Assembly: GCF_000829825.1 (NCBI RefSeq)
Contig: NZ_JXSL01000025.1
Coordinates: 124,001 to 188,000 of the forward strand
Length of the DNA stretch: 64,000 bases
Source: Paramagnetospirillum magnetotacticum MS-1
Lineage (GTDB): Bacteria; Pseudomonadota; Alphaproteobacteria; Rhodospirillales; Magnetospirillaceae
Direction of reading: 5' to 3'
Both the position numbers and the translations under genes were made by a program. The notes beneath the pieces are model-generated. The model did no database searches, was not told where the DNA came from, and saw nothing but the letters and a program-made list of their open reading frames with translations. This document shows, in pieces, positions 1-64,000 of the stretch (positions are counted from its first letter, which is position 1; each line of letters opens with the position of its first letter).

Positions 1-521
1 TCGTCTTCGCCTCCCCGCAATTGCCCTGCCTGTCCGAGGCCGAACGCTATGCCCTGCCCAGTTTCCCGCCGGGCCGTCCCCTGGATGAGGCGGTGATGGA
101 CCTGAACCATCGCATCCATACCGACTTCACCTTCGACCCCGAGGCGACCACCGTGGGCACGCCTTTGGCTCAAGTCTTCCAGCAGCGCCGCGGCGTATGT
201 CAGGATTTCGCCCATGTTGGCATCGCCTGTCTGCGCTCCATGGGGCTGGCGGCGCGCTATGTCAGCGGCTATATCCGCACCAAGCCGCCGCCGGGCAAGG
301 AAAAGCTGGTGGGCGCCGACGCCTCCCATGCCTGGCTGTCGGTCTATCAGCCCGGCTGGGGCTGGCTCGACCTTGACCCCACCAATGACATGGCCGCGGG
401 CCAGGACCATATCGTGGTGGCCTGGGGCCGAGACTATGACGACGTCACTCCGGTGCGCGGCGTTGTGCTGGGCGGCGGCGAGCATCAGGTGCTGGTCGCC
501 GTGGATGTGATCGAGTTTTAG
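1..521 (+). CDS. Transglutaminase-like protein, 5' end outside window
   Basis: Only the C-terminal part (about 173 residues) of the gene lies in the window; the frame is open from base 3. It carries the Cys-His-Asp triad of the transglutaminase/protease-like superfamily: Cys in RGVCQDFAH, His in DASHAWLSV and Asp in WLDLDPTND. Bacterial proteins of this type (often 270-300 residues, with an N-terminal beta region before the core) are probably cytoplasmic peptidases or amidases; the substrate cannot be told from sequence. It converges on the MlaC-like gene that follows. Family assignment is strong, exact function unknown. Confidence 0.85.
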   Translation, partial: VFASPQLPCLSEAERYALPSFPPGRPLDEAVMDLNHRIHTDFTFDPEATTVGTPLAQVFQQRRGVCQDFAHVGIACLRSMGLAARYVSGYIRTKPPPGKEKLVGADASHAWLSVYQPGWGWLDLDPTNDMAAGQDHIVVAWGRDYDDVTPVRGVVLGGGEHQVLVAVDVIEF

Positions 522-554
522 CGGCGAGTGCCAAATCTGGCGCATGCCGCGATC

Positions 555-594
555 AGCCGCCATTGAGGCGGCGGCCAAGCGCGCATGTGCGCGC
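555..594. terminator. Two short hairpins between convergent genes
   Basis: The gap between the transglutaminase-like gene and the convergent MlaC-like gene holds a 6-bp stem GCCGCC/GGCGGC (556-572, loop ATTGA) followed by a 7-bp stem GCGCGCA/TGCGCGC (579-594, two-base loop). Neither has a run of T, so a terminator role is inferred from position only. Confidence 0.35.
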
Positions 595-649
595 GCCCGG
601 CGAGGGACAAACTTCAACCAGACCATCGTGCGTCTTGGCGCGCTGTGGT

Positions 650-1765
650 CTAACCGCTGACCTTTTTGCGCAAGGGTTCGAACAGGGCTTCGATGCCGCG
701 GTTCGCAGCATTGCGCACCACCGATGTGAAGTCGGCCTGCAAGGTGGCCAGGACGGCCCCGCCATTGGCGGAGACATCGGTAATCACCGGCTTGCCCGCT
801 GAGCCCTTCATGACCACCCACTTGACTTCGGTCGCGGCTTCGCCGGGAACCGAGGCCAGGGAACTGACCACGAAGCTGTCGCCTTTGCGCTCTGCGCCCT
901 GGACCACGATACTCTGGTCGGCGGGAATCTCATCGACCATGCCCGCGACGGCCTTGGTCAGGAACTTTTCCAGCAGGTCCTGAAACTCCTTTTGCTGATC
1001 AGGGGTGGCCCGCGTCCAGTAGCGGCCCAGGATGTGCTGGGATTCCAACTGCATGTCGGCGTATTTGGCGACCAGCAGCGCCATTGCCGCCTGGACATCC
1101 TCGCTTGTCAGCTTTCGGCCCGCGAAGGTCCGCAAGATATCGTCGATGGCCGACTGCACCAGGGCGCGCGCCGTCTGTTCGTCCAGTGCTGCCGCGGCGG
1201 GAGAAGGCGGCGAGGCGACGGCGGCCGGGAGAGCCGGGGCCGGTGGGGGAGGAGGCTGGACGGCATGCTGTGGCGGTGCTTCGCGAACCTGAACGGTCGC
1301 GGCCATCTGGGGAGCCTGAACCGCCTTTGGAGCGGCAACCGCCTGAAAGGCGCTGGCATTGGCGGTCTTGATGTCCATGACGAAGCGCCATCCCAGGCCC
1401 TCGGCGGGGCTGAGCATAAAGGCCTTTTTGACCACGGCGGGTTCTTGCAACTCGACGATCACCTGGGAGACGCCGCCAACCCGTTCATGGCGCACGGCCG
1501 AGACGGGGCCGGTCCGTCCGGCGCCCAGCGGCTTGGCCTTCCAGGTCAGGTCATCGGTCTCGATGATCACGCGGTAGGGCGCGTCGCGATAGGAAATGCG
1601 AAAGGGCATGGTGTGGGAAACATCCATCACGACCCTGGTCACGCCGTCGGGGTGGACGCCCAACCGGACCCCACTGACCGCATTGTCCGCCATAGCCGGG
1701 TCAGACAAGGCGACCAGGGCCAAGGCGGCCAGAACCGATGAACGCAGCCGCACGAACAATTGCAT
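650..1765 (-). CDS. AMIN domain - MlaC (Ttg2D) domain fusion protein
   Basis: A 371-residue secreted protein. Residues 1-26 form a signal peptide ending AMA-DN. Residues about 30-135 look like an AMIN domain (beta-rich, NAVSGVRLGVHPDGVTRVVM), which in amidases and secretins binds the cell wall. A Pro/Ala-rich linker follows (about 140-195). Residues about 200-371 match MlaC/Ttg2D, the periplasmic phospholipid carrier of the Mla system (ILGRYWTRATPDQQKEFQDL, then a NTF2-like core). The start was set at the ATG at 1765 because it begins the signal peptide; an upstream in-frame start at 1795 would add ten residues that spoil it. No other mla gene is nearby. The fusion is clear; lipid transfer at the wall is inference. 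Confidence 0.8.
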   Translation of the reverse strand: MQLFVRLRSSVLAALALVALSDPAMADNAVSGVRLGVHPDGVTRVVMDVSHTMPFRISYRDAPYRVIIETDDLTWKAKPLGAGRTGPVSAVRHERVGGVSQVIVELQEPAVVKKAFMLSPAEGLGWRFVMDIKTANASAFQAVAAPKAVQAPQMAATVQVREAPPQHAVQPPPPPAPALPAAVASPPSPAAAALDEQTARALVQSAIDDILRTFAGRKLTSEDVQAAMALLVAKYADMQLESQHILGRYWTRATPDQQKEFQDLLEKFLTKAVAGMVDEIPADQSIVVQGAERKGDSFVVSSLASVPGEAATEVKWVVMKGSAGKPVITDVSANGGAVLATLQADFTSVVRNAANRGIEALFEPLRKKVSG

Positions 1766-1844
1766 CAGCCCGATACTCCCAGGCATTCCCATCACGGGGC
1801 AGTATAGCCGGTCGTTCTTGCTGATTGATTACGAGCGGACATGA

Positions 1845-1877
1845 AAAACCCGCCGGATCATGAACCCGGCGGGTTTT
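1845..1877 (-). terminator. Intrinsic terminator of tRNA-Pro
   Basis: A perfect 12-bp inverted repeat AAAACCCGCCGG/CCGGCGGGTTTT with a 9-base loop sits directly downstream of the tRNA on the minus strand. Read in that direction the stem ends in a T-run, as expected for a rho-independent terminator. The A-run on the other side could let it work for both strands. Confidence 0.85.
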
Positions 1878-1884
1878 CATTCGA

Positions 1885-1961
1885 TGGTCGGAGTGAGAGG
1901 ATTCGAACCTCCGGCCCCTGCCTCCCGAAGACAGTGCTCTACCAGGCTGAGCTACACTCCG
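1885..1961 (-). tRNA. tRNA-Pro, anticodon CGG
   Basis: The minus strand folds as a full 77-base tRNA with encoded CCA. The acceptor arms are CGGAGTG and CACTCCG, the discriminator is A, the D-arm has AGCTCAGCCTGGTAGAGC, the anticodon stem is CTGTC/GGCAG with loop TTCGGGA giving anticodon CGG, and the T-arm contains GGTTCGAATCC. It decodes CCG, a common proline codon in such a GC-rich genome. It lies about 0.8 kb from proS, which encodes a prolyl-tRNA synthetase. Confidence 0.97.
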
Positions 1962-1996
1962 GTCGCCTGCGAGGGGCTTCTTATAGCGCCAAGCTT

Positions 1997-2067
1997 GCGG
2001 CGGCGCAAAGGGAATTTGCGCCGCCGCAGACTGGGGAAAATGGGGGGGCGCAAAGGGATTTCGCGCC
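1997..2067. repeat. Tandem palindromic hairpins downstream of the DoxX gene
   Basis: Two related palindromes lie side by side. The first (1997-2027) has perfect 13-bp arms GCGGCGGCGCAAA/TTTGCGCCGCCGC around GGGAA. The second (2047-2067) is a shorter copy, GGCGCAAA ... TTTCGCGCC, with one bulged base. They share GGCGCAAAGGGA and both continue with GCCGCCGC. They may end DoxX transcription or be remnants of a small repeat family. Confidence 0.7.
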
Positions 2068-2089
2068 GCCGCGAAGGGTTGGAAAACAA

Positions 2090-2560
2090 TCAGAATTCGC
2101 GGCCGATCAAGGCGTCTGCCGAGAAGCGTCCGCCGCCCCGGATGACGAAGGAGGCCGCCAGGATGCCCCACATCAGCGGGTATTCGAAGCCGCCCGAGGT
2201 CCAGAAGAACCCGTTGCCCAAATGGACGCCGAACACGGCCACCACCATCATGCCCGTGACCAGGGCGGCGACGGGACGGGTCAGCAGGCCGATGGCCAGC
2301 GCCAACCCTCCGAAGAATTCGATCAGTCCGGCCACCAGGGCGAGGACGGGCGGCAGGCCAAGCTTGGCGGCGAAGAACTGGCCCGTGGCGTCCAGGCCGT
2401 AGCCGCCGAACAGACCAAACAGCTTCTGGGCGCCGTGGGGAACCAGCAACAGGCCGGTGGTGGCGCGCACCAGCGGTTCGGCCAGGGGGGACAGCGCCTG
2501 GGTGAGGGGGGCGATGGCGGGAATCAGGGGCTTGGGGGAGGAAGAGGAGAAAGTGGACAT
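2090..2560 (-). CDS. DoxX family membrane protein
   Basis: A 156-residue integral membrane protein with about four hydrophobic helices. The family pattern is plain: LVRATTGLLLVPHGAQKLFG, GLIEFFGGLALAIGLLTRP, VTGMMVVAVFGVHLGNGFFW and a closing hydrophobic stretch. DoxX proteins occur as part of quinol oxidases in archaea and as uncharacterised stress-related membrane proteins in bacteria; the precise role here is unknown. A GAGG ribosome site lies 8 bases before the ATG. It is divergent from proS across a 193-base gap and has two hairpins after its stop. Confidence 0.85.
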   Translation of the reverse strand: MSTFSSSSPKPLIPAIAPLTQALSPLAEPLVRATTGLLLVPHGAQKLFGLFGGYGLDATGQFFAAKLGLPPVLALVAGLIEFFGGLALAIGLLTRPVAALVTGMMVVAVFGVHLGNGFFWTSGGFEYPLMWGILAASFVIRGGGRFSADALIGREF

Positions 2561-2753
2561 TGGAGAACCTCGTCATTGCAGGGCTTGAACTGACGAGGAC
2601 TCTACGCCCCGCAAATAAATTCAACAATTAGCGCATTACTCACATCACTGTTGCGTTAATCGAAACGAATGGGCGGAAAACCGCTTCCGGCTGGAAAAAG
2701 GGGCCGGGATGGGCTATCGGGATGCGTGCTCACAGTTCCGGTGGATCAAACCC

Positions 2754-4256
2754 ATGTCCAAGGCCAAGAAGACCGCTGTCACTCCCACCCGCGAGGAGAA
2801 CTTCCCCGAATGGTACCAGCAGGTGATCAAGGCCTCCGATATGGCGGAAAATTCGCCGGTGCGCGGCTGCATGGTGATCAAGCCCTGGGGCTATGGCATC
2901 TGGGAATCCATCCAGCGCGACCTTGATCGCCGCATCAAGGAGACCGGGCACGAGAACTGCTATTTCCCGCTGTTCATTCCGCTGTCCTTCTTGGAGAAGG
3001 AAGCAGCCCATGTGGAGGGCTTCGCCAAGGAGATGGCGGTGGTCACCCATCATCGTCTGGTGGCCGAGGACGGCAAGCTGGTGCCCTCGGGCAAGCTGGA
3101 AGAGCCGCTGGTGGTGCGTCCCACTTCGGAGACCATCATCGGCGACGCCTTCGCGCGCTGGATCCAGTCTTACCGCGACCTGCCCATGCTGGTGAACCAG
3201 TGGGCCAATGTGGTGCGCTGGGAAATGCGGCCGCGCATCTTCCTGCGCACCGCCGAATTCCTCTGGCAGGAGGGCCACACCGCCCATGCCACGGCCGAAG
3301 AGGCCATGGAAGAGACGCTGCGCATGCTTGAAGTCTACCGCGTCATGTCGGAGGAAGTCCTGGCCATGCCGGTGATCGTCGGCGAGAAGCCCGCCCACGA
3401 ACGCTTCCCCGGCGCCGACAAGACCTATTCCATCGAAGCCATGATGCAGGACGGCAAGGCCTTGCAGGCCGGGACCTCCCACTTCCTGGGCCAGCATTTC
3501 TCCAAGGCCCAGAACATCCGCTACCAGACCGCCCAGGGCGGCGAGGAATTCTGCTTCACCACCTCCTGGGGCGTTTCCACCCGCCTGATCGGCGGCGTGA
3601 TCATGAGCCATGCCGACGATAACGGTTTGCGCGTTCCGCCGCGCATCGCGCCCAAGCAGATCGTCTTCGTTCCCATCACGCGGGCCGATGGCGACGAGGC
3701 CCTGATCGACGAATTCCTGGCCCCCGTGGTCAAGGAATTGTCGGCCCAGAGCTTTGGCGGCGAACGCCTCAGGGTGCATGTGGACCGCCGTCCCCTGGCG
3801 CCGCCGGAAAAGCGCTGGGAATGGGTGAAGAAGGGCGCTCCCATCATCTGCGAAGTGGGGCCGCGCGATGTGGCGGGCGGCACCATAGCCATGATCCGCC
3901 GCGATGGTGAGTTGAAAGGTCAGATCACGCCCAAGGACGAGTTCGTGGCGCGCGCCGCCTCCATCCTGGCCGATATCCAGAACAGCCTGTTCACCCAGGC
4001 CAAGACCATGCTGGAAAGCCGCACGGTGACGGTGAAAACCAAAGACGAGTTCCTGTCGGTCTTCAGCGGCGACACCACTTTTGGCCGTAAATTCGTGCGC
4101 GCCAAATGGTGCGGCGATGCCGATACCCTGGCCATGCTGGACGAACTCAGCGTGACCGTGCGCAACGTGCCGTTCGACCAGGACGGTGCGCCCGGCACCT
4201 GCGTGCTGAGCGGCCGCCCGGCGACGCAAGAGGTGATCTTCGCCAAGTCCTATTAG
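2754..4256 (+). CDS. proS: Prolyl-tRNA synthetase, archaeal/eukaryote-like (type 3)
   Basis: A 500-residue class II aminoacyl-tRNA synthetase that charges tRNA-Pro. The N-terminus (EENFPEWYQQVIKASDMAE) and the PLFIPLSFLEKEAAHVEGF segment are typical of the archaeal-like form. Motif 2 with its Arg is in VVRWEMRPRIFLRTAEFLW, and RPTSETII is present. The protein lacks the large editing insertion of the standard bacterial enzyme and ends in the C-terminal Tyr (FAKSY) of this subgroup. ATG 2754 was chosen over an upstream ATG at 2709 because the conserved N-terminus starts there and GGTGGA precedes it. tRNA-Pro(CGG) lies close by on the other strand. Confidence 0.93.
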   Translation: MSKAKKTAVTPTREENFPEWYQQVIKASDMAENSPVRGCMVIKPWGYGIWESIQRDLDRRIKETGHENCYFPLFIPLSFLEKEAAHVEGFAKEMAVVTHHRLVAEDGKLVPSGKLEEPLVVRPTSETIIGDAFARWIQSYRDLPMLVNQWANVVRWEMRPRIFLRTAEFLWQEGHTAHATAEEAMEETLRMLEVYRVMSEEVLAMPVIVGEKPAHERFPGADKTYSIEAMMQDGKALQAGTSHFLGQHFSKAQNIRYQTAQGGEEFCFTTSWGVSTRLIGGVIMSHADDNGLRVPPRIAPKQIVFVPITRADGDEALIDEFLAPVVKELSAQSFGGERLRVHVDRRPLAPPEKRWEWVKKGAPIICEVGPRDVAGGTIAMIRRDGELKGQITPKDEFVARAASILADIQNSLFTQAKTMLESRTVTVKTKDEFLSVFSGDTTFGRKFVRAKWCGDADTLAMLDELSVTVRNVPFDQDGAPGTCVLSGRPATQEVIFAKSY

Positions 4257-4308
4257 GGACCGATGATGGAGTTGCGGACTTTCCTCCTGGCACTGAGGCC
4301 GGGGGGCG

Positions 4309-4884
4309 TCAGTCCCCGCGACTCCATAGGAAGACGCCTTTGGGCTCTCCCGCCATGAAGCAGTAGATATAGGAACCCTTGATGTCGAAGGGCTTCGCAA
4401 GCAGGTTCAAGGGGCGGAAATCGCCGGTGACAATGTCCTGATTCTCGGTAATCGCCGGGTGGAAGGCATTGGTGATCAGGGCGAGGCGAAAGCGGGGCAG
4501 TTTGGGGAACAGCTGCAAGATGTCGGTATTGGACCAGTGCTGCACCACGTCCTTGCAGATCAGAAGATCCGCCGAAGGCAGTTCACCCTCGATTCCATTC
4601 ATTTCCTGAAAGCGGATATTGGGCGCGGAAAAATTCCGCGTCGTTTCCAGCACGACCGACGACACGTCGATTCCACAATACTCGATGCCGCTCCAATCCA
4701 TGTGGCGCGAGAACTGCCAATCGCCGCAGCCGAGATCGACCACGCTGCGGATATGGTTGGCCCTCAGAAAATTGTGAAGAAACTTCCGGTAGTCCCGCGT
4801 CAGCTCCTCTGCCGAGCCCTCGCCGGAGCCGTTGCCCCACACCTTGTTTGTGTAGATGGCGTTGAAGATGTCCGCATGCGCCAT
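4309..4884 (-). CDS. Class I SAM-dependent methyltransferase
   Basis: A 191-residue protein with a Rossmann methyltransferase core. Motif I is VVDLGCGDWQFSR (residues about 48-60), motif II GIEYCGIDVSS, and the post-I acidic segment is followed by SADLLICKDVVQHWSN. The form resembles methyltransferases found in polysaccharide and surface-sugar clusters, but no such genes are adjacent, so the substrate is unknown. It lies 8 bases downstream of the STAS gene on the same strand and is probably cotranscribed with it. Confidence 0.8.
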   Translation of the reverse strand: MAHADIFNAIYTNKVWGNGSGEGSAEELTRDYRKFLHNFLRANHIRSVVDLGCGDWQFSRHMDWSGIEYCGIDVSSVVLETTRNFSAPNIRFQEMNGIEGELPSADLLICKDVVQHWSNTDILQLFPKLPRFRLALITNAFHPAITENQDIVTGDFRPLNLLAKPFDIKGSYIYCFMAGEPKGVFLWSRGD

Positions 4885-4892
4885 GACCGGGT

Positions 4893-5195
4893 CTACTCGA
4901 CGGTGAAATACTTGTGCAGCTTGGCGACCTTGATCAGGTTCTCCACCTGACCGGTGGCGCCTCGCAGGACCACGGCGCGGCGTTGCTGGACGGCCGCGTC
5001 GCGCACAATCAGCAGCATGCCCAGCGCCGAGGAATCCATGAATTCCACCCTGGACAGGTTGAATACCACCTTCGGCGTCCGGGCCTCGTTGATCTTGGAC
5101 AGAATGTCGCGGAACGCCTTGTGATCCTTGTGGGTCATCCGTCCGCCGAGAGTGACGGTCAGGCCGCCATCGCCGGAATCGAATTCATGCTCCAT
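4893..5195 (-). CDS. STAS-domain anti-sigma factor antagonist
   Basis: A 100-residue single-domain STAS protein. The segment VVFNLSRVEFMDSSALGMLL carries the phosphorylatable Ser region (MDSSALG) typical of SpoIIAA/RsbV proteins, which bind anti-sigma kinases only when unphosphorylated. ATG 5195 was chosen because GAGGG lies 5 bases upstream; a start at 5237 is possible but lacks support. It is divergent, over 83 bases, from a gene encoding both a kinase-type ATPase and a PP2C-type phosphatase, which is a natural partner pair. Confidence 0.87.
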   Translation of the reverse strand: MEHEFDSGDGGLTVTLGGRMTHKDHKAFRDILSKINEARTPKVVFNLSRVEFMDSSALGMLLIVRDAAVQQRRAVVLRGATGQVENLIKVAKLHKYFTVE

Positions 5196-5278
5196 AATGC
5201 CCTCGTCACTTTTGTGAGCCCTGACGGGCGTTCCCATATCTTAGGTTTGCCTTAAATTCACGCCGGAGCCAAGGATCA

Positions 5279-7138
5279 ATGACCATTGTTGCCGTCATGG
5301 GGGGCATCTCCCCGCAGGCAGAACAGGGCGTCCGCCTGCTGGGCTGGCCTTTGGCGGACAAGCCGCGCGAAGGGGTGGGGGCGGTCATGGTCCGCGAGCG
5401 CTTCTCCGAGGACTGCCTGCAAGATTGCATGCTGTCGCCCTGGGTGGGGGGCGTCGAGATGGACGGATCGGGCCGCCATCCGGTCGGGTCATGCTTTCGC
5501 CGTCATCTGGCGGAAGGCGGCATCGGGGTGTCGCTGCGCTCGGATACCGCCTATTGCGCCGATATCGCCCATCCCTTCGCCCTGGCCATCGGGCGGCGAC
5601 TGGTGGATTCGCAAGGCCTCGACCTGGAGTTCATCATTCAGGAAATGGTCACCAATGCCCTGTTGCACGGCAATCTGATGGTCGGCGGCGTTGATAGCGA
5701 CGAGGGCGGCGGCCTGGACGGCTTTGGCGAACGCATCGAGGAGGCCCTGGCCGACCCTGACCGTGCCGGGCGGCGGGTACAGATTTCGGCCTCCCTGGTG
5801 GGCGACCGTCTGGAACTGGCGGTGGAGGACGATGGTCTGGGCTTCGACGTGCCGGGCGCCCAGTTCAACACGCGGCGTCCCCACGGCCTGTCCTTGCTGG
5901 AGACCATGGTGTCCGATCTCAGGATCGAGGAGGGAGGGCGGCGGACCATCGCCACCTTGCTCATTCCCACCAGGCAATTGCGGCCCGAGCCCCTGGGGCT
6001 GGAGGCGGTGCGCGTCCTGGTGGTCGACGACAACAAGATGAACCGGGTTTTGATGGAAACCCTGCTGTTGCGCATGGGCGTCGGAAGGGTCGAGGCCGTG
6101 GAATCGGGCGAGAAGGGGCTGGCCGCCATCGAGCGCGAGAAGCCCGATCTCGTCCTGCTCGACGTCATGATGCCGGGCATGGACGGATTCGAGATGTGCC
6201 GCAGGTTGCGGCGGATTCATCCCCTGACCGAATTGCCGGTGATCTTCGTCACCGCCCTGGACGGCCCCGCCGACCGCACGGCCTGTTTCTCGGCCGGGGG
6301 CAGCGACATGGTGGCCAAGCCCATGGACGCCAACGAGATCAGCGCCCGGGTGGGCGTGCATCTGCGCCTGGGTCAGGCCATGGACCGTCTCACCGCCTAT
6401 CAGGAGCGTGTCCATGACGAGTTGCGCGCCGCCCGTGGCGCCCAGGCCGCCCTGATGCCCACCTCGGCGGAATTGTCGGCCATCCGCGAGCGTCTGGGGC
6501 TGGTGGTGGACGGGCGGATCGAAAGCTCGTCGGAACTGGGGGGTGATTTCTGGACGGTCCTGCCCGCCGGGCAGAACCAGATCTTCCTGCTGGTGGCCGA
6601 TTTCACCGGCCACGGGCCGGTGGCGGCGTTCAATGTCTTTCGCCTGCATCTCCTGCTGTCGCGTCTGCCGCGCCAGTTGCCGTCGCCCTCCGCCCTGCTG
6701 GGCTATCTCAATCTGGAACTGAAGGCGGTTCTGCGCCCCGGCCAGTTCGCGGCGGCCTTCGCGGCCCTGATCGATGTGGAGGCCGGAACGCTGACCTATG
6801 CCGCCGCCGCCTCGCCGCCGCCGGTTCTGTTGATCGATGGCAAGGCCCGCTTCCTGGAATGCGACGGGGCGCCGCTGGGGGCCTTTGCCGACGCGGAATA
6901 CGAGGAAAGCCGGATCGACCTGCCCCATGGCGCGGCGCTGCTGGCCTATTCGGATGCGCTGGTGGAAAGCCTGGGGAGCGACGGCACCCTGGCCTGTGAT
7001 CAGGACACTTTGCGCGATTGGGTGCTGGGCGTCCAGGAGGGGCATTCGCTGGCGGACGAGGTCTTGGCCCGCTTCCGCGAGAAGGTGCCGGGCGAGCCGC
7101 CGGACGATCTGACCCTGGTCAGCATCCGGCGGCCCTGA
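5279..7138 (+). CDS. Kinase-receiver-phosphatase fusion (HATPase-REC-PP2C), partner-switching regulator
   Basis: A 619-residue protein with three signalling domains. Residues about 95-230 form an RsbW-like HATPase (EMVTNALLHGNL N-box, DDGLGFDV). Residues about 243-360 form a receiver domain with VVDDNK, phospho-acceptor Asp in LLDVMMPGMDGF and Lys in VAKPMD. Residues about 400-619 form a SpoIIE/PP2C phosphatase (SELGGDFW, ADFTGHGPVAAF, DDLTLVSIR). AAGGA precedes the ATG. The protein could phosphorylate and dephosphorylate the divergent STAS partner, with phosphorylation of the receiver setting the balance. The domains resemble HsbR-type regulators in another order. The output sigma factor or target is not in the window. 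Confidence 0.9.
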   Translation: MTIVAVMGGISPQAEQGVRLLGWPLADKPREGVGAVMVRERFSEDCLQDCMLSPWVGGVEMDGSGRHPVGSCFRRHLAEGGIGVSLRSDTAYCADIAHPFALAIGRRLVDSQGLDLEFIIQEMVTNALLHGNLMVGGVDSDEGGGLDGFGERIEEALADPDRAGRRVQISASLVGDRLELAVEDDGLGFDVPGAQFNTRRPHGLSLLETMVSDLRIEEGGRRTIATLLIPTRQLRPEPLGLEAVRVLVVDDNKMNRVLMETLLLRMGVGRVEAVESGEKGLAAIEREKPDLVLLDVMMPGMDGFEMCRRLRRIHPLTELPVIFVTALDGPADRTACFSAGGSDMVAKPMDANEISARVGVHLRLGQAMDRLTAYQERVHDELRAARGAQAALMPTSAELSAIRERLGLVVDGRIESSSELGGDFWTVLPAGQNQIFLLVADFTGHGPVAAFNVFRLHLLLSRLPRQLPSPSALLGYLNLELKAVLRPGQFAAAFAALIDVEAGTLTYAAAASPPPVLLIDGKARFLECDGAPLGAFADAEYEESRIDLPHGAALLAYSDALVESLGSDGTLACDQDTLRDWVLGVQEGHSLADEVLARFREKVPGEPPDDLTLVSIRRP

Positions 7139-7150
7139 GCAATCGGGGGA

Positions 7151-8479
7151 TCAACTGAAGGCCGCGGCCAGTTCGTCCAGCAGGCTCTGAACTTCCTGCG
7201 ACGGGCCTTCGATGGCGGCCACCGAATCGACGGCGCCATCGAAATCGTTGTCGCGGAATTTCCGGGCCGCCTCGATGCCCAACTGGTGGACCCGTTCGTG
7301 CGGGGCTTCCAGGGCGCGGAAGGCGGGGTGGTTGCGGATCTTGTCATCGGTGACCGAATAGTACCACTTGCCCAGGCGGCAGCTCTTGTGATTGGCCAGT
7401 TCGTCGGGATTGATGGTGGTCTTTTCGGCCAGCATCTCGGCCAGACGACGGCGCCAGATCATGTGGTCGGACTTGGCCAGATGGATCACGGCGTTGCGCA
7501 TTTCCACCTGATTCATCTCGTTCAGCATCTCGGCCAGATTGCCGCTGGCCTTGGATGAGATGTCGATCACCGTGTTGATGGCCTTGGTGTCATCCACCGA
7601 GCGGGCGGCGGCGGCTTCCAGATTGTCGGCGATCTCCTGGGCGGCGTGGCGCTGCTGGGCCAGGTGTTCGGAGATTTCCTGCATCAAGGTGGTGACGTCG
7701 CGGATCTCGTGGCTGACGGTGCGCATCTTGTCCACCGATCCCAACACGATCTGTTCGCCCTCGCGCACCGTCTCGGCGCCCTTGCCCATTCCGGTCAGGA
7801 TGGCGGCGGTCTCCTCGGCCAGCATGTCGATGCGCGAGCGGATTTCCTGGGTCGCCTGGCCGACCTGATTGGCCAGATTCTTCACCTCGGTGGCGACCAC
7901 GGCGAAGCCCTTGCCGAACTCGCCCGCACGGGCCGCCTCGATGGTGGCGTTAAGCGCCAGGATATTGGTCTGGCGCGCGATCTGCTCGATCTGCTTGACG
8001 CTGGCGCCGATGGATGACGAAGCATCGGTCAGGCGCGACACGCGTTCCGCGGCATCGTTCACCGTGGTGACGATGTTCTGCATGGTGCTGACCACGGCCT
8101 CGGTGCTGCGCGCGCCTTCATCCGAGACGTCCTGGACCGAGCGGGCATTGGTGGCCGCCAGTTCGGAGGTCCGGGCGATGGCCTGGACGGTGGAGACCAA
8201 TTCCTCGGTCGAGGCCGAGATGGTGGCCATGCGCCGGCTCATCTCGCGGATGGAGCGCAGCGTATGGACCGCCTGGGTCACCGTGCCGTTCAGGTGGATG
8301 GACATTCCCACCGACTGGATCAGCAGCGAGCGCGAGCGGTTTTCCAGCTTCTCGGCCAGAATTTTCAGCTTGTCCGCCAGGGGGCCGCCCGCCTCGGGCA
8401 AGGTCCGGTAACCGCCCTCGATCAGACGATCTATCACGGCCTCGAAATCGGCCAGGGAAATATCCTGGGAATCAGACAT
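7151..8479 (-). CDS. Soluble methyl-accepting chemotaxis-type receptor with CZB domain
   Basis: A 442-residue protein with no transmembrane segment. A coiled-coil MCP signalling domain occupies about residues 60-310, with the hairpin region [20 protein letters not shown] and [14 protein letters not shown]. The C-terminal part (about 320-420) is a chemoreceptor zinc-binding (CZB) domain with the conserved His and Cys pattern: [35 protein letters not shown]. Such receptors are cytosolic and sense zinc or redox state. ATG 8479 is preceded by GGGGAA; the longer frame to 8536 has no ribosome site. It converges with the fusion regulator gene. Confidence 0.9.
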
Positions 8480-8627
8480 CCTACTTCCCCTATCGAAATT
8501 CGGCGCAAGATTATAGGGTCTTCGAGTGCACCGCAAGATGGCGGGGGGCGCAAGCCGGGTTGAAACGCCGCCACCCCTTACCGTATCTTCGCCTCAGCCC
8601 TTCGCAGCCCAGCCCAGAGGTTTCGTC

Positions 8628-9113
8628 ATGCCCTCCTTCGACGTCGTTTCCAAGACCGATCTCGCCGAGGTCGACAACGCACTTGCGGGCGTGACCCGCG
8701 AGGTGGCCCAGCGCTACGACTTCAAGGGATCGAAATGCTCGGTCGAACGCAAGGAAATGGTGATTACCGTTCTTGCCGACGATGATCTGAAGCTGAAAAC
8801 CATGCATGAACTGATGGCCGTGCATTTCACCCGCCGCAAGGTGGACCCTCGGGTTCTCGATTATCAGACCGTAGAGAAGGCCTCAGGCAATACGGTGCGG
8901 CAGGTCGTGAAGATCAAGGACGGAATCGACGCGGTTCTGGCCAAGCGCCTGGTCAAGGACATCAAGGATTCCAAGATGAAGGTGCAGGTGGCCATCCAGG
9001 GCGACGAGCTGCGGGTCACGGGCAAGAAGCGCGACGACCTTCAGGAGGCCATCGCCCTGTTCCGCAAGCTGGACCTCGATCAGCCGCTGCAATACATCAA
9101 CTTCCGCGACTGA
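8628..9113 (+). CDS. yajQ: YajQ family nucleotide (cyclic-di-GMP)-binding protein
   Basis: A 161-residue protein matching YajQ throughout: MPSFDVVSKTDLAEVDNAL at the start, RYDFKGSK in the middle and QYINFRD at the end. Some YajQ proteins bind cyclic-di-GMP and act with a transcription factor; others are described only as RNA/nucleotide-binding. ATG 8628 was chosen because the family always begins MPSFDVVS and CAGAGG lies upstream; the frame is open 34 codons further. The window also encodes enzymes that could make and degrade cyclic-di-GMP. Confidence 0.95.
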   Translation: MPSFDVVSKTDLAEVDNALAGVTREVAQRYDFKGSKCSVERKEMVITVLADDDLKLKTMHELMAVHFTRRKVDPRVLDYQTVEKASGNTVRQVVKIKDGIDAVLAKRLVKDIKDSKMKVQVAIQGDELRVTGKKRDDLQEAIALFRKLDLDQPLQYINFRD

Positions 9114-9275
9114 ACATTTCAGCCATGCGCTGGGGGCGGGCCGCCATGTCCATTCCATGGGGCGGTTTGGCCCCGGCGTAAATGACTCTGTAAGGATAAT
9201 CGGGTTATGCTGCACTGCGTCATCAAGGGATGGCCCAGTGTTGTCCCGCCCGATGCCGAGAGTATGGAGTCTATG

Positions 9276-9488
9276 ATGAAACCGTCATTCGGCCTTCGCT
9301 TCGTTCATGCAAGTCTGGTCTGCGAGGATGCCCTCGCCCAGGGCGAAAAGAAGCAGGCTCTGTGCGAGATCCTTCGCGTTGCCGACGATATCGTTTGGTA
9401 CGCTGTTCTGGGCCGCAACGGCGGCACTGTCAGCCGCGAATGGATCGAAGCCGAGCGCTTCTCCGATATCTGCGCCCAGGCGGCCTGA
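9276..9488 (+). CDS. Small hypothetical protein
   Basis: A 70-residue protein (MKPSFGLRFVHASLVCEDAL...) that I do not recognise. It has no signal peptide or membrane segment. Frame use and amino-acid composition look protein-like (ALCEILRVADDIVWYAVLGR, then a terminal helix). ATG 9276 was chosen because GGAG lies 6 bases upstream; in-frame starts at 9207, 9264 and 9273 are possible. It precedes the Pyr_excise-like gene by 29 bases and may be cotranscribed with it. Confidence 0.55.
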   Translation: MKPSFGLRFVHASLVCEDALAQGEKKQALCEILRVADDIVWYAVLGRNGGTVSREWIEAERFSDICAQAA

Positions 9489-9517
9489 TCCGCGCGGCTT
9501 AAAGGACGGGGCCGGTC

Positions 9518-9991
9518 GTGAACGTCTTCTTTCTCGACCGCGACCCTATCGCCGCCGCCCGGCTGCACTCTGATCAGCATGTGGTCAAGATGGTTCTGGA
9601 AACGGCGCAGATTCTCTGCGCCGTGCTTTATCGTCACGGCATGACCGCCCCCTATCGCCCCACCCATGCCCGGCATCCTTGCGTGTTGTGGACCGGAGAC
9701 AGCCTGCCCCATTGGCGATGGGTGCGGGATCTGGGGCTGGCTCTGGGCGAGGAATACACCTACCGGCGTGGAAGAGTTCATGCCTCGGCCCTGGTGATCC
9801 AAGGCCTGCCTGAGGCGCCGCCCATTCCCGATCTGGGCTGGACCGATCCGCCCCAGGCCATGCCCGATTCCTATCGTGGTCCCGATCCGGTGGAGGCGTA
9901 TCGCCGTTATTACCGGGCGGAGAAGTCGGTGTTTCCCGGCAAGGGGCCCGCCACCTGGGCCCTGCGGGAGCGGCCGGGATTTATGGGGTAA
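9518..9991 (+). CDS. Pyrimidine-dimer DNA glycosylase-like (Pyr_excise family) protein
   Basis: A 157-residue protein whose N-terminus (VFFLDRDPIAAARLHSDQHV followed by VKMVLETAQILC) matches, from memory, the family related to T4 endonuclease V (Pyr_excise), including phage and bacterial proteins with an unproven repair role. Conserved features are the LDxDP and HxxKMxLE patterns, HPCVLW and the late RYYRAEK segment. The start is GTG, preceded by AAAGGACGGGG. The last 11 bases overlap the end of the convergent glutathione peroxidase gene. Family call is moderate; enzyme activity is not established. Confidence 0.6.
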   Translation: MNVFFLDRDPIAAARLHSDQHVVKMVLETAQILCAVLYRHGMTAPYRPTHARHPCVLWTGDSLPHWRWVRDLGLALGEEYTYRRGRVHASALVIQGLPEAPPIPDLGWTDPPQAMPDSYRGPDPVEAYRRYYRAEKSVFPGKGPATWALRERPGFMG

Positions 9992-10565
9992 GGGCCTTGT
10001 CGATGGCGGCGCGCAGGCGCGCGGAGTCGGGGGCGGTGGTGCTGGCGAACCAATCCACCAGTTGTCCATCGCGGCCCACCAGGATTTTGTGGAAGTTCCA
10101 TCGCGGTACGCCCAGGGCACCTGTGCGTTCCGCCGCCCAGCGGTAGAAGGGATGGGCGCCCGTCCCGGTCACCACCTGCTTTTCCAGCAAGGGGAAGTCG
10201 ACGCCATAATTGATTTCACAGAAGCTGGCCACTTCGGGATTGGAGCCCGGTTCCTGGGCGCCGAAATCGTTGGACGGCACGCCCAGAACCACCAGACCGC
10301 GTCCCCGGTATTCGCGCCACAATGCCTCCAGCCCCTGGTATTGCGGGGTGAAACCGCATTGAGACGCGGTATTGACCACCAGCACCACCTTGCCCTTGAA
10401 GGCGTCTGCGGGCACCTGTCCACCGGCAATGGCGGGAAGGGGAAGGCTCGACCAGTCGAGGTGATCGCCGGTCGCACCCCAGGCGACACCACCCGCCAGG
10501 CCAATGGCGGCCACAACGGAAGCGACAAACGAGCCAAGCGGATTGGTGGGGAGCAGGCGGGACAT
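9981..10565 (-). CDS. Glutathione peroxidase family protein, exported or membrane-anchored
   Basis: A 194-residue thiol peroxidase. The catalytic Cys lies in VVNTASQCGFTPQYQGLE (a Cys, not selenocysteine, form), the family segment VLGVPSNDFGAQEPGS carries a region close to the conserved Gln, and the Trp/Asn pair is in WNFHKILVGRDG. The first about 30 residues are hydrophobic (FVASVVAAIGLAGGVAWGA), suggesting export or an inner-membrane anchor. A strong AAGGAGG ribosome site precedes the ATG. It probably reduces peroxides in the periplasm. It overlaps the 3' end of the convergent Pyr_excise-like gene. Confidence 0.92.
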   Translation of the reverse strand: MSRLLPTNPLGSFVASVVAAIGLAGGVAWGATGDHLDWSSLPLPAIAGGQVPADAFKGKVVLVVNTASQCGFTPQYQGLEALWREYRGRGLVVLGVPSNDFGAQEPGSNPEVASFCEINYGVDFPLLEKQVVTGTGAHPFYRWAAERTGALGVPRWNFHKILVGRDGQLVDWFASTTAPDSARLRAAIDKALTP

Positions 10566-10710
10566 GGAAACCTCCTTGTTGCTCTAGACATGGGAAGAGC
10601 GGACCATGGGTCAAGGACCCCGTGGGGATGGTCTCTCTGGACGGATGTGTCCCAACTCCGCTATCTTTGGGGGAATCTAACCGAAAGGTATGGGGGGGAG
10701 GCACGGCGTA

Positions 10711-12873
10711 ATGCTTCGACTTGACGTCGGCACATTGGGTTTTACCGCCGCCATGACGTCCATGACCTGTGGCATGGTCTATGGTGCCTATGGCATGGCG
10801 CGCCACCATGGCCGCCGCTGGATCGCTTTCGGTCTTTCGGCGCTGTGCTATGGCCTGGGTCTTTCGCTGATCGTCAATCTCGGCAGCTTTCCGCCGCTTT
10901 TCACTGTGGTTGGCGGCAACCTCTTGCTGGCCCTGGCGGCGGTTGCCCTGCATGCCTGCTGTGCCCAACTGTCCGAACGCGCATTGCCGCCGGTCTTCTA
11001 CCTTGCCTATGTCGCCGCCTATTTGGGGGGAGTGAGCTACTTCCTTTATCTGGACGACAGCATCGGCGGCCGCATCGTGTGGGCATCGCTGATCCGGGTT
11101 CCGCTATTCTTGCATGCGGCCCTGATGATCCACCGTCACCGCCAAACGGAGAGGTCTATCGGCCTGGTGGTTCTGGAAACCGTCCTGGTCGGTTGGGCCT
11201 GTCTCCTGGTGGGGCGCCCTCTTGCCGTGTCGGTGGTCTATCCCATCCGGGAGTTCCTCTCCCTGGAGGGCTTTCTGGCGTTCTATTACGTCATGGCGGG
11301 GTCGGCCTATGTGGCCATGCTGATCGCCTTGATGCTGATCGATGTCGATCGCCTTGCCGCTCTGCTGGGCCGCGAGGTGTCGCGTCAGGCCGAGGCCCTG
11401 GAAACCCAGATCTCGCGCCAGACTCAGGCTCAGACCGAGTTGCGGTCCATCCTCGACAACATGCCCGACATATTTTATCGCACGGATGCGCAGGGCCGTT
11501 TGCTGATGTTGTCGCGTTCGGTGGAAAGTCTGCTGGGCTATAAGCCAGAGGAGGTTCTGGGGCAGGATTCTGCCTTCTTCCACGGCTCTGACGACAGCCG
11601 CCCCATGCTGGTCGCGGCCCTGGAGGCGGCGGGCGGCTCAATTCTCGATTATGAGTTGAGGCTAAGGCACAAGGATGGCCACACCTTGTGGGCGTCCACC
11701 TCGTCACGCTTTTACTACGACGCCGAAGGCAACCGGGCGGGGACCGAAGGGGTCGTCCGGCTGATCGAGGAGCGCAAGCAGGCGGAATTCCATATCCGTG
11801 AGAATCAGGCCCTGATCCAGGCCATGCTGGACGCCTCCTCCGATGCCATCATGCTGTTCCGGCCCGATGGGACCTTGCTGGCGGTCAATGGGGTGATGGC
11901 CGCCCGCTTCGGCCGCAAGGCATCGGAACTGACCGGTTCGTGCTTATGGGACATGTTCCCGCCTAGCGTGGCCAAGGCCCGCGAGGTCGCGGTGACCCGC
12001 GTGGTGGAAACCGGCGAGGCCATCCATTACCTGGACCGGCGGGGTGAGCTTTATCTGGACAATTCCATCTATCCCGTTCCCGGCGTGGATGGGGTTCCCG
12101 ACAAGGTGGCCGTCTATTCCCGCGACATCACCGCCCAGACCCTGGCCGAACAGCGGCTGGCTATTCAGATGACCGAACTGGAACGCTCCAATGCCGAACT
12201 GGAGCAATTCGCCTATGTGGCCAGCCATGACCTGCGCGAGCCGCTGCGCATGATTTCCAGCTATCTCAGCCTGCTGGAGCGGCGTTACGGACCGAAGCTG
12301 GAAGGCGATGGCCTGGAATTCCTGGCCTTCGCCCGTGACGGTGCCAAGCGCATGGACCGGCTGGTGCTGGACCTGCTGGACTTCTCGCGCATCGAACGCA
12401 AGGGCTCGCCCATCATTGCCATGGAGGCCGAACCCGTGTTGCGCCAGGCGCTGCGCCATCTGGCCCCAAGCATGGATGAATGCGGTGCCCAGGTCGAAAT
12501 GGCCGAGGACGGGGGTGCCGTCCGGGTGATGGGCGATCCCGAACAGGTCATCAGGCTGTTCCAGAACCTGGTCGGCAACGCCGTCAAGTACCGGGCCCCC
12601 GGCCGCGTGCCCCGTGTCTCGGTGTCGTGGCGCCGTGACGGCGGCGAATGGGAGTGCACCATCGCCGATAACGGTATCGGCATCGACCCGCAGTATTTCG
12701 AGCGGATCTTTGGAATCTTCCAGCGGCTGCACACGCCCGACCGGTATACCGGCACCGGCATCGGTCTGGCCATCTGCAAGAAGATCGTCGAGCGCCATTC
12801 GGGGCGCATCTGGGTGGATTCAACACCCGGCCAAGGCACGGCCTTCCACTTCACCCTGCCCGCGGCGGACTGA
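10711..12873 (+). CDS. Membrane PAS sensor histidine kinase
   Basis: A 720-residue kinase. Residues about 1-215 hold six or seven hydrophobic helices resembling a 7TM-type sensor. Two PAS domains follow, about 245-360 (DNMPDIFYRTDAQGRLLMLS) and about 370-480 (DASSDAIMLFRPDGTLLAVN). The dimerisation domain has phospho-His in YVASHDLREPLRM, and the ATPase domain has NLVGNAVKY, DNGIGIDP and GTGIGLAICKK. The His-box is the type found in phytochrome-like kinases. ATG 10711 was chosen for GGGAGG 9 bases upstream; ATG 10690 lacks spacing. No response regulator is adjacent. It ends two bases from the convergent HD-GYP gene. Confidence 0.9.
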   Translation: MLRLDVGTLGFTAAMTSMTCGMVYGAYGMARHHGRRWIAFGLSALCYGLGLSLIVNLGSFPPLFTVVGGNLLLALAAVALHACCAQLSERALPPVFYLAYVAAYLGGVSYFLYLDDSIGGRIVWASLIRVPLFLHAALMIHRHRQTERSIGLVVLETVLVGWACLLVGRPLAVSVVYPIREFLSLEGFLAFYYVMAGSAYVAMLIALMLIDVDRLAALLGREVSRQAEALETQISRQTQAQTELRSILDNMPDIFYRTDAQGRLLMLSRSVESLLGYKPEEVLGQDSAFFHGSDDSRPMLVAALEAAGGSILDYELRLRHKDGHTLWASTSSRFYYDAEGNRAGTEGVVRLIEERKQAEFHIRENQALIQAMLDASSDAIMLFRPDGTLLAVNGVMAARFGRKASELTGSCLWDMFPPSVAKAREVAVTRVVETGEAIHYLDRRGELYLDNSIYPVPGVDGVPDKVAVYSRDITAQTLAEQRLAIQMTELERSNAELEQFAYVASHDLREPLRMISSYLSLLERRYGPKLEGDGLEFLAFARDGAKRMDRLVLDLLDFSRIERKGSPIIAMEAEPVLRQALRHLAPSMDECGAQVEMAEDGGAVRVMGDPEQVIRLFQNLVGNAVKYRAPGRVPRVSVSWRRDGGEWECTIADNGIGIDPQYFERIFGIFQRLHTPDRYTGTGIGLAICKKIVERHSGRIWVDSTPGQGTAFHFTLPAAD

Positions 12874-12875
12874 TA

Positions 12876-15875
12876 TCACCCCACATAGGCGGAGATATCC
12901 ACCTCGTCGATCTGTTCGGGCTTCAGATAGCGTTCGGCATAGCGCTTGTAGACGCCCGATGTCAGGAACAGGTCGAACAGGTCGGGATCGACGTGCTTGT
13001 CCTTCTTGAAGAAGCTGAGGATCTTCACGCATTCCGACAGGGTCTTGGGCTTCTTGTAGGGGCGGTCCGAGGCGGTCAAAGCCTCGAAGATGTCGGCGAT
13101 GGCGGTGATGCGGGCCGGGATGGACAGATCCTCGGCCGCCAGTTTCTTGGGATAGCCGCTGCCGATCAGGGTCTCGTGATGGGCGCCTGCATATTCCACC
13201 ACCCGCGACAGATGCTTGGGGAAGGGCATGCGCTTGAGCATGATGATGGTCTGGATGATGTGCTCGTTGATCTTGAAGCGCTCTTCCTCGCTCAACGTGC
13301 CGCGCCCGATGGCCAGATTGTAGACCTCGCCGAAATTGAACAGATTGTCCGGGATCTTGGTCTTGAAGCCGTAGGACGGGTCGAACAGGGCCGAATTGGC
13401 CGGGCGGGGGATGACGTGCTGCGGCTTGTCGGCCAGCAGGGTCTCCATGGCGGGAAGGGGTTGCGGCTCGCCCTCATAGCGGCGCAGTTCCTCGTGGGCC
13501 AGTCCCAGGCGGTCGTCGAAATGACGCATCCAGGTCCGCGTGGCGATGGTTCTCAGGCGTTCCACCTTGTCGGGCGCCATGAATTCACCACCCAGATTAC
13601 ACTCGGCGATGAAGGCGAAATCATCCAACAGCCCGGTTTCGGCCGCCTTGAACGCGGCCTCGGCCTCGGCTGCCGGGGTGCCCGCGACAATGGCTTCGAG
13701 CATGCGGATGCGCTCGTCGCGCAACAGGACCTCGAAGCGGGTGCGCACTTCGTGGATGCGGTTATAGATGGTTTCCAGCTTGGTGGCCTTGTCCACCACG
13801 TATTCCGGGGTGGTGACCTTGCCGCAATCATGCAGCCAGGCGCCGATCTTGAACTCGCGCCACTGGTCGGGCGTGGTGAAGGCGAAGTCGGCCAGCGACC
13901 CTTCCGTCACCTTGCAGGCCTCCTCGGCCAGCATCAGCGACAGTTCCGGCACGCGTTCGCAATGGCCGCCGGTATAGGGGCTCTTGGCGTCGATGGCTCC
14001 GGCGATGATCTGGATCATGGCGTCCATCAGCCGTTCCTGCTGGTCCAGCAGGTCGCGGTTGTAAAGCGCGGTGGCGGCCTGGGCGGCCAGGGCTTCGACG
14101 AAACGCTGGATTTCTGGCGAGAAAGGCACGATCTCGGTACTGCCGTGCGGACGCGAGTTGATCAGCTGCACCGCGCCGATAATGTCGCCGCCGCGCGGCT
14201 TCAAAGGCACGGTCATGAAGGAGACCGACTTGTAATTGGCCCGCTCGTCGAAGGCCTTGGTTCCCGAGAAGTCGAACTCGGTGTCGTCATAGGCGTCGGG
14301 AATGTTGACGGTGGTCTGGGCGTGCACCGCATGGCTGACCACATTGTTGTGGTTCTCCTGGCCGTCCTTGTACATGGGGACCGGAGGCAGCGAGGGCGGT
14401 GCCTCGTTGGCGCCGCCCATGCGGATGTTCAATGTGTCATTGCGGATGATCTGAAAGCGCAGATTGTTGTCGTCATCCCTGATGTAAAGGGTGCCGCCAT
14501 CGGCATTGGTCAGTTCCTTGGCGCCCATCAGGATCATTTCCATCAAGACGCCGTGATCGCGTTCCGACGACATGGCGATGCCTAAATCCACCACCCGTTC
14601 CAGCCGTTTCTGAGCGGTGGCCAGATCATCGGTGCGGTTGGCCAAGGTTCCCTTCATCAGCCCGAAGGCTTCGCCCAGATCCTGGAACTCACTGATGAAC
14701 GACGCCTTGGGCGGTTCGCCCGAGAAATCGAACTGACGCACTTTGACGGCTTCGGAGACCAACTGGCGGATGGCGGTGGCGATGTTGTGGGCGAACAGCA
14801 TGGACAGCGGCACGACCACCAGCAAAACCAGGCCCGCCGCCTTGAGGATGCGCGATTGCATCTCGCGGATGGGGCCGGTGAAGTCGGAGAAGGGCGACAC
14901 GATGCCGATACCGATGGACTGGCCGCCGCTGTGGCGCCAGTTGGTGATCTGCACCAGGGCGTCGCCCACCGGCGTATCCACCAGCCGCACCGCCTCTCCC
15001 GACGTGGCAAGGCCCAGGGCCTTCAACAGGGGATTGGGCAGAGACGCCAGGCTGGTGACAGCATCCGGAGGACTGCTCACCAGAGAGGGGGAAATGGCCA
15101 GGACGTTCTTCTTGTCGTCGAACAGAACGACGCCGCCCGATGGCGAGATGTCTTGGCGGGCGATGAAGGCGGACAATCCCTTCAGGGTGATGTTGACCGC
15201 GAACACCGCGCCCTTGTCGCCGGTGGCCCGTGACGCGCCCAGGGTCAGAACCTGCAGCGAACTCAGCAGATAGGGTTCGGCCAGGACGGTTTCAGGGCTG
15301 TCGATGGCCTGCTTGTACCATGAGCGGGGGCGGGGGTCGTAATCGGGATTGTCGGTGCGCGTCTGCCCCATGACGGCGGAGGCGGTCGTATAGAAGGTGA
15401 ACCACTCGCGGCGGATGCCCGTCTGGTCGGGTGCCACGCTGCGCAGGATCAGCCGGGTGCCTTGCGGCGCCTTGAAGGTGGTCAGAATACGCTGATCGCC
15501 GTTCACGGCGATGGCTTGAAGGAAGCCTCCGTCGGCTTGGCCCACATATAAGGAATAGAGGTCCGTGTCCTGCTCCAGGGCACGCATCATGAAGGGAACC
15601 AGCGGATGGGCGATGCCGTCGCCGCGGATGGGAACGGACGCGGCCGGCAACGCGGCGCCCAGACCGGCCAGATCCACCACGGCCGCCATCTGGTCGCTGA
15701 CCCGGTCGGCGACGCGGGCGGTGATCTCGGCGAAGAGCCTCCGTGCCGCTTCGTGGGCTGCGGTGGTGCTGGCGAAATAGACGCTGGACGCCGTGGTTAC
15801 CGTCAGGCAGGCCACCACGAAAGCGATAATCAGCACGATACTGAATTGCAGCCCAAGGCGCATCCGGCCAGCCAT
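12876..15875 (-). CDS. Cache-HAMP-GAF-HD-GYP membrane phosphodiesterase
   Basis: A 999-residue protein. A transmembrane helix at about residues 10-35 and another at about 340 flank a periplasmic double-Cache domain (YDPRPRSWYKQAIDS). HAMP, coiled-coil and a GAF domain (about 425-600) follow, then an HD-GYP domain likely to hydrolyse cyclic-di-GMP. The HD pair is in WLHDCGKV (about 681) and the GYP in HHETLIGSGYPKK (about 906). About 225 residues separate them instead of the usual 65 or so, so the catalytic domain carries a long insertion. A GGGG-rich ribosome site precedes the ATG. It shares its Cache motif with the adenylate cyclase near 23 kb. Confidence 0.9.
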   Translation of the reverse strand: MAGRMRLGLQFSIVLIIAFVVACLTVTTASSVYFASTTAAHEAARRLFAEITARVADRVSDQMAAVVDLAGLGAALPAASVPIRGDGIAHPLVPFMMRALEQDTDLYSLYVGQADGGFLQAIAVNGDQRILTTFKAPQGTRLILRSVAPDQTGIRREWFTFYTTASAVMGQTRTDNPDYDPRPRSWYKQAIDSPETVLAEPYLLSSLQVLTLGASRATGDKGAVFAVNITLKGLSAFIARQDISPSGGVVLFDDKKNVLAISPSLVSSPPDAVTSLASLPNPLLKALGLATSGEAVRLVDTPVGDALVQITNWRHSGGQSIGIGIVSPFSDFTGPIREMQSRILKAAGLVLLVVVPLSMLFAHNIATAIRQLVSEAVKVRQFDFSGEPPKASFISEFQDLGEAFGLMKGTLANRTDDLATAQKRLERVVDLGIAMSSERDHGVLMEMILMGAKELTNADGGTLYIRDDDNNLRFQIIRNDTLNIRMGGANEAPPSLPPVPMYKDGQENHNNVVSHAVHAQTTVNIPDAYDDTEFDFSGTKAFDERANYKSVSFMTVPLKPRGGDIIGAVQLINSRPHGSTEIVPFSPEIQRFVEALAAQAATALYNRDLLDQQERLMDAMIQIIAGAIDAKSPYTGGHCERVPELSLMLAEEACKVTEGSLADFAFTTPDQWREFKIGAWLHDCGKVTTPEYVVDKATKLETIYNRIHEVRTRFEVLLRDERIRMLEAIVAGTPAAEAEAAFKAAETGLLDDFAFIAECNLGGEFMAPDKVERLRTIATRTWMRHFDDRLGLAHEELRRYEGEPQPLPAMETLLADKPQHVIPRPANSALFDPSYGFKTKIPDNLFNFGEVYNLAIGRGTLSEEERFKINEHIIQTIIMLKRMPFPKHLSRVVEYAGAHHETLIGSGYPKKLAAEDLSIPARITAIADIFEALTASDRPYKKPKTLSECVKILSFFKKDKHVDPDLFDLFLTSGVYKRYAERYLKPEQIDEVDISAYVG

Positions 15876-15993
15876 GCCCCCCCCTATATATCAAGCCCCC
15901 TTGATGGCGCGCAGTCTGCACCAGAATTGGAAAAATAATAGCGGGTAATCACCCTATCACCCATACATTTGCCCAGTCCAAGGGACGGAGTAC

Positions 15994-16776
15994 TCAGACG
16001 CCTTTTTCCCGGCGGTTGACGCGGGCCATGGACAGGCCCAGGCAGATCCCCGCCCAGGCCAGGGTCACCGCCAGGGACACCAGATAATGGGTGTCCGTGA
16101 ACAGCCGTTCCGGGCCGCCATAGAAGGGCGCGCGGATGATCACCAGGGCGTGGCTGACCGGATTGGCCAGCATGACAGCCTTCATCCATCCCGGAACGTT
16201 GCCGATGGGGAACAAGGCCCCCGACAGCATCCACAAGGGCATCAGGAACACCATCATCACCGCGTGAAAGGCCGAGGTGGACTTCATTCCCCAGGCCAGC
16301 AGGAAACCCAGCGCCGAAAAGCCGATGCCGGTCAGCAGGAAGCCCATCAGCAGCAGGACCAGGGCGCCCGCTCCCAGATGCAGGCCGAGGAAGGGCGCGG
16401 CAATGGTGAAGATCAGGGTCTGGATCATGGCGATGGAGGTCGCCCCCAGCACCTTGCCCAGCACGATGGCCAGCCGCGACACGGGGGCGACCAGCACGCC
16501 TTGAAGGAAACCGGCGTCGCGGTCCTCGATGATGGTGATGGACGAGAAGATGGATGCGAACAGCATCATCATCAGCATCACGCCGGGATAGAAATATTCG
16601 AGATAGGTGACGTTCTCCATGCCCGCGGGCCGGAACGATCCGCCGAAACCGGCGCCCAGGAACAGCCAGAACAGCAGCGGCTGGGCCACGGTGCCCGCTA
16701 CGCGCTGGGGCTGGCGGATGAAGCGGGTGAATTCCCGCTTGGCCAGGGAGAAGGCGACGGGGGCCATGCCGGTCAT
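15994..16776 (-). CDS. ABC-2 type transporter permease
   Basis: A 260-residue permease with about six membrane helices. It shows the ABC-2/DrrB pattern: FTRFIRQPQRVAGTVAQPLL near the N-terminus, EYFYPGVMLMMMLFASIFSS, and EDRDAGFLQGVLVAPVSR before the middle helices; PLWMLSGALFPI lies near the C-terminus. It pairs with the ATP-binding gene just upstream, whose stop codon overlaps this start (ATGA). Such pairs export drugs, lipids or polymers; the substrate is not evident. Confidence 0.9.
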   Translation of the reverse strand: MTGMAPVAFSLAKREFTRFIRQPQRVAGTVAQPLLFWLFLGAGFGGSFRPAGMENVTYLEYFYPGVMLMMMLFASIFSSITIIEDRDAGFLQGVLVAPVSRLAIVLGKVLGATSIAMIQTLIFTIAAPFLGLHLGAGALVLLLMGFLLTGIGFSALGFLLAWGMKSTSAFHAVMMVFLMPLWMLSGALFPIGNVPGWMKAVMLANPVSHALVIIRAPFYGGPERLFTDTHYLVSLAVTLAWAGICLGLSMARVNRREKGV

Positions 16777-17747
16777 GATGCGGCCTTCCGCAATTCCAAA
16801 GCCAAGGCATGGTCGGGGACCGCCTTGCTGGTGACATGGACGAAGACATCATCCAGGCCGGGCTGCTTGATGGCGATGGAGCCGATATCGGCGCGGAAGC
16901 GGTCCAGGATACGTTCCAAAAGCGGCAGGCTTTCGCCGTTCTCGGTCTCCTCCAGCCGCACTTCGTCGCCGATGCAGCGCACGGCCAGGCCCATCTCGGC
17001 GCGCAGACGCTCGGCCAGGGCTTCGGCGTTCTTGGCCTGAACCACCACCATCTCGGTGCCGATCATGGCTTTGAGCGCGGCGGGGGTGTCATAGGCCAGC
17101 AGCTTGCCCTCGCGCATGATGGCGACACGGTCCACGTCGTCGGCCTCGGAGAAGACGTGGCTGGTCATCAGCACGGTCATGCCCCGCTCTTTCTGCAAGC
17201 GGTGCAGCGCGGTCAGAAAATTGCGGCGGCTCATGGGGTCGAGTCCGGTGGTGGGCTCGTCCAGCAGAAGGATCTTGGGCTCGGTCATCAGAACCTTGGC
17301 CAGTTCCACCTGCCGCGCCAGACCGCCCGACAGGGTCGCGACCTTCTGGTCCAGGCGGCCATCCAGATCGGTCCAGCTTAGGCCCTCGTCACGGCGGCGG
17401 ATATAGTCGGCGCCGGTGATCCCATAGAGATCGGCGTGGATCTTCAGGTTCTCTCCCACCGACAGATGCTTGTCCACGGCCGGGCTTTGGAAGACCACAC
17501 CCATGATTTCGCGCACCCGTGCCGGTTGGGCGAACAGGTCGAAGCCACCGACGACGACCTTGCCCTTGCCCGGCAATGTCATGCCGCACAGGATGCGGAA
17601 CAAGGTGGATTTGCCGCTGCCGTTAGGGCCGGAGAGAATGACGAATTCCCTGTCCGCGACCTCAAGGGTCAGATCCGAGATGGCCGTCCGGGGCGGCATC
17701 TTGCGCGCGCCCGGATAGGTATGGCTGAGATTTTCGATGGTGATCAT
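16773..17747 (-). CDS. ABC transporter ATP-binding protein (DrrA/NodI-like)
   Basis: A 324-residue ATPase that would power the overlapping permease. Walker A is SGPNGSGKST, the Q-loop VVFQSPAVD, the signature LSGGLARQVELAKVL, Walker B ILLLDEPTTGLDP and the H-loop TSHVFSE. The C-terminal extension (about 220-324) is typical of drug-export ATPases. ATG 17747 starts the conserved MITIENLSHTY; a GTG at 17765 would add six residues without a better ribosome site. The stop overlaps the permease start by four bases. Confidence 0.92.
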   Translation of the reverse strand: MITIENLSHTYPGARKMPPRTAISDLTLEVADREFVILSGPNGSGKSTLFRILCGMTLPGKGKVVVGGFDLFAQPARVREIMGVVFQSPAVDKHLSVGENLKIHADLYGITGADYIRRRDEGLSWTDLDGRLDQKVATLSGGLARQVELAKVLMTEPKILLLDEPTTGLDPMSRRNFLTALHRLQKERGMTVLMTSHVFSEADDVDRVAIMREGKLLAYDTPAALKAMIGTEMVVVQAKNAEALAERLRAEMGLAVRCIGDEVRLEETENGESLPLLERILDRFRADIGSIAIKQPGLDDVFVHVTSKAVPDHALALELRKAAS

Positions 17748-17805
17748 GGCCGGGCACTGTTCCACAGCCCGGCGGGTGGGTAAAGGCCCGCCTTATTAAA
17801 AAACA

Positions 17806-19278
17806 TCAATGCTGCCCCGCTTTGACCCCGCGCACGAACGACACGAAGCGTGGCGCCCAAGGATTGGCGCCGACCGATCGCATATGAGCATAGGTGGCGA
17901 GCGTGTTGGCGATTATCAACCCGTCGTGTTTTTCGGCGATGCCGGTGCCCCGGATGACCTGATAGGCGAAACGGGGCGTGCCTTCCATATTCTCCAGCCG
18001 CGAATGGTGGAATTCATGGGCGGGCAGAACGCCGGGGCCATCTTCCAGACGGGGCCAGGGGAAGTGTTCCGTTTCGCGAAGACGCACATAGCCCCGTCCC
18101 TGGGGCGCCTTGTGCATCACCGCATCGGCGGGGATCAGCCCGACCATCTCGCGCCTTTGCCCTTTCCAAATGATGGAGCGCGACAGAAACATCAGCCCGC
18201 CGCATTCGGCATAGATGGGCAGCCCGGCCAGCCCTTTTTCCTGGATTTCGGCGCGCAAGCTGGTGTTGGCTTCCAGCGCCCCGGCTTGGGTCTCGGGAAA
18301 TCCGCCGCCGATGAACAATCCGTCCAGATTTGGGGGCAGATGGGGATCGCGAGTGGCGTCGAAGAACACCAGTTCGGCGCCCGCCGCCTCCAAGGACTCC
18401 ATATCATCGCGGTAATAAAAGCCGAAGGCGGCGTCCCTGGCGATGCCGATGCGGACCTTTCCCACATCCGTCATCCCGGCCCCGAGCCGGGATCCAGGAG
18501 TCGCTAAGACAGCCATCGTGTTGCCCCTGGGCCCCGGATCGGCGCTTCGCTTGTCCGGGGTGACGACGCTTTCAATGGGCGATGCCGCCTGGGCCAGGGC
18601 GATCAGGGCGTCCAGATCCACCTGGGCCGAGACCGCGCCCGCCAGCCGCGATATGGCCGCCGCCGCCGCCTCGGCCTCGTTGGCGGGGACCAGTCCCAGA
18701 TGTCGCTCCATGATCTCCATGTCGGGGCCGCGATGGACGGCGCCGAGGATGGGAATGCGGGTGTAGTGGGCGACCACGTCGCGCAGTTTCTTTTCGTGGC
18801 GGGGACCGCTGACCTTGTTGAGGATGACGCCTGCGATCTTCAGCGTCGGGTCGAAGGCCTGATAGCCGATCAGCAGGGGGGCGATGCCCCGTGTCATGCC
18901 CTGGCAATCCACCACCAGGACCACGGGGGCGTCCAGCCACTGGGCTAGCATGGCCGAGGAATTGGCGCCTTCCAGATCGACGCCGTCATAAAGCCCCTTA
19001 TTGCCCTCGATCAGACTGATATCCGCGCCTTTGGAATCCTGCTCGAAGGTCTGGCGGATCAGGCCGGGCGGCTGGGTGTGGAAGTCCAGGTTGCGGCACG
19101 CCCGCCCGGTGGCGGCGCCCAACCACAGGGGATCGATATAGTCCGGCCCCTTCTTGAAGGTCTGCACCGCCAGCCCGCGTGCGGTCAGGGCGGCGGCCAG
19201 ACCCACCGTCACCGTGGTTTTCCCCGAGGATTTGTGGGCCGCCGAGATCAGCAGCCGGGGGGCGGGACGGGTGGTCAC
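17806..19278 (-). CDS. cobB: Cobyrinate a,c-diamide synthase
   Basis: A 490-residue enzyme of cobalamin synthesis that amidates two carboxylates of cobyrinate using glutamine and ATP. The N-terminal ATPase domain has LLISAAHKSSGKTTVTVG and the C-terminal glutaminase domain has the nucleophile Cys in IYAECGGLMFLS. The GTG start overlaps the upstream stop codon (GTGA). Residues about 238-270, in the linker between the two domains, are encoded by a 97-base palindromic element (18469-18565) that keeps the frame open. No cobalamin riboswitch or other cob gene was seen in the window. Confidence 0.93.
   Translation of the reverse strand: MTTRPAPRLLISAAHKSSGKTTVTVGLAAALTARGLAVQTFKKGPDYIDPLWLGAATGRACRNLDFHTQPPGLIRQTFEQDSKGADISLIEGNKGLYDGVDLEGANSSAMLAQWLDAPVVLVVDCQGMTRGIAPLLIGYQAFDPTLKIAGVILNKVSGPRHEKKLRDVVAHYTRIPILGAVHRGPDMEIMERHLGLVPANEAEAAAAAISRLAGAVSAQVDLDALIALAQAASPIESVVTPDKRSADPGPRGNTMAVLATPGSRLGAGMTDVGKVRIGIARDAAFGFYYRDDMESLEAAGAELVFFDATRDPHLPPNLDGLFIGGGFPETQAGALEANTSLRAEIQEKGLAGLPIYAECGGLMFLSRSIIWKGQRREMVGLIPADAVMHKAPQGRGYVRLRETEHFPWPRLEDGPGVLPAHEFHHSRLENMEGTPRFAYQVIRGTGIAEKHDGLIIANTLATYAHMRSVGANPWAPRFVSFVRGVKAGQH
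18469..18565. repeat. Palindromic repeat element inside cobB
   Basis: The ends CGTCATCCCGG and CCGGGGTGACG are inverted copies with one mismatch. The inner part has further GC-rich inverted segments (CCCCGAGCCGGGATCCAGG and CCTGGGCCCCGGATC). This layout is typical of small intergenic palindromes in alphaproteobacteria, yet it lies within the cobB coding frame and adds about 32 residues rich in Gly, Pro and Arg. Related elements lie at 30172-30278 and 63025-63102. Confidence 0.8.
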
Positions 19279-20300
19279 GCCGCCCCCGGAACCTTGGCTC
19301 TGTTGCGTTCGCGCCACAGAACCTGGGCCATGCCCTCGGCCTCGTCCACGCTGGCGGCCTGGCCCATGGCGCGAAGCGCGATGGCCATGGTGCCGGTGAT
19401 GGCGGCGGCTGCCGTCTCGTCGGTCTCGGCCCCGGTCCACAGCGCCTTCAGGCGAGACAGGTTCAGATGCTCTTCATGGGGACGTGCTCCGTCCACCAGG
19501 GCGGGCCAGTTTTCCGACAAGGGCTGGCCGCCCACCAGGGATAGCACTTCGCACTCCTTTTCCGGGCGGCGTTCGGCCTCGCCGCCTTCGCCCTTGAACA
19601 CCGCCATGCGCTGGTCGCCCAGCAGGCGCAGCGCCTCCTGATGAACCGGGGCATAGGGCGGGTGCGAGACGCTGGACAGGGAACAGGCCGCGCCAAAAGG
19701 ATTGGCCAGCCGCGCCACGGTATGGACGGGCGAGCGCAGGCCCAGCTTGTGGCGCAGTTCCATGATGGCGTGCAGCGGTGGCGACAGATGTTCCAGGGTC
19801 ATATAGGCGAAATTGCCGCGCTCCAGCCGGGCGCAGGCCTCGGCCATGGAGGTGCTTTGCGCCAGTCCCAGGGCGCTCAAAGCCTCGGACGTCCAGACCC
19901 GCCCGGCGGTGTGGCCTTCCGAGCCGTGCATGAACACCCGGATGCCGTGACCGGCCAGGGTGAGGGCGGCCAGCAGGTAAAGGGGAAGCTGGCGGGTCTT
20001 GCCCGCATAGCTGGACCAGTCCAGATCGACCTTCGGCGCGTTTGCGGGCGGCGTGATGGTGGCGCGGATGGCGGCGGCCAGTCCGGCGGCCTCCTCCGGC
20101 GTTTCGGTCTTGACCCGCAGCAGACAGAGGAAGGCGCCCAGTTGCACCGGCTCCACCTCGCCCTTCAGCACCATGGCGAAGGCGTCGCGCGCCTCCTCGA
20201 AGGTGAGCGGGCGCGACAGGCGCGGCCCCTTGCCGAGAATGCGGACATATTGGGCGAAGGGATGTTCTTGGGCCACGGGCGATCCTTTCTCGGCTGACAT
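19275..20300 (-). CDS. TrpD2-like glycosyltransferase family 3 protein
   Basis: A 341-residue protein related to anthranilate phosphoribosyltransferase. The N-terminal helical domain has RPLTFEEARDAFAMVLKGEV, and the core has GIRVFMHGSEGHTAGR in place of the usual TrpD glycine-rich motifs. This points to the TrpD2/YbiB group, which binds nucleic acid and has no proven transferase activity. The gene overlaps cobB by four bases and shares its operon. ATG 20300 was chosen; a TTG at 20321 is possible and no ribosome site is clear for either. Confidence 0.75.
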   Translation of the reverse strand: MSAEKGSPVAQEHPFAQYVRILGKGPRLSRPLTFEEARDAFAMVLKGEVEPVQLGAFLCLLRVKTETPEEAAGLAAAIRATITPPANAPKVDLDWSSYAGKTRQLPLYLLAALTLAGHGIRVFMHGSEGHTAGRVWTSEALSALGLAQSTSMAEACARLERGNFAYMTLEHLSPPLHAIMELRHKLGLRSPVHTVARLANPFGAACSLSSVSHPPYAPVHQEALRLLGDQRMAVFKGEGGEAERRPEKECEVLSLVGGQPLSENWPALVDGARPHEEHLNLSRLKALWTGAETDETAAAAITGTMAIALRAMGQAASVDEAEGMAQVLWRERNRAKVPGAA

Positions 20301-20365
20301 CGGCGGCCAATGATAGTCCAATATGCCCCGATTATGGAAAGCCCCTTATTTCAGGAAATCGTAAT

Positions 20366-21049
20366 ATGAATTTGACCATCGAGGCCGCTTTCAACCGCGC
20401 CGCTCAGTCCTATGACGGATTGCGCCGCCAATTGGTTCCCTGCTTCGACGATTTCTATGGCGCCACCCTGGATCTGGTGAGCGAGTTTGCGCCAGGGCGG
20501 GCGCGCATCCTCGACCTGGGGGCGGGGACGGGGCTGCTGTCGGCCCTGGTGGCCGAGCGTCTGCCCGATGCTCATCTGGTGCTGACCGATCTGGCCGAGG
20601 CAATGCTGGACAAGGCGCGGGCGCGTTTCGCCCGGCACTCCGCGCCTGTGGAGTTCCGGGTCATGAGCCATCTGGATCTGGCCGAGGAGGGGGGCTACGA
20701 CGTGGTGATGTCGGCGCTGTCCATCCATCATTTGGAAGATGACGGCAAGCAGGCGGTCTATGCCGCCATGGCCCGCGCCACCCGTCCCGGCGGCCTTGTG
20801 GTCAATGCCGATCAGGTGGCGGGCGATACGCCCGAGATGGAGGCCCGCTACTGGACTCATTGGCACGAGGCGGTTCAGCGGGCCGGGATTCCCGCCGAGG
20901 AGATCGCCGCGGCCATCGAGCGCCAGACCCTGGATCGCCGCACGCCGCTGGCGCCGCAACTGGACTGGTTGCGCTTAGCGGGCCTGGCCCAGGTGGAGTG
21001 CCGCTACAAGAATGTCAGTTTCGCCGTGATGGCGGGGATCAGGACCTAG
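20366..21049 (+). CDS. Class I SAM-dependent methyltransferase
   Basis: A 227-residue protein with a standard methyltransferase fold: motif I ARILDLGAGTGLLSALVAER, acidic loop LTDLAEAMLDKARARF, motif IV DVVMSALSIHHLEDD and post-motif TRPGGLVVNADQ. The form resembles ubiquinone/menaquinone-type and other small-molecule methyltransferases, but no substrate can be named. It is divergent from the TrpD2-cobB operon and converges, with an 11-base overlap, on the hypothetical gene that follows. Confidence 0.85.
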   Translation: MNLTIEAAFNRAAQSYDGLRRQLVPCFDDFYGATLDLVSEFAPGRARILDLGAGTGLLSALVAERLPDAHLVLTDLAEAMLDKARARFARHSAPVEFRVMSHLDLAEEGGYDVVMSALSIHHLEDDGKQAVYAAMARATRPGGLVVNADQVAGDTPEMEARYWTHWHEAVQRAGIPAEEIAAAIERQTLDRRTPLAPQLDWLRLAGLAQVECRYKNVSFAVMAGIRT

Positions 21050-21428
21050 GGGCGATGGCTCTGCGGATATTGCCTATGCAGGCCTGAATGCGGGTCGCGC
21101 CGTCCTGGGGCGACAGGCGTTGGCTCGGTGCGGTCTCCCGCCAGCGCCGGGTGGTGTCGTCGAGCAGCAGGTGAAGGCTCCCCAGGGCTCCCACGGTGTG
21201 GCGCAGCAGGTGGCGGCAGTCGGATACGCAGATGATCAGATCGGCGCGGATGTGAAGTTCGTCCGGGTCGATAGGGAACTTGGCCAGATACTCGGAGGCG
21301 GCAATATCGATCCGGGTCCCGCTTTCCAGGACATGGGCGAGGATGCTCAGGACCGCGCCTTCGAACAGAATCTGCCTGTCGGTTGGCCTGTCCTCGGTTT
21401 TTCCCGTGATGTGCAATCTGTCCGGCAA
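21039..21428 (-). CDS. Hypothetical protein, start uncertain
   Basis: An open frame of up to 170 codons (to 21551) on the minus strand whose C-terminal 115 residues look like a genuine helical protein (LFEGAVLSILAHVLESGTRI, HIRADLIICVSDCRHLLRHT). I do not recognise a family. The TTG at 21428, after GGGTGGGG, gives 129 residues; longer starts overlap the LuxR-type gene in another frame. It follows that gene closely on the same strand and is likely cotranscribed. Its last bases overlap the convergent methyltransferase gene. Confidence 0.5.
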   Translation of the reverse strand: MPDRLHITGKTEDRPTDRQILFEGAVLSILAHVLESGTRIDIAASEYLAKFPIDPDELHIRADLIICVSDCRHLLRHTVGALGSLHLLLDDTTRRWRETAPSQRLSPQDGATRIQACIGNIRRAIAPRS

Positions 21429-21474
21429 GTCCCCACCCTTCCGATCCGGCCTGCTGGTGACCGATACTAGCCGA

Positions 21475-21729
21475 TCAGGGTCTGCCGACCTCTGGGAGTA
21501 AAAGTCCAAGGAAAATAGCGCGCGCCACAGCATGAGCCCGCGTCGCGGCACCCATTTTCTTCATGGCATTAAGAATGTGGAAGTTAACGCCGCCAATGGA
21601 TATTCCGAGATGGCGAGCAATTTCCTTGCTGCTCTTGCCGGAGGCAATAAGTTGTAAGACGTCACGCTCCCGCTCGGTCAAATTGCCTTGAATGCTGGAA
21701 CCGTCCACTTCTGCACCGTATAGTGTCAA
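21475..21729 (-). CDS. Minimal LuxR-type DNA-binding protein
   Basis: An 84-residue protein that is little more than a LuxR/GerE helix-turn-helix domain: LTERERDVLQLIASGKSSKE, then IARHLGISIGGVNFHI with the recognition helix, and NAMKKMGAATRAHAVARAI. No receiver or ligand-binding domain precedes it. The start is probably the TTG at 21729, which has AGGGG three bases upstream; a GTG at 21708 is an alternative. It could be an intact single-domain regulator or the surviving tail of a longer one. Confidence 0.7.
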   Translation of the reverse strand: MTLYGAEVDGSSIQGNLTERERDVLQLIASGKSSKEIARHLGISIGGVNFHILNAMKKMGAATRAHAVARAIFLGLLLPEVGRP

Positions 21730-22051
21730 AACCCCTGTAAGCCGCAGAATAGTTGCCAGTCATCGGGGCAATCAAGCCAGATATCAGGACCTAGCAATTC
21801 AACTAGGGCTAGATCGGCATTGAAGGGGGAAAGAGTTATGACGTGGCCGTGGATATACGTACGACTAATGTCAAGCTTGTTACGGCCAATCGAACGAACT
21901 TCATGTCCTTACGAAAACAGAATGGCGGAGTTTCGAGAGACTTTCATTTTTGATCGTAAAATGAAAACCATTCTTAGCCAGCGTTCTTGTAATTGTATTT
22001 CGCGGATGCGGGACGTCAGCAAATGGCTGTGTGCAGGGCTGAATTCGAGCC
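21730..22051. other. Less GC-rich gap with an orphan open frame
   Basis: This 322-base gap is clearly richer in A and T than its surroundings. On the minus strand a frame runs open for 60 codons (21908-21729) without ATG, GTG or an early TTG, and reads protein-like (IGRNKLDISRTYIHGHVITL, then LVELLGPDIWLDCPDDWQLF). It stops at TGA 21728-21726, just inside the TTG start of the LuxR-type gene. It may be a remnant of a degraded gene. No terminator or clear promoter was found. Confidence 0.4.
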
Positions 22052-24280
22052 CTATTTCGTCTTCATCTCGTAGACGCCGCTCCAATCGGGTGACGGCGGG
22101 TCGGCCAGAAAGTGGCGGCTGCGTTCTATGAAGATGGACGGAACCTTGTCGGCGGGGGCCAGGGCGGCGAGGTTTTCGTAGGCGGCGATGGCATCGGTCC
22201 AGCGCCGCTCCTGATAGGCGCTGAAGCCTTCCTCGGTCAGTCGGCACATTTCCAATTCCGCCGCTGTGGGGGCCAGGTCGGGATTGCCGCCGCGCAGCGC
22301 CATCAACTCGTAGACCATGGCACCGGCCTTGCGCCCCTTGACGGCGACCAGATCCAGAGGGCGGACCACCAGCGACGGACCGGCGGCATCGACCACCGCC
22401 TGGCTGATACAGATCTGGGTGCCGTAGACCTTGTTGACCCCTTCCAGGCGCGAGGCGACGTTGACGCCGTCGCCCATGGCCGTATAGCTCATGCGCCAAG
22501 CCGAGCCGATATTGCCGACAATGACCGGCGCCGTGTGCAGACCGATGCGCACGAACATGGTGGGGAGCCCCTGCGCGGTCCAGTCGGCATTCATCAGGGC
22601 CTGGACCCGCCTGGCTTTCAGTGCGGAGATGCAGCCGCGCAACGCATGGTCGTCACGCCAGACGGGGGCGCCCCAGAAGGCCATCACCGCGTCGCCTACA
22701 TATTTGTCGACGGTCCCGTCCTCTTCCGCCACGCATTCCGAGATGGCGGCCAGATGGCGCGAGATATGGACCAGCAGGTCGCCCGCCGTCATGCGCTCGG
22801 ACAGGCCGGTGAAGTCGGCCACATCGGTAAACATCACGGTCAAAGTCCGGTTCTGGCCGCCCAGTTCGATGGCCTTGCCGCTTGCGACGAGTTCGCGGAC
22901 CAGATCGCGGGGCACGAACATGCCGAAGGTGCGCAGCGCCCGTTTCATCATGTTCATCGAATGGATCAGTTCATTGACCTCGGCGACGATGGCGTGAAGC
23001 GCGATGGGGCCGTTCAGGTCGAATCTCTGGATCTTCTGGATCTCACGGGTCAGCAGGGTGAGCGGCCGGGTAATCCAGCTCGACAGCAGCGCCACCAGCA
23101 AAAGCCCGAAAACCATGACCACAAAACCGGTGGCCACCAGTTCCCGGCTGTTTTCCCGCAGCGTTCCGACGAAATCGTCCTCCAGGACGATGATCACCAT
23201 CAGCCAGTTCTTGCCCAATTGGGCCGGGAAGGGGTTGAACGAGCCCAGATGGCGGTGTCCACCCGATTCGAAACTGATGGTGGGCGTTTTAGCGGCACGG
23301 TAGGCGGCAAAGGCGTCGGTGATGACGCTTTCGCCCAGTTGGTCGGCCTTGACCAGGGAATATTTCAGCCCGTCCTGGCGCACCGTGCGCGCGGCGTCGG
23401 GATGGGCGATCAACTGTTCCTTTTCATCGACGATGAAGGCGATGCCCGATTGCCCCAAATCCAGCTTGGCAAGGAAAGCCGACATCTGGTTGGTGGCCAC
23501 ATTGGCGGCGGCGGCGCCGATCGCCCGGCCATCGGCGGCGATAATGGGATAGGCGGCGGTGATGCCGGGCTGGCGGTTGCTGGTATAGACCAGCAGGTCG
23601 CTCCAGATCAGCCGTTTGGTCGCGATGGCGTCCTTGTACCAGGGGCGGGGGCGGGGGTCGTAGTTCAACTGGTTGGAGGTCTCGGACCCCAGGACCTGTC
23701 CCGTCGCCGTCACATAGGTCCAGACATCGGAATAGACCCCGCCCTTGCGGTCGATGACGCGAAGCGCGAATTTTGCGCCTTCGGGCGGCTTCGAATCGTT
23801 GGCGCCGAATTTCTCCGTGCCGGGCGGGATGGGAAAGGCCTGAAGAAAACGCCCATCGGCATCGAAGGCCAGATAGATACTCTGCAACTGCTCCTGGGTT
23901 TCCAGAATGCTCATCAGATAGGGGAACAAGCTGCCGTCGCGGGCCCTGCCTTCATCGATGGCGGCCAGCCGGGCGGTGGCCTGGACGCTGGTCTCGACGG
24001 GATCGAGCAGGGCCATGCTGCTGGCGATGCCCGAGCTTGACACCCGTTCGACGAAACGCCCCATCAGTTCCAGGACCGACGCGGAGTTCCGTACATAGGC
24101 GAAGGTGACCAAGGTGACGACGGTGATGCTCAGCAGGGCGACGAAGGTGCCCATGATATTGATTCGAAGCGACAGTCCGTTGCCGCGTTTCTTGCGCCGC
24201 CGCTCCGGAAAAAGCCGTTCCGGCGCATCGCCGGACGGCGTGCTGCTCGGGGGCTCGGGCGCGGTGGGCATCGTGTTCAT
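22052..24280 (-). CDS. Cache-HAMP class III adenylate/guanylate cyclase
   Basis: A 742-residue membrane protein. A charged cytoplasmic N-terminus is followed by a helix (FVALLSITVVTLVTFAYV), a periplasmic double-Cache domain with NYDPRPRPWYKDAI, a second helix (about 385-410), HAMP and a class III cyclase domain (about 485-650). The cyclase has both metal Asp residues (MFTDVADFT and KYVGDAVMAFWGAP), and YTAMGDGVNVASRLEG near its end. A helical C-terminal tail of about 80 residues may be TPR-like. It probably makes cyclic AMP in response to an external ligand. The start is the first ATG, and the ribosome site is weak. Confidence 0.9.
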   Translation of the reverse strand: MNTMPTAPEPPSSTPSGDAPERLFPERRRKKRGNGLSLRINIMGTFVALLSITVVTLVTFAYVRNSASVLELMGRFVERVSSSGIASSMALLDPVETSVQATARLAAIDEGRARDGSLFPYLMSILETQEQLQSIYLAFDADGRFLQAFPIPPGTEKFGANDSKPPEGAKFALRVIDRKGGVYSDVWTYVTATGQVLGSETSNQLNYDPRPRPWYKDAIATKRLIWSDLLVYTSNRQPGITAAYPIIAADGRAIGAAAANVATNQMSAFLAKLDLGQSGIAFIVDEKEQLIAHPDAARTVRQDGLKYSLVKADQLGESVITDAFAAYRAAKTPTISFESGGHRHLGSFNPFPAQLGKNWLMVIIVLEDDFVGTLRENSRELVATGFVVMVFGLLLVALLSSWITRPLTLLTREIQKIQRFDLNGPIALHAIVAEVNELIHSMNMMKRALRTFGMFVPRDLVRELVASGKAIELGGQNRTLTVMFTDVADFTGLSERMTAGDLLVHISRHLAAISECVAEEDGTVDKYVGDAVMAFWGAPVWRDDHALRGCISALKARRVQALMNADWTAQGLPTMFVRIGLHTAPVIVGNIGSAWRMSYTAMGDGVNVASRLEGVNKVYGTQICISQAVVDAAGPSLVVRPLDLVAVKGRKAGAMVYELMALRGGNPDLAPTAAELEMCRLTEEGFSAYQERRWTDAIAAYENLAALAPADKVPSIFIERSRHFLADPPSPDWSGVYEMKTK

Positions 24281-24376
24281 AAGCGCGTGATCACCGGCAA
24301 ATTTAAACGAGTTGTGACAATGCTACCTCACTAGGTGGGGTGCGTCATCGGGTAAGGCCAGTAGTGAAAGTGAGAT

Positions 24377-26779
24377 TCACATAGTCTCGCGCTGCATCCA
24401 GGTGGCCAATTGCTCGGCTGGCATGGGCTTGGCGTAGCGGAAGCCCTGAACCTTGATGCATCCGGCCTCCTTGAGGTGGATTTCCTCGCCTTCGGTCTCC
24501 ACGCCTTCGGCGACGATGGACATGTCGAGAGCATCAGCCAGGCCGAGGATGGCCGAGACGATGGCGGCGTTATCACTCTGGTTGTTGACGTCGCGCACGA
24601 AGGAGCGGTCGACCTTGATGGTGTTGAGCGGAAGTTTCTTCAGGTAGGAAAGGCTGGAGTAGCCGGTGCCGAAATCATCCACCGAGACCTGGATGCCGAT
24701 CTCGCGCAGCCGGGTGAGCTGTTCGATGGCGCGGTCGGGTTCCGCCATGACGGTGCTTTCGGTCAACTCGATTTCCAACTGGGACGGCAGGACGCCGTAT
24801 TGGGTCATCAGGTCCGAAATACACTCCACCAGGGCATGGTTGAGGAACTGGCGCCCCGAGACGTTGACCGCCACCTTGATGCCGGTCAATCCGGCCTCGC
24901 GCCAGACGGCCAACTGGCGGCAGGATTCTTCCAGCACCCACCAGCCGATCATGGAAATCAGATTGCTTTCCTCGGCGATGGGGATGAAGAGCGCGGGCGA
25001 AACCTGGCCGCGCTCGGGGCTGTTCCAGCGGATCAGCGCCTCGACGCTGGAGGTCACGCCGGTCTGCAGATCCACCTGGGGCTGGTAGAACAACTGGAAC
25101 TCGCCACGCACCAGGGCGTGGCGCAGCGCCTCCTCCAGCTTGAGGCGGTCCAGGGCTTCGTCGTTCATGTTGGAATCATAGAAGCAGAAGGTGTTACGGC
25201 CCTTCTGCTTGGCCCGGTACATGGCGGTGTCGGCGTCCTTCATCAAGGAATTGAAATCGTCGCCGTCCTCGGGGAAGAGCGCGATGCCGATACTGGCGCC
25301 CACATGGACCTTGTGGCCCGACAATTCCACCGGCTCGTCCAGTGCGGTGGAGATCTTTTCCGCCACTTCGGCCAGTTCGCTGCTGCTTTGGAAGTGGGTC
25401 AGGACCACGACGAATTCGTCGCCCCCTAAGCGCGCCACCGTGTCCGAGCGGCGCAAAGTGTGGCGCAGCCGGTCGGCGACCACCTTCAGCAGCTGGTCGC
25501 CCGCCACATGGCCCAGGCTGTCATTGACGATCTTGAAGCGGTCGAGATCGAGGAACATCAGGCCGATGCGCCGCCCTTCGCGCTTGGCCACCTCGATGGC
25601 GTGGTGGACGCGGTCTTCCAGCAGCAGGCGGTTGGGCAGGCCGGTCAGGGTGTCGTGGGTGGCCTGATGGACCAGTTGCTGCTCGGTCTCCTTGCGCTGG
25701 GTGATGTTTTCCTTGACCGCCATGTAATGGGTGGTCACGCCGTCATCGTCGCGGATGGGCGAGATGGTGGCGTATTCCCAAAACAGGCTTCCGTCCTTGG
25801 CGCGGTTGCACAATTCGCCCTGCCAGGTGGCGCCGCCCGAGAGGCACTGCCACATGTCGCGGAAGACCGAGGCCACGGTCTCGCCGGATTTCAAAAGCCG
25901 GGGATTGCGGCCCAGAACTTCGTCCTCGGAATAGCCCGAGACCAGAACGAAGGCCCGGTTGACATATTCGATGGCGCCTTGGGCATCGGTGATCATCACC
26001 GCGACCGGAGCCTGTTCCAGGGCGGTTTCCAGCTTGCGCAACTGCAGGCGGCGCTGGTGAATCTGGGTCACGTCGCGCGAGAACACCGCCACTCTGTCGT
26101 GGTTGCCCGAGGCGTTGTCCACCAGATGCATATGAATGTCGAACAGCCTGGCGCCGATGGCGTAATGGCCCTCCACCGTTTCGCCGCGGGCCAGGACGCG
26201 TTCCACGCCTCTGCGCATGGACGAGGTCACGGCCTCGGGGAGATGGTCCCAGATGGATTTGCCGGGCAGGTCGTCGCTCTTCTTTTCGAAAAAGGAGGAG
26301 GCGGCCGCATTGAGTGCCAGGATGGTGCCGGCGGCATTGACCAGCACGATGCCGTCGGTGGAGGAATCCAGCATGGCGCGGATCAGCGCCTTGCCGTCCA
26401 GGATGGTCTGTTCCGCCTGCTTGCGCTTGCTGACGTCGTAGATCCAGGCCAGATTCACCGCCTCGCCGTTCAAGCTGGCCGAGCGGATGGTCAGAACCGA
26501 CCAGAAGGATGTGCCGTCGACACGGAAGAACTTCACGTCGGCATCGGCGATCTCGCCTGCTTCCTTCAACTGCCGCACCACTTCCCGGCGCTGGTCGTCA
26601 TCGGCGAAAAGGCGCCGGGCCGGATGGCCGATACACTGGTCCGGCGTCATGCCGGTCACCTGACAGAATCTGCGGTTGACGAAGACAACCTGGCCGTCGC
26701 GGCGGCGCGACACGGAAACTCCGATCGGGCTTTCATCCAATATGCCCAGAAAATCGGTAATTTCGGCGGGAAGAGACAT
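24377..26779 (-). CDS. PAS-GGDEF-EAL dual cyclic-di-GMP protein
   Basis: An 800-residue soluble protein. Three PAS domains (about 10-120, 130-240, 245-365) precede a GGDEF domain with LGGDEFVVVL and an upstream RxxD inhibitory site (RRSD), then an EAL domain with VEALIRW, ELTESTV, DDFGTGYSSL, KVDRSFV and AEGVET. All catalytic motifs of both domains look intact, so it could both make and break cyclic-di-GMP depending on PAS signals. It is divergent from pyrB across 170 bases. No transmembrane segment was seen. Confidence 0.93.
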   Translation of the reverse strand: MSLPAEITDFLGILDESPIGVSVSRRRDGQVVFVNRRFCQVTGMTPDQCIGHPARRLFADDDQRREVVRQLKEAGEIADADVKFFRVDGTSFWSVLTIRSASLNGEAVNLAWIYDVSKRKQAEQTILDGKALIRAMLDSSTDGIVLVNAAGTILALNAAASSFFEKKSDDLPGKSIWDHLPEAVTSSMRRGVERVLARGETVEGHYAIGARLFDIHMHLVDNASGNHDRVAVFSRDVTQIHQRRLQLRKLETALEQAPVAVMITDAQGAIEYVNRAFVLVSGYSEDEVLGRNPRLLKSGETVASVFRDMWQCLSGGATWQGELCNRAKDGSLFWEYATISPIRDDDGVTTHYMAVKENITQRKETEQQLVHQATHDTLTGLPNRLLLEDRVHHAIEVAKREGRRIGLMFLDLDRFKIVNDSLGHVAGDQLLKVVADRLRHTLRRSDTVARLGGDEFVVVLTHFQSSSELAEVAEKISTALDEPVELSGHKVHVGASIGIALFPEDGDDFNSLMKDADTAMYRAKQKGRNTFCFYDSNMNDEALDRLKLEEALRHALVRGEFQLFYQPQVDLQTGVTSSVEALIRWNSPERGQVSPALFIPIAEESNLISMIGWWVLEESCRQLAVWREAGLTGIKVAVNVSGRQFLNHALVECISDLMTQYGVLPSQLEIELTESTVMAEPDRAIEQLTRLREIGIQVSVDDFGTGYSSLSYLKKLPLNTIKVDRSFVRDVNNQSDNAAIVSAILGLADALDMSIVAEGVETEGEEIHLKEAGCIKVQGFRYAKPMPAEQLATWMQRETM

Positions 26780-26949
26780 GGTGATCAGAATCTCAGCTAC
26801 GAGGCGATTTCGTCAAATCTAACCGTAAAATGACGAAGTGTCACGACGGGGATAGGGCCTATACCCGACTCATCGCTCTCCATCCGGTGGGGGCGGCGGT
26901 CTCTCCCCGTCTTGCCGGGCGGCGCGGCTGGCCCTATAGTTCGGGCACC

Positions 26950-27902
<953 letters not shown>

Positions 27903-27903
<1 letters not shown>

Positions 27904-29213
27904 TGGCCGCCCGCAATTCCTCGGGCCTGGTGGCCTATGTCAATGCCCGCTTGCTGGACCCGGCCACCGGCCTGGACACCAGGGGCGCGCTGCTGACCAA
28001 TGGCGAGACCATCGCCGATGTGGGCCCCGGCCTGTTCCAGGGCGGCGTGCCGTCGGGCATGGAGGTGGTGGATTGCCAGGGCCTGTGCCTGGCTCCCGGT
28101 CTGGTGGACATGCGCGTGCAACTGCGCGAGCCGGGCGAGGAGCATAAGGAGACCCTGAAATCGGCGGGCGAGGCGGCGGTGGCCGGCGGCGTCACCTCCA
28201 TGGTCTGCCTGCCCAACACCAATCCGGTGATCGACGAAGTCGCCACCGTTGAATTCGTGGCGCGCCGCGCCCGCAAAATCGGTCTGGCCAAGGTCTACCC
28301 CTATGCCGCCGCCACCAAGCGGGTGGAAGGCAAGGAACTGGCCGAGATGGGCATGCTGGCCGAGGCGGGCGCGCTGGGCTTCACCGACGGTATCCGGGCC
28401 ATCCGCAATGCCCAGGTGATGCGCCGTGCGTTGACCTATGCCGCCACCTTCGGCCTGTTGATCGTCCAGCACCCGGAAGAGCCCTCCCTGGCCGAGGGCG
28501 GCATGATGAACGAGGGCGAACTGGCCACCCGCATGGGCCTATCGGGCATTCCGGTGGCGGCCGAGGCCATCATGCTCGAACGTGACATGCGTTTGGTGGA
28601 GATCACCGGCGGGCGCTACCACGCCGCCCATATCGCCACCCGGGAAGGCGTCGAGATCATCAGGAAGGCCAAGGCCAAGGGCCTGTCGGTCACCTGCGAC
28701 ACCGCGCCGCCCTATTTCGCCCTGAACGAACTGGCGGTGAAGGATTACCGCACCTTCGCCAAGCTGTCGCCGCCGCTGCGTTCGGAACCCGACCGTCTGG
28801 CGGTGGTCGAGGGACTGAGGGACGGCACCATCGACGCCGTGGCCTCGGACCATTCGCCCCAGGACCAGGATTCCAAGCGGGTGCCCTTCGCCGTGGCCGA
28901 GTTTGGCGGCGTCGGTCTGGAAACCCTGCTGGCGGTGACGCTGGACCTTGCCCATAACGGCCATATGAGCCTGATCGAGGCTTTGAAGCTGGTCACCTGC
29001 GCGCCCGCCTCCATCCTGAATCTGGCGGCGGGGCGTCTCAAGGTGGGGGCGGCGGCCGATCTGGTGCTGTTCGATCCCGATCGCGGCTGGAAGGTCAATG
29101 CCAAGACCTTCCATTCCAAGTCCAAGAACTCCCCCTTCGACGATCGCCCGGTCCAGGGCATGGTGATGCGCACCATCGTCGATGGCCGGACGGTGTATAC
29201 GCATGATGCTTGA
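27903..29213 (+). CDS. pyrC: Dihydroorotase-like protein, probably non-catalytic
   Basis: A 436-residue protein of the type I dihydroorotase family, in the expected place after pyrB. The first metal motif, normally HxH in DxHVHLREPG, reads DMRVQLREPG (Arg71, Gln73), so both zinc-binding His are gone. Other sites remain: His in VQHPEEP, His in AAHIATREG and Asp in ASDHSPQ, though the last His of that motif is Gln. In some Pseudomonas an inactive PyrC' of this kind is a structural partner of PyrB, so a true dihydroorotase is probably encoded elsewhere. Confidence 0.85.
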
Positions 29214-29811
29214 GTTGTTCGCGGCGGCCATCGGCGGTTATCTTCTGGGCTCCGTCCCGTTCGGCCTCGTCCTGACCCGATTGGCGGGCTTAGGCGATAT
29301 CCGCCAGATCGGCTCGGGCAATATCGGCGCCACCAATGTGCTGCGCACCGGGCGCAAGGGCCTGGCTCTGGCCACCTTGCTGCTGGATGGCGGAAAGGGT
29401 GCCATCGCCGTGGGGCTGGTCTGGGTTCTGCTGGGCCGGGACATGGTGCCGGTGGCGGGCTTCGCCGCCGTTCTGGGCCACAACTTCCCCGTCTGGCTGG
29501 GCTTCAAGGGCGGCAAGGGGGTGGCCACCACGATCGGCACCTTGCTGGCGGCGGCCTGGCCGGTGGGTCTGGCCTGTATCGGCACCTGGCTGGTGAGCGC
29601 GGCCATCTTCCGCATCTCGTCGCTCTCGGCGCTGATCGCCTTGGCGGCCTCGCCCGGCTTCGCCCTCTATTTCGCAGGACCTCAATACGCCCTGATGTGC
29701 GCCGGTCTGGCGGTGATGGGCTTTTACCGCCACAAGGCCAATATCATCCGCTTGATCCGGGGTGAAGAGCCGAGGATCGGGGGTAAGAAAAAAGCGGAGA
29801 GCGAGGGATGA
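29203..29811 (+). CDS. plsY: Glycerol-3-phosphate acyltransferase PlsY
   Basis: A 202-residue membrane enzyme that transfers acyl groups from acyl-phosphate to glycerol-3-phosphate, the first acylation in phospholipid synthesis. Conserved blocks are GSVPFGLVL, IGSGNIGATNVLRTG and LGHNFPVWLGFKGGKGVATT, with about five hydrophobic helices. The start overlaps the pyrC stop; two adjacent ATGs (29203 and 29206) are equally possible. The stop overlaps the cupin gene start (ATGA), so pyrB-pyrC-plsY-cupin form one operon. Confidence 0.95.
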   Translation: MMLELFAAAIGGYLLGSVPFGLVLTRLAGLGDIRQIGSGNIGATNVLRTGRKGLALATLLLDGGKGAIAVGLVWVLLGRDMVPVAGFAAVLGHNFPVWLGFKGGKGVATTIGTLLAAAWPVGLACIGTWLVSAAIFRISSLSALIALAASPGFALYFAGPQYALMCAGLAVMGFYRHKANIIRLIRGEEPRIGGKKKAESEG

Positions 29812-30149
29812 ACACGCCGCCTGCCGCGGGAAGTCTGTTCGAGAAAATTCCCGACGACGATTTCGGGGCTGAATCCATCGACACCCTGCTCCAAGGAGGG
29901 CGCTTCCGCCTGCTGCGCATCGTCTCCAACGGCCAGACCACGCCCGAGGGACAATGGCTGGATCAGGACGACGACGAGTGGGTGGTGGTGGTCAAAGGCG
30001 CCGGTATGGTCCGCATCGAGGGCGAGGACCATTCCCGCGCCCTGACGCCTGGCGACTGGCTGTTCCTGCCCGCCCATTGCCGCCACCGGGTGGAATGGAC
30101 GGCGCCGGACCAGCCCACCGTGTGGCTGGCCCTGCACCGGGACATCTGA
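29808..30149 (+). CDS. Cupin-domain protein
   Basis: A 113-residue single-domain cupin. The beta-barrel motifs read EGQWLDQDDDEWVVVVKGAG and GDWLFLPAHCRHRVEWT, with His residues (HCRH) in the second motif and only an acidic first motif, so metal binding may be weak or altered. Cupins of this size range from enzymes to sensors and no substrate is indicated. Its start overlaps plsY by four bases and a palindromic repeat follows its stop. Confidence 0.8.
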   Translation: MNTPPAAGSLFEKIPDDDFGAESIDTLLQGGRFRLLRIVSNGQTTPEGQWLDQDDDEWVVVVKGAGMVRIEGEDHSRALTPGDWLFLPAHCRHRVEWTAPDQPTVWLALHRDI

Positions 30150-30171
30150 TACGGCAGCCGCCTGAAGAGTT

Positions 30172-30278
30172 TGTCATCCCGAGCGTATGCGAGGGATCTC
30201 CGTCTGGCGCATCGGTTCCAGATCTGAAAGGCAGTGCCAGGACGAGATCCCTCCTCCCGTTGGTCGTTCGGGACGACA
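30172..30278. repeat. Palindromic repeat element after the cupin gene
   Basis: The ends TGTCATCCCGA and TCGGGACGACA are inverted with one mismatch. Just inside are GAGGGATCTC and GAGATCCCTC, a perfect inverted pair. The element fills the gap between the convergent cupin and lysK genes. It begins like the repeats at 18469 and 63025. Confidence 0.75.
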
Positions 30279-30308
30279 GGGCGAAGGGATCCGCCGGATG
30301 CTGTCCGA

Positions 30309-31895
30309 CTACATATCCTCGCCCGCAATGGCCTTATCCAAGAGGGCGATGGTCTCGGCGATGCCGAACAGCTTGATGAAGCTGCCCATGCGCGGGCCCT
30401 GGTCGTTGCCCAGCAGCACCTCGTAGCAGGCCTTGAACCAGGCCTTGAGTTCCCCGAAGCAGGGGCGCTTGCCGATGGCGTAGACCAGATTCTGGATGTC
30501 GTCGACCGAGGCGTCGGCGGGAAGGGCCAGAAGACCGTCTTTTAGAGCCGTGAAAGCCTCCACCTCATCGGGCGTGGCCTTGCGGTACTTCATGTTGGGC
30601 TTCACGAAATCCTTGAAATAGGCGATGGCATAGCCCACCAGCCCGTTCAGGATGGGCGCGGTCTCGGGGGCGGCGCCCGGCGCATAGCGCTTGATGAAGC
30701 CCCAGATCACCGCAGGGTCGTCGGAATGACAGACGCTGACCAGATTCATCAGGATATTGAAGGACAGATGGGCGTCCTCGGCCGGAGGCTTGCCGCCATG
30801 GATGTGCCACACCGGATTGTCCAGCTTCTTGCCCGGCTCCTCGGACGGGAACTTGCCCAGATAGGCCAGATACTCGTCCACGGCGCGCGGAATGACGTCG
30901 AAATAGAGGCGCTTGGCGGTCTTGGGCTTTTGGTACATGAACAGCGCCAGGCTTTCCTGCGGCGCGTATTTCAGCCAGTCCTCCACCGCCAGGCCGTTGC
31001 CCTTGGACTTGGAGATCTTTTGGCCCTGATCGTCCAGGAACAGTTCGTAGGTCAGGTTAAGTGGCGCGCGGCCGCCTAAGATGGTGGCGATGCGGGTCGA
31101 GAGCTGGACCGAGGGGATGAGGTCCTTGCCGCTCATCTCGTAATCGACGCCCAGCGCCACCCAGCGCATGCCCCAATCGGCCTTCCATTGCAGTTTGCAA
31201 GCGCCGCCGGTGACCGGGGTCTCGATCAACTTGCCGTCCTCGCGCTTGTAGACGATGGTGCCAGCCTCCACATTGCGCTCGACGACCGGGACCTGGAGCA
31301 CGATGCCGGTGTCGGGGCAGACGGGCAGGAAGGGGGAATAGGTGGCGCGGCGCTCGTCGCCCAGCGTCGGCAGCACCACGTTGATCACCTCGTCATAGTG
31401 CTTGAGCACGCCCAGCAGGGCGGCGTCGAAGCGGCCCGACTTGTACCAGTCGGTGGCCGACTGGAACTCGTATTCGAAGCCGAAGGTGTCGAGGAAACTG
31501 CACAGGCGGGCATTGTTGTGATGCCCAAAGCTTTCATGGGTGCCGAAGGGATCGGGAATGCGGGTCAGCGGCTTGCCCAGATGCTTGGCGACCATCTCCT
31601 TGTTGGGGATGTTGTCGGGCACCTTGCGCAACCCGTCCATATCGTCGGAGAAAGCGAACAGGCGGGTGGGAATCTCGGGCGCCAGCAACGAGAAGGCGCG
31701 GCGCACCATGGTGGTGCGCGCCACTTCGCCGAAGGTGCCGATATGGGGCAGGCCCGACGGGCCATAGCCGGTTTCGAACAGAACATAGCCCTTATCCGGC
31801 GCTTTACCTTTCAGACGCTCATCCAGCAAAGCGCGGGCCTCTTGGAAGGGCCAGGCGGTGGCGGAGCGGGCAAGGTCGCGGGAATCGGAGGACAT
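30309..31895 (-). CDS. lysK: Lysyl-tRNA synthetase, class I
   Basis: A 528-residue class I enzyme that charges tRNA-Lys, of the archaeal type also used by many alphaproteobacteria. The HIGH-like motif is GPSGLPHIGTFGE and the KMSKS-like loop is KISKSKGNGLA. The C-terminal helical domain (about 350-528) fits the family. GGAAAG precedes the ATG at a proper distance. It converges with the cupin gene. Confidence 0.96.
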   Translation of the reverse strand: MSSDSRDLARSATAWPFQEARALLDERLKGKAPDKGYVLFETGYGPSGLPHIGTFGEVARTTMVRRAFSLLAPEIPTRLFAFSDDMDGLRKVPDNIPNKEMVAKHLGKPLTRIPDPFGTHESFGHHNNARLCSFLDTFGFEYEFQSATDWYKSGRFDAALLGVLKHYDEVINVVLPTLGDERRATYSPFLPVCPDTGIVLQVPVVERNVEAGTIVYKREDGKLIETPVTGGACKLQWKADWGMRWVALGVDYEMSGKDLIPSVQLSTRIATILGGRAPLNLTYELFLDDQGQKISKSKGNGLAVEDWLKYAPQESLALFMYQKPKTAKRLYFDVIPRAVDEYLAYLGKFPSEEPGKKLDNPVWHIHGGKPPAEDAHLSFNILMNLVSVCHSDDPAVIWGFIKRYAPGAAPETAPILNGLVGYAIAYFKDFVKPNMKYRKATPDEVEAFTALKDGLLALPADASVDDIQNLVYAIGKRPCFGELKAWFKACYEVLLGNDQGPRMGSFIKLFGIAETIALLDKAIAGEDM

Positions 31896-31937
31896 GGGTC
31901 TAAGCTTTCCGTTCAGAAAAATGAAGAGCGGAAAGCT

Positions 31938-31955
31938 AGCCCCCGTGAGGGGGCT
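31938..31955 (-). terminator. Hairpin after the hemerythrin-like gene
   Basis: A perfect 7-bp stem AGCCCCC/GGGGGCT with loop GTGA lies between the stop of the hemerythrin-like gene and the lysK start, both on the minus strand. In that direction it is followed by AGCTTTCC, a weak T-run, so the terminator call is tentative. Confidence 0.45.
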
Positions 31956-31987
31956 GCGTCAATCATCGGGAAAAGCGGGCGGGACGC

Positions 31988-33490
31988 TCAGCGCTTCTTC
32001 TTCTCGTCTTCCTCGGTGCGGTTGGCCAGGTAGTTGGACAGTTCCTTCATCTGGGCCTGCCATTCCTGCTCGGCATTGCGCTCGCGCAGCCAGATATCGG
32101 GGTCTTCCTTGACCTGGCGGAGATAGCGCACCGTGTAGGGGACATGGGTTTCCCGCTGGGCGTCGGTGGTGCCGAAATTGCACACGAAGCTTTCCAGGAA
32201 GGCGGTGGAAACCCGCGGGAACACCCGGTGGCAGGCCAGGACCAGAAAGTCGCCCCATTCGGGCGGGAACTTGGCGAAGGCGTTCAGCAGATTGTCGCGC
32301 AACGCGCCCTCGCGGGCCTTTTGCTGGAAGATGCGCGGGTCCTTTTCCTGCTCGTAGAGATCGTGGCAGATGCGCCATGCGTGATTAAGGCGCTTCCACC
32401 AGTCGTTCTTGGGGTCCAGCAGCGAGCGCAGCGTCTCGATCTCGCGGTTGCCGATCTTGGGGATGTCGTAGGCCATGGGCGAAGACGGCGCCAGCATCTC
32501 ACGTAGCGCCTTGGTGTTGTCCTTGACCTGGAAGACCCGCGTGCCGTCGGGTCTCTTGGTCTCCAGCAGCTTCAGATCGTCCCAGCCGCTGTTCCAGCCC
32601 TGCAGGATACTGTCTTCCAGGGGCTTGGTGACATGCTCCCAGAAGCTGTCGCTATCGTCCTCGGCCCATTCATAGCTGGTGGACAACATGCGGATGTTCC
32701 GGCTTTCCCATATGGTGGGGAAGATGAACTTGGTCACCGCCGCCTTGAATTTCTCGGCGAATTCGGGCGAGGCCAGGAAGAAGGGCGGCAATTCCCGCTT
32801 CAGATCGGGATTGTGGCGGTGGAAGAAGACCAGAACCTTGTCGATGCGCCGCCCGATGGCCGCCTCGCACAGCCGCTCGAAGCTTTCGAAGCTCTTGGCG
32901 GGCGGGGGAAGCTCTGGCACCACATATTCCAACCGCTTCAGCAGATGGGCGAGATTGGGGGGCAGTTCGTATTCGATGTCCTTGTGGCGGGCCTCCCACC
33001 GCGCCTTGCGCGCTTCCTCGTCCTCCTTTGGGGGCAGGCCATTATACATCTCGACGGCCGCGGGCGGCGGCGGAGGGGGCGGCGGAGCCTTCTTGGGGAT
33101 GGAGGCCTTGTACTTCATATCCTCCTTGAGGATATGGGTGACCAGCCAGTCGGTGAGCACTCGGATCAGGACCTGGGAGCAGGTCTTGAGATCCTCGTCC
33201 TGGGTCGCGGCCTTGAACTTTTCATGCAGCAGTCTGGCCTTCTGGGCCAGAGTCTCGTGCGCCTTCTTATGCTGCTCGATCTCCGGATATTTGATGGCCG
33301 CCATCACAGATTCTTCGCGGCGGAAATGCTCGTCCACGTAGCGCAGCAACTCGTCCGTGACGGTGGCCACCTGGCGCCAGTTGTCCTGGCCGATCCACTG
33401 TTCGGTTAAGTTGATCAGATCGATCAGTCTTTTGTGGTCGGCATCCAATGCCGGTGCACCCACCGACATGGCATCGCGCCAAACGATCAT
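31988..33490 (-). CDS. Hemerythrin domain fused to a large unrecognised domain
   Basis: A 500-residue cytoplasmic protein. Residues 1-130 are a bacteriohemerythrin with the full di-iron ligand set: His19, His55, Glu59, His74, His78, His119 and Asp124. Eight consecutive prolines (136-143) link it to a 350-residue domain I do not recognise, rich in Trp, Lys and Glu (FFHRHNPDLKRELPPFFLAS, RLNHAWRICHDLYEQEKDPR) and ending in EEDEKKKR. The first part should bind oxygen or nitric oxide; the second may be an effector. ATG 33490 follows GGGGGATGGA. A sigma-70-like promoter and a palindrome lie upstream. Confidence 0.85.
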   Translation of the reverse strand: MIVWRDAMSVGAPALDADHKRLIDLINLTEQWIGQDNWRQVATVTDELLRYVDEHFRREESVMAAIKYPEIEQHKKAHETLAQKARLLHEKFKAATQDEDLKTCSQVLIRVLTDWLVTHILKEDMKYKASIPKKAPPPPPPPPAAVEMYNGLPPKEDEEARKARWEARHKDIEYELPPNLAHLLKRLEYVVPELPPPAKSFESFERLCEAAIGRRIDKVLVFFHRHNPDLKRELPPFFLASPEFAEKFKAAVTKFIFPTIWESRNIRMLSTSYEWAEDDSDSFWEHVTKPLEDSILQGWNSGWDDLKLLETKRPDGTRVFQVKDNTKALREMLAPSSPMAYDIPKIGNREIETLRSLLDPKNDWWKRLNHAWRICHDLYEQEKDPRIFQQKAREGALRDNLLNAFAKFPPEWGDFLVLACHRVFPRVSTAFLESFVCNFGTTDAQRETHVPYTVRYLRQVKEDPDIWLRERNAEQEWQAQMKELSNYLANRTEEDEKKKR

Positions 33491-33522
33491 TCCATCCCCC
33501 GCCCAACACATACGCCATAGGT

Positions 33523-33566
33523 AAGTCACACCCTTAATCAGATGTGACTTTAGGTATCCTTGTCAA
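33523..33566 (-). promoter_or_regulatory. Promoter and palindromic operator candidate of the hemerythrin-like gene
   Basis: On the minus strand TTGACA (33566-33561) and TCTGAT (33542-33537) are 18 bases apart, a fair sigma-70-type promoter about 45 bases before the start codon. Perfect 8-bp arms AAGTCACA (33523-33530) and TGTGACTT (33543-33550) flank the -10 element with a 12-base spacer. A protein bound there would cover the promoter. The regulator is unknown. Confidence 0.55.
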
Positions 33567-33596
33567 CGGTGATAGGGCGAAAGAAGGGTAGGAATT

Positions 33597-33860
33597 CTAC
33601 TCCCTAGAGGGATGTGCCTGCCCATCGGAAGGATAGGAAAGGGACGAAGCGGAGGCGACCTGAGGGTGGCGTTCATGCTCGGACAGCAAGGAGGCGGCCA
33701 GGATGGTGCAGTAATCGCCGAACTCACAGTTCCGCAGGCTGGGACAAGCCAGAAGCCGGCGTGTGAAGTCAATGAGAGGGGCAGGCTCGCCAGCGTCGAT
33801 CAGCCGTTGGCCGTCTTCGGAAACCTTGCGGAAATTGCAGTCCTCAGCATGCGTGGCCAT
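33597..33860 (-). CDS. Small cysteine-containing hypothetical protein
   Basis: An 87-residue protein with four Cys: one in HAEDCNFRK and three spaced at six-residue intervals in the middle (LACPSLRNCEFGDYCTILA). AGAGG lies six bases before the ATG. I do not recognise a family; the Cys spacing could suit metal or cluster binding but this is unproven. It lies about 107 bases upstream of the hemerythrin-like gene on the same strand, which has its own promoter. Confidence 0.6.
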   Translation of the reverse strand: MATHAEDCNFRKVSEDGQRLIDAGEPAPLIDFTRRLLACPSLRNCEFGDYCTILAASLLSEHERHPQVASASSLSYPSDGQAHPSRE

Positions 33861-34020
33861 GGGCGCCTCTGCCTACAAACAATTATGGCGAACGACAATG
33901 TCGTCCGCCATGGGCATGATTATACCAAAGAGTAATTTGCCGGAGAAGGCCTAAGCTTTAGGTGGGGATGAAATAATGCTTACGAATTAAGTAAAAGAAT
34001 CCGAAAAATTCCATAAAATT

Positions 34021-36777
34021 TTATGCATCTCCCGTCTCCAGCAAAGCCCGGCACTGCCTCACCGCCTCGGCCAGCCCCACCTTGACCGGCTCCACGCCGG
34101 GCGGAAAGGCGCCGAACAGCCGCGACGGCATCATGGGATCGAGAAGGACGAATACACCCCGGTCGTCGGCCCGGCGAACCAATCGGCCAAAGGCCTGCTT
34201 GAGACGCAGGCGGGTGATCATGTCGTCATAGGCCCGGCCGCCGAATTCGGCGCGGCGCGCCTTATGCAGAATGTCGGGCCGAGGCCAGGGCACCCGGTCG
34301 AAGACGATCAGGTGAAGCGAGCGTCCCGGTACATCCACCCCGTCCCTGACCGCGTCGGTTCCCAACAGGCAGGAGTGTTCTTCGGCGCGGAAGATGTCCA
34401 CCAGGGTTGAGGTGTCCATATTGTCCAGATGCTGGGCCAGCAGCGGCAGACCTGCATCTTCCAAAGGTGCGCTGATGCGCTTGTGCACGGCCTTGAGGCG
34501 CGAGATGGCGGTAAAAAGGCCCAAGGCCCCGCCATGGGCAGCCAGAAACAGCTCGCGATAAGCCGCCGCCACCTGATCCATATCGTCCTTGCGCACATCG
34601 GTGACGATCAGCACCTTGGTGCGGGCGGGATAGTCGAAGGGCGAGGCCACTTCGGCGCGCACCGGATTGCTGTCCAGATGGATGGCGCCGGTGCGCCGCT
34701 CGGCGGCCCGCCAGTCGGTCTCCACATCGCCCGACCCGTCTTTCAGCGTCGCCGAGGTGATGACGATGCCATGGGCGGGCTCCACCACGGCCTTGGCGAA
34801 AGGCCGGGTCGGATCGATCCAGTGGCGGTGCATGCCCGCGTCGTAGTCGCGGCCATCAATTCTATCGACGGCGAACCAGTCAATATACTGCCGGTCCAGA
34901 ACCCCGCCCTGGACGATGGTGTCCAGCATGCCCTTCCACCCGGCCAGGGGCATCAGCACCCGGCGCTCGATGGAGCGGCAGATGCCTTCGATGCGCGACC
35001 GTGTGGCCGATTCCAGTTCGGCGGCTTCGTCGTCCAGCAGGGCGGCCAGGGATTTGCTCAGGACCTGTAGCGGCAAGGCGATGCGGCCCAGGGCACCGGC
35101 CAGGCTTCCCGCCGCCTCGGGCAGACCTTCCAGCGGAGCGGTGGTTTCCGTCTCCAGGCTGTAGGGGGAATCGGGATGGGCGGCGCGGGCATAGACCTGT
35201 CGGCGCAACAGGCCCAGGAAGGCTTCCGCCGGTCCCTGGGGCTCGCCCTCGCTGATGCGCACCATCCAGCCGGGGCCGGGCAGGGCGCGGGCGGCGGCGA
35301 GGGCGGCGTCCAGGGCGGCGATGGCCTCTTCCGAGCCGCCCACCAGATCCTCGGCGCGGCGGTGCAGTCCGCGGGCACGCGACCGGCTGACCGCTTCGCC
35401 CTCGGGCCCCAGGATCCAGCGCCGCACCTCGGCGGCCTCCATGCCGGTGAGATGGGCGGAAAAGGCGGCGTCGGCAGCGTCGAAAACGTGATGGCCCTCG
35501 TCGAAGACCAGCCGGGTCGGCTGGGCGCCGTCGTCCAAGCCCCCCAAGGCCGCCTGGATCATCACCAGGGCATGGTTGGCGACCACGATATCGGCGCGGC
35601 GTGCGCGGCGCACGGCGCGCTCGATGAAGCATTTGCGGTAATGGGGGCAGGCGGAAAAGATGCACTCGCCCCTGCGGTCGGCGATCCCTAAGGTGCGGGC
35701 GCGGCCCAGCACTTCCACCAGCCAGCCGGGGAAGTCGCCGCCCACCATGTCGCCGTCACGCGTGGCCAGCAGCCAGCGGGCCATCAGCCCCACGGCGGGA
35801 GCGTCCTGGTTGCGGTTGCGGGTGACCATCTCCTCGTAGTTCAGGAGGCAGGCGTAATTCTCGCGGCCCTTCCTGATCACCACCTTGCGCGCCTTGTCGT
35901 GGGCATTGGGGAACAGGCGGTCCAGTTCCCCGTCCAACTGGCGCTGGAGATTGCGGGTGTGGGTGGAGATCCACACCGGCGCGCCGTTCTTCTCGGCCCA
36001 CAATCCGGCGGGCGCGATATAGCCCAGCGTCTTGCCCGTGCCGGTTCCGGCCTCGGCCAGGACCAGATGGGGATGGGCCTCGGCTTCGCGCGGCAGGAAG
36101 GCGCGGCTGACGGCGGAGGCGTAATCGGCCTGGGTGGGGCGCTGCTCGGCGCCTTCGCCCAGCATCAGGGCCAGACGCTGGCGGGTTTCGACGGGATCGA
36201 CGGGAATATTGCCGGGCGGCGGTTCGGGGGCGTATTCGCTCCATTCCGGCAGCCGGTCCCAGATTCGCATGGCCCCGCCGCCGCGACCCGAATCGCCCTG
36301 CACGCCCAAGGCCGCCAGCACCGCATTTCCCCAGCCCCAGCCGCCGCGCGCCATCATCCAGGCCAGACCGCGGGTGTCGGTGGCCCTGGCGGCGGTGTCG
36401 GCCAGGGTGCGGGCCGCCAGTTCTTCCAGCAGGCGGCGCACCGACGTCATCAGCGCCTCGGCCTCGTCCTCCAGATCGGCGGGGGCGGGCAGGCCCATGG
36501 CCTCGGCCAGCCCGCGCGGCGTCGGCAGGCAGAAGCGGGCGGGCCGTACAAAGGCGAAGAGTTCGAGAATGTCGAGACGCAGGAAGTCGTCGATGCCAAG
36601 CCGCGCCGCCACCGCCGGTCCGTGGCAGACCAGCGGGCTTTCATTGCGGGCGTAACGCGCAGCCTCGGTGCGGGTAAGGCGCCTGAACTCGCCATCCGGC
36701 TCCAGCGCCACCGCGCCCCGAACCCCGGCGACCAGCACCGGGACATGGGGCAGCAATATGCGGGACGGCGCAGACAT
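34021..36777 (-). CDS. DinG/XPD-family ATP-dependent DNA helicase
   Basis: A 918-residue superfamily 2 helicase. Walker A is LAEAGTGTGKTLGY and the DEAH-like box is FDEGHHVFD; motif VI is in RLKQAFGRLVRRADD. Cys residues in YACLLNYEE and GECIFSACPHYRKCF fit the 4Fe-4S cluster of DinG/XPD enzymes. The first about 200 residues are an extra N-terminal region. It probably unwinds DNA or R-loops during repair. The symbol is withheld because DinG and YoaA-type proteins cannot be separated by eye. The 160-base gap downstream is AT-rich and empty. Confidence 0.88.
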   Translation of the reverse strand: MSAPSRILLPHVPVLVAGVRGAVALEPDGEFRRLTRTEAARYARNESPLVCHGPAVAARLGIDDFLRLDILELFAFVRPARFCLPTPRGLAEAMGLPAPADLEDEAEALMTSVRRLLEELAARTLADTAARATDTRGLAWMMARGGWGWGNAVLAALGVQGDSGRGGGAMRIWDRLPEWSEYAPEPPPGNIPVDPVETRQRLALMLGEGAEQRPTQADYASAVSRAFLPREAEAHPHLVLAEAGTGTGKTLGYIAPAGLWAEKNGAPVWISTHTRNLQRQLDGELDRLFPNAHDKARKVVIRKGRENYACLLNYEEMVTRNRNQDAPAVGLMARWLLATRDGDMVGGDFPGWLVEVLGRARTLGIADRRGECIFSACPHYRKCFIERAVRRARRADIVVANHALVMIQAALGGLDDGAQPTRLVFDEGHHVFDAADAAFSAHLTGMEAAEVRRWILGPEGEAVSRSRARGLHRRAEDLVGGSEEAIAALDAALAAARALPGPGWMVRISEGEPQGPAEAFLGLLRRQVYARAAHPDSPYSLETETTAPLEGLPEAAGSLAGALGRIALPLQVLSKSLAALLDDEAAELESATRSRIEGICRSIERRVLMPLAGWKGMLDTIVQGGVLDRQYIDWFAVDRIDGRDYDAGMHRHWIDPTRPFAKAVVEPAHGIVITSATLKDGSGDVETDWRAAERRTGAIHLDSNPVRAEVASPFDYPARTKVLIVTDVRKDDMDQVAAAYRELFLAAHGGALGLFTAISRLKAVHKRISAPLEDAGLPLLAQHLDNMDTSTLVDIFRAEEHSCLLGTDAVRDGVDVPGRSLHLIVFDRVPWPRPDILHKARRAEFGGRAYDDMITRLRLKQAFGRLVRRADDRGVFVLLDPMMPSRLFGAFPPGVEPVKVGLAEAVRQCRALLETGDA

Positions 36778-36833
36778 GGCCGGAGACTACAGGGAGAACG
36801 ATTGGTGCACAAGACACGCCTTGGCCCGCCCTC

Positions 36834-38330
36834 CTACCGCACCGCCGTCACCCGTCCCTCGACCTTGGGTGCGACGGTTCCCTGGGCGGCCACATAGTCG
36901 CTGACCACGTTGACCAGCAGCGGCGCGGCCTCGGCGTTGACCAGGACCTTGCCGTCCTTCAAAGGCTGATAGCCGTCGCCACCGCCCGCCAGATAGTCGG
37001 TGGTGGCCAGGCGGTAAAGGCGCTTGGGCTCTAACGCCTTGCCGCCGATCTGGGCCAGGATGATGCGCTTGCCGGGGGGCTTGGTGGAATCATAAGTGAG
37101 GCTGATGCCCGAGACCTGGGGGAAGCGGCCCGCCTTGCGCTCCACCGCCGATAATGTGTATTCCAGCACGCTCAGCATCTGGGCGCCGCTGACTTCGACC
37201 ATCATCACCGTATTGCCGAAGGGCATCTCGGACAAAAGATCGCGCCGCGTCAGGCCCGAGCCCGGCTGGTACTGGCGGTTGCCGCGCAGGCCCCCGCCGT
37301 TGATCAGGGCCATATCGGCGTCGAAATGGGCGCGCAGGGCATCGGCCACCAGATTGCCCATGGCCGCCTCCTCGCCGCGCACCGTGGTGGTGCGGCTGTC
37401 CATGGGCGTGGCGAGCGTGGCAAGGGGAGCGTCCAGCGCCTCGCCCATCAGGGCGTCGGTCTTGGCGACCAGGGCGGCAAGGGCCGGGGCGGGCTGGGTC
37501 TCGGCCACGGGCACGAAGCGCCAGCCCTCGGTGCGCACGGTCGTCGGGCCGGTCTTGCCCGCATCGGGGCGGTCCACCAGCAGATCCACCACCCCCAGCC
37601 AATGGGCGTCGTGACCGGCTTTGAGCACCAGGGGGCCGTTCTCCAGGATGCTGACCGGGTCGTGGTCGTGGCCGCCCAAAACCAGGTCGATGCCCTTCAC
37701 CGAATTGGCCAGTTTGCGGTCGTCGTCCAGATCCTGATGGGTTAGCGCCACCACAATTTCGGCGCCCTGGGCCCGCAACTGGCGGGCTGTGGCTTCGGCA
37801 CTGGCGCGTTCCTCGGTGAAAGTGGCGCCCTGGGCGGTGGACATGCGGGCGGTGGCCCTGGTCAGCACGCCGAGGAACCCCACCTTGACCCCGCCGATCT
37901 CGGTGATCAGGGAGGGTCTGACCCCATCGACGCCGCTGATGTTGGAGCCCACCCAGGGGAAGGTGGACTCCTTGATGCGCGTGACAAAATTATCGGTGCC
38001 GAAATCGAACTCGTGATTGCCGGGCACGGCCGCCGCCGGGGCCAGGGCGTTGAAGAAGGCGATCATATGGGCGCCCTTGGTGGCGTTGGAGGCCAGAGAC
38101 GGGCTGAGCAGATCGCCGCCAAAGGTGAAGACCGGGTTGGGTGTGCGGCCCCTTTCGCGGTCCAGGACGCTCAGCAACTCGGCCAGCCCGCCCTTGCCCT
38201 CGACGGGGCGGTATTCGTAGATGTCGTTGACGTGCAGGAAGGTCAGCCGCACCTGCTCTGCCATGGCCCGCGAGGCCAGCGCTAGCACCAGCAGCGACAG
38301 GGCGGCGGCAGCGATCTTCCTCGACATCAT
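36834..38330 (-). CDS. Periplasmic 5'-nucleotidase/UDP-sugar hydrolase family protein
   Basis: A 498-residue exported metallophosphatase. A signal peptide (residues 1-24, ending AMA-EQ) leads into the metallophosphatase domain with LTFLHVNDIYEY, GGDLLSP, VPGNHEFDFG, ALTHQD and GGHDHDP. The C-terminal 5'-nucleotidase domain has INGGGLRGN and TTDYLAGGGDGY. The first motif has Tyr where UshA has a metal-binding His (DxH becomes DIY), a variant I believe is common in part of the family. It likely salvages nucleotides in the periplasm. It is preceded by the AhpD-like gene. Confidence 0.87.
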   Translation of the reverse strand: MMSRKIAAAALSLLVLALASRAMAEQVRLTFLHVNDIYEYRPVEGKGGLAELLSVLDRERGRTPNPVFTFGGDLLSPSLASNATKGAHMIAFFNALAPAAAVPGNHEFDFGTDNFVTRIKESTFPWVGSNISGVDGVRPSLITEIGGVKVGFLGVLTRATARMSTAQGATFTEERASAEATARQLRAQGAEIVVALTHQDLDDDRKLANSVKGIDLVLGGHDHDPVSILENGPLVLKAGHDAHWLGVVDLLVDRPDAGKTGPTTVRTEGWRFVPVAETQPAPALAALVAKTDALMGEALDAPLATLATPMDSRTTTVRGEEAAMGNLVADALRAHFDADMALINGGGLRGNRQYQPGSGLTRRDLLSEMPFGNTVMMVEVSGAQMLSVLEYTLSAVERKAGRFPQVSGISLTYDSTKPPGKRIILAQIGGKALEPKRLYRLATTDYLAGGGDGYQPLKDGKVLVNAEAAPLLVNVVSDYVAAQGTVAPKVEGRVTAVR

Positions 38331-38347
38331 GGCATCCTCGGGACGGC

Positions 38348-38923
38348 TCAGCGGTTCATGCCGTGGTATTCGGGATTGGGCATCATGTCCAGTCCGTGGG
38401 CCATGCGGTTGGTGTAATTGAAGAAGGCTGCCGTGTCGGTGATGTCGAAAATGTCGGCATCGGAAAAGCCCACCTCGCGAAGAGCGCGGCGGTCGGCTTC
38501 GGCCACGTCGTGGGGTGCCGTGGTCAGCTTCCAGGTGTAATCCAGCATGGCGCGATGGCGTGGCTCAAGCTCCGCCACCCGGTAATTCATCACCAGCATC
38601 TCGCCCAGTTGCGCATCCCCCGACAACTGGCGCAGGGCCTGGCCATGGGCGACAAGGCAGTAATAGCAGCGGTTGGCCGAGGAGACGACCACGGCGATCA
38701 TCTCGCGTTCCAGCTTGGACAGACCTGAATCCTCGGCCAGCATCAACTGGTTGTAGAAGCGCGAAAAGGTGCGGAACTTTTCGGGCCGCGCCGTATAGGC
38801 CAGCAGCACATTGGGCCGCATGCCCAGTTTTTCGTCGCATTTGGCGAAATAGGCGGCGATGTCCTCGGGGTAATCCTTGGCCTCGGGCAGGTCGATACGG
38901 ACCACATGGTCGGGCTGCGGCAT
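38348..38923 (-). CDS. Peroxidase-related (AhpD/carboxymuconolactone decarboxylase-like) protein
   Basis: A 191-residue all-helical protein. The redox motif CxxC with downstream His is in NRCYYCLVAHGQALR, as in AhpD-like proteins, and EREMIAVVVSSANRC precedes it. It belongs to the group annotated as uncharacterised peroxidase-related enzymes (PYYC/CYYC type), likely acting on peroxides. It ends 17 bases before the 5'-nucleotidase gene on the same strand. Confidence 0.85.
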   Translation of the reverse strand: MPQPDHVVRIDLPEAKDYPEDIAAYFAKCDEKLGMRPNVLLAYTARPEKFRTFSRFYNQLMLAEDSGLSKLEREMIAVVVSSANRCYYCLVAHGQALRQLSGDAQLGEMLVMNYRVAELEPRHRAMLDYTWKLTTAPHDVAEADRRALREVGFSDADIFDITDTAAFFNYTNRMAHGLDMMPNPEYHGMNR

Positions 38924-38955
38924 GGGCTCTCACTTCACAAGAGTTGCGGGGGAGT

Positions 38956-40740
38956 TCAGGGGGCTGGCTGGGCGGAGACGCAATTGCGCCCACTGGTCTT
39001 GGCCCGGTAAAGAGCGGTGTCGGCCTCGGCGATCAGGCTTTGCGTATCGAGGCTGTCGCCCTGGGTGGCGACCAGATTGAGGCAGGACACGCCGATGGAG
39101 ATAGTGACCTCCCCCGAGGTTTGCGATGCCAGATGCGGAAGATGAAGCTCGGCCACCGCCAGACGCATCTTTTCGGCCAGGGTTTGGGCGTCGGTCAGGG
39201 TGCAGCCCGGCAGGATGACGCCGAACTCCTCGCCACCATAGCGGGCGACCAGATCGGCTGGACGCTTGGCTGTCGCCGCCAGGGTCGCCGCGACGGTCTT
39301 GAGGCATTCGTCACCGGCCTGATGGCCGTAATGATCGTTATAGGCCTTGAAGTGATCCACATCGATCATCAGCAGGGCCAGCGGGGTCCCCGCCCGGCTG
39401 GCGCGGCGCCATTCCTGGCCCAGGGTCTCGTCGAAGGTGCGCCGGTTGGCGATGCCGGTCAGGCCGTCGATCATGGCCAGATGGCGCAGGCGGATTTCCG
39501 CCTCCTTGCGCTTGGAGATGTTCTGATGGGCGATCACCACTCGAAGGCCGCTTGCCGATTGGGCTTTGAGGACGCTCATCAGGAACCACCGGGCCTCGCC
39601 AGGGGCATCGCAGCTATATTCCATGGAAAAGCCGTCGCTGGTGCCCTGGAGGACCGCCCGGATGGCCGCGGCGGCGGTCTCTGCGCCGTCGCTGCGAGGG
39701 CCATCGGCCCGTTCGCAGGCATGGAGATAGTTGGACCCGACGCCACCGCTTCCGAGATCGCCGTGATTGGCCTCGAGGAAGTCACGCCAGCTTTCGTTAA
39801 CGGCCAGGATGGTGCCGGTCTCGTCGATGACGCAGACATGGTCGGGCAGGGCGTCCAGGGTGGTGCGGGCCAATTGCCGTTCGGCCCACAATTCCCGGTT
39901 AAGGGCGTCGAGCAGTTCCTTTTCCTGTTCCAGGGCGCGCATCAGCTGTTCCTGGCTGAAGGCCGAGGCGAAGGATTTGGTGGTGAGCAGGGCGCTGACC
40001 ACGCCCCAGCCGATCACCGAGAAGCCGACGGCGAAGATGGCATGGGCCAGCCACCACATATGATCCCAGGGCTTGGCCAGAATGAATGCCATGGCGGCCT
40101 GGGCGAAGAGCAGCAACGCCACCCCGTAATACTTCATCAGGGGCGAGGTGATCCGCCGCAGCACCATCACCGTCACGCCCCCCAGGCAAAGCAGGGCGGC
40201 CGCCGATTCCATGGGCAGGCGAACCCAGGGGCTGGACGCCAAGGACGAGTTGGCAAGCACGACAACGCCCGCCACGGCCACGGCGCTGGCGCCGAAGACA
40301 TAACGCCAGAAACCACGGGTCAGCACCTCTCCCACGTTTTCCGCTGGCTTTCCGTACTGGGCCAGGCCATAGGCCATGCAGCCCAGCATCACCAGGCGCG
40401 AGACCGGCCCGAACAGCAGGAACAGCCAGATATTGTGATGGGCGGTGCGGGTCAGGAAGCCGTGTGGCGCATAGATCAGGGTGAAGGCCAGGAAACCCAC
40501 GGTCAGCCAGCGCAGGAAGATTTCGCCCGAATCCTTGTAGCTTCGCCAGGACACATAGGACACGAAGCCGCCGATCAGCGTGGCGATGGTGATGGCGAAT
40601 TCGTGGAAGGGGTGGTTTTCAAAGACCGGCGGCGGGACGGGGGAAAAGGTCGCCAAATACCAGATGGCAAAGCTTGGGCTTAGCGCGATCGCCAGAAGCT
40701 GCAGCGCCTGGAATACTCGCGCGATCCGTTCCAGTCCCAT
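38956..40740 (-). CDS. Membrane PAS-GGDEF diguanylate cyclase
   Basis: A 594-residue protein. Residues about 1-255 contain roughly eight hydrophobic helices forming a membrane sensor. A PAS domain (about 290-410, DALPDHVCVIDETGTILAVN) is followed by a GGDEF domain with RYGGEEFGVILPG. An RxxD inhibitory site (RPAD) stands five residues before GGEEF, so product feedback is expected. It should make cyclic-di-GMP from two GTP. No EAL domain is present. Confidence 0.92.
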   Translation of the reverse strand: MGLERIARVFQALQLLAIALSPSFAIWYLATFSPVPPPVFENHPFHEFAITIATLIGGFVSYVSWRSYKDSGEIFLRWLTVGFLAFTLIYAPHGFLTRTAHHNIWLFLLFGPVSRLVMLGCMAYGLAQYGKPAENVGEVLTRGFWRYVFGASAVAVAGVVVLANSSLASSPWVRLPMESAAALLCLGGVTVMVLRRITSPLMKYYGVALLLFAQAAMAFILAKPWDHMWWLAHAIFAVGFSVIGWGVVSALLTTKSFASAFSQEQLMRALEQEKELLDALNRELWAERQLARTTLDALPDHVCVIDETGTILAVNESWRDFLEANHGDLGSGGVGSNYLHACERADGPRSDGAETAAAAIRAVLQGTSDGFSMEYSCDAPGEARWFLMSVLKAQSASGLRVVIAHQNISKRKEAEIRLRHLAMIDGLTGIANRRTFDETLGQEWRRASRAGTPLALLMIDVDHFKAYNDHYGHQAGDECLKTVAATLAATAKRPADLVARYGGEEFGVILPGCTLTDAQTLAEKMRLAVAELHLPHLASQTSGEVTISIGVSCLNLVATQGDSLDTQSLIAEADTALYRAKTSGRNCVSAQPAP

Positions 40741-40854
40741 GGAATAATTGTCCGGCCGAGGGGCGTGCGCCGCCGTGGATCAGTAAAACTGGAACAGATT
40801 ACCCTTAATCGGGGCTCCAGAGAAGCCCGCAGGGTGATCGGAGTGGAGAACCCG

Positions 40855-41307
40855 TCAGGCGGGGTCGGATGCCCCCGCCAGGCAGATCATGGTGGCCAGC
40901 ATGGTCGCCACCATGGTTTCGCATCCATCCTCGATTCCGTAGACGTCAGAACGCACCACGACCAGGGTGCGTCCGGATTTGAGAACCTCGGCGCGGGCGA
41001 CCAGCTTTTCACCCTTGGCGGGGTTCAAGAGGTTGACCTTGAATTCGGTGGTCAGAACCGCCGAACCCGAGGGCATCAGGGAAAAGGCGGCATAGCCGGC
41101 GGCGGTGTCGGCCAGGGTGGTGGTGGCCCCGGCATGGACGAAACCGTGCTGCTGGGCAAGATCGGGCCGCGTGGGCATTTCCAGGGTGCAGCGTCCCGGC
41201 TCCAGTTCCGTCATGCTCGCCCCGATAGTGGCCAGGAACGCCTGACGGGCGAAGCTGGCCTTTACCTTGCCGCGGTAATCCGGGTCCTTGGGCGCAAAGC
41301 CCGCCAT
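40855..41307 (-). CDS. PaaI-like hotdog-fold thioesterase
   Basis: A 150-residue hotdog thioesterase. The family motif is in QQHGFVHAGATTTLADTAAG (His-Gly plus Asp/Thr), followed by TTEFKVNLLNPA. These enzymes hydrolyse acyl- or aryl-CoA thioesters. ATG 41307 overlaps the stop of the universal stress gene (TGATG), indicating coupled translation; the 42 upstream codons of the open frame are a shadow of that gene. It stands at the edge of the acyl-CoA gene region. Confidence 0.87.
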   Translation of the reverse strand: MAGFAPKDPDYRGKVKASFARQAFLATIGASMTELEPGRCTLEMPTRPDLAQQHGFVHAGATTTLADTAAGYAAFSLMPSGSAVLTTEFKVNLLNPAKGEKLVARAEVLKSGRTLVVVRSDVYGIEDGCETMVATMLATMICLAGASDPA

Positions 41308-42122
41308 CAGTTGCTCATCAAGACGGGCACGGTCATATGGGCCAGGACATAGCGGGTTCCGGTACCGCGCTTGAGCGACAGGCCGTAATGGCCATGCGCT
41401 CCCATGACCACCAGATCGGCGCCCAGATCGCACAGGCGCGACAGCAGCATGTCCATCTTACCGATATGCTCGCCCGCCAGACGTTCGGCACTGGCGGTGA
41501 TGCCGCAGGCGGCCAGATGGTCGAGGACATCCACTTGGGGAACTTCGCCCATGGCGTTGGAACCGTCATCGGCAGGGCCACGCAAGGACAGCACGGTCAC
41601 CGACTTGGCCTTGAGCATCAGCGGCTTGGCGTCGTTGAGCGCGCGCACGGCTTCCTTGCCCGCGTTCCAGGCCAGAGCCATGCGCTCGCCCACACTGGGG
41701 AAACTGCCGGTATGGGGGACGACCAGAACCGGGCGGCCGCAATGGAGGATGACGTGCTCGACCATTTCCTCGGGCACGATCTTGCTCTTTGGCTCGGTCT
41801 GGCCCATGACCACCAGATCGGCGTAGCGGGCGCAGAACATGGTCTCGCTGACCACATGGCCGGGCTCGCCATGGGCCAATTGCCACCAGCGGGACGTGAT
41901 GCCAGCGCTAGCGCAGGCCTTGGTGAATGCTTCCTTGGCGGCGTCGCGGGCCTGGGTCAGCTGGTCGCTGGCCTTATGGGCGACGGCGCTGGGGCGGTGG
42001 CTTTCCGTCCGGGCGAACAGGCCGGTCAGCCGAGCGCCGAAGGTCTTGGCCAGTCCGATGGCGATGTCCAGACGGGCCGAACAGCGTTCGCTGTCGTCGA
42101 TATGGACGAGGATGTCTTTCAT
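41307..42122 (-). CDS. Universal stress protein, tandem UspA domains
   Basis: A 271-residue protein with two UspA domains. The first (1-135) starts KDILVHIDDSERCSARLDIA and has DLVVMGQTEPKSK. The second (about 145-271) has DLVVMGAHGHYGLSLKRGTG, a Gly-rich ATP-binding pattern, and ends VTVPVLM-like (MTVPVLMSN). It probably binds ATP and responds to stress. It lies 12 bases after the acyl-CoA dehydrogenase gene and is coupled to the thioesterase gene. Confidence 0.92.
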   Translation of the reverse strand: MKDILVHIDDSERCSARLDIAIGLAKTFGARLTGLFARTESHRPSAVAHKASDQLTQARDAAKEAFTKACASAGITSRWWQLAHGEPGHVVSETMFCARYADLVVMGQTEPKSKIVPEEMVEHVILHCGRPVLVVPHTGSFPSVGERMALAWNAGKEAVRALNDAKPLMLKAKSVTVLSLRGPADDGSNAMGEVPQVDVLDHLAACGITASAERLAGEHIGKMDMLLSRLCDLGADLVVMGAHGHYGLSLKRGTGTRYVLAHMTVPVLMSN

Positions 42123-42134
42123 GGTCTCATTCCC

Positions 42135-43271
42135 CTATTGCGTCGCCAAAGCCCTCGAAATGACCAGCCGTTGGATGTCGCTGGTTCCTTCGTAGATTTG
42201 ACAAACCCTAACATCACGGTAGATCCGTTCCACCGGAAAATCTGCAAGATAGCCATAGCCGCCATGAATCTGGATGGCGTCGGAGCAGACTCTTTCGGCC
42301 ATTTCAGAGGCGAACAGTTTGGCCATGGACGCCTCCTTGAGGCAAGGCCGCCCGGCATCGCGCAAGCTTGCCACATGCAGAACCATCTGTTCGGCCACTT
42401 CAAGTCTGGTCGCCATGTCGGCCAGACGGAAGGCCACGGCCTGATGCTCGAAGATGGGCTTGCCGAACTGCTTGCGCTCCTTGGCATAGGCCAGGGCGTG
42501 GTCCAAGGCCGAGCGCGCCATGCCGACGCTTTGCGCCGCGATGCCCAGGCGTCCGCCCTCCAGATTGGCCAGGGCGATCTTCAACCCCTCGCCCTCCTCG
42601 CCCAGACGATACGAGGCCGGAACGCGCATGTCCTCGAAGGCCAGTTGGCAGGTGTCCGACAGATGCTGGCCCAGCTTGTCCTCGACGCGCACCACGGTGA
42701 AGCCGGGCGTGTCGGTGGGCACCACGAAGGCCGAGATGCCGCGCTTGCCCGCATTGGGGTCGGTGACGGCGAAGACGATGGCCACCTGGCCGTTCTTGGC
42801 GGTGCTGATGAACTGCTTGGCGCCCGAGATGACGTAGTGATCGCCGTCCCGGCGCGCCCGGGTGCGGATGGAGGCCGCGTCGGAACCGGCCTCGGGCTCA
42901 GTCAGGCAAAAACAGCCCAGCTTCTCGCCACGCGCCATGGGGCGCAGGAACTCCTCCTTCTGCGCCTCGGTGCCATAGGAGAGGATGGGCATGCAACCCA
43001 CCGAATTATGCACGCTCATGATGGTCGACAGCGGGCCGCAGCCCGCGGCGATCTCCATCACCGCCATGGCATAGGAGACGTAATCGGTGCCCGCTCCGTC
43101 CCATTCGGGCGGCACCACCATGCCGAGGAAGCCAAGCTCGCCCATTTCGGCGATGGCCTCGGTGGGGAACAGATGCTCGCGGTCCCAGCGGGCCGCAAAG
43201 GGGGCCAGCTTTTCCTGGGCGAAGGCCCGCGCCGTATCGCGGATGAGGGCCTGTTCCTCGGTGGGGATCAT
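42135..43271 (-). CDS. Acyl-CoA dehydrogenase (short-chain type)
   Basis: A 378-residue flavoenzyme that makes the alpha-beta double bond in acyl-CoA. Signatures are [33 protein letters not shown] and [18 protein letters not shown] with the catalytic Glu in YEGTSD, the position of butyryl-CoA dehydrogenase. It reaches one base from the thiolase gene, so the two form an operon with the aldehyde dehydrogenase upstream. Chain-length preference is inferred. Confidence 0.93.
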
Positions 43272-43272
43272 G

Positions 43273-44457
43273 TTAGGTCAGCTCCACCATCATTGCGGTA
43301 GCCTCGCCGCCGCCGATGCACAAGGAGGCCACGCCACGCTTCATGCCATAGGTCTTCAGCGCCGCCAGCAAGGTGACGATGATGCGCGCGCCCGAGGCGC
43401 CGATGGGATGGCCCAGCGCGCAGGCGCCGCCATGGACGTTGACCCGATCGTGGTCCAGCTTGAGATCATGCATGGCCGCCATGGTGACCACGGCGAAGGC
43501 CTCGTTGATCTCCCACAGATCCACGTCACCCGCCTTGCAGCCCACCTTGTCCAGCAGGGCCTTGATGGCACCCACGGGGGCGGTGGTGAACAGGGCGGGC
43601 TCCTGGGCGAAATTGGTGTGGCCCAGAATAGTGGCGATGGGCTTGAGACCCCGCTTTTCGGCCTCGGACGCCCGCATCATCACCAGGGCGGCGGCGCCGT
43701 CCGAGATGGACGACGAATTGGCCGCCGTCACCGTGCCGTCTTTGGCAAAGGCGGGCTTCAAGGTCGGGATCTTGTCGGGCAGAGCCTTGCCCGGCTGCTC
43801 GTCGATAGTGATCAAGGTCTCGCCCTTGCGGCCCACGACGCTGACGGCGGCGATCTCGGCAGCAAACGAGCCCTCGGCGATGGCCTTCTTGGCGCGCGAC
43901 AGCGAGGCCAGAGCGAAGTTGTCCTGGGCCTCGCGGGTGAATTTGTAGCTGCTGGCGCATTCCTCGGCGAAGGTTCCCATCAGACGGCCCCGGTCATAGG
44001 CGTCTTCCAGACCGTCCAGGAACATGTGGTCCAGCACCTTGCCATGGCCCAGGCGATAGCCGCCGCGTGCCTTGTCCAGCAGATAGGGCGCGTTGGACAT
44101 GCTTTCCATGCCGCCCGCCACCATCACCTTGGCCGTGTCCGCCTTCAGCAGGTCATGGGCCAGCATGGCCGCCTTCATGCCCGAGCCGCAGACCTTGGAG
44201 ATGGTGGTGCAGCCCGTATGGCGCGACAGCCCCGCGCCCAGGGATGCCTGACGCGCCGGGGCCTGGCCGACGCCCGCGGGCAGGACGCAGCCCATGAACA
44301 CCTCGTCCACCTGATCGGCTTTGATGCCAGCCCGCTCCACCGCCGCCCGGATGGCCACCGCGCCCAGTTGCGGCGCGGCGAGAGAGGCGAAGTCGCCCTG
44401 GAAGCCCCCCATGGGGGTACGGGCGGCACCGACAATGACGATGGGATCGGTGGTCAT
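43273..44457 (-). CDS. Acetyl-CoA C-acyltransferase (thiolase)
   Basis: A 394-residue thiolase II type enzyme. The nucleophile Cys is in [22 protein letters not shown] holds the active His, and the second Cys is in [12 protein letters not shown]. It either cleaves 3-ketoacyl-CoA or condenses acetyl-CoA. Placed between aldehyde dehydrogenase and acyl-CoA dehydrogenase genes, a degradative role is more likely than polyhydroxybutyrate synthesis, although that cannot be excluded. Confidence 0.94.
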
Positions 44458-44496
44458 GGCTTGGTCCTTTACTTCTGGCCGTAAAATGGGCGGCGA

Positions 44497-45987
44497 TCAC
44501 TTCATGTTGAAGATGATGGTCTTCTTGTGGGTGAAGTGTTCCAGCATGGATTCCAGCGAGGCTTCCTTGCCGATCCCTGAGGTCTTGACACCGCCATAGG
44601 ACAGCATGGGCTGGACCACCAGATTCTGGTTCACCTGGACGAAGCCCGCTTCCAGACGCCGGGTGGCATCCATGGCCACCTTGAAGTCGCGCGTCCAGAT
44701 GGAGGCAGCCAGGCCGTATTCGGAATCGTTGGCCTGGGCCAGAACGTCCTCGTAATCGGTCCACTTGATGACGGCGCAGACGGGGCCGAAGATCTCTTCC
44801 TGGCACAGGCGATCACTGTTCTTCATGCCGGTGAAGATCACCGGCTGAACAAAGCGGCCCTTGGCGAGCTTGGGGTCGGTGGGCATGGCGGAGCACACAT
44901 GCTTGGTGGCGCCCTTGGTCTCCTCGCCCAGCTTGATATAGGACTTCACCCGCTCCAACTGGCCGTCGGAGACGATGGTGCCGATATCGGTCTTCTCGTC
45001 CAGGGGATCGCCCATGACCATGGCGTCGACCTTGGCCTTCACGCGCGCCACGAACTCGTCATGGATGCTTTCATGGACGAAGAGGCGGGACGAGGCGGTG
45101 CAGCTTTGTCCCTGACGGGTAAAGCGCATTCCGGCCAGGGCGCCAGCCACCGCCTGATCCATATCGGCATCGGCGCAGACGATCATGGGGCTCTTGCCGC
45201 CCAGTTCCAGGGTCACGGGGATCAGCTTCTCGGCGGCCGCCTTGTAGACGATGCGGCCAGTTTCCACGGAACCGGTGAAGGTCACCTTCTTGACGTCGGG
45301 ATGCTCCACCAGCGGCGCGCCGCATTCGGGCCCAAAGCCCGACAGCATGTTGAACAGGCCGGGCGGCAGGACGGTGTTCATGATCTCGGCGACGCGCAGC
45401 ACGGTGAGCGGCGCCTCTTCCGCCGACTTCACCACCACGGCATTGCCAGCAACCAAAGCGGCGGCGGCCTTCATGGCCATCAGCAGCAGCGGCACGTTCC
45501 AGGGAATGATGCAGCCCACCACGCCCACCGGCTCGCGCACCGTGACGGTCAGCATGTCGGGGTTGAAGGGGATGGTCTCGCCCTTGAGTTCCGAACCCAG
45601 GCCGCCGAAGAACACGAACATATCGGCCAGAACCCCGGCCTCGACCCGGCTTTCGGTACGCAGAGCCTTGCCGGTCTCAAGCGCCACCAGACGGCCCAGT
45701 TCCTCGACGTGAGCCGAAAGCACCCGGCCGCATTCGGCCACCAGCTTGCCCCGCGCGCGGGCCGATTGCTTGGCCCATTCCTTTTGGGCGGCCTTGGCGT
45801 TGGCCACGGCGGCATCCACATCCGCCTTGGTGCCGAAAGCGGCAGTGCCGATCTCTTCGCCGGTGGCGGGATTGTCCACCGGGAAGGTCTTTCCGCCCTT
45901 GGCGGGCACGAATTTTCCGCCGATCAGATGCTTGCCCGAAAGGGCCTTGGCCAGCTTGAAGGGGTCGAGTTCGGGGGTAAGGGGCAT
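44497..45987 (-). CDS. NAD(P)-dependent aldehyde dehydrogenase
   Basis: A 496-residue aldehyde dehydrogenase with catalytic Cys in RQGQSCTASSRLF, catalytic Glu in LELGGKSPMI, cofactor loop FTGSVETGR and IIPWNVPLL. The substrate is not clear; the neighbours suggest an aldehyde formed in aromatic, branched-chain or fatty acid breakdown. It ends 39 bases from the thiolase gene and starts 3 bases from the end of the CoA ligase gene upstream, so it belongs to the same operon. Confidence 0.93.
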   Translation of the reverse strand: MPLTPELDPFKLAKALSGKHLIGGKFVPAKGGKTFPVDNPATGEEIGTAAFGTKADVDAAVANAKAAQKEWAKQSARARGKLVAECGRVLSAHVEELGRLVALETGKALRTESRVEAGVLADMFVFFGGLGSELKGETIPFNPDMLTVTVREPVGVVGCIIPWNVPLLLMAMKAAAALVAGNAVVVKSAEEAPLTVLRVAEIMNTVLPPGLFNMLSGFGPECGAPLVEHPDVKKVTFTGSVETGRIVYKAAAEKLIPVTLELGGKSPMIVCADADMDQAVAGALAGMRFTRQGQSCTASSRLFVHESIHDEFVARVKAKVDAMVMGDPLDEKTDIGTIVSDGQLERVKSYIKLGEETKGATKHVCSAMPTDPKLAKGRFVQPVIFTGMKNSDRLCQEEIFGPVCAVIKWTDYEDVLAQANDSEYGLAASIWTRDFKVAMDATRRLEAGFVQVNQNLVVQPMLSYGGVKTSGIGKEASLESMLEHFTHKKTIIFNMK

Positions 45988-45990
45988 GAT

Positions 45991-47214
45991 CTAAGCTCGC
46001 TTGTCTTGGATGACGATACCGTCGTTGGGCAGGGCGCCGGGGGCATGGAAGGCCAGTTCGGTCTTCAGCTTGCACAGCGACAGGAAAGAGTCCTTCACCG
46101 CCGCGTCCAGGCCGGTGGCGCTGGTCTCGACATTGAGGGTGAGCCGGTCGTTCTCGCCGTCTTTCTCCACCACCAGGCGGGCGCGGATGATTTCCGGATG
46201 GCGCTTGGCCACCTCGGCGATCTGGCGGGGATGGACGAACATGCCCTTGATCTTGGTGGTCTGGTCGGCGCGGCCCATCCAGCCCTTGAGGCGCATATTG
46301 GTGCGGCCACAGGGCGACCGACCGGTCAGAATAGCTGACAGATCGCCTGTGGAGAAGCGGATCAGCGGGTAATCCTGGTTGAAGCTGGTGACGACGACTT
46401 CGCCGACCTCGCCTTCGGGCACCGGATCGCCAGTGCCGGGACGCACGATCTCGACGATGACGCCCTCGTCGACGATCAGTCCTTCGCGGGCCTTGGTCTC
46501 ATAGGCGATGAGGCCCAAATCGGCGGTGGCATAGCACTGGGTGACATCGACGCCCAGATCCTTCAGGGACTGGCGCAGCGGCGGCAGCAGCGCCTCGCCC
46601 GAGACGCAGGCCTTGGTCAGCGACGAGTGGTCGAGGCCCATTTCCTCGGCCCGCTCCAGGATGATTTTCAGGAAGGACGGCGTGCCGCCATAGCCCTGGG
46701 GCTTCAAATCGGCGATGGCCTTGGCCTGCTGGTCGGTATTGCCCACGCCCGCCGGGAAGACCGGGCAGCCCAGCGCATGGGCGCCGGTCTCGAACATCAC
46801 GCCGCCCGGCGTGAAGTGGTAGGAAAAACAGTTGTGCATCAGATCGCCGCGGCGGAAACCCGCTGCGTAAAGGGCCCGCGCGATGCGCCACCAGTCATTG
46901 TCCCAGCCTTCGGGATCGTAGATGGGCCCCGGCGAGGCGAAGACGCGGCGCAGTTCGGATTTGGGTGTGGCAATCAGCGAGGCGAAGGGCGGATCGGCCT
47001 GCTGGGCGTCGATCAGCTCCGACTTGCGGGTAACAGGAAGCTTGGCCAGGGCGGCGCGGTCGACGACCTCTTCCGGGTCGATATCGGCCAGCAGACGGGC
47101 AAACGCGGAGGAATCAGCCTTGGCCAGGGCAATCTGGGCGGGCAGAGCCTCAAAATGGTCTGCCTCGCGCTCGTCCAATGAGCGGGTTTCCAGGGAATCG
47201 TAGTACTCGGTCAT
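45991..47214 (-). CDS. Phenylacetate-CoA ligase-like protein (PaaK family)
   Basis: A 407-residue protein of the PaaK branch of acyl-CoA/AMP ligases. Family traits are the downstream QGYGGTPSFLKIIL, GEALLPPLR, YATADLGLIAYE, and the ligase hinge with FSTGDLSAIL and GRADQTTKIKGMFVHP. The usual Ser/Thr/Gly-rich ATP loop (SSGTTGKP) is not recognisable; that region reads FASPGPIYDPEGW. It may be a divergent ligase for an aromatic or aliphatic acid. It follows livF, separated by a hairpin-rich gap of 83 bases. Confidence 0.8.
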   Translation of the reverse strand: MTEYYDSLETRSLDEREADHFEALPAQIALAKADSSAFARLLADIDPEEVVDRAALAKLPVTRKSELIDAQQADPPFASLIATPKSELRRVFASPGPIYDPEGWDNDWWRIARALYAAGFRRGDLMHNCFSYHFTPGGVMFETGAHALGCPVFPAGVGNTDQQAKAIADLKPQGYGGTPSFLKIILERAEEMGLDHSSLTKACVSGEALLPPLRQSLKDLGVDVTQCYATADLGLIAYETKAREGLIVDEGVIVEIVRPGTGDPVPEGEVGEVVVTSFNQDYPLIRFSTGDLSAILTGRSPCGRTNMRLKGWMGRADQTTKIKGMFVHPRQIAEVAKRHPEIIRARLVVEKDGENDRLTLNVETSATGLDAAVKDSFLSLCKLKTELAFHAPGALPNDGIVIQDKRA

Positions 47215-47235
47215 CGCAGTCCCGTCATTTCAGAA

Positions 47236-47290
47236 CCCTCTCCCGCTTGCGGGAGAGGGGGGAGGCGCTTTGGCGCCGGAGGGTGAGGGG
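47236..47290. repeat. Hairpin repeat between CoA ligase and livF
   Basis: A perfect 11-bp stem CCCTCTCCCGC/GCGGGAGAGGG (47236-47259, loop TT) is followed by GGCGCTTTGGCGCC and GGGTGAGGGG. The mix looks like a small dispersed repeat. It sits between two genes of the same strand and could modulate the mRNA. Confidence 0.65.
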
Positions 47291-47297
47291 GAAATCT

Positions 47298-48140
<843 letters not shown>

Positions 48141-48151
48141 TGAATAAGTGA

Positions 48152-48177
48152 CGGGAGGCGGCTTTGGCCGCCTCCCG
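48152..48177. terminator. Strong hairpin between substrate-binding gene and livF
   Basis: Perfect 11-bp arms CGGGAGGCGGC/GCCGCCTCCCG with loop TTTG lie in the 49-base gap after the substrate-binding protein gene. No T-run follows on the minus strand, so it may stabilise the upstream mRNA or partly end it, as is common after genes for abundant binding proteins. Confidence 0.6.
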
Positions 48178-48189
48178 CTTTCGTGCGGC

Positions 48190-49428
48190 TTACCAGCCCA
48201 GCCATTCCTTGCGGCGCGGAATCTCGGCGGTATAGACCTGCTTCATGCCGATGGCGCCGCCCTTGGTCGAGGCCTGATAGACCTTGACCGTGGTGGTGCC
48301 GCGATGGTCCTCGCCGGTCCAGGTGGACGGCAGGCAGACGCCTTCCAGACCGGCCGGGACCCAGTCCTTGGGATGAGTTTCCATGGCCTTCTTGATGGAG
48401 GGGCCGGTGATCGGGCCGGACTTGGCGGCCAATTCCATGGCTTCCTTCATGTAGTAGACCGAGCAGATGGCGCGGATATAGTGCACCGGACGGGCTTCGT
48501 TGCCCGTGGGGTCGGAAATCTTGGAGATTTCACGCACCAGCTTCATGCCGGGTGTGTCGTCGCTCCAGGTTCCGGCGCCCACCACCCAGACCAGCTTGTC
48601 GGCGGCGTCGCCCGTGGTCTTGAGCGAGTTCTCGTCGGTGCCCCAGATATTGGCCAGGAACTGGGTGGTGACACCCACCGTCTCGCACGACTTCAACAGC
48701 GAGATGGTCGAGCCCGAGGTGTTGCCGAGATAGGCGTAATGAGCGCCCGATTCCTTCAAGCTCAGGCACTGGGCCTTGAAGTCGCCGGGTTTGAGCGAAT
48801 ACTGAATCTCGTTGCCGATCTCGAAGCCCAGTTCCTTGGCATAGGCGCCGCAGGCCATCTTGGGCGCGTTGGGATAGGGGTGGTTGTCGCCCATATGGAC
48901 GAATTTGGGCTTGCCCGCGCCGCCCTTCTTCTTCCAGTCCTCGGCCGCCCACTGGACGAGACCACGGCAGGCGTCGGAATAGCTGGGGCCGTAGAAGAAG
49001 TTATAGGGCGCGCCCTTGACCGAGGTCTTGCCCATGGGATCGGTCAGATGGCCGGAATACGAGGCCGAGAAATAGGGAATCTCGTCCTTGGCCACCGAGC
49101 TGATCAGCGCTTCGGTGTCGCCGGTGCCCCAGCCCTGGATGGCGGTGGCCTTCTCCGAGCCGGTCAGCTTCTTATAGGCGGCCATGGCGCGCGGCACTTC
49201 ATAGGCGTAGTCCACGGTCTCGAAGATGATCTTCTTGCCGCCCACGCCGCCATTGGCGTTGATGTAGTTCATGGCGTCGGCGATGCCCTGGCCGTAGGGC
49301 TTGCCCACGGCGGAGGTGGCGCCGGTGATGTCTGCGATATGGCCGACCAGGATGCCGTCGGCGGCGAGCGCCGCTCCGGCGGACAGAAGGGCTAGGGCGG
49401 CCGTTCCGGCGAACAGGGTATGCTTCAT
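48190..49428 (-). CDS. ABC transporter periplasmic substrate-binding protein (Leu/Ile/Val family)
   Basis: A 412-residue periplasmic binding protein. The signal peptide is MKHTLFAGTAALALLSAGAALA. The mature part has the two-lobe LivK-like fold, with GHIADITGATSAVGKPYGQG and DGVAD-type motifs replaced by GIADAMNYINANGG. Such proteins are found with importers for amino acids, amides or aromatic and fatty acids; ligand unknown. GGGAGGAAT precedes the ATG. It belongs to the livHM-livF system. Confidence 0.9.
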   Translation of the reverse strand: MKHTLFAGTAALALLSAGAALAADGILVGHIADITGATSAVGKPYGQGIADAMNYINANGGVGGKKIIFETVDYAYEVPRAMAAYKKLTGSEKATAIQGWGTGDTEALISSVAKDEIPYFSASYSGHLTDPMGKTSVKGAPYNFFYGPSYSDACRGLVQWAAEDWKKKGGAGKPKFVHMGDNHPYPNAPKMACGAYAKELGFEIGNEIQYSLKPGDFKAQCLSLKESGAHYAYLGNTSGSTISLLKSCETVGVTTQFLANIWGTDENSLKTTGDAADKLVWVVGAGTWSDDTPGMKLVREISKISDPTGNEARPVHYIRAICSVYYMKEAMELAAKSGPITGPSIKKAMETHPKDWVPAGLEGVCLPSTWTGEDHRGTTTVKVYQASTKGGAIGMKQVYTAEIPRRKEWLGW

Positions 49429-49486
49429 CGTGTGATTCCTCCCATGAATCGTTAAATCGAGTTCAGCGACTTGTTCTTGGTTTTGG

Positions 49487-50557
49487 TCAGTAAGAGAACG
49501 GATACAGCTTCCAATAAGACTTGATCAGGCGCCAGCGGTGAACCAGGCCATCGGGCTCGAAGATCAGGAACAGAACGATGGCCAGACCGATACTGGCTTC
49601 CTTGATATAGGCCAGCGCGCTGGTCAGCGCCGGGATATCACCGGTGAAATGCTTCACCGTGCTGACGGCGGCCTCGGTGGCCTCGGGCAACAGCACCATG
49701 AAGGTGGTGCCCATCAGGGTCCCCATCACGCTGCCCATGCCGCCGATGATGATCATCCCGAGGAACTGGATGGACAGCAGGATGGTGAAGCCTTCGGCCG
49801 AGACATAGCCGAGATAATGGCCGTACAGCGCGCCGCCCACTCCGGCATAGAAGGACGAGATGCCAAACGACAAGATGCGGTACTTGGTGAGGTTGATGCC
49901 CATCACCTCTGCCGACAGATAGTGGTCGCGCACCGCCACGAAGGCCCGGCCGTCGCGGCTGCGCAGCAGGTTGGTGCCAAGCCCGTACATGATCACCACG
50001 AAGACCAGGACCACGTAGAAGAAGCCCTTGTCGCCGCCCACCTCATAGCCGAACAGGCTGATGGGATTGGCCATGGCGCCCGAAGAGCCGCCGGTGAACC
50101 AGTTGGCCCGCGCAAAGAAGTCTTCCAGGATGAACTGGGAGGCGAAGGTGGCGATGGCCAGATACAGGCCCTTCAGCCTTCCTGCCGGAATGCCGAACAA
50201 CAGGCCCAGCAGGGTGGTCATCACGCCCGCCAGCGGAATGGCCAACAGCACCGGAATGCCGAACGTATTGTTCAGCCAGGCCGAGGCGAAGGCGCCGAAG
50301 CCGAAGAAGGCGGCGTGGCCGAGGCTGATCTGGCCGGTGCAGCCCACCAGGATGTTGAGGCCCAAAGCGGCGATGCCGTAAAAGCCGATCTGGATCAGCA
50401 GGGCCATCAGGTAATTGCTTAGCACCAAAGGCGCGGCGGCGGCCAGCAGGATGCCGGCCATGCACCAGTAGCGCGACGCGGGCGTCAGAAAGATGGTGGT
50501 GTCGGCCCCGTAGGTGGTCTTGAACTGGCCGCAGGGAATGAGGCTGGACGAGATCAT
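49487..50557 (-). CDS. livM: Branched-chain-type ABC permease LivM
   Basis: A 356-residue permease with about ten hydrophobic helices. The LivM signature includes GCTGQISLGHAAFFGFGAF and LYLAIATFASQF in the middle, then GGMGSVMGTLMGTTFMVLLP. It pairs with LivH (4-base gap). It lies between livH and the substrate-binding gene. Confidence 0.92.
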   Translation of the reverse strand: MISSSLIPCGQFKTTYGADTTIFLTPASRYWCMAGILLAAAAPLVLSNYLMALLIQIGFYGIAALGLNILVGCTGQISLGHAAFFGFGAFASAWLNNTFGIPVLLAIPLAGVMTTLLGLLFGIPAGRLKGLYLAIATFASQFILEDFFARANWFTGGSSGAMANPISLFGYEVGGDKGFFYVVLVFVVIMYGLGTNLLRSRDGRAFVAVRDHYLSAEVMGINLTKYRILSFGISSFYAGVGGALYGHYLGYVSAEGFTILLSIQFLGMIIIGGMGSVMGTLMGTTFMVLLPEATEAAVSTVKHFTGDIPALTSALAYIKEASIGLAIVLFLIFEPDGLVHRWRLIKSYWKLYPFSY

Positions 50558-50561
50558 GACC

Positions 50562-51455
50562 TTACACCCTCTCGATGGTCTTGGTGCCGAACAGGCCGTA
50601 GGGTTTGATCATCAAGATGATGACCAGCACGTAGAACGGGGCCACGGTGTACAGATTGCCCAGGTGCAGATACTGGCCATCGGCATATTCCGCCAGATTT
50701 TCCAGCACCCCGATGATCAGCCCGCCCAGCACCGCGCCGATGATGGAATCCAGGCCGCCGACGATCACCGCCGGGAAGACCTTGATGCCGAAGAACGACA
50801 GCGCCGAGGACACGCCGTTGACCATGCCCACCACCACGCCGGCCAGGGCCGAGACCATGGCCGAGATGGCCCAGGCGGTGGCGAACACCGCCTTGACCGA
50901 GATGCCGAGGCTTTGCGCCACCTGCTGGTTGAAGGCGGTGGCCCGCATGGCCAGACCCATGCGTGAATACTTAAAGAACCAGGCGAACAGACCCATGATG
51001 ATGATGGAGACCACCAGGCTCATCAGATAGGCGGGCTGGACCGACAGGCCCAGGACGTCCACTGACTTGACCGGGAAGATCTCGGGGAAGGGCTGGGCCC
51101 AGACGCCGAAGATGGACTTCATCACCGCCTGGAAGAAGATGGAGAGCCCAATGGTCACCATGATCACGCTGATCACCGGCTCGCCGATCAGGGGGCGCAG
51201 CACGATCATCTGCAACGCGATGCCGAACACCATCATGAACAGAAAGGTCATGGGGAAGGCGACGTAGAACGGGAGCGCCATGCTGGTGACCAGCCACCAG
51301 CAGGTCCAGGCGCCGATCAGCAGGAATTCGCCCTGGGCGAAATTCACCACCTGGGTCGACTTGTAGATCAGCACGAAACACATGGCGACCACGCCATACA
51401 GCGTGCCGACGATCAGCCCGTTGACCAGGAGTTGGAGAAACAGAGAGGACCCCAT
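50562..51455 (-). CDS. livH: Branched-chain-type ABC permease LivH
   Basis: A 297-residue permease with about eight helices, starting LFLQLLVNGLIVGTLYGVVA and carrying FAQGEFLLIGAW and IGGLDSIIGAVLGGLIIGVL of LivH. It ends 4 bases from livM and begins 11 bases after the acyl-CoA synthetase gene, so the operon reads livG, ligase, livH, livM, binding protein, livF. Confidence 0.93.
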   Translation of the reverse strand: MGSSLFLQLLVNGLIVGTLYGVVAMCFVLIYKSTQVVNFAQGEFLLIGAWTCWWLVTSMALPFYVAFPMTFLFMMVFGIALQMIVLRPLIGEPVISVIMVTIGLSIFFQAVMKSIFGVWAQPFPEIFPVKSVDVLGLSVQPAYLMSLVVSIIIMGLFAWFFKYSRMGLAMRATAFNQQVAQSLGISVKAVFATAWAISAMVSALAGVVVGMVNGVSSALSFFGIKVFPAVIVGGLDSIIGAVLGGLIIGVLENLAEYADGQYLHLGNLYTVAPFYVLVIILMIKPYGLFGTKTIERV

Positions 51456-51466
51456 GATGTGTTCTC

Positions 51467-53398
51467 CTATTCCGCGGCCAGTTGCTGGGAAGGCGGCGGC
51501 AGCAGCGTCACGACCTTCAGCTCGGTCTTGACCCTGGTGGTGGTGCCGTCCTGGAAGGTGATCACCGCGTCCACGGGGACCATGGCGCGGTCGGCATACA
51601 TGGCATCGATGATGTCGCCGTACTTCTCGTTGATGACGCCGCGCCGCACCTTGCGGGTACGGGTCAGCTCGCCGTCATCGGCATCCAGTTCCTTGTAGAG
51701 CAGCAGGAATTTGCGGATGCGCTGGGGTTCGGGCAGGGTGGCGTTGACCTTCTCCACCTCGGCCTGCAACAGATCGTAGACCGCTCCTTGCGCCGAGAGA
51801 TTGGTGTAGTTGGTAAACGAGATGCCCTTGGATTCCGCCCATTTGGACACGATGGAAAAGCGGATGCAGATCAGCGCCGAGAGATAGGGCTTGGTATCGC
51901 CCAAGATCACCGCCTCGGCGATGAAGGGCGAGAACTTCAGCTTGTTCTCGATGAACTGGGGCGAGAAGCGCACGGCATGGGACGTGGTGGCCAGATCCTT
52001 GATGCGGTCGATCACCACCAGATGGCCGTTTTCTTTCTTGATATAGCCCGCGTCGCCGGTCTTCAGCCAATTGCCGTCGACGATGTCGGCGGTGCTTGCC
52101 TCGGGGTTACGGAAATAGCCGGTGAACATGCCGTCGGTGGTGGCGACAATCTCGCCCACCCCATTGGCATCGGGGTTTTCGATGCGAAGCTGGGCGTCGT
52201 CGAAGGGAATGCCCACAGAGTCGAAATCGATGTCGCCTTCGCGGTGCACGGTATAGGCGCCCGCCAGTTCGGTCTGACCGTAGATCTGGCGCAGCGGCAC
52301 GCCCATGGCCAGGAAAAAGCGGAAGGTGTCGGGCCCCAAGGCCGCGCCGCCGGTGGCCGCCGACTTCAGGAAGGTGAAGCCGATGCGGTCTTTGAGTGCG
52401 TCGAACAAAATCCAGTTGGCCAACTTGGAGCGCTTGCCCTGGTCCAGCGCCTTCATGCCCAGTTTCATGCCCAGATTGAACATCGCCTGCTTGAACGGAG
52501 TGGAATCCATCATGCGGGCGCGCACATCGGCGGCGATGCCTTCCCACATGCGGGGCGCCAGCAGAACGAAATTGGGGCCGATTTCGCGCATATCGGCCAT
52601 CATCGTCTCGGGCTCTTCCACGAAATTGACGATGTTGCGGCAGATCAGCGGCTGGGCCACGGCATAGATCTGCTCCATGATCCACGGCAGCGGCAGGACC
52701 GAGACGTAATCATCGCCCGCCGATTTGGGGTCGGCCCGCAGGTAAGCGGTGGAGTGGCGCAGGAACGGTCCTGCCTGCAGCATGGCCAGCTTGGGGTTCG
52801 ACGTGGTGCCCGAGGTGGTGCACAAAATAGCCACGTCGTCGCCCTTGCCCTTGCCCACTTCCTCGTCGAAGCGTCCCGGATTGGCCGCCGCGATCTCCTG
52901 GGCCTTGGATTTCAGGTCCTCGGCCGAGATCAGGCGCGGGTCCTTGTGCTTGCGCATGCCGCGGGGATCGAAATAGACGATGTGGCGGATGGTGGGGACT
53001 TCCGCCGAAATCTCCAAGAGCTTGTCCACCTGCTCCTCGTCCTCGGCCAGCACCACTGCCGCGCCGGTATAGGACAAGAGATAGGCCACCTCGGCATTCA
53101 TGGAATCGTGGTAGATGCCCAGACTCATGGCGCCCACCGCATGGGCGGCCACTTCGCCCCACAGGCTTTCCGGCCGGTTCTTGCCCAGGATGGCGACCAC
53201 GTCGCCGCGTTGAACGCCCAGCGCCAGCATGCCAAGGGCCAGGTTCCGCACCCGGTCCAGATAGTCGGCCCAGGTGAAGGCGTTCCAGATGCCGAATTCC
53301 TTTTCCCGCATGGCGATCTCGCCCGGCCAACGCTGGGCGTTGTGCACCAGGGCCTTGGGGAAGGTGTCGTGAATGGTGGTGTCCAGATACTCGCTCAT
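51467..53398 (-). CDS. Long-chain acyl-CoA synthetase-like AMP-dependent ligase
   Basis: A 643-residue adenylate-forming enzyme of the long-chain (ACSL-like) branch. The ATP loop is ILCTTSGTTSNPKLAM; YGQTELAGAY and LKTGDAGYIKKENGHLVV are the A5 and A8-like motifs, and RIKDLATTSHAVRFSP the hinge. It would attach CoA to a fatty or aromatic acid brought in by the surrounding transporter. The start overlaps the livG stop (TGATG). Confidence 0.92.
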   Translation of the reverse strand: MSEYLDTTIHDTFPKALVHNAQRWPGEIAMREKEFGIWNAFTWADYLDRVRNLALGMLALGVQRGDVVAILGKNRPESLWGEVAAHAVGAMSLGIYHDSMNAEVAYLLSYTGAAVVLAEDEEQVDKLLEISAEVPTIRHIVYFDPRGMRKHKDPRLISAEDLKSKAQEIAAANPGRFDEEVGKGKGDDVAILCTTSGTTSNPKLAMLQAGPFLRHSTAYLRADPKSAGDDYVSVLPLPWIMEQIYAVAQPLICRNIVNFVEEPETMMADMREIGPNFVLLAPRMWEGIAADVRARMMDSTPFKQAMFNLGMKLGMKALDQGKRSKLANWILFDALKDRIGFTFLKSAATGGAALGPDTFRFFLAMGVPLRQIYGQTELAGAYTVHREGDIDFDSVGIPFDDAQLRIENPDANGVGEIVATTDGMFTGYFRNPEASTADIVDGNWLKTGDAGYIKKENGHLVVIDRIKDLATTSHAVRFSPQFIENKLKFSPFIAEAVILGDTKPYLSALICIRFSIVSKWAESKGISFTNYTNLSAQGAVYDLLQAEVEKVNATLPEPQRIRKFLLLYKELDADDGELTRTRKVRRGVINEKYGDIIDAMYADRAMVPVDAVITFQDGTTTRVKTELKVVTLLPPPSQQLAAE

Positions 53399-54195
53399 CA
53401 GGCCACTTCCTCGTCTTCGTCGATGCCGAGATAGGCCACCTTGACCCGTTCGTTGTTCATGACCTCGTCGGGCAGGCCTTCGGCGATCTTGCGGCCGAAT
53501 TCCAGCACCATCACCCGGTGGGAAATGTCCATGACCACGCCCATGTCATGCTCGATCATGATCACCGTCATGCCCCATTCCTCGTTGAGGTCGACGATGT
53601 AGCGGGCCATGTCCTCCTTCTCTTCCAGGTTCATGCCCGCCATGGGCTCGTCCAGCAAGATGACCTTGGGCTCGACGGCCATGGCGCGGGCCAGTTCCAC
53701 GCGCTTGCGCAAGCCATAGGGCAAGGTGCCCGCCACCGCCTTGCGGATATGAGCGATTTCCAGGAAGTCGATGATGTCTTCCACCTTGCGGCGGTGGGCC
53801 AGTTCCTCGGTGCGCGCGCCGCTGCCCCAATAAAGCGCGCCGGTCAGCGCATTGTTCTTTAGCAGGTGGTGGCGGCCGACCATGATGTTGTCCAGCACGC
53901 TCATATGGCCGAACAGCGCCAGATTCTGAAAGGTCCGGCCCAGACCCAGCGTGGCGCGCACATTGGGCGAAAGGCCTGTCACGTCGCGGCCATCCATGAA
54001 CACGCGTCCGGACGTGGGCCTGTAACGCCCCGAGACGCAGTTGAGCATGGAGGTCTTGCCCGCGCCATTGGGGCCGATGATGGAGAACAGCTCTCCCTTG
54101 CCGACCTGGAAACTGACTTCGGTCAGGGCGCGCACGCCGCCGAAGGCCAGCGACACGTCGCGTACTTCCAGAACCGGATTATCCGTCACGGACAT
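53398..54195 (-). CDS. livG: Branched-chain-type ABC transporter ATPase LivG
   Basis: A 265-residue ATPase with Walker A IIGPNGAGKTSMLN, LivG-type insertion (ALTGALYWGSGARTEELAHR), family block GLRKRVELARAMAV and Walker B VILLDEPMAGMN. ATG 54195 was chosen: GGGAG lies 9 bases upstream, and the open frame to 54297 has no similarity. The stop overlaps the synthetase gene. It is the first gene of the transporter operon; a 131-base region before it contains a T-run (around 54301) and may hold the promoter. Confidence 0.92.
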   Translation of the reverse strand: MSVTDNPVLEVRDVSLAFGGVRALTEVSFQVGKGELFSIIGPNGAGKTSMLNCVSGRYRPTSGRVFMDGRDVTGLSPNVRATLGLGRTFQNLALFGHMSVLDNIMVGRHHLLKNNALTGALYWGSGARTEELAHRRKVEDIIDFLEIAHIRKAVAGTLPYGLRKRVELARAMAVEPKVILLDEPMAGMNLEEKEDMARYIVDLNEEWGMTVIMIEHDMGVVMDISHRVMVLEFGRKIAEGLPDEVMNNERVKVAYLGIDEDEEVA

Positions 54196-54326
54196 GGTTA
54201 TCGCTCCCGAACCGGAGCGGCACCTTTTGGCGCCTGCTCCGAACCACCCTGTTTGCGGACCCTTCTTGGCGAGGGCCTCATCAGTGAAAACGAGCATACG
54301 TTTTTTTAATTGCCGTGCAAGTGTGT

Positions 54327-55217
54327 TCAGGCCTTGCCGCGCAACATGTGAATGATGCCCGAGAAATCCAGGCCGCCCTGGCCCATTCCCGCCATCATGG
54401 CGTAAAGCTGTGCCGCTTCGGCGCCCAGGGGAACGGTGGCGCCGCAGCCCTGGGCCGCCTCGACCGCCAGCTTCAGATCCTTCAGCATCATGGCGGCGGC
54501 GAATCCCGGCTGGTAGTCGCGGTTGGCGGGCGAGGTGGGCACCGGGCCGGGAACCGGACAGTACGAGGTCATGGACCAGTTCTGGCCCGACGATTTGGAC
54601 GAGATATCGAACAGCTTTTGGGCGTCGAGACCCAGCTTCTCGGCCAGGGCGAAGGCCTCGCAGGTGCCGATCATGGAAATGCCCAGCAGCATGTTGTTGC
54701 AGATCTTGGCCGCCTGGCCATTGCCCGGCCCGCCCGCATGGACGATGGTCTTGCCCATGGCGGCCAGGATCGGCTCGGCGCGGGCGAAGGCGGGCTCTGT
54801 TCCGCCCACCATGAAGGTCAGCGTGCCCGCCTCGGCCCCGCCCACGCCGCCCGAGACGGGAGCGTCGATCAGGGCGTGACCGGCCTTGGCCGCCTCATCG
54901 GACAGCAGCCGCGCGCTGGCCACGTCGATGGTCGATGAATCGATGAACAGGCAGCCCTTGGGCGCTGCGGCGAACAGCCCGCCGTCTCCCAGCATCACCG
55001 ACTTCACATGGGCTCCGGCGGGCAGCATGGAGACCACCACCTCGGCGCCCCTGGCGGCATCGACGGCCTTGGAGCAGGCCGTCGCCCCCGCTGCCGTGGC
55101 GGCCTTCAAGGCGGCTTCGGACAGATCGAAAGCGGCCAGTTTGTGCCCGGCCTTGATCAGGTTGCGCATCATGGGCGCTCCCATATTGCCCAGACCGATG
55201 AACCCGATGCTCGCCAT
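54327..55217 (-). CDS. mmsB: 3-hydroxyisobutyrate dehydrogenase
   Basis: A 296-residue NAD-dependent beta-hydroxyacid dehydrogenase. The Rossmann start is IGFIGLGNMGAPMMRNL; DAPVSGGVGGAEAGTLTFMV is the substrate site, and catalytic Lys is in GNGQAAKICNNMLLG. It oxidises 3-hydroxyisobutyrate in valine breakdown. It follows the acyl-CoA dehydrogenase gene by 27 bases, as in many valine operons. Confidence 0.93.
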   Translation of the reverse strand: MASIGFIGLGNMGAPMMRNLIKAGHKLAAFDLSEAALKAATAAGATACSKAVDAARGAEVVVSMLPAGAHVKSVMLGDGGLFAAAPKGCLFIDSSTIDVASARLLSDEAAKAGHALIDAPVSGGVGGAEAGTLTFMVGGTEPAFARAEPILAAMGKTIVHAGGPGNGQAAKICNNMLLGISMIGTCEAFALAEKLGLDAQKLFDISSKSSGQNWSMTSYCPVPGPVPTSPANRDYQPGFAAAMMLKDLKLAVEAAQGCGATVPLGAEAAQLYAMMAGMGQGGLDFSGIIHMLRGKA

Positions 55218-55244
55218 GTGAAGCCTCCCTGCTTTCGACGTGTG

Positions 55245-56381
55245 TTAGGTGGTCAGAGCCCGGCCGATGATCACCCGCATGATCTCGTTGCTGCCTTCCA
55301 GGATCTGGTGGACCCGCAGGTCCCGGAAATAGCGCTCGATGGGATATTCCTTGATATAGCCATAGCCGCCATGAAGCTGCAGCGCCGCGTCGGTCACGGC
55401 AAATCCCACATCTGTGGCCAGGCGTTTGGCCATGGCGCAATGCACTGTGGCCTGGGGCGATTTGTTGTCCAGGGACTGGGCGGCGCGATGGATCATCAGG
55501 CGCGCCGCTTCCAGTTCGGTGGCCATGTCGGCCAGTTTGAACTGGGTGGCCTGGAAGGCGCTGATGGGTTGGCCGAACTGTTGGCGCTGGCCGGTATAGT
55601 CGATGGCGTGTTCCAGGCAGGCCCTGGCACCGCCAAGGGAACAGGCCCCGATATTGATGCGCCCGCCGTCCAGGCCCTTCATGGCGATCTTGAAGCCGTC
55701 GCCCTCGGCGCCGATAAGGTTGGCCACCGGCACGCGGCAATCTTCGAAGATCACGGAAGCGGTGGGCTGGCTTTTCCAGCCTAGCTTCTTTTCCTGCTTG
55801 CCGAAGGACAGGCCCTTGGTCCCCGCCTCAACCACCAGACAGGAGATGCCCTTGGGGCCGGGACCGCCCGTGCGCACCATCACCACATAGAGGTCCGAGC
55901 GCCCGCCGCCCGAGATGAAGGCCTTGGTGCCGTTCAGCACGTAATGATCGCCGTCGCGCTCTGCCTTGGTGCGCAAACTGGCGGCGTCGGACCCGGCATT
56001 GGGCTCGGTCAGGCAATAGGAGGCGAATTTGCGCATGGCGCACAGATCGGGCAGGAAGCGCCTGCGCTGCTCCTCTGTCCCGAAGCTGTCGATCATCCAG
56101 GCCGCCATGTTGTGGATGGAGATATAGGCGGCGGTGGACGGGCAGGCACAGGCCAATTCCTCGAAGATCAGAGCGGCATCCAGGCGCGACAGGGCCGAGC
56201 CGCCCACGTCTTCTCGGACATAGATACCGGCAAAGCCCAGTTCGGCCGCGCTGCGCAACGTCTCTTCGGGAAAGATGCCGTCCTCGTCCCAATGGGCGGC
56301 GTGCGGCGCCATCTCGCCCAGCGCGAAATCGCGGGCGGCTTGGCGAAAAGCCTCCTGGTCCGGGGTCAATCCGAAATCCAT
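55245..56381 (-). CDS. Acyl-CoA dehydrogenase, isobutyryl-CoA type
   Basis: A 378-residue flavoenzyme starting [20 protein letters not shown]. It has [36 protein letters not shown] and [17 protein letters not shown], with the catalytic Glu in LEGSNE. Next to mmsB this best fits isobutyryl-CoA dehydrogenase. ATG 56381 was chosen because family proteins begin there; the open frame extends to 56471 without support. Confidence 0.9.
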
Positions 56382-56494
56382 GCGCTTCGTATCCCTGATC
56401 CGGAGTCTATCGCTCCGGTTGTTGCCGACAAGGGTACCGGTCAACGGTCCCGATGGGTATGGAATTATCACAGGGGATGCGCGGAATCCACCTC

Positions 56495-56568
56495 TTGTAT
56501 ACGTGATACGCAGTTTTTGTGTCCGAGAGGTGGATTGCCCTTAGACAGTTGCCGCGGCGGATGTATAC
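56495..56568. promoter_or_regulatory. TTGTATAC-type operator candidates upstream of gntR
   Basis: The gap between the divergent acyl-CoA dehydrogenase and gntR genes holds TCTTGTATACGTGATACG (56494-56511) and a second TGTATAC (56562-56568). The first resembles the TTGTATACA-type palindrome reported, from memory, as the operator of Rhizobium MatR, a GntR regulator of malonate genes. Binding by the adjacent GntR protein to control both directions is inferred. Confidence 0.5.
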
Positions 56569-56600
56569 TCCGGGCGGGATGATTGGGGCGTGGAGGCCCG

Positions 56601-57260
56601 ATGAACGAGCAGAAAAAGCCAGCCACCAGGGCGGACGAGATCCGCCAGGTGATCGAGAGGGAGATCTTCACCGGCGTGCTGCGCCCCGGCACCCGCCTGG
56701 ACGAGGAAAGTCTGGCGGCCCGCTTCGGTCTGTCGCGCACTCCCGTTCGCGAAGCCATCTTGCAGCTTGTCTATTCCGGTCTGGTGGTGAAAAAGCCGCG
56801 CCAGGGCGCCGTGGTGGCCCCCCTCGATCTGCACCGCATGGTGCAGATGTTCGAGGTGATGAGCGATATCGAGGGCTTGTGCGCCCGCTATGCCGCGCGC
56901 CGCATGTCACCCGAGGAAAAAGCCAGGCTTTCCGCCATGGTGGCCCAGGCGGGCGCCTTGTGCGCGGCCCGCGATCTCGACGGCTATTACGCGCTGAACC
57001 GCGCCTTCCACGACGCGGTCTATGACGGCAGCCATAACGAGGTCTTGAAGGAGATGGCGCGCTCGCTCTATGCCCGCCTCGCGCCCTATCGCCGCTATCA
57101 GCTGAACCATCCCGGACGCATCGACGGCTCGCTGGCCGAGCATGCCGAGGTGGTGGCCGCCATTGCCGCCGCCGATCCCGATCGCGCCCAGGCGGTGATG
57201 CGCAAACACGTCACCATCCAGGCGGACATCTTTTCGGAATTCGTGTCCATCATGAGCTAG
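56601..57260 (+). CDS. GntR family regulator (FadR/FCD type), possibly MatR-like
   Basis: A 219-residue repressor. The winged helix is at 10-75 (LDEESLAARFGLSRTPVREA) and the C-terminal FCD ligand domain at about 85-215 has the metal-binding Asp/His pattern (NRAFHDAVYDG, LAEHAEVVAAI, MRKHVTIQ). GGAGG lies five bases before ATG 56601. It adjoins a malonyl-CoA-synthetase-like gene and TTGTATAC sites, which fits a MatR-like regulator of malonate or branched-chain acyl-CoA metabolism. Confidence 0.87.
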   Translation: MNEQKKPATRADEIRQVIEREIFTGVLRPGTRLDEESLAARFGLSRTPVREAILQLVYSGLVVKKPRQGAVVAPLDLHRMVQMFEVMSDIEGLCARYAARRMSPEEKARLSAMVAQAGALCAARDLDGYYALNRAFHDAVYDGSHNEVLKEMARSLYARLAPYRRYQLNHPGRIDGSLAEHAEVVAAIAAADPDRAQAVMRKHVTIQADIFSEFVSIMS

Positions 57261-57262
57261 GC

Positions 57263-57294
57263 TTGTATCCGAGAACTGTTATTCTTGGATACAA
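57263..57294. promoter_or_regulatory. Inverted repeat between gntR and the CoA ligase gene
   Basis: Arms TTGTATCCGAGAA and TTCTTGGATACAA (13 bases, one mismatch) flank a six-base spacer, starting two bases after the gntR stop. The half-site TTGTATCC resembles the TTGTATAC motif upstream of gntR, so it may be an operator for the ligase gene. No T-run follows, making a terminator less likely. Confidence 0.5.
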
Positions 57295-57364
57295 AACTGT
57301 GGCGCAGGGCATCCCCATATGGTATCGCCGTAATCCGGGTTTGATGACAAGGGAGAGCGCCACA

Positions 57365-58891
57365 ATGTCCGCCAATCTGTTCGAGCTGTTCCGCTCGCGC
57401 TTTCCCGCCGACCGGTCGCGGACCTTCATCGAGGTGCCCGGCGGGGTGACCATCAGCTATGCCGATCTCGAGGCCATGAGCGCGCGCTATGCCCACGCCC
57501 TGGTTGAAGCCGGGGTCAAGCCCGGCGACCGGGTGGCGGTGCAGGTGGACAAGTCGGCCGAGGCGGTGGTGCTTTACCTCGCCTGCCTGCGGTCGGGCTC
57601 GGTGCTGTTGCCCTTGAACACCGCCTATCAGGCGGGCGAGCTGGAATACTTCCTCTCCGACGCCGCTCCGGCCGCCGTGGTCTGCCAGCCCCATCGCTTG
57701 GCCGAGCTGGAAGGCCTGGCCGCCAAGGCGGGCATCACGACCTGCGTCATGACGCTGGGCGCCAGCGGCGACGGCACCTTGCCCGAGCGCGCCAAGGGCA
57801 AGGCGGAGAGCTTCGCGACGGTGCCCAGGGGCGGCGACGACATGGGCGCCATCCTCTATTCCTCGGGCACCACCGGGCGGCCCAAGGGCGCCATGATGAG
57901 CCACACCAATCTCGGCTCCAATTCCCAGACCCTGCACAGGCTGTGGGGGTTCAAGCCCGATGACGTGCTGTTGCACTGCCTGCCCATCTTCCACACCCAT
58001 GGGCTGTTCGTGGCCATCAACTGCGTGCTCTTGAACGGCAGCGCCATGATCTTCTGCCCCAAATTCGACGCCGAGCAGGCCATCGGACTCTTGAAGCGCG
58101 CCACGGTGTTCATGGGGGTGCCCACCTTCTACACCCGCTTCCTGACCAGCCCCAACCTGACGCCCCAGGCGTGTTCCCATATGCGGCTGTTCATCTCGGG
58201 TTCGGCGCCTTTGCTGGAAGAGACCTTCAACGCCTTCAAGGACCGCACCGGGTTCACCATCCTGGAACGCTACGGCATGACCGAAGGTGGCATGTTCACC
58301 TCCAATCCGCTCGATGGCGACCGCCGGGCGGGGACGGTGGGCTTTCCCCTGCCCGATGTCGAGCTTCGCATCACCGGCGAGGATGGCCGCATCCTGCCCC
58401 AGGGCGAGGTGGGCATCATCGAGGTCAAGGGCCCCAACATCTTCAAGGGCTATTGGAACATGCCCGAGAAGACCAAATCCGACTTCACCCCCGACGGCTT
58501 TTTCAAGTCGGGCGATGTGGGCGTCATCGATGAGCGGGGCTATGTCTCCATCGTCGGCCGCGCCAAGGATCTGATCATCTCGGGCGGCTTCAACGTCTAC
58601 CCGAAGGAGGTGGAGGACTTCATCGACCGCCTGCCTGGCGTGGTGGAATCCGCCGTGGTCGGCATGCCGCATCCCGATTTCGGCGAGGCCGGTCTGGCTA
58701 TCGTGGTGGCCGAGAAAGGCGCCGCCGTCACGCCGGACGGGGTGATCGACGCGCTCAAAGGCCTTCTCGCCAATTTCAAGGTGCCCAAACAGGCCGTGGT
58801 GGTCAGCGAATTGCCGCGCAACGCCATGGGCAAGGTGCAAAAGAACGTGCTGCGCGACTCTTATGCCGAGATGTGGAAGGCCAATCTGTGA
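57365..58891 (+). CDS. Malonyl-CoA synthetase-like AMP-dependent ligase
   Basis: A 508-residue ligase with ATP loop ILYSSGTTGRPKGAMMSH, LPIFHTHGLFVAINC, ERYGMTEGGMFTSNP, and the hinge GRAKDLIISGGFNVYPKE; catalytic Lys is in MGKVQKNVLRD. The HTHGLF segment and length fit malonyl-CoA synthetase (MatB). ATG 57365 follows GGGAG by eight bases. It overlaps the next start by one base. No malonyl-CoA decarboxylase (matA) gene is present nearby, so a related acid is possible. Confidence 0.82.
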   Translation: MSANLFELFRSRFPADRSRTFIEVPGGVTISYADLEAMSARYAHALVEAGVKPGDRVAVQVDKSAEAVVLYLACLRSGSVLLPLNTAYQAGELEYFLSDAAPAAVVCQPHRLAELEGLAAKAGITTCVMTLGASGDGTLPERAKGKAESFATVPRGGDDMGAILYSSGTTGRPKGAMMSHTNLGSNSQTLHRLWGFKPDDVLLHCLPIFHTHGLFVAINCVLLNGSAMIFCPKFDAEQAIGLLKRATVFMGVPTFYTRFLTSPNLTPQACSHMRLFISGSAPLLEETFNAFKDRTGFTILERYGMTEGGMFTSNPLDGDRRAGTVGFPLPDVELRITGEDGRILPQGEVGIIEVKGPNIFKGYWNMPEKTKSDFTPDGFFKSGDVGVIDERGYVSIVGRAKDLIISGGFNVYPKEVEDFIDRLPGVVESAVVGMPHPDFGEAGLAIVVAEKGAAVTPDGVIDALKGLLANFKVPKQAVVVSELPRNAMGKVQKNVLRDSYAEMWKANL

Positions 58892-59925
58892 TGAGTTCTG
58901 AAATCCATTTCGAGCGCACCGGCCATCTCGGGCGCATCACCCTGGACCGGCCCAAGGCGCTGAACGCGCTGACGCTCGATCAGGTGCACGCCATGCATCC
59001 CAAGCTGGACGCCTGGGCCGCCGACCCGGAGGTCACCTGCATCACCATCGAGGGCGCAGGCGAGAAGGCGTTTTGCGCCGGTGGCGACATCAAGCAGCTT
59101 TATGAGGCCTGCAAGGCGGGCGACCTGGAATTCGCCGCTGCCTTCTATCGGGACGAATACCGGCTCAACCGCCGCATCAAGACCAGCCCGAAGCCTTACG
59201 TCGCGTTGATCGACGGCATTGTCATGGGCGGCGGCGTCGGCGTCTCGGTACACGGGCTTTACCGCGTGGCCACCGAGCGCACCTTGTTCGCCATGCCCGA
59301 AACCGGCATCGGCTTCTTCCCCGATGTGGGCGGGTCCTATTTCCTGCCCCATCTTCCCGGTGCCATCGGCATGTATCTCGGCCTGACCGGGGCAAGGCTG
59401 AAGGCGGCGGACACCTTGCATGTGGGCGTCGCCACCCATTTCGTGGAAAGCGCCAGCCTGCCCGCCCTGATCGAGGCACTGTCAGAGGCCCGCGACGCCG
59501 CCGAGGTCAAGGCCAGTCTGGACGGCTTCGCCTCTGATCCCGGTCCGGCCGCCATCGATTCCAGGCGGGACATCATTGACCGCTGTTTCGGCAAGTCCAG
59601 CCTGACCGAGGTCTTTGCCGCCCTGGAAGCCGAAAGCGATCCTTTCGCCGCCGAGACCCTGGCCACCATCCGCGCCAAGTCGCCCCATCTGGTGGCGGTC
59701 AGCTTCGAGATGATCCGGCGCGGCGCGTCCCTGTCCTTCGACGAATGCATGAAGATGGAGTTCCGTCTGGCTTTGGCGCTGGCGCCCGCCCATGACTTTG
59801 TCGAAGGGGTGCGCGCCCTGCTCATCGACCGCGACAACAAGCCCGTCTGGAACCCGGCGGGGTCGCAAGCCCAGGTGCTGGCCCATTTCGACGCGGTTCC
59901 GGCCTGCGGCGATTTGACCTTTTAG
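58891..59925 (+). CDS. 3-hydroxyisobutyryl-CoA hydrolase (enoyl-CoA hydratase superfamily)
   Basis: A 344-residue crotonase-fold protein of the HIBCH group. The oxyanion-hole segments are EKAFCAGGDIKQLYEA and GIVMGGGVGVSVHG, and the acidic residues in FAMPETGIGFFPDVGGSYF fit this group. The C-terminal part (about 270-344) with SLSFDECMKMEFRLA is characteristic and absent from simple hydratases. It releases 3-hydroxyisobutyrate for MmsB. The start is translationally coupled to the ligase (TGATG). Confidence 0.9.
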   Translation: MSSEIHFERTGHLGRITLDRPKALNALTLDQVHAMHPKLDAWAADPEVTCITIEGAGEKAFCAGGDIKQLYEACKAGDLEFAAAFYRDEYRLNRRIKTSPKPYVALIDGIVMGGGVGVSVHGLYRVATERTLFAMPETGIGFFPDVGGSYFLPHLPGAIGMYLGLTGARLKAADTLHVGVATHFVESASLPALIEALSEARDAAEVKASLDGFASDPGPAAIDSRRDIIDRCFGKSSLTEVFAALEAESDPFAAETLATIRAKSPHLVAVSFEMIRRGASLSFDECMKMEFRLALALAPAHDFVEGVRALLIDRDNKPVWNPAGSQAQVLAHFDAVPACGDLTF

Positions 59926-59964
59926 AAACTAACGAGCCCCCACCCTCCCGCGCCGCGGGTCCCT

Positions 59965-59991
59965 CCCTCCCCCGGCAGAGCCGGGGGAGGG
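59965..59991. repeat. Strong hairpin in the 98-base gap before the SDR gene
   Basis: Perfect 12-bp arms CCCTCCCCCGGC/GCCGGGGGAGGG with loop AGA. The flanks (CCCCCACCCTCC and GGCTGGGGAGGGGG) extend the pairing imperfectly, forming a roughly 70-base GC-rich repeat between two cotranscribed genes. Confidence 0.7.
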
Positions 59992-60023
59992 CTGGGGAGG
60001 GGGCCTTGGATGGGAGTTCGACA

Positions 60024-60785
60024 ATGAACGTCAACGGATTGGCCGCCATCGTCACCGGCGCAGGCTCGGGTCTTGGACAAGCCACGGCGCGCGCCTTGGC
60101 CAAGGCTGGCGCCAAGGTCGCGGTGTTCGACATCAACGCCGCCAATGCCGAGGCCACGGCCAGGGAAATCGGCGGTGTCTTTGCCGCCTGCGATGTGACC
60201 GACGAGGCCTCCACCCTGGCGGCCATGGCCCATGCGCGGGCCGCCCACGGCCCGGCCCGCATCGCGGTGAGCTGCGCCGGAGTGGTGACGCCGGGCAAGG
60301 TGGTGGGGCGCAAGGGCCCCATGCCGCTGGAAACCTATGCCCGCGTCATTCAGGTCAACCTGATCGGCACCTTCAACGTCATGCGTCTTGCCGCCGCCGA
60401 TATGGCCGGGCTGGAGCCGCTGGAGGGAGGCGAGCGCGGGGTGATCGTCAACACCGCCTCCATCGCCGCCTGGGACGGGCAGGTGGGACAGTGCGCCTAT
60501 GCCTCGTCCAAGGGGGGCGTCGCCGCTCTGTCGCTGCCCGCCGCCCGCGAATTCGCACCCTTGGGCATCCGGGTCATGGCGGTGGCGCCCGGCTATATGG
60601 AGACTCCCATGCTGGCGGGCATGCCCGAGGAGGTCATGACCAATCTGGTGGCCTCGACCTTGTTTCCCCATCGCCTGGGGCGGCCCGAGGAATTTGCGCG
60701 TATGGTGTTGGCCATCTGCGACAATCCCATGCTCAACGGCAGCGCCATCCGTCTCGATGGCGCGGTCAGGATGCCGCCGCAATAG
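60024..60785 (+). CDS. Short-chain dehydrogenase, HSD10-type 3-hydroxyacyl-CoA dehydrogenase
   Basis: A 253-residue SDR. The cofactor motif is [19 protein letters not shown]-type motif SCAGVV, catalytic Ser in [13 protein letters not shown], and YASSKGG with catalytic Tyr and Lys. The TPxMxGMP-type segment [10 protein letters not shown] matches type II 3-hydroxyacyl-CoA dehydrogenase, which acts in isoleucine and fatty acid breakdown. GGGAG precedes ATG 60024. It probably belongs with the valine genes. Confidence 0.9.
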
Positions 60786-60791
60786 GGAAAC

Positions 60792-61634
60792 TTACCCTTC
60801 GGCGGGAAGCACGACACTGACCGTGGTGCCCTCGCCCTGGGCCGAGGCCACATGGATGGAGCCGCCATGGGCCTCGATCACCCTGGCGCAAATGTAAAGC
60901 CCGAGCCCGATGGAGCTTTCGCCCGCGGTTCCCTGGCTTCCCTCGGCAAAGGGATGGAACAGGGATTCCAGCTTTTGGGGCGCGATACCGATGCCGGTAT
61001 CCGTGACCTCCATGCGGGCCCAGGGCTGGCCCTCCTCGTCCTGTTCCGCGGAGAGGGCGATGGTGATGGTCGATCCGGGATGGGAAAACTTGATGGCATT
61101 GCCGATCAGATTGGTCAGAACCTGCTCGATCTTGACGCGGTCCATCAACACCCATAGCGGCCGGGATGACGTCGCCGACAGGGTAATGGATTTCTGATCA
61201 GCCAGGATCGAGGCCATGGACACGATCCGCTGCGCCAGCAACGTCATGTCGGCGGGCTGGCGATTGATGGTGAGGTGCCCGGTTTCGATGGCCGACAGCG
61301 ACAGAATGTCCTCGATCAGCGCCAGCATGTAGCCAACGGATTGCTGAATCCGTCCCACGAACTCCATCTCCTGGCCGGTGGTGGCGGTGGGCAAGAGCAG
61401 TTCGAGAATCTGGGAATAGCCGGAAATTACCGACAGCGGCGTGCGCAGATCATGGGCCAGGACGCCGAACAGTTTGTTCTTCAAGTCGTTGGCGGCGGTC
61501 AGTCTGGCATTGGCCTTGGCCAATTGGCGCTGGGTATTGACCAGTTCGCTGTTGAGGGCGCCGATGGACTCGTACATGTCGTCATCGGATTCTGGCTGAA
61601 GATGTTGACCGGAACCCTTTGTGTTCAAGGACAT
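60792..61634 (-). CDS. Soluble histidine kinase paired with the B12-binding protein
   Basis: A 280-residue kinase with no membrane segment. A coiled coil (about 20-55) leads to HisKA with His61 in LAHDLRTPLSVIS, and the ATPase domain has NLIGNAIKFS, DTGIGIAP and GLGLYICARVIEAHGG. The gene starts inside the end of the B12-binding gene (10-base overlap). GGAGG abuts ATG 61634, so a TTG at 61628 with better spacing may be the true start. With no sensor domain of its own, it likely takes its input from the B12 protein. No response regulator is adjacent. Confidence 0.88.
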   Translation of the reverse strand: MSLNTKGSGQHLQPESDDDMYESIGALNSELVNTQRQLAKANARLTAANDLKNKLFGVLAHDLRTPLSVISGYSQILELLLPTATTGQEMEFVGRIQQSVGYMLALIEDILSLSAIETGHLTINRQPADMTLLAQRIVSMASILADQKSITLSATSSRPLWVLMDRVKIEQVLTNLIGNAIKFSHPGSTITIALSAEQDEEGQPWARMEVTDTGIGIAPQKLESLFHPFAEGSQGTAGESSIGLGLYICARVIEAHGGSIHVASAQGEGTTVSVVLPAEG

Positions 61635-62338
61635 CCTCCGCGCTCGGCGATCATGACGGCCTCGGCGGCATTTTGGGCGGAGCCGTCGGCTCCCAGCTTT
61701 CGCCACAGATCCTGGTCGATGTTGAAGGGATAGCCGCCCACCAGGATGGTCGTCTTGCTCCCAAACTGTTTGCGGGCCTTGGTGACCAGGTCTTCGACCA
61801 GTCCCAGATGGGTGGTGAGGGTGGCGGAAATGGCGATCACCTCGGCCTCGGCCGAAAGGGCCATGTCCACCACGTCCGATGCCGGGATATTGGCCCCCAG
61901 ATAGTGGCTGTCCCAGCCGCTCATCTCGAAGCAATCGGCGACCATGCGGGCGCCGACCTCGTGCAGTTCCCCGCTGACGCAACAGGCCACCATGGTGCGG
62001 CGGTGACCGTCGCCCCGGAAGATGCGGGGATAGAGCTGGGACATGATCGCCTGGGTGACGGCGGTGATGTAATGTTCCTGGGCGATGGTGAGGCGGTCTA
62101 TCTGCCAAAGGCGACCCACTTCCCACAACGCAGGCTGGAAAACGTCGAGATAGATATTCTCGATGGACATGCCGCCGTCCACGGCTTCCATGATCATGGC
62201 CGTCGCCTCGTGGCGGCGGCGTGCGATCAAGGTGTTGAGATAGCGCTGAGCCATGGGGGACAACCCCCCCGTTCCGTCCAGATGGACGGGCTGAGGGGCG
62301 CCTATCGCCCCTTCACCGTTCCAGAATGCCGAAGCCAT
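61625..62338 (-). CDS. Stand-alone cobalamin-binding (B12 photoreceptor-like) protein
   Basis: A 237-residue protein. Residues about 30-105 form a four-helix B12-binding-2 cap and 113-235 a Rossmann B12-binding domain. The lower-ligand motif is ELHEVG (Glu124, His126, Gly129). The cap has Trp78, then nine residues, then Glu88-His89: the Wx9EH pattern known from adenosylcobalamin light sensors of the CarH/LitR group. The His that follows the Trp in CarH is Gln79 here. There is no MerR DNA-binding domain. ATG 62338 was preferred over GTGs at 62347 and 62344. It overlaps the kinase gene. Confidence 0.88.
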   Translation of the reverse strand: MASAFWNGEGAIGAPQPVHLDGTGGLSPMAQRYLNTLIARRRHEATAMIMEAVDGGMSIENIYLDVFQPALWEVGRLWQIDRLTIAQEHYITAVTQAIMSQLYPRIFRGDGHRRTMVACCVSGELHEVGARMVADCFEMSGWDSHYLGANIPASDVVDMALSAEAEVIAISATLTTHLGLVEDLVTKARKQFGSKTTILVGGYPFNIDQDLWRKLGADGSAQNAAEAVMIAERGGCP

Positions 62339-62534
62339 ACTCACCACGCTTGCAGTCTTACGGCATATTACGTATAGGCCTTAGTGATTACAAGCGAGGG
62401 GCGGCAATGGACGCAAAATTGCCTCAATCGCCAGCACAATAGCGACGGTTCCCGCCGTCACGGAACCTTCGCTTGTCCGCGTAGGGATGTGGCGATAGGA
62501 ATGCCGCGCCTCATTATTGGATGACCGGACCATC

Positions 62535-62750
62535 ATGGCCCCGACTTTGGAAGAATACTGCCACTGCCCCCACTGCAACCGCCGCACCCGCCATTCCGTG
62601 GCGCGTGAAAGGGTTCTTGCCCCGGTTCTTTGGTGCCTCTCCTGTTTCCGCATGCGGGTGGAAACGGTCAAGCCCAAGGCCAAGGCAAAGGCTGCCAGCC
62701 GTCACGCCCCGCCAACGGGGGCAGGCCAGACCTACCGTCTCGCCGGTTGA
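62535..62750 (+). CDS. Small zinc-ribbon-like protein
   Basis: A 71-residue basic protein with two CxxC pairs: YCHCPHCNRRT and LWCLSCFRMR, spaced as in small zinc ribbons. The C-terminus is rich in Lys and Ala (KPKAKAKAASR). I do not recognise a family. The ATG at 62535 has only a weak GGA upstream; a TTG at 62517 is possible. It is divergent from the B12-binding gene over 196 bases that contain nothing else I can identify. Confidence 0.55.
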   Translation: MAPTLEEYCHCPHCNRRTRHSVARERVLAPVLWCLSCFRMRVETVKPKAKAKAASRHAPPTGAGQTYRLAG

Positions 62751-62819
62751 TGGGCGGGTGGGGCAAGGCTACACTCCACCTTGCCGCCACGCATCTTTAA
62801 AGACCGGAGTTCCCCCCTC

Positions 62820-63017
62820 ATGAGCGATGTCGACGCCCTCAAGGCCGAGGTCAAGAAGCTGAACGCGCAGGCGACCCAGGCCAAGATGGACCTGCACGAC
62901 CTGTCCGAGGAACTGCCCATCGGCTGGGAGAAGATCCCCGACGTGGCGGCCCATTGCCACGACCTTTATGCCCGTTTGACCAAGGCCCGCGCCGCGCTGA
63001 AGGCGGCGGGCGGCTGA
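62820..63017 (+). CDS. CCE_0567 family (DUF683, Rop-like) small metalloprotein
   Basis: A 65-residue helical-hairpin protein. The run ALKAEVKKLNAQATQAKMDL followed by HDLSEELPIGWEKIPDVA matches, from memory, the CCE_0567 family, best known from nitrogen fixation gene clusters and reported to bind metal through His residues. Here there are His in DLHDL and AAHCHDL. GGAG lies 11 bases before the ATG. No nif gene is in the window, so its context is unusual. Confidence 0.82.
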   Translation: MSDVDALKAEVKKLNAQATQAKMDLHDLSEELPIGWEKIPDVAAHCHDLYARLTKARAALKAAGG

Positions 63018-63024
63018 AGATTCC

Positions 63025-63102
63025 TGTCATCCTGAACGGAGTGAAGGATCTTTCAACCGGTAACGGTGCCTGAAGGGCCCTTCGCTTGCGCTCAGGGTGA
63101 CA
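63025..63102. repeat. Palindromic repeat element before murI
   Basis: The ends TGTCATCCTGA and TCAGGGTGACA are inverted with one mismatch, and inside are GGAGTGAAGGATCTTTC and GGGCCCTTCGCTTGCGC. It fills most of the gap between the CCE_0567-type gene and the end of murI. It starts like the elements at 30172 and 18469. Confidence 0.7.
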
Positions 63103-63107
63103 GAGGT

Positions 63108-63929
63108 CTAGCCCAGATCGATGGTCTCGACCTCGGATTCCGGAATTGTCCAGGGCACGAAAACCTTCGAGACGCGGGCAAAGCGCTCGGGCGCGTCGGT
63201 GGCGAGGTAGCGCACGCGGGACGGGCCGCCTTCATTGCAGAGCCTGCGCAGGCTCAGCAGATCCTCCAGCACCATGGCGGTGGTCGAGGCCGAATCCACC
63301 ACGGCCACGTCCCGGCCCAGCAGGCGGCGGAACAGCGGCGCCAGGGCGGGGAAGTGGGTGCAGCCCAGCAGCAGGCAATCGGCGGCTTCGGGGCCGGTGA
63401 ACAACGGCCCCAGATAATGCCGGGCGATCTGTTCGGCGATGGGGCCGTCCACCAGGCCTTCCTCGACCATGGGCACGAAGAGCGGGCAGGGAAGCTGGGT
63501 CACCAGGGCATTGGGCCGCGAATGCAGAATAGCGCGCGGATAGGACCCCGCCTGCACGGCGCTTTCGGTGGCGATGACCACGATGCGGCCTCGGGCCGAG
63601 GCGGTGGCCGCGGCCGCCGCGCCCGGCTCGACCACGCCGATCACCGGCAGGCCGGGAAAGGCGGCGCGCACGGCTTCCAGGGCGTGGGCCGAGGAGGTGT
63701 TGTCGGCGACCAAAAGCGCCTTGATGCCGTAGGCTACCAGGGCGCGGGTGGCTTCCAGGGCATAGGCCGCCACGGTCTGGGCGCTTTTGGTGCCATAGGG
63801 CAGGCGGGCGGTGTCTCCCAGATAGATCAGCGATTCGTCCGGCAGCCTCTCGCGCACCGCCTTTAGAACGGTCAGACCGCCGACGCCGGAATCGAAAATG
63901 CCGATGGGAAGGTTGGGATTGCCGCTCAT
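63108..63929 (-). CDS. murI: Glutamate racemase-like protein with altered active site
   Basis: A 273-residue protein of the glutamate racemase family, which supplies D-glutamate for peptidoglycan. IGIFDSGVGGLTVLKA, YLGDTARLPYGTKS and LLLGCTHFPALAP (Cys190) match the family. The first catalytic Cys, normally in ACNTxSA, is replaced by Asp76 (VADNTSSAHALE, codon GAC). Racemisation needs both Cys in known enzymes, so activity may be lost or changed. A 71-base tail to the window end is uninformative. Confidence 0.88.
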   Translation of the reverse strand: MSGNPNLPIGIFDSGVGGLTVLKAVRERLPDESLIYLGDTARLPYGTKSAQTVAAYALEATRALVAYGIKALLVADNTSSAHALEAVRAAFPGLPVIGVVEPGAAAAATASARGRIVVIATESAVQAGSYPRAILHSRPNALVTQLPCPLFVPMVEEGLVDGPIAEQIARHYLGPLFTGPEAADCLLLGCTHFPALAPLFRRLLGRDVAVVDSASTTAMVLEDLLSLRRLCNEGGPSRVRYLATDAPERFARVSKVFVPWTIPESEVETIDLG

Positions 63930-64000
63930 GACGTCCAGATGGGAAAATTAGGTCAGATGCATACTTAGACCTCTCCCTCATCTCCGGCAAGGGGAGGTAT

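Follow-up and report, generated by a model that had tools for sequence, protein, structure and literature searches.

Whether a small B12-binding protein and a soluble histidine kinase, encoded by overlapping genes in Paramagnetospirillum magnetotacticum MS-1, act together as a light sensor, and whether the pair as it stands is complete, is the question that this locus raises. (The window, to which positions refer unless a contig is named, is the whole stretch of DNA analysed, 64,000 nucleotides of contig NZ_JXSL01000025.1.) A preliminary description had read the pair as a two-component light or B12 sensor with a CarH-like B12 domain, perhaps closer to AerR in its photochemistry. The coupling of a CarH-type B12 domain to a kinase is upheld by conservation and by a natural gene fusion; the likeness to AerR and the assumed completeness of the pair are not. 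The reading that we favor, with moderate confidence, is that of a reduced photocobilin-type two-component photosensor. In this reading it is a minimal B12-photoreceptor system, and one that would probably respond to green or blue light.

The B12 protein and its parts are located as follows.

61625-62338, minus strand: B12 (adenosylcobalamin) photoreceptor-like protein, 237 residues, ATG start (a GTG start at 62347 is possible).
62033-62251, minus strand: B12-binding_2 domain, the four-helix-bundle cap, residues 30-102 (Pfam PF02607, 1.3e-13).
62072-62107, minus strand: adenosyl-pocket motif W78-Q79-x8-E88-H89 (W78, E88 and H89 in 65/65 aligned proteins, Q79 in 60/65).
61655-61993, minus strand: Rossmann-type B12-binding domain, residues 116-228 (Pfam PF02310, 5.9e-23).
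61952-61972, minus strand: lower axial ligand motif G123-E-L-H126-E-V-G129 (H126 and G129 in 65/65, G123 in 63/65, E124 in 59/65).
61883-61897, minus strand: signature element G148xxxP152 (G148 in 65/65, P152 in 63/65).

The residues from which the preliminary description had assembled an ExHxxG motif (Glu124-His126-Gly129) and a Trp78-x9-Glu88-His89 motif are all verified in the 237-residue protein, as is Gln79. In an alignment of the window protein with 64 of its 80 relatives (65 proteins), G75, W78, E88, H89, H126, G129 and G148 are identical throughout, so that the motif is not a matter of chance. The light-response signature of B12 photoreceptors is given in PMC11796333 as GxxW, EH, GxxH and GxxxP, and the window protein has all four elements (G75/W78, E88/H89, G123/H126 and G148/P152). 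Pfam (E<=0.001) finds the two B12 domains and nothing else, bearing out the absence of a DNA-binding domain, MerR included.

The AlphaFold2 model of the protein has a mean pLDDT of 90.3 (residues 1-12 are low), and its top PDB fold match is the dark-state photocobilin SasPcob (8j2w, TMq 0.80); after it come the other photocobilin and structures of CtMerR, corrinoid proteins, methionine synthase and CarH. Sequence matches in the PDB agree: SasPcob entries are best at 1e-23, CarH entries reach 1.6e-7, and no entry named or titled AerR is among the fold and sequence matches listed. The position of TtCarH His132, held by Gln79 in the window protein, is Gln in SasPcob, Arg in CtMerR and Tyr in AbDPcob (PMC11796333), for all three of which light responses are reported (PMC11796333, PMC10979010). 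Because Gln79 is the norm in this family (60 of 65 aligned proteins) and is present in photoactive SasPcob, it is no pointer to the AerR-type chemistry previously suggested, and photocobilins are the best solved matches. What the replacement of His132 by Gln79 does imply is that a bis-His light state is not to be expected at that position. Upstream of this gene there is an imperfect palindrome, which was set aside as evidence; it is not clearly kept at the syntenic locus of genome G010.

The second gene and its parts are these.

60792-61634, minus strand: soluble histidine kinase, 280 residues, His61, with its start inside the B12 gene.
61476-61577, minus strand: linker before the phosphoacceptor domain, candidate docking site (from column conservation; probably a coiled coil).
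61278-61481, minus strand: HisKA dimerisation and phosphoacceptor domain (Pfam PF00512, 3.2e-15).
60798-61142, minus strand: HATPase_c catalytic domain (Pfam PF02518, 2.1e-28).

The two genes share 10 bp (61625-61634), confirming the overlap noted earlier, and the kinase boxes are intact (His61, NLIGNA at 175, DTGIGI at 212, GLGL at 243). Pfam (E<=0.001) finds no sensor domain in the 280-residue protein; the earlier statement that the kinase lacks one is right for this kinase but does not extend to the kinases of most relatives, which begin with a predicted PAS fold (see below). The best conserved part of the family kinases is a stretch of 40 columns from the linker to the phosphoacceptor His, with a mean column identity of 0.76 as against 0.45 in the PAS part and 0.56 in the remaining kinase. 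Columns of at least 90% identity number 12 of 40 in this stretch, 4 of 106 in the PAS part and 39 of 217 in the rest; nine of these 12 are linker columns, before HisKA. Despite the absence of PAS, the window kinase retains 11 of the 12 overall and 8 of the 9 in the linker.

Relatives were taken as the best 80 of 191 matches in genome contigs. They come from Chloroflexota, Azospirillum, Heliobacteriaceae, Bacteroidota, Paenibacillus, Thermodesulfobacteriota, Acidobacteriota, Verrucomicrobiota, two archaeal MAGs and others. The partner was defined as the next same-strand frame to open at a distance of less than 400 bases from where the B12 frame ends. Of these 80 loci, 72 have a histidine kinase gene behind the B12 gene or a kinase fused to the B12 protein: 64 kinases with the N-terminal domain of the family, four in which it was not detected, two loci with a fused kinase, a PAS-kinase behind a separate globin-like ORF (L092) and a HisKA_3 kinase (L100). 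(Three of the proteins, those of L075 and L095 and the first of L029, have HATPase_c without HisKA by Pfam.) The other eight loci comprise three with GGDEF partners (L054, L076, L097), one with SpoIIE and then a PAS-kinase (L051), three at contig ends (L047, L058, L072) and one at which no partner was found (L104). At L051, in a SAR324 MAG, the SpoIIE phosphatase that immediately follows the B12 gene carries PAS, and so does the kinase of the next gene.

Joint action of the two window genes has its strongest evidence in natural fusions. In a Verrucomicrobiales MAG (L081), a single chain consists of B12-binding_2, B12-binding, HisKA and HATPase_c, without a profile match to globin or PAS, and it aligns with both window proteins end to end (519 columns, 38.7% identity, E 2.65e-125); the same MAG also encodes, at L029, a globin-B12-PAS-HATPase protein and a globin-B12-PAS-HK-receiver-Hpt protein. 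The survey of relatives that the preliminary description proposed as a check thus finds both the Wx9EH motif and the kinase linkage conserved, and adds a natural fusion. On this comparative evidence, pairing of the B12 protein with a kinase is no accident. It is not universal, as same-order homologues and plasmid relatives show. The former, eight in number and more distant (L120-L127, 32-42% identity), have neither a kinase nor a PAS domain within 0.6-1.5 kb downstream; among three annotated plasmid records viewed of 11 matched, the downstream gene encodes a sensor histidine kinase in Azospirillum thermophilum and a GGDEF protein in Ilyobacter, and no signalling gene adjoins the B12 gene in Skermanella rosea.

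Outputs vary within the module. In two same-family genomes (L013, L014) the partner is a short protein with a PAS-type domain instead of a kinase, which is an output swap within the same module; in L013 this protein has a LuxR-type HTH by Pfam and is followed by a NarL-like response regulator. L110 and L111 likewise have a PAS-type domain without a kinase. At 26 of the 80 loci a receiver-domain ORF opens on the same strand 0.9-1.8 kb past the B12 frame's end, immediately after the usual kinase; the partner ORF itself has a receiver domain at seven, and at nine (eight Azospirillum, one labelled Roseomonas) a receiver ORF closely precedes the B12 gene and stops 1.2-1.4 kb short of the point where the B12 frame ends. 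Near the window pair, three receiver-domain queries found no response regulator among window ORFs of at least 80 residues, as had been claimed; their sole match in the window is a REC-SpoIIE protein at 5279-7135. About 8.3 kb past the pair, outside the window, lies a DivK-like single-domain regulator, and a similar gene occupies the matching place in the sister genome. It was rejected as the cognate regulator, being merely syntenic and presumably of the general cell-cycle type.

The comparison with relatives also shows what the window pair lacks, at two sites.

62258-62338, minus strand: approximate site of the missing N-terminal photoglobin (from nucleotide alignment with syntenic G010).
61577-61607, minus strand: approximate site of the missing N-terminal PAS-fold domain of the kinase (from protein alignment and from nucleotide alignment with G010).

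The pair had been treated as complete; it appears instead to be the reduced form of a module made of a photoglobin-B12 protein and a PAS-kinase. Relatives' B12 proteins have about 105-120 extra N-terminal residues, and in 75 of 80 a start codon is available 110 residues or more ahead of the B12 core. The Phycobilisome model PF00502 matches this extra segment in 42 of 58 members scanned (of the 75) at E<=0.01 (best 9.4e-10), and a profile of the segment matches the SasPcob globin at 6e-8, plus many allophycocyanins; it is, by these matches, a photoglobin of the bilin type. The photoglobin is matched at E<0.01 in 77 of 80 loci, as a separate ORF off the B12 frame in L051 (3e-4, on the other strand) and L092 (5e-6, between the B12 gene and the kinase); the match in L050 is borderline at 0.01. 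A search of 317 genomes from the order matched 20 places at E<=1e-35, and of these the window protein alone has an open frame of less than 348 codons (251). (L127 has a long open frame, yet no match to the photoglobin profile.)

The N-terminal domain of relatives' kinases, about 110 residues, gave no consistent Pfam match in 43 members, and a PDB profile search with the PAS alignment returned designed repeat proteins only, no stretch passing on its own. The model of the domain from L061 has a pLDDT of 92.9; Foldseek gives 53 matches to it at E<=0.001, and nearly all among the matches listed are PAS proteins, with PpsR at rank 4. From this model the domain can be assigned with confidence to the PAS fold. 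A match to this PAS-type domain is found at 70 of 80 loci. In the alignment of kinase N-domains, a nearly invariant Cys occupies position 11 of the L061 segment.

Searches of the window for these domains were negative: tblastn with the G010 photoglobin domain reached at best E 1.7 in 60001-64000, the photoglobin profile matched no window ORF of at least 40 residues, tblastn with the G010 kinase PAS domain reached at best E 0.093, outside the pair, and the PAS-domain profile of the family kinases had no match in the window. The G010 locus is syntenic with the window, with murI on one side and acyl-CoA genes on the other; its pair retains photoglobin and PAS, and the two proteins exceed those of the window by a net length of about 105 and 115 residues. 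A nucleotide alignment of the two loci differs at the N-terminal parts of both genes and aligns at the flanks, and no remnant of photoglobin or PAS was recognised in it. In a tree whose bootstrap had not settled, the window and G010 proteins are sisters (100/96) inside a mainly proteobacterial set. Given this sister grouping and the retention of both domains in G010, their loss on the window branch is the simplest history, and we infer that domain loss, rather than another history, explains both absences. That globin and PAS were lost together is suggestive only, because four loci break the rule. Globin is present while the second PAS profile comes up empty on the partner in L093, L106 and L097 (the first PAS profile gives weak matches there, 0.009 to 1e-5, for which the linker may be responsible); L090 combines a PAS-kinase with no globin within 786 bases upstream. 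A strict co-dependence of globin and PAS is weakened by these exceptions.

Rates of change set the pair somewhat apart from its neighbors. Pairwise dN/dS between the window and G010 is 0.39 and 0.38 for the B12 and kinase genes, as against 0.17 for murI and 0.13 for fadD, while dS is 0.69 and 0.65 for the pair and about 0.40 for murI and fadD. The window branch is three times as long as its sister's (0.42 vs 0.14); none of six relative-rate tests reached 3.84. Raised dN/dS, raised dS and a long branch make changed or relaxed constraint possible, and the history of the locus may be more complex than simple descent. The distribution of the B12 protein is patchy: it occurs in 9 of 55 genomes of the family (E<=1e-25) and in 19 of 317 of the order (E<=1e-35). 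Some relatives fall in Heliobacterium, a phototrophic genus.

The organism's own genome holds a second pair (C9:89913-90485, 40% identity), equipped with globin and PAS; a heme-oxygenase-family gene is about 7 kb away, and a MerR-B12 regulator and an EAL protein are nearby. The region (L023, C9:79001-99000) has the look of a light-sensing neighborhood, containing the heme-oxygenase-family gene, the MerR-type B12 regulator, an EAL/GGDEF protein and the second pair. A PF00502 search of the genome returned nothing at E<=1, and the second pair's globin matches the family photoglobin profile at 2e-21; the Pfam model is thus insensitive here. The genome also has a cobalamin adenosyltransferase match (PF01923, 2.3e-62), three PHY-domain matches and two heme-oxygenase matches. 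A PHY and a heme-oxygenase match share one 966-codon frame and one strand, 0.7 kb separating them (C22:3146-4999; L115, L128); the frame may encode a phytochrome that carries a domain for making its chromophore. In the window, a CobB/CobQ-type amidotransferase gene (GATase_3 and CbiA; 17809-19440, minus strand) is consistent with B12 synthesis by the organism. Other signalling genes of the window encode REC-SpoIIE (plus strand, coordinates above), a PAS histidine kinase (10690-12870, plus strand), a Cache protein with adenylate/guanylate cyclase (22055-24280, minus strand), a PAS-GGDEF-EAL protein (24380-26779, minus strand) and a GGDEF protein (38959-40740, minus strand).

The same fold could serve to sense B12 level or redox rather than light, and the kinase might accordingly report the amount of adenosylcobalamin or the form of cobalamin, with light irrelevant in the cell. 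The genome's adenosylcobalamin-making genes fit such a B12-status sensor, as does the lack of any known photobiology for the pair. It is nevertheless unlikely in our estimation: the light-response signature is kept (with W78, E88, H89 and H126 in 65/65), the bilin-type photoglobin of most relatives fits light, some of those relatives are in Heliobacterium, and phytochrome-type PHY domains are present in the organism. That the pair, deprived of globin and PAS, is a decaying or rewired remnant, light-blind, short-lived or constitutive, would agree with the two missing domains, the raised dN/dS and long window branch, and the lack of a linked response regulator. We consider it quite unlikely, in that both frames are open, the signature residues, the phosphoacceptor His and the ATP-site motifs are retained along with the gene overlap, dN/dS stays below 0.4, relative-rate tests reached the threshold in 0 of 6 cases, and elsewhere the L081 fusion has the same reduced architecture.

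Two further explanations would demote the kinase to a mere neighbor. AerR is a stand-alone B12 protein with a four-helix cap and a Rossmann fold (PMC9144470), and the window protein might be an AerR/PpaA-type antirepressor that targets a transcription factor; linkage or fusion to a kinase in 72/80 loci (best 80 of 191), together with photocobilins as the best fold matches and no AerR title among the 50 fold matches listed, makes this very unlikely. NCBIfam matches to MtbC (60.8 bits) and pyl_corrinoid (58.1 bits) raise the idea of a corrinoid methyltransferase subunit (MtbC-like) beside an unrelated kinase, which is hardly credible and was rejected: the scores fall far under the family cut-offs (350 and 215.3 bits), the adenosyl-pocket signature is present and the kinase pairing is conserved.

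If the pair is indeed a reduced photocobilin-type photosensor, adenosylcobalamin would be held between the four-helix cap and the Rossmann domain of the small protein, with His126 on the lower face of the cobalt and the adenosyl group surrounded by Trp78, Glu88 and His89. Cleavage of the Co-C bond by green or blue light would free the adenosyl group, and its release would alter the shape or oligomeric state of the B12 protein, a change that would be relayed in trans to the kinase of the overlapping gene. The most likely relay is for the B12 cap to dock on the conserved linker that precedes the phosphoacceptor domain, so that photolysis would shift the docked cap and switch autophosphorylation of the kinase. 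Docking on the linker is proposed by analogy, from the conservation of that segment and from published models of AerR-CrtJ, in which AerR's B12 cap sits on CrtJ's Q-linker helix (PMC9144470). In most relatives, photoglobin and the kinase PAS-fold domain would constitute a second input, and the window lineage, having dropped both, would be left with the core without its bilin arm. B12 binding, photochemistry, the docking site, the direction of kinase control and the output are what we infer for the pair from homology and gene arrangement.

A more general and distinctly tentative proposal is that the window pair represents the reduced core of an as yet uncharacterised class of light-gated two-component systems, in which a B12 photoreceptor on a chain of its own acts in trans on the kinase by way of the kinase linker, and photoglobin/PAS would be a second, dispensable bilin channel. 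Such a class would range over many bacterial phyla and some archaeal MAGs. No experimental description of such a kinase emerged from a literature search, outside of which the photoglobin study of Schneider et al. 2022 lay. If real, a kinase partner conserved in this way would connect B12 light sensing to a phosphorelay, in phototrophic and non-phototrophic organisms alike, and would add a B12 photosensor to Magnetospirillum-type bacteria; nature has provided, in the window locus and the single-chain protein that corresponds to it, minimal constructs for testing which contacts carry the signal. Only a few B12 photoreceptors have a known output, namely CarH-type repressors, AerR with its target CrtJ, and a photocobilin with a diguanylate cyclase (PMC10979010, PMC9144470). 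On a term search, the main text of a survey of light responses in magnetotactic Rhodospirillaceae (PMC6532209) contains neither 'cobalamin' nor 'B12'.

Among known systems, the photocobilins SasPcob and AbDPcob share with the window protein a B12 domain with the full signature, and SasPcob also shares Gln at the position of TtCarH His132 (PMC11796333). The window protein differs in having no photoglobin, a domain that most of its relatives do have, N-terminal in their case and C-terminal in SasPcob (PMC10979010); output in the window pair is by way of a separate histidine kinase, whereas photocobilins have a fused diguanylate cyclase or none. CarH/LitR proteins have in common with it the cap and Rossmann fold, W-x9-EH and the GxxH lower ligand, but the window protein lacks their MerR DNA-binding domain and replaces His132 by Gln79. 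AerR/PpaA with CrtJ/PpsR can be thought of as a comparable arrangement of a stand-alone B12 protein and its partner, and the PAS of PpsR resembles the PAS domain of relatives' kinases; in the window, however, the partner is a kinase and not a repressor, and AerR is absent from the nearest structural matches listed. Light-sensing photoglobin-B12 modules tied to prokaryotic signal transduction were reportedly predicted by Schneider et al. in 2022, and the wider module may already have been noted there; the doubly reduced window pair and its single-chain counterpart differ from those photoglobin-B12 proteins.
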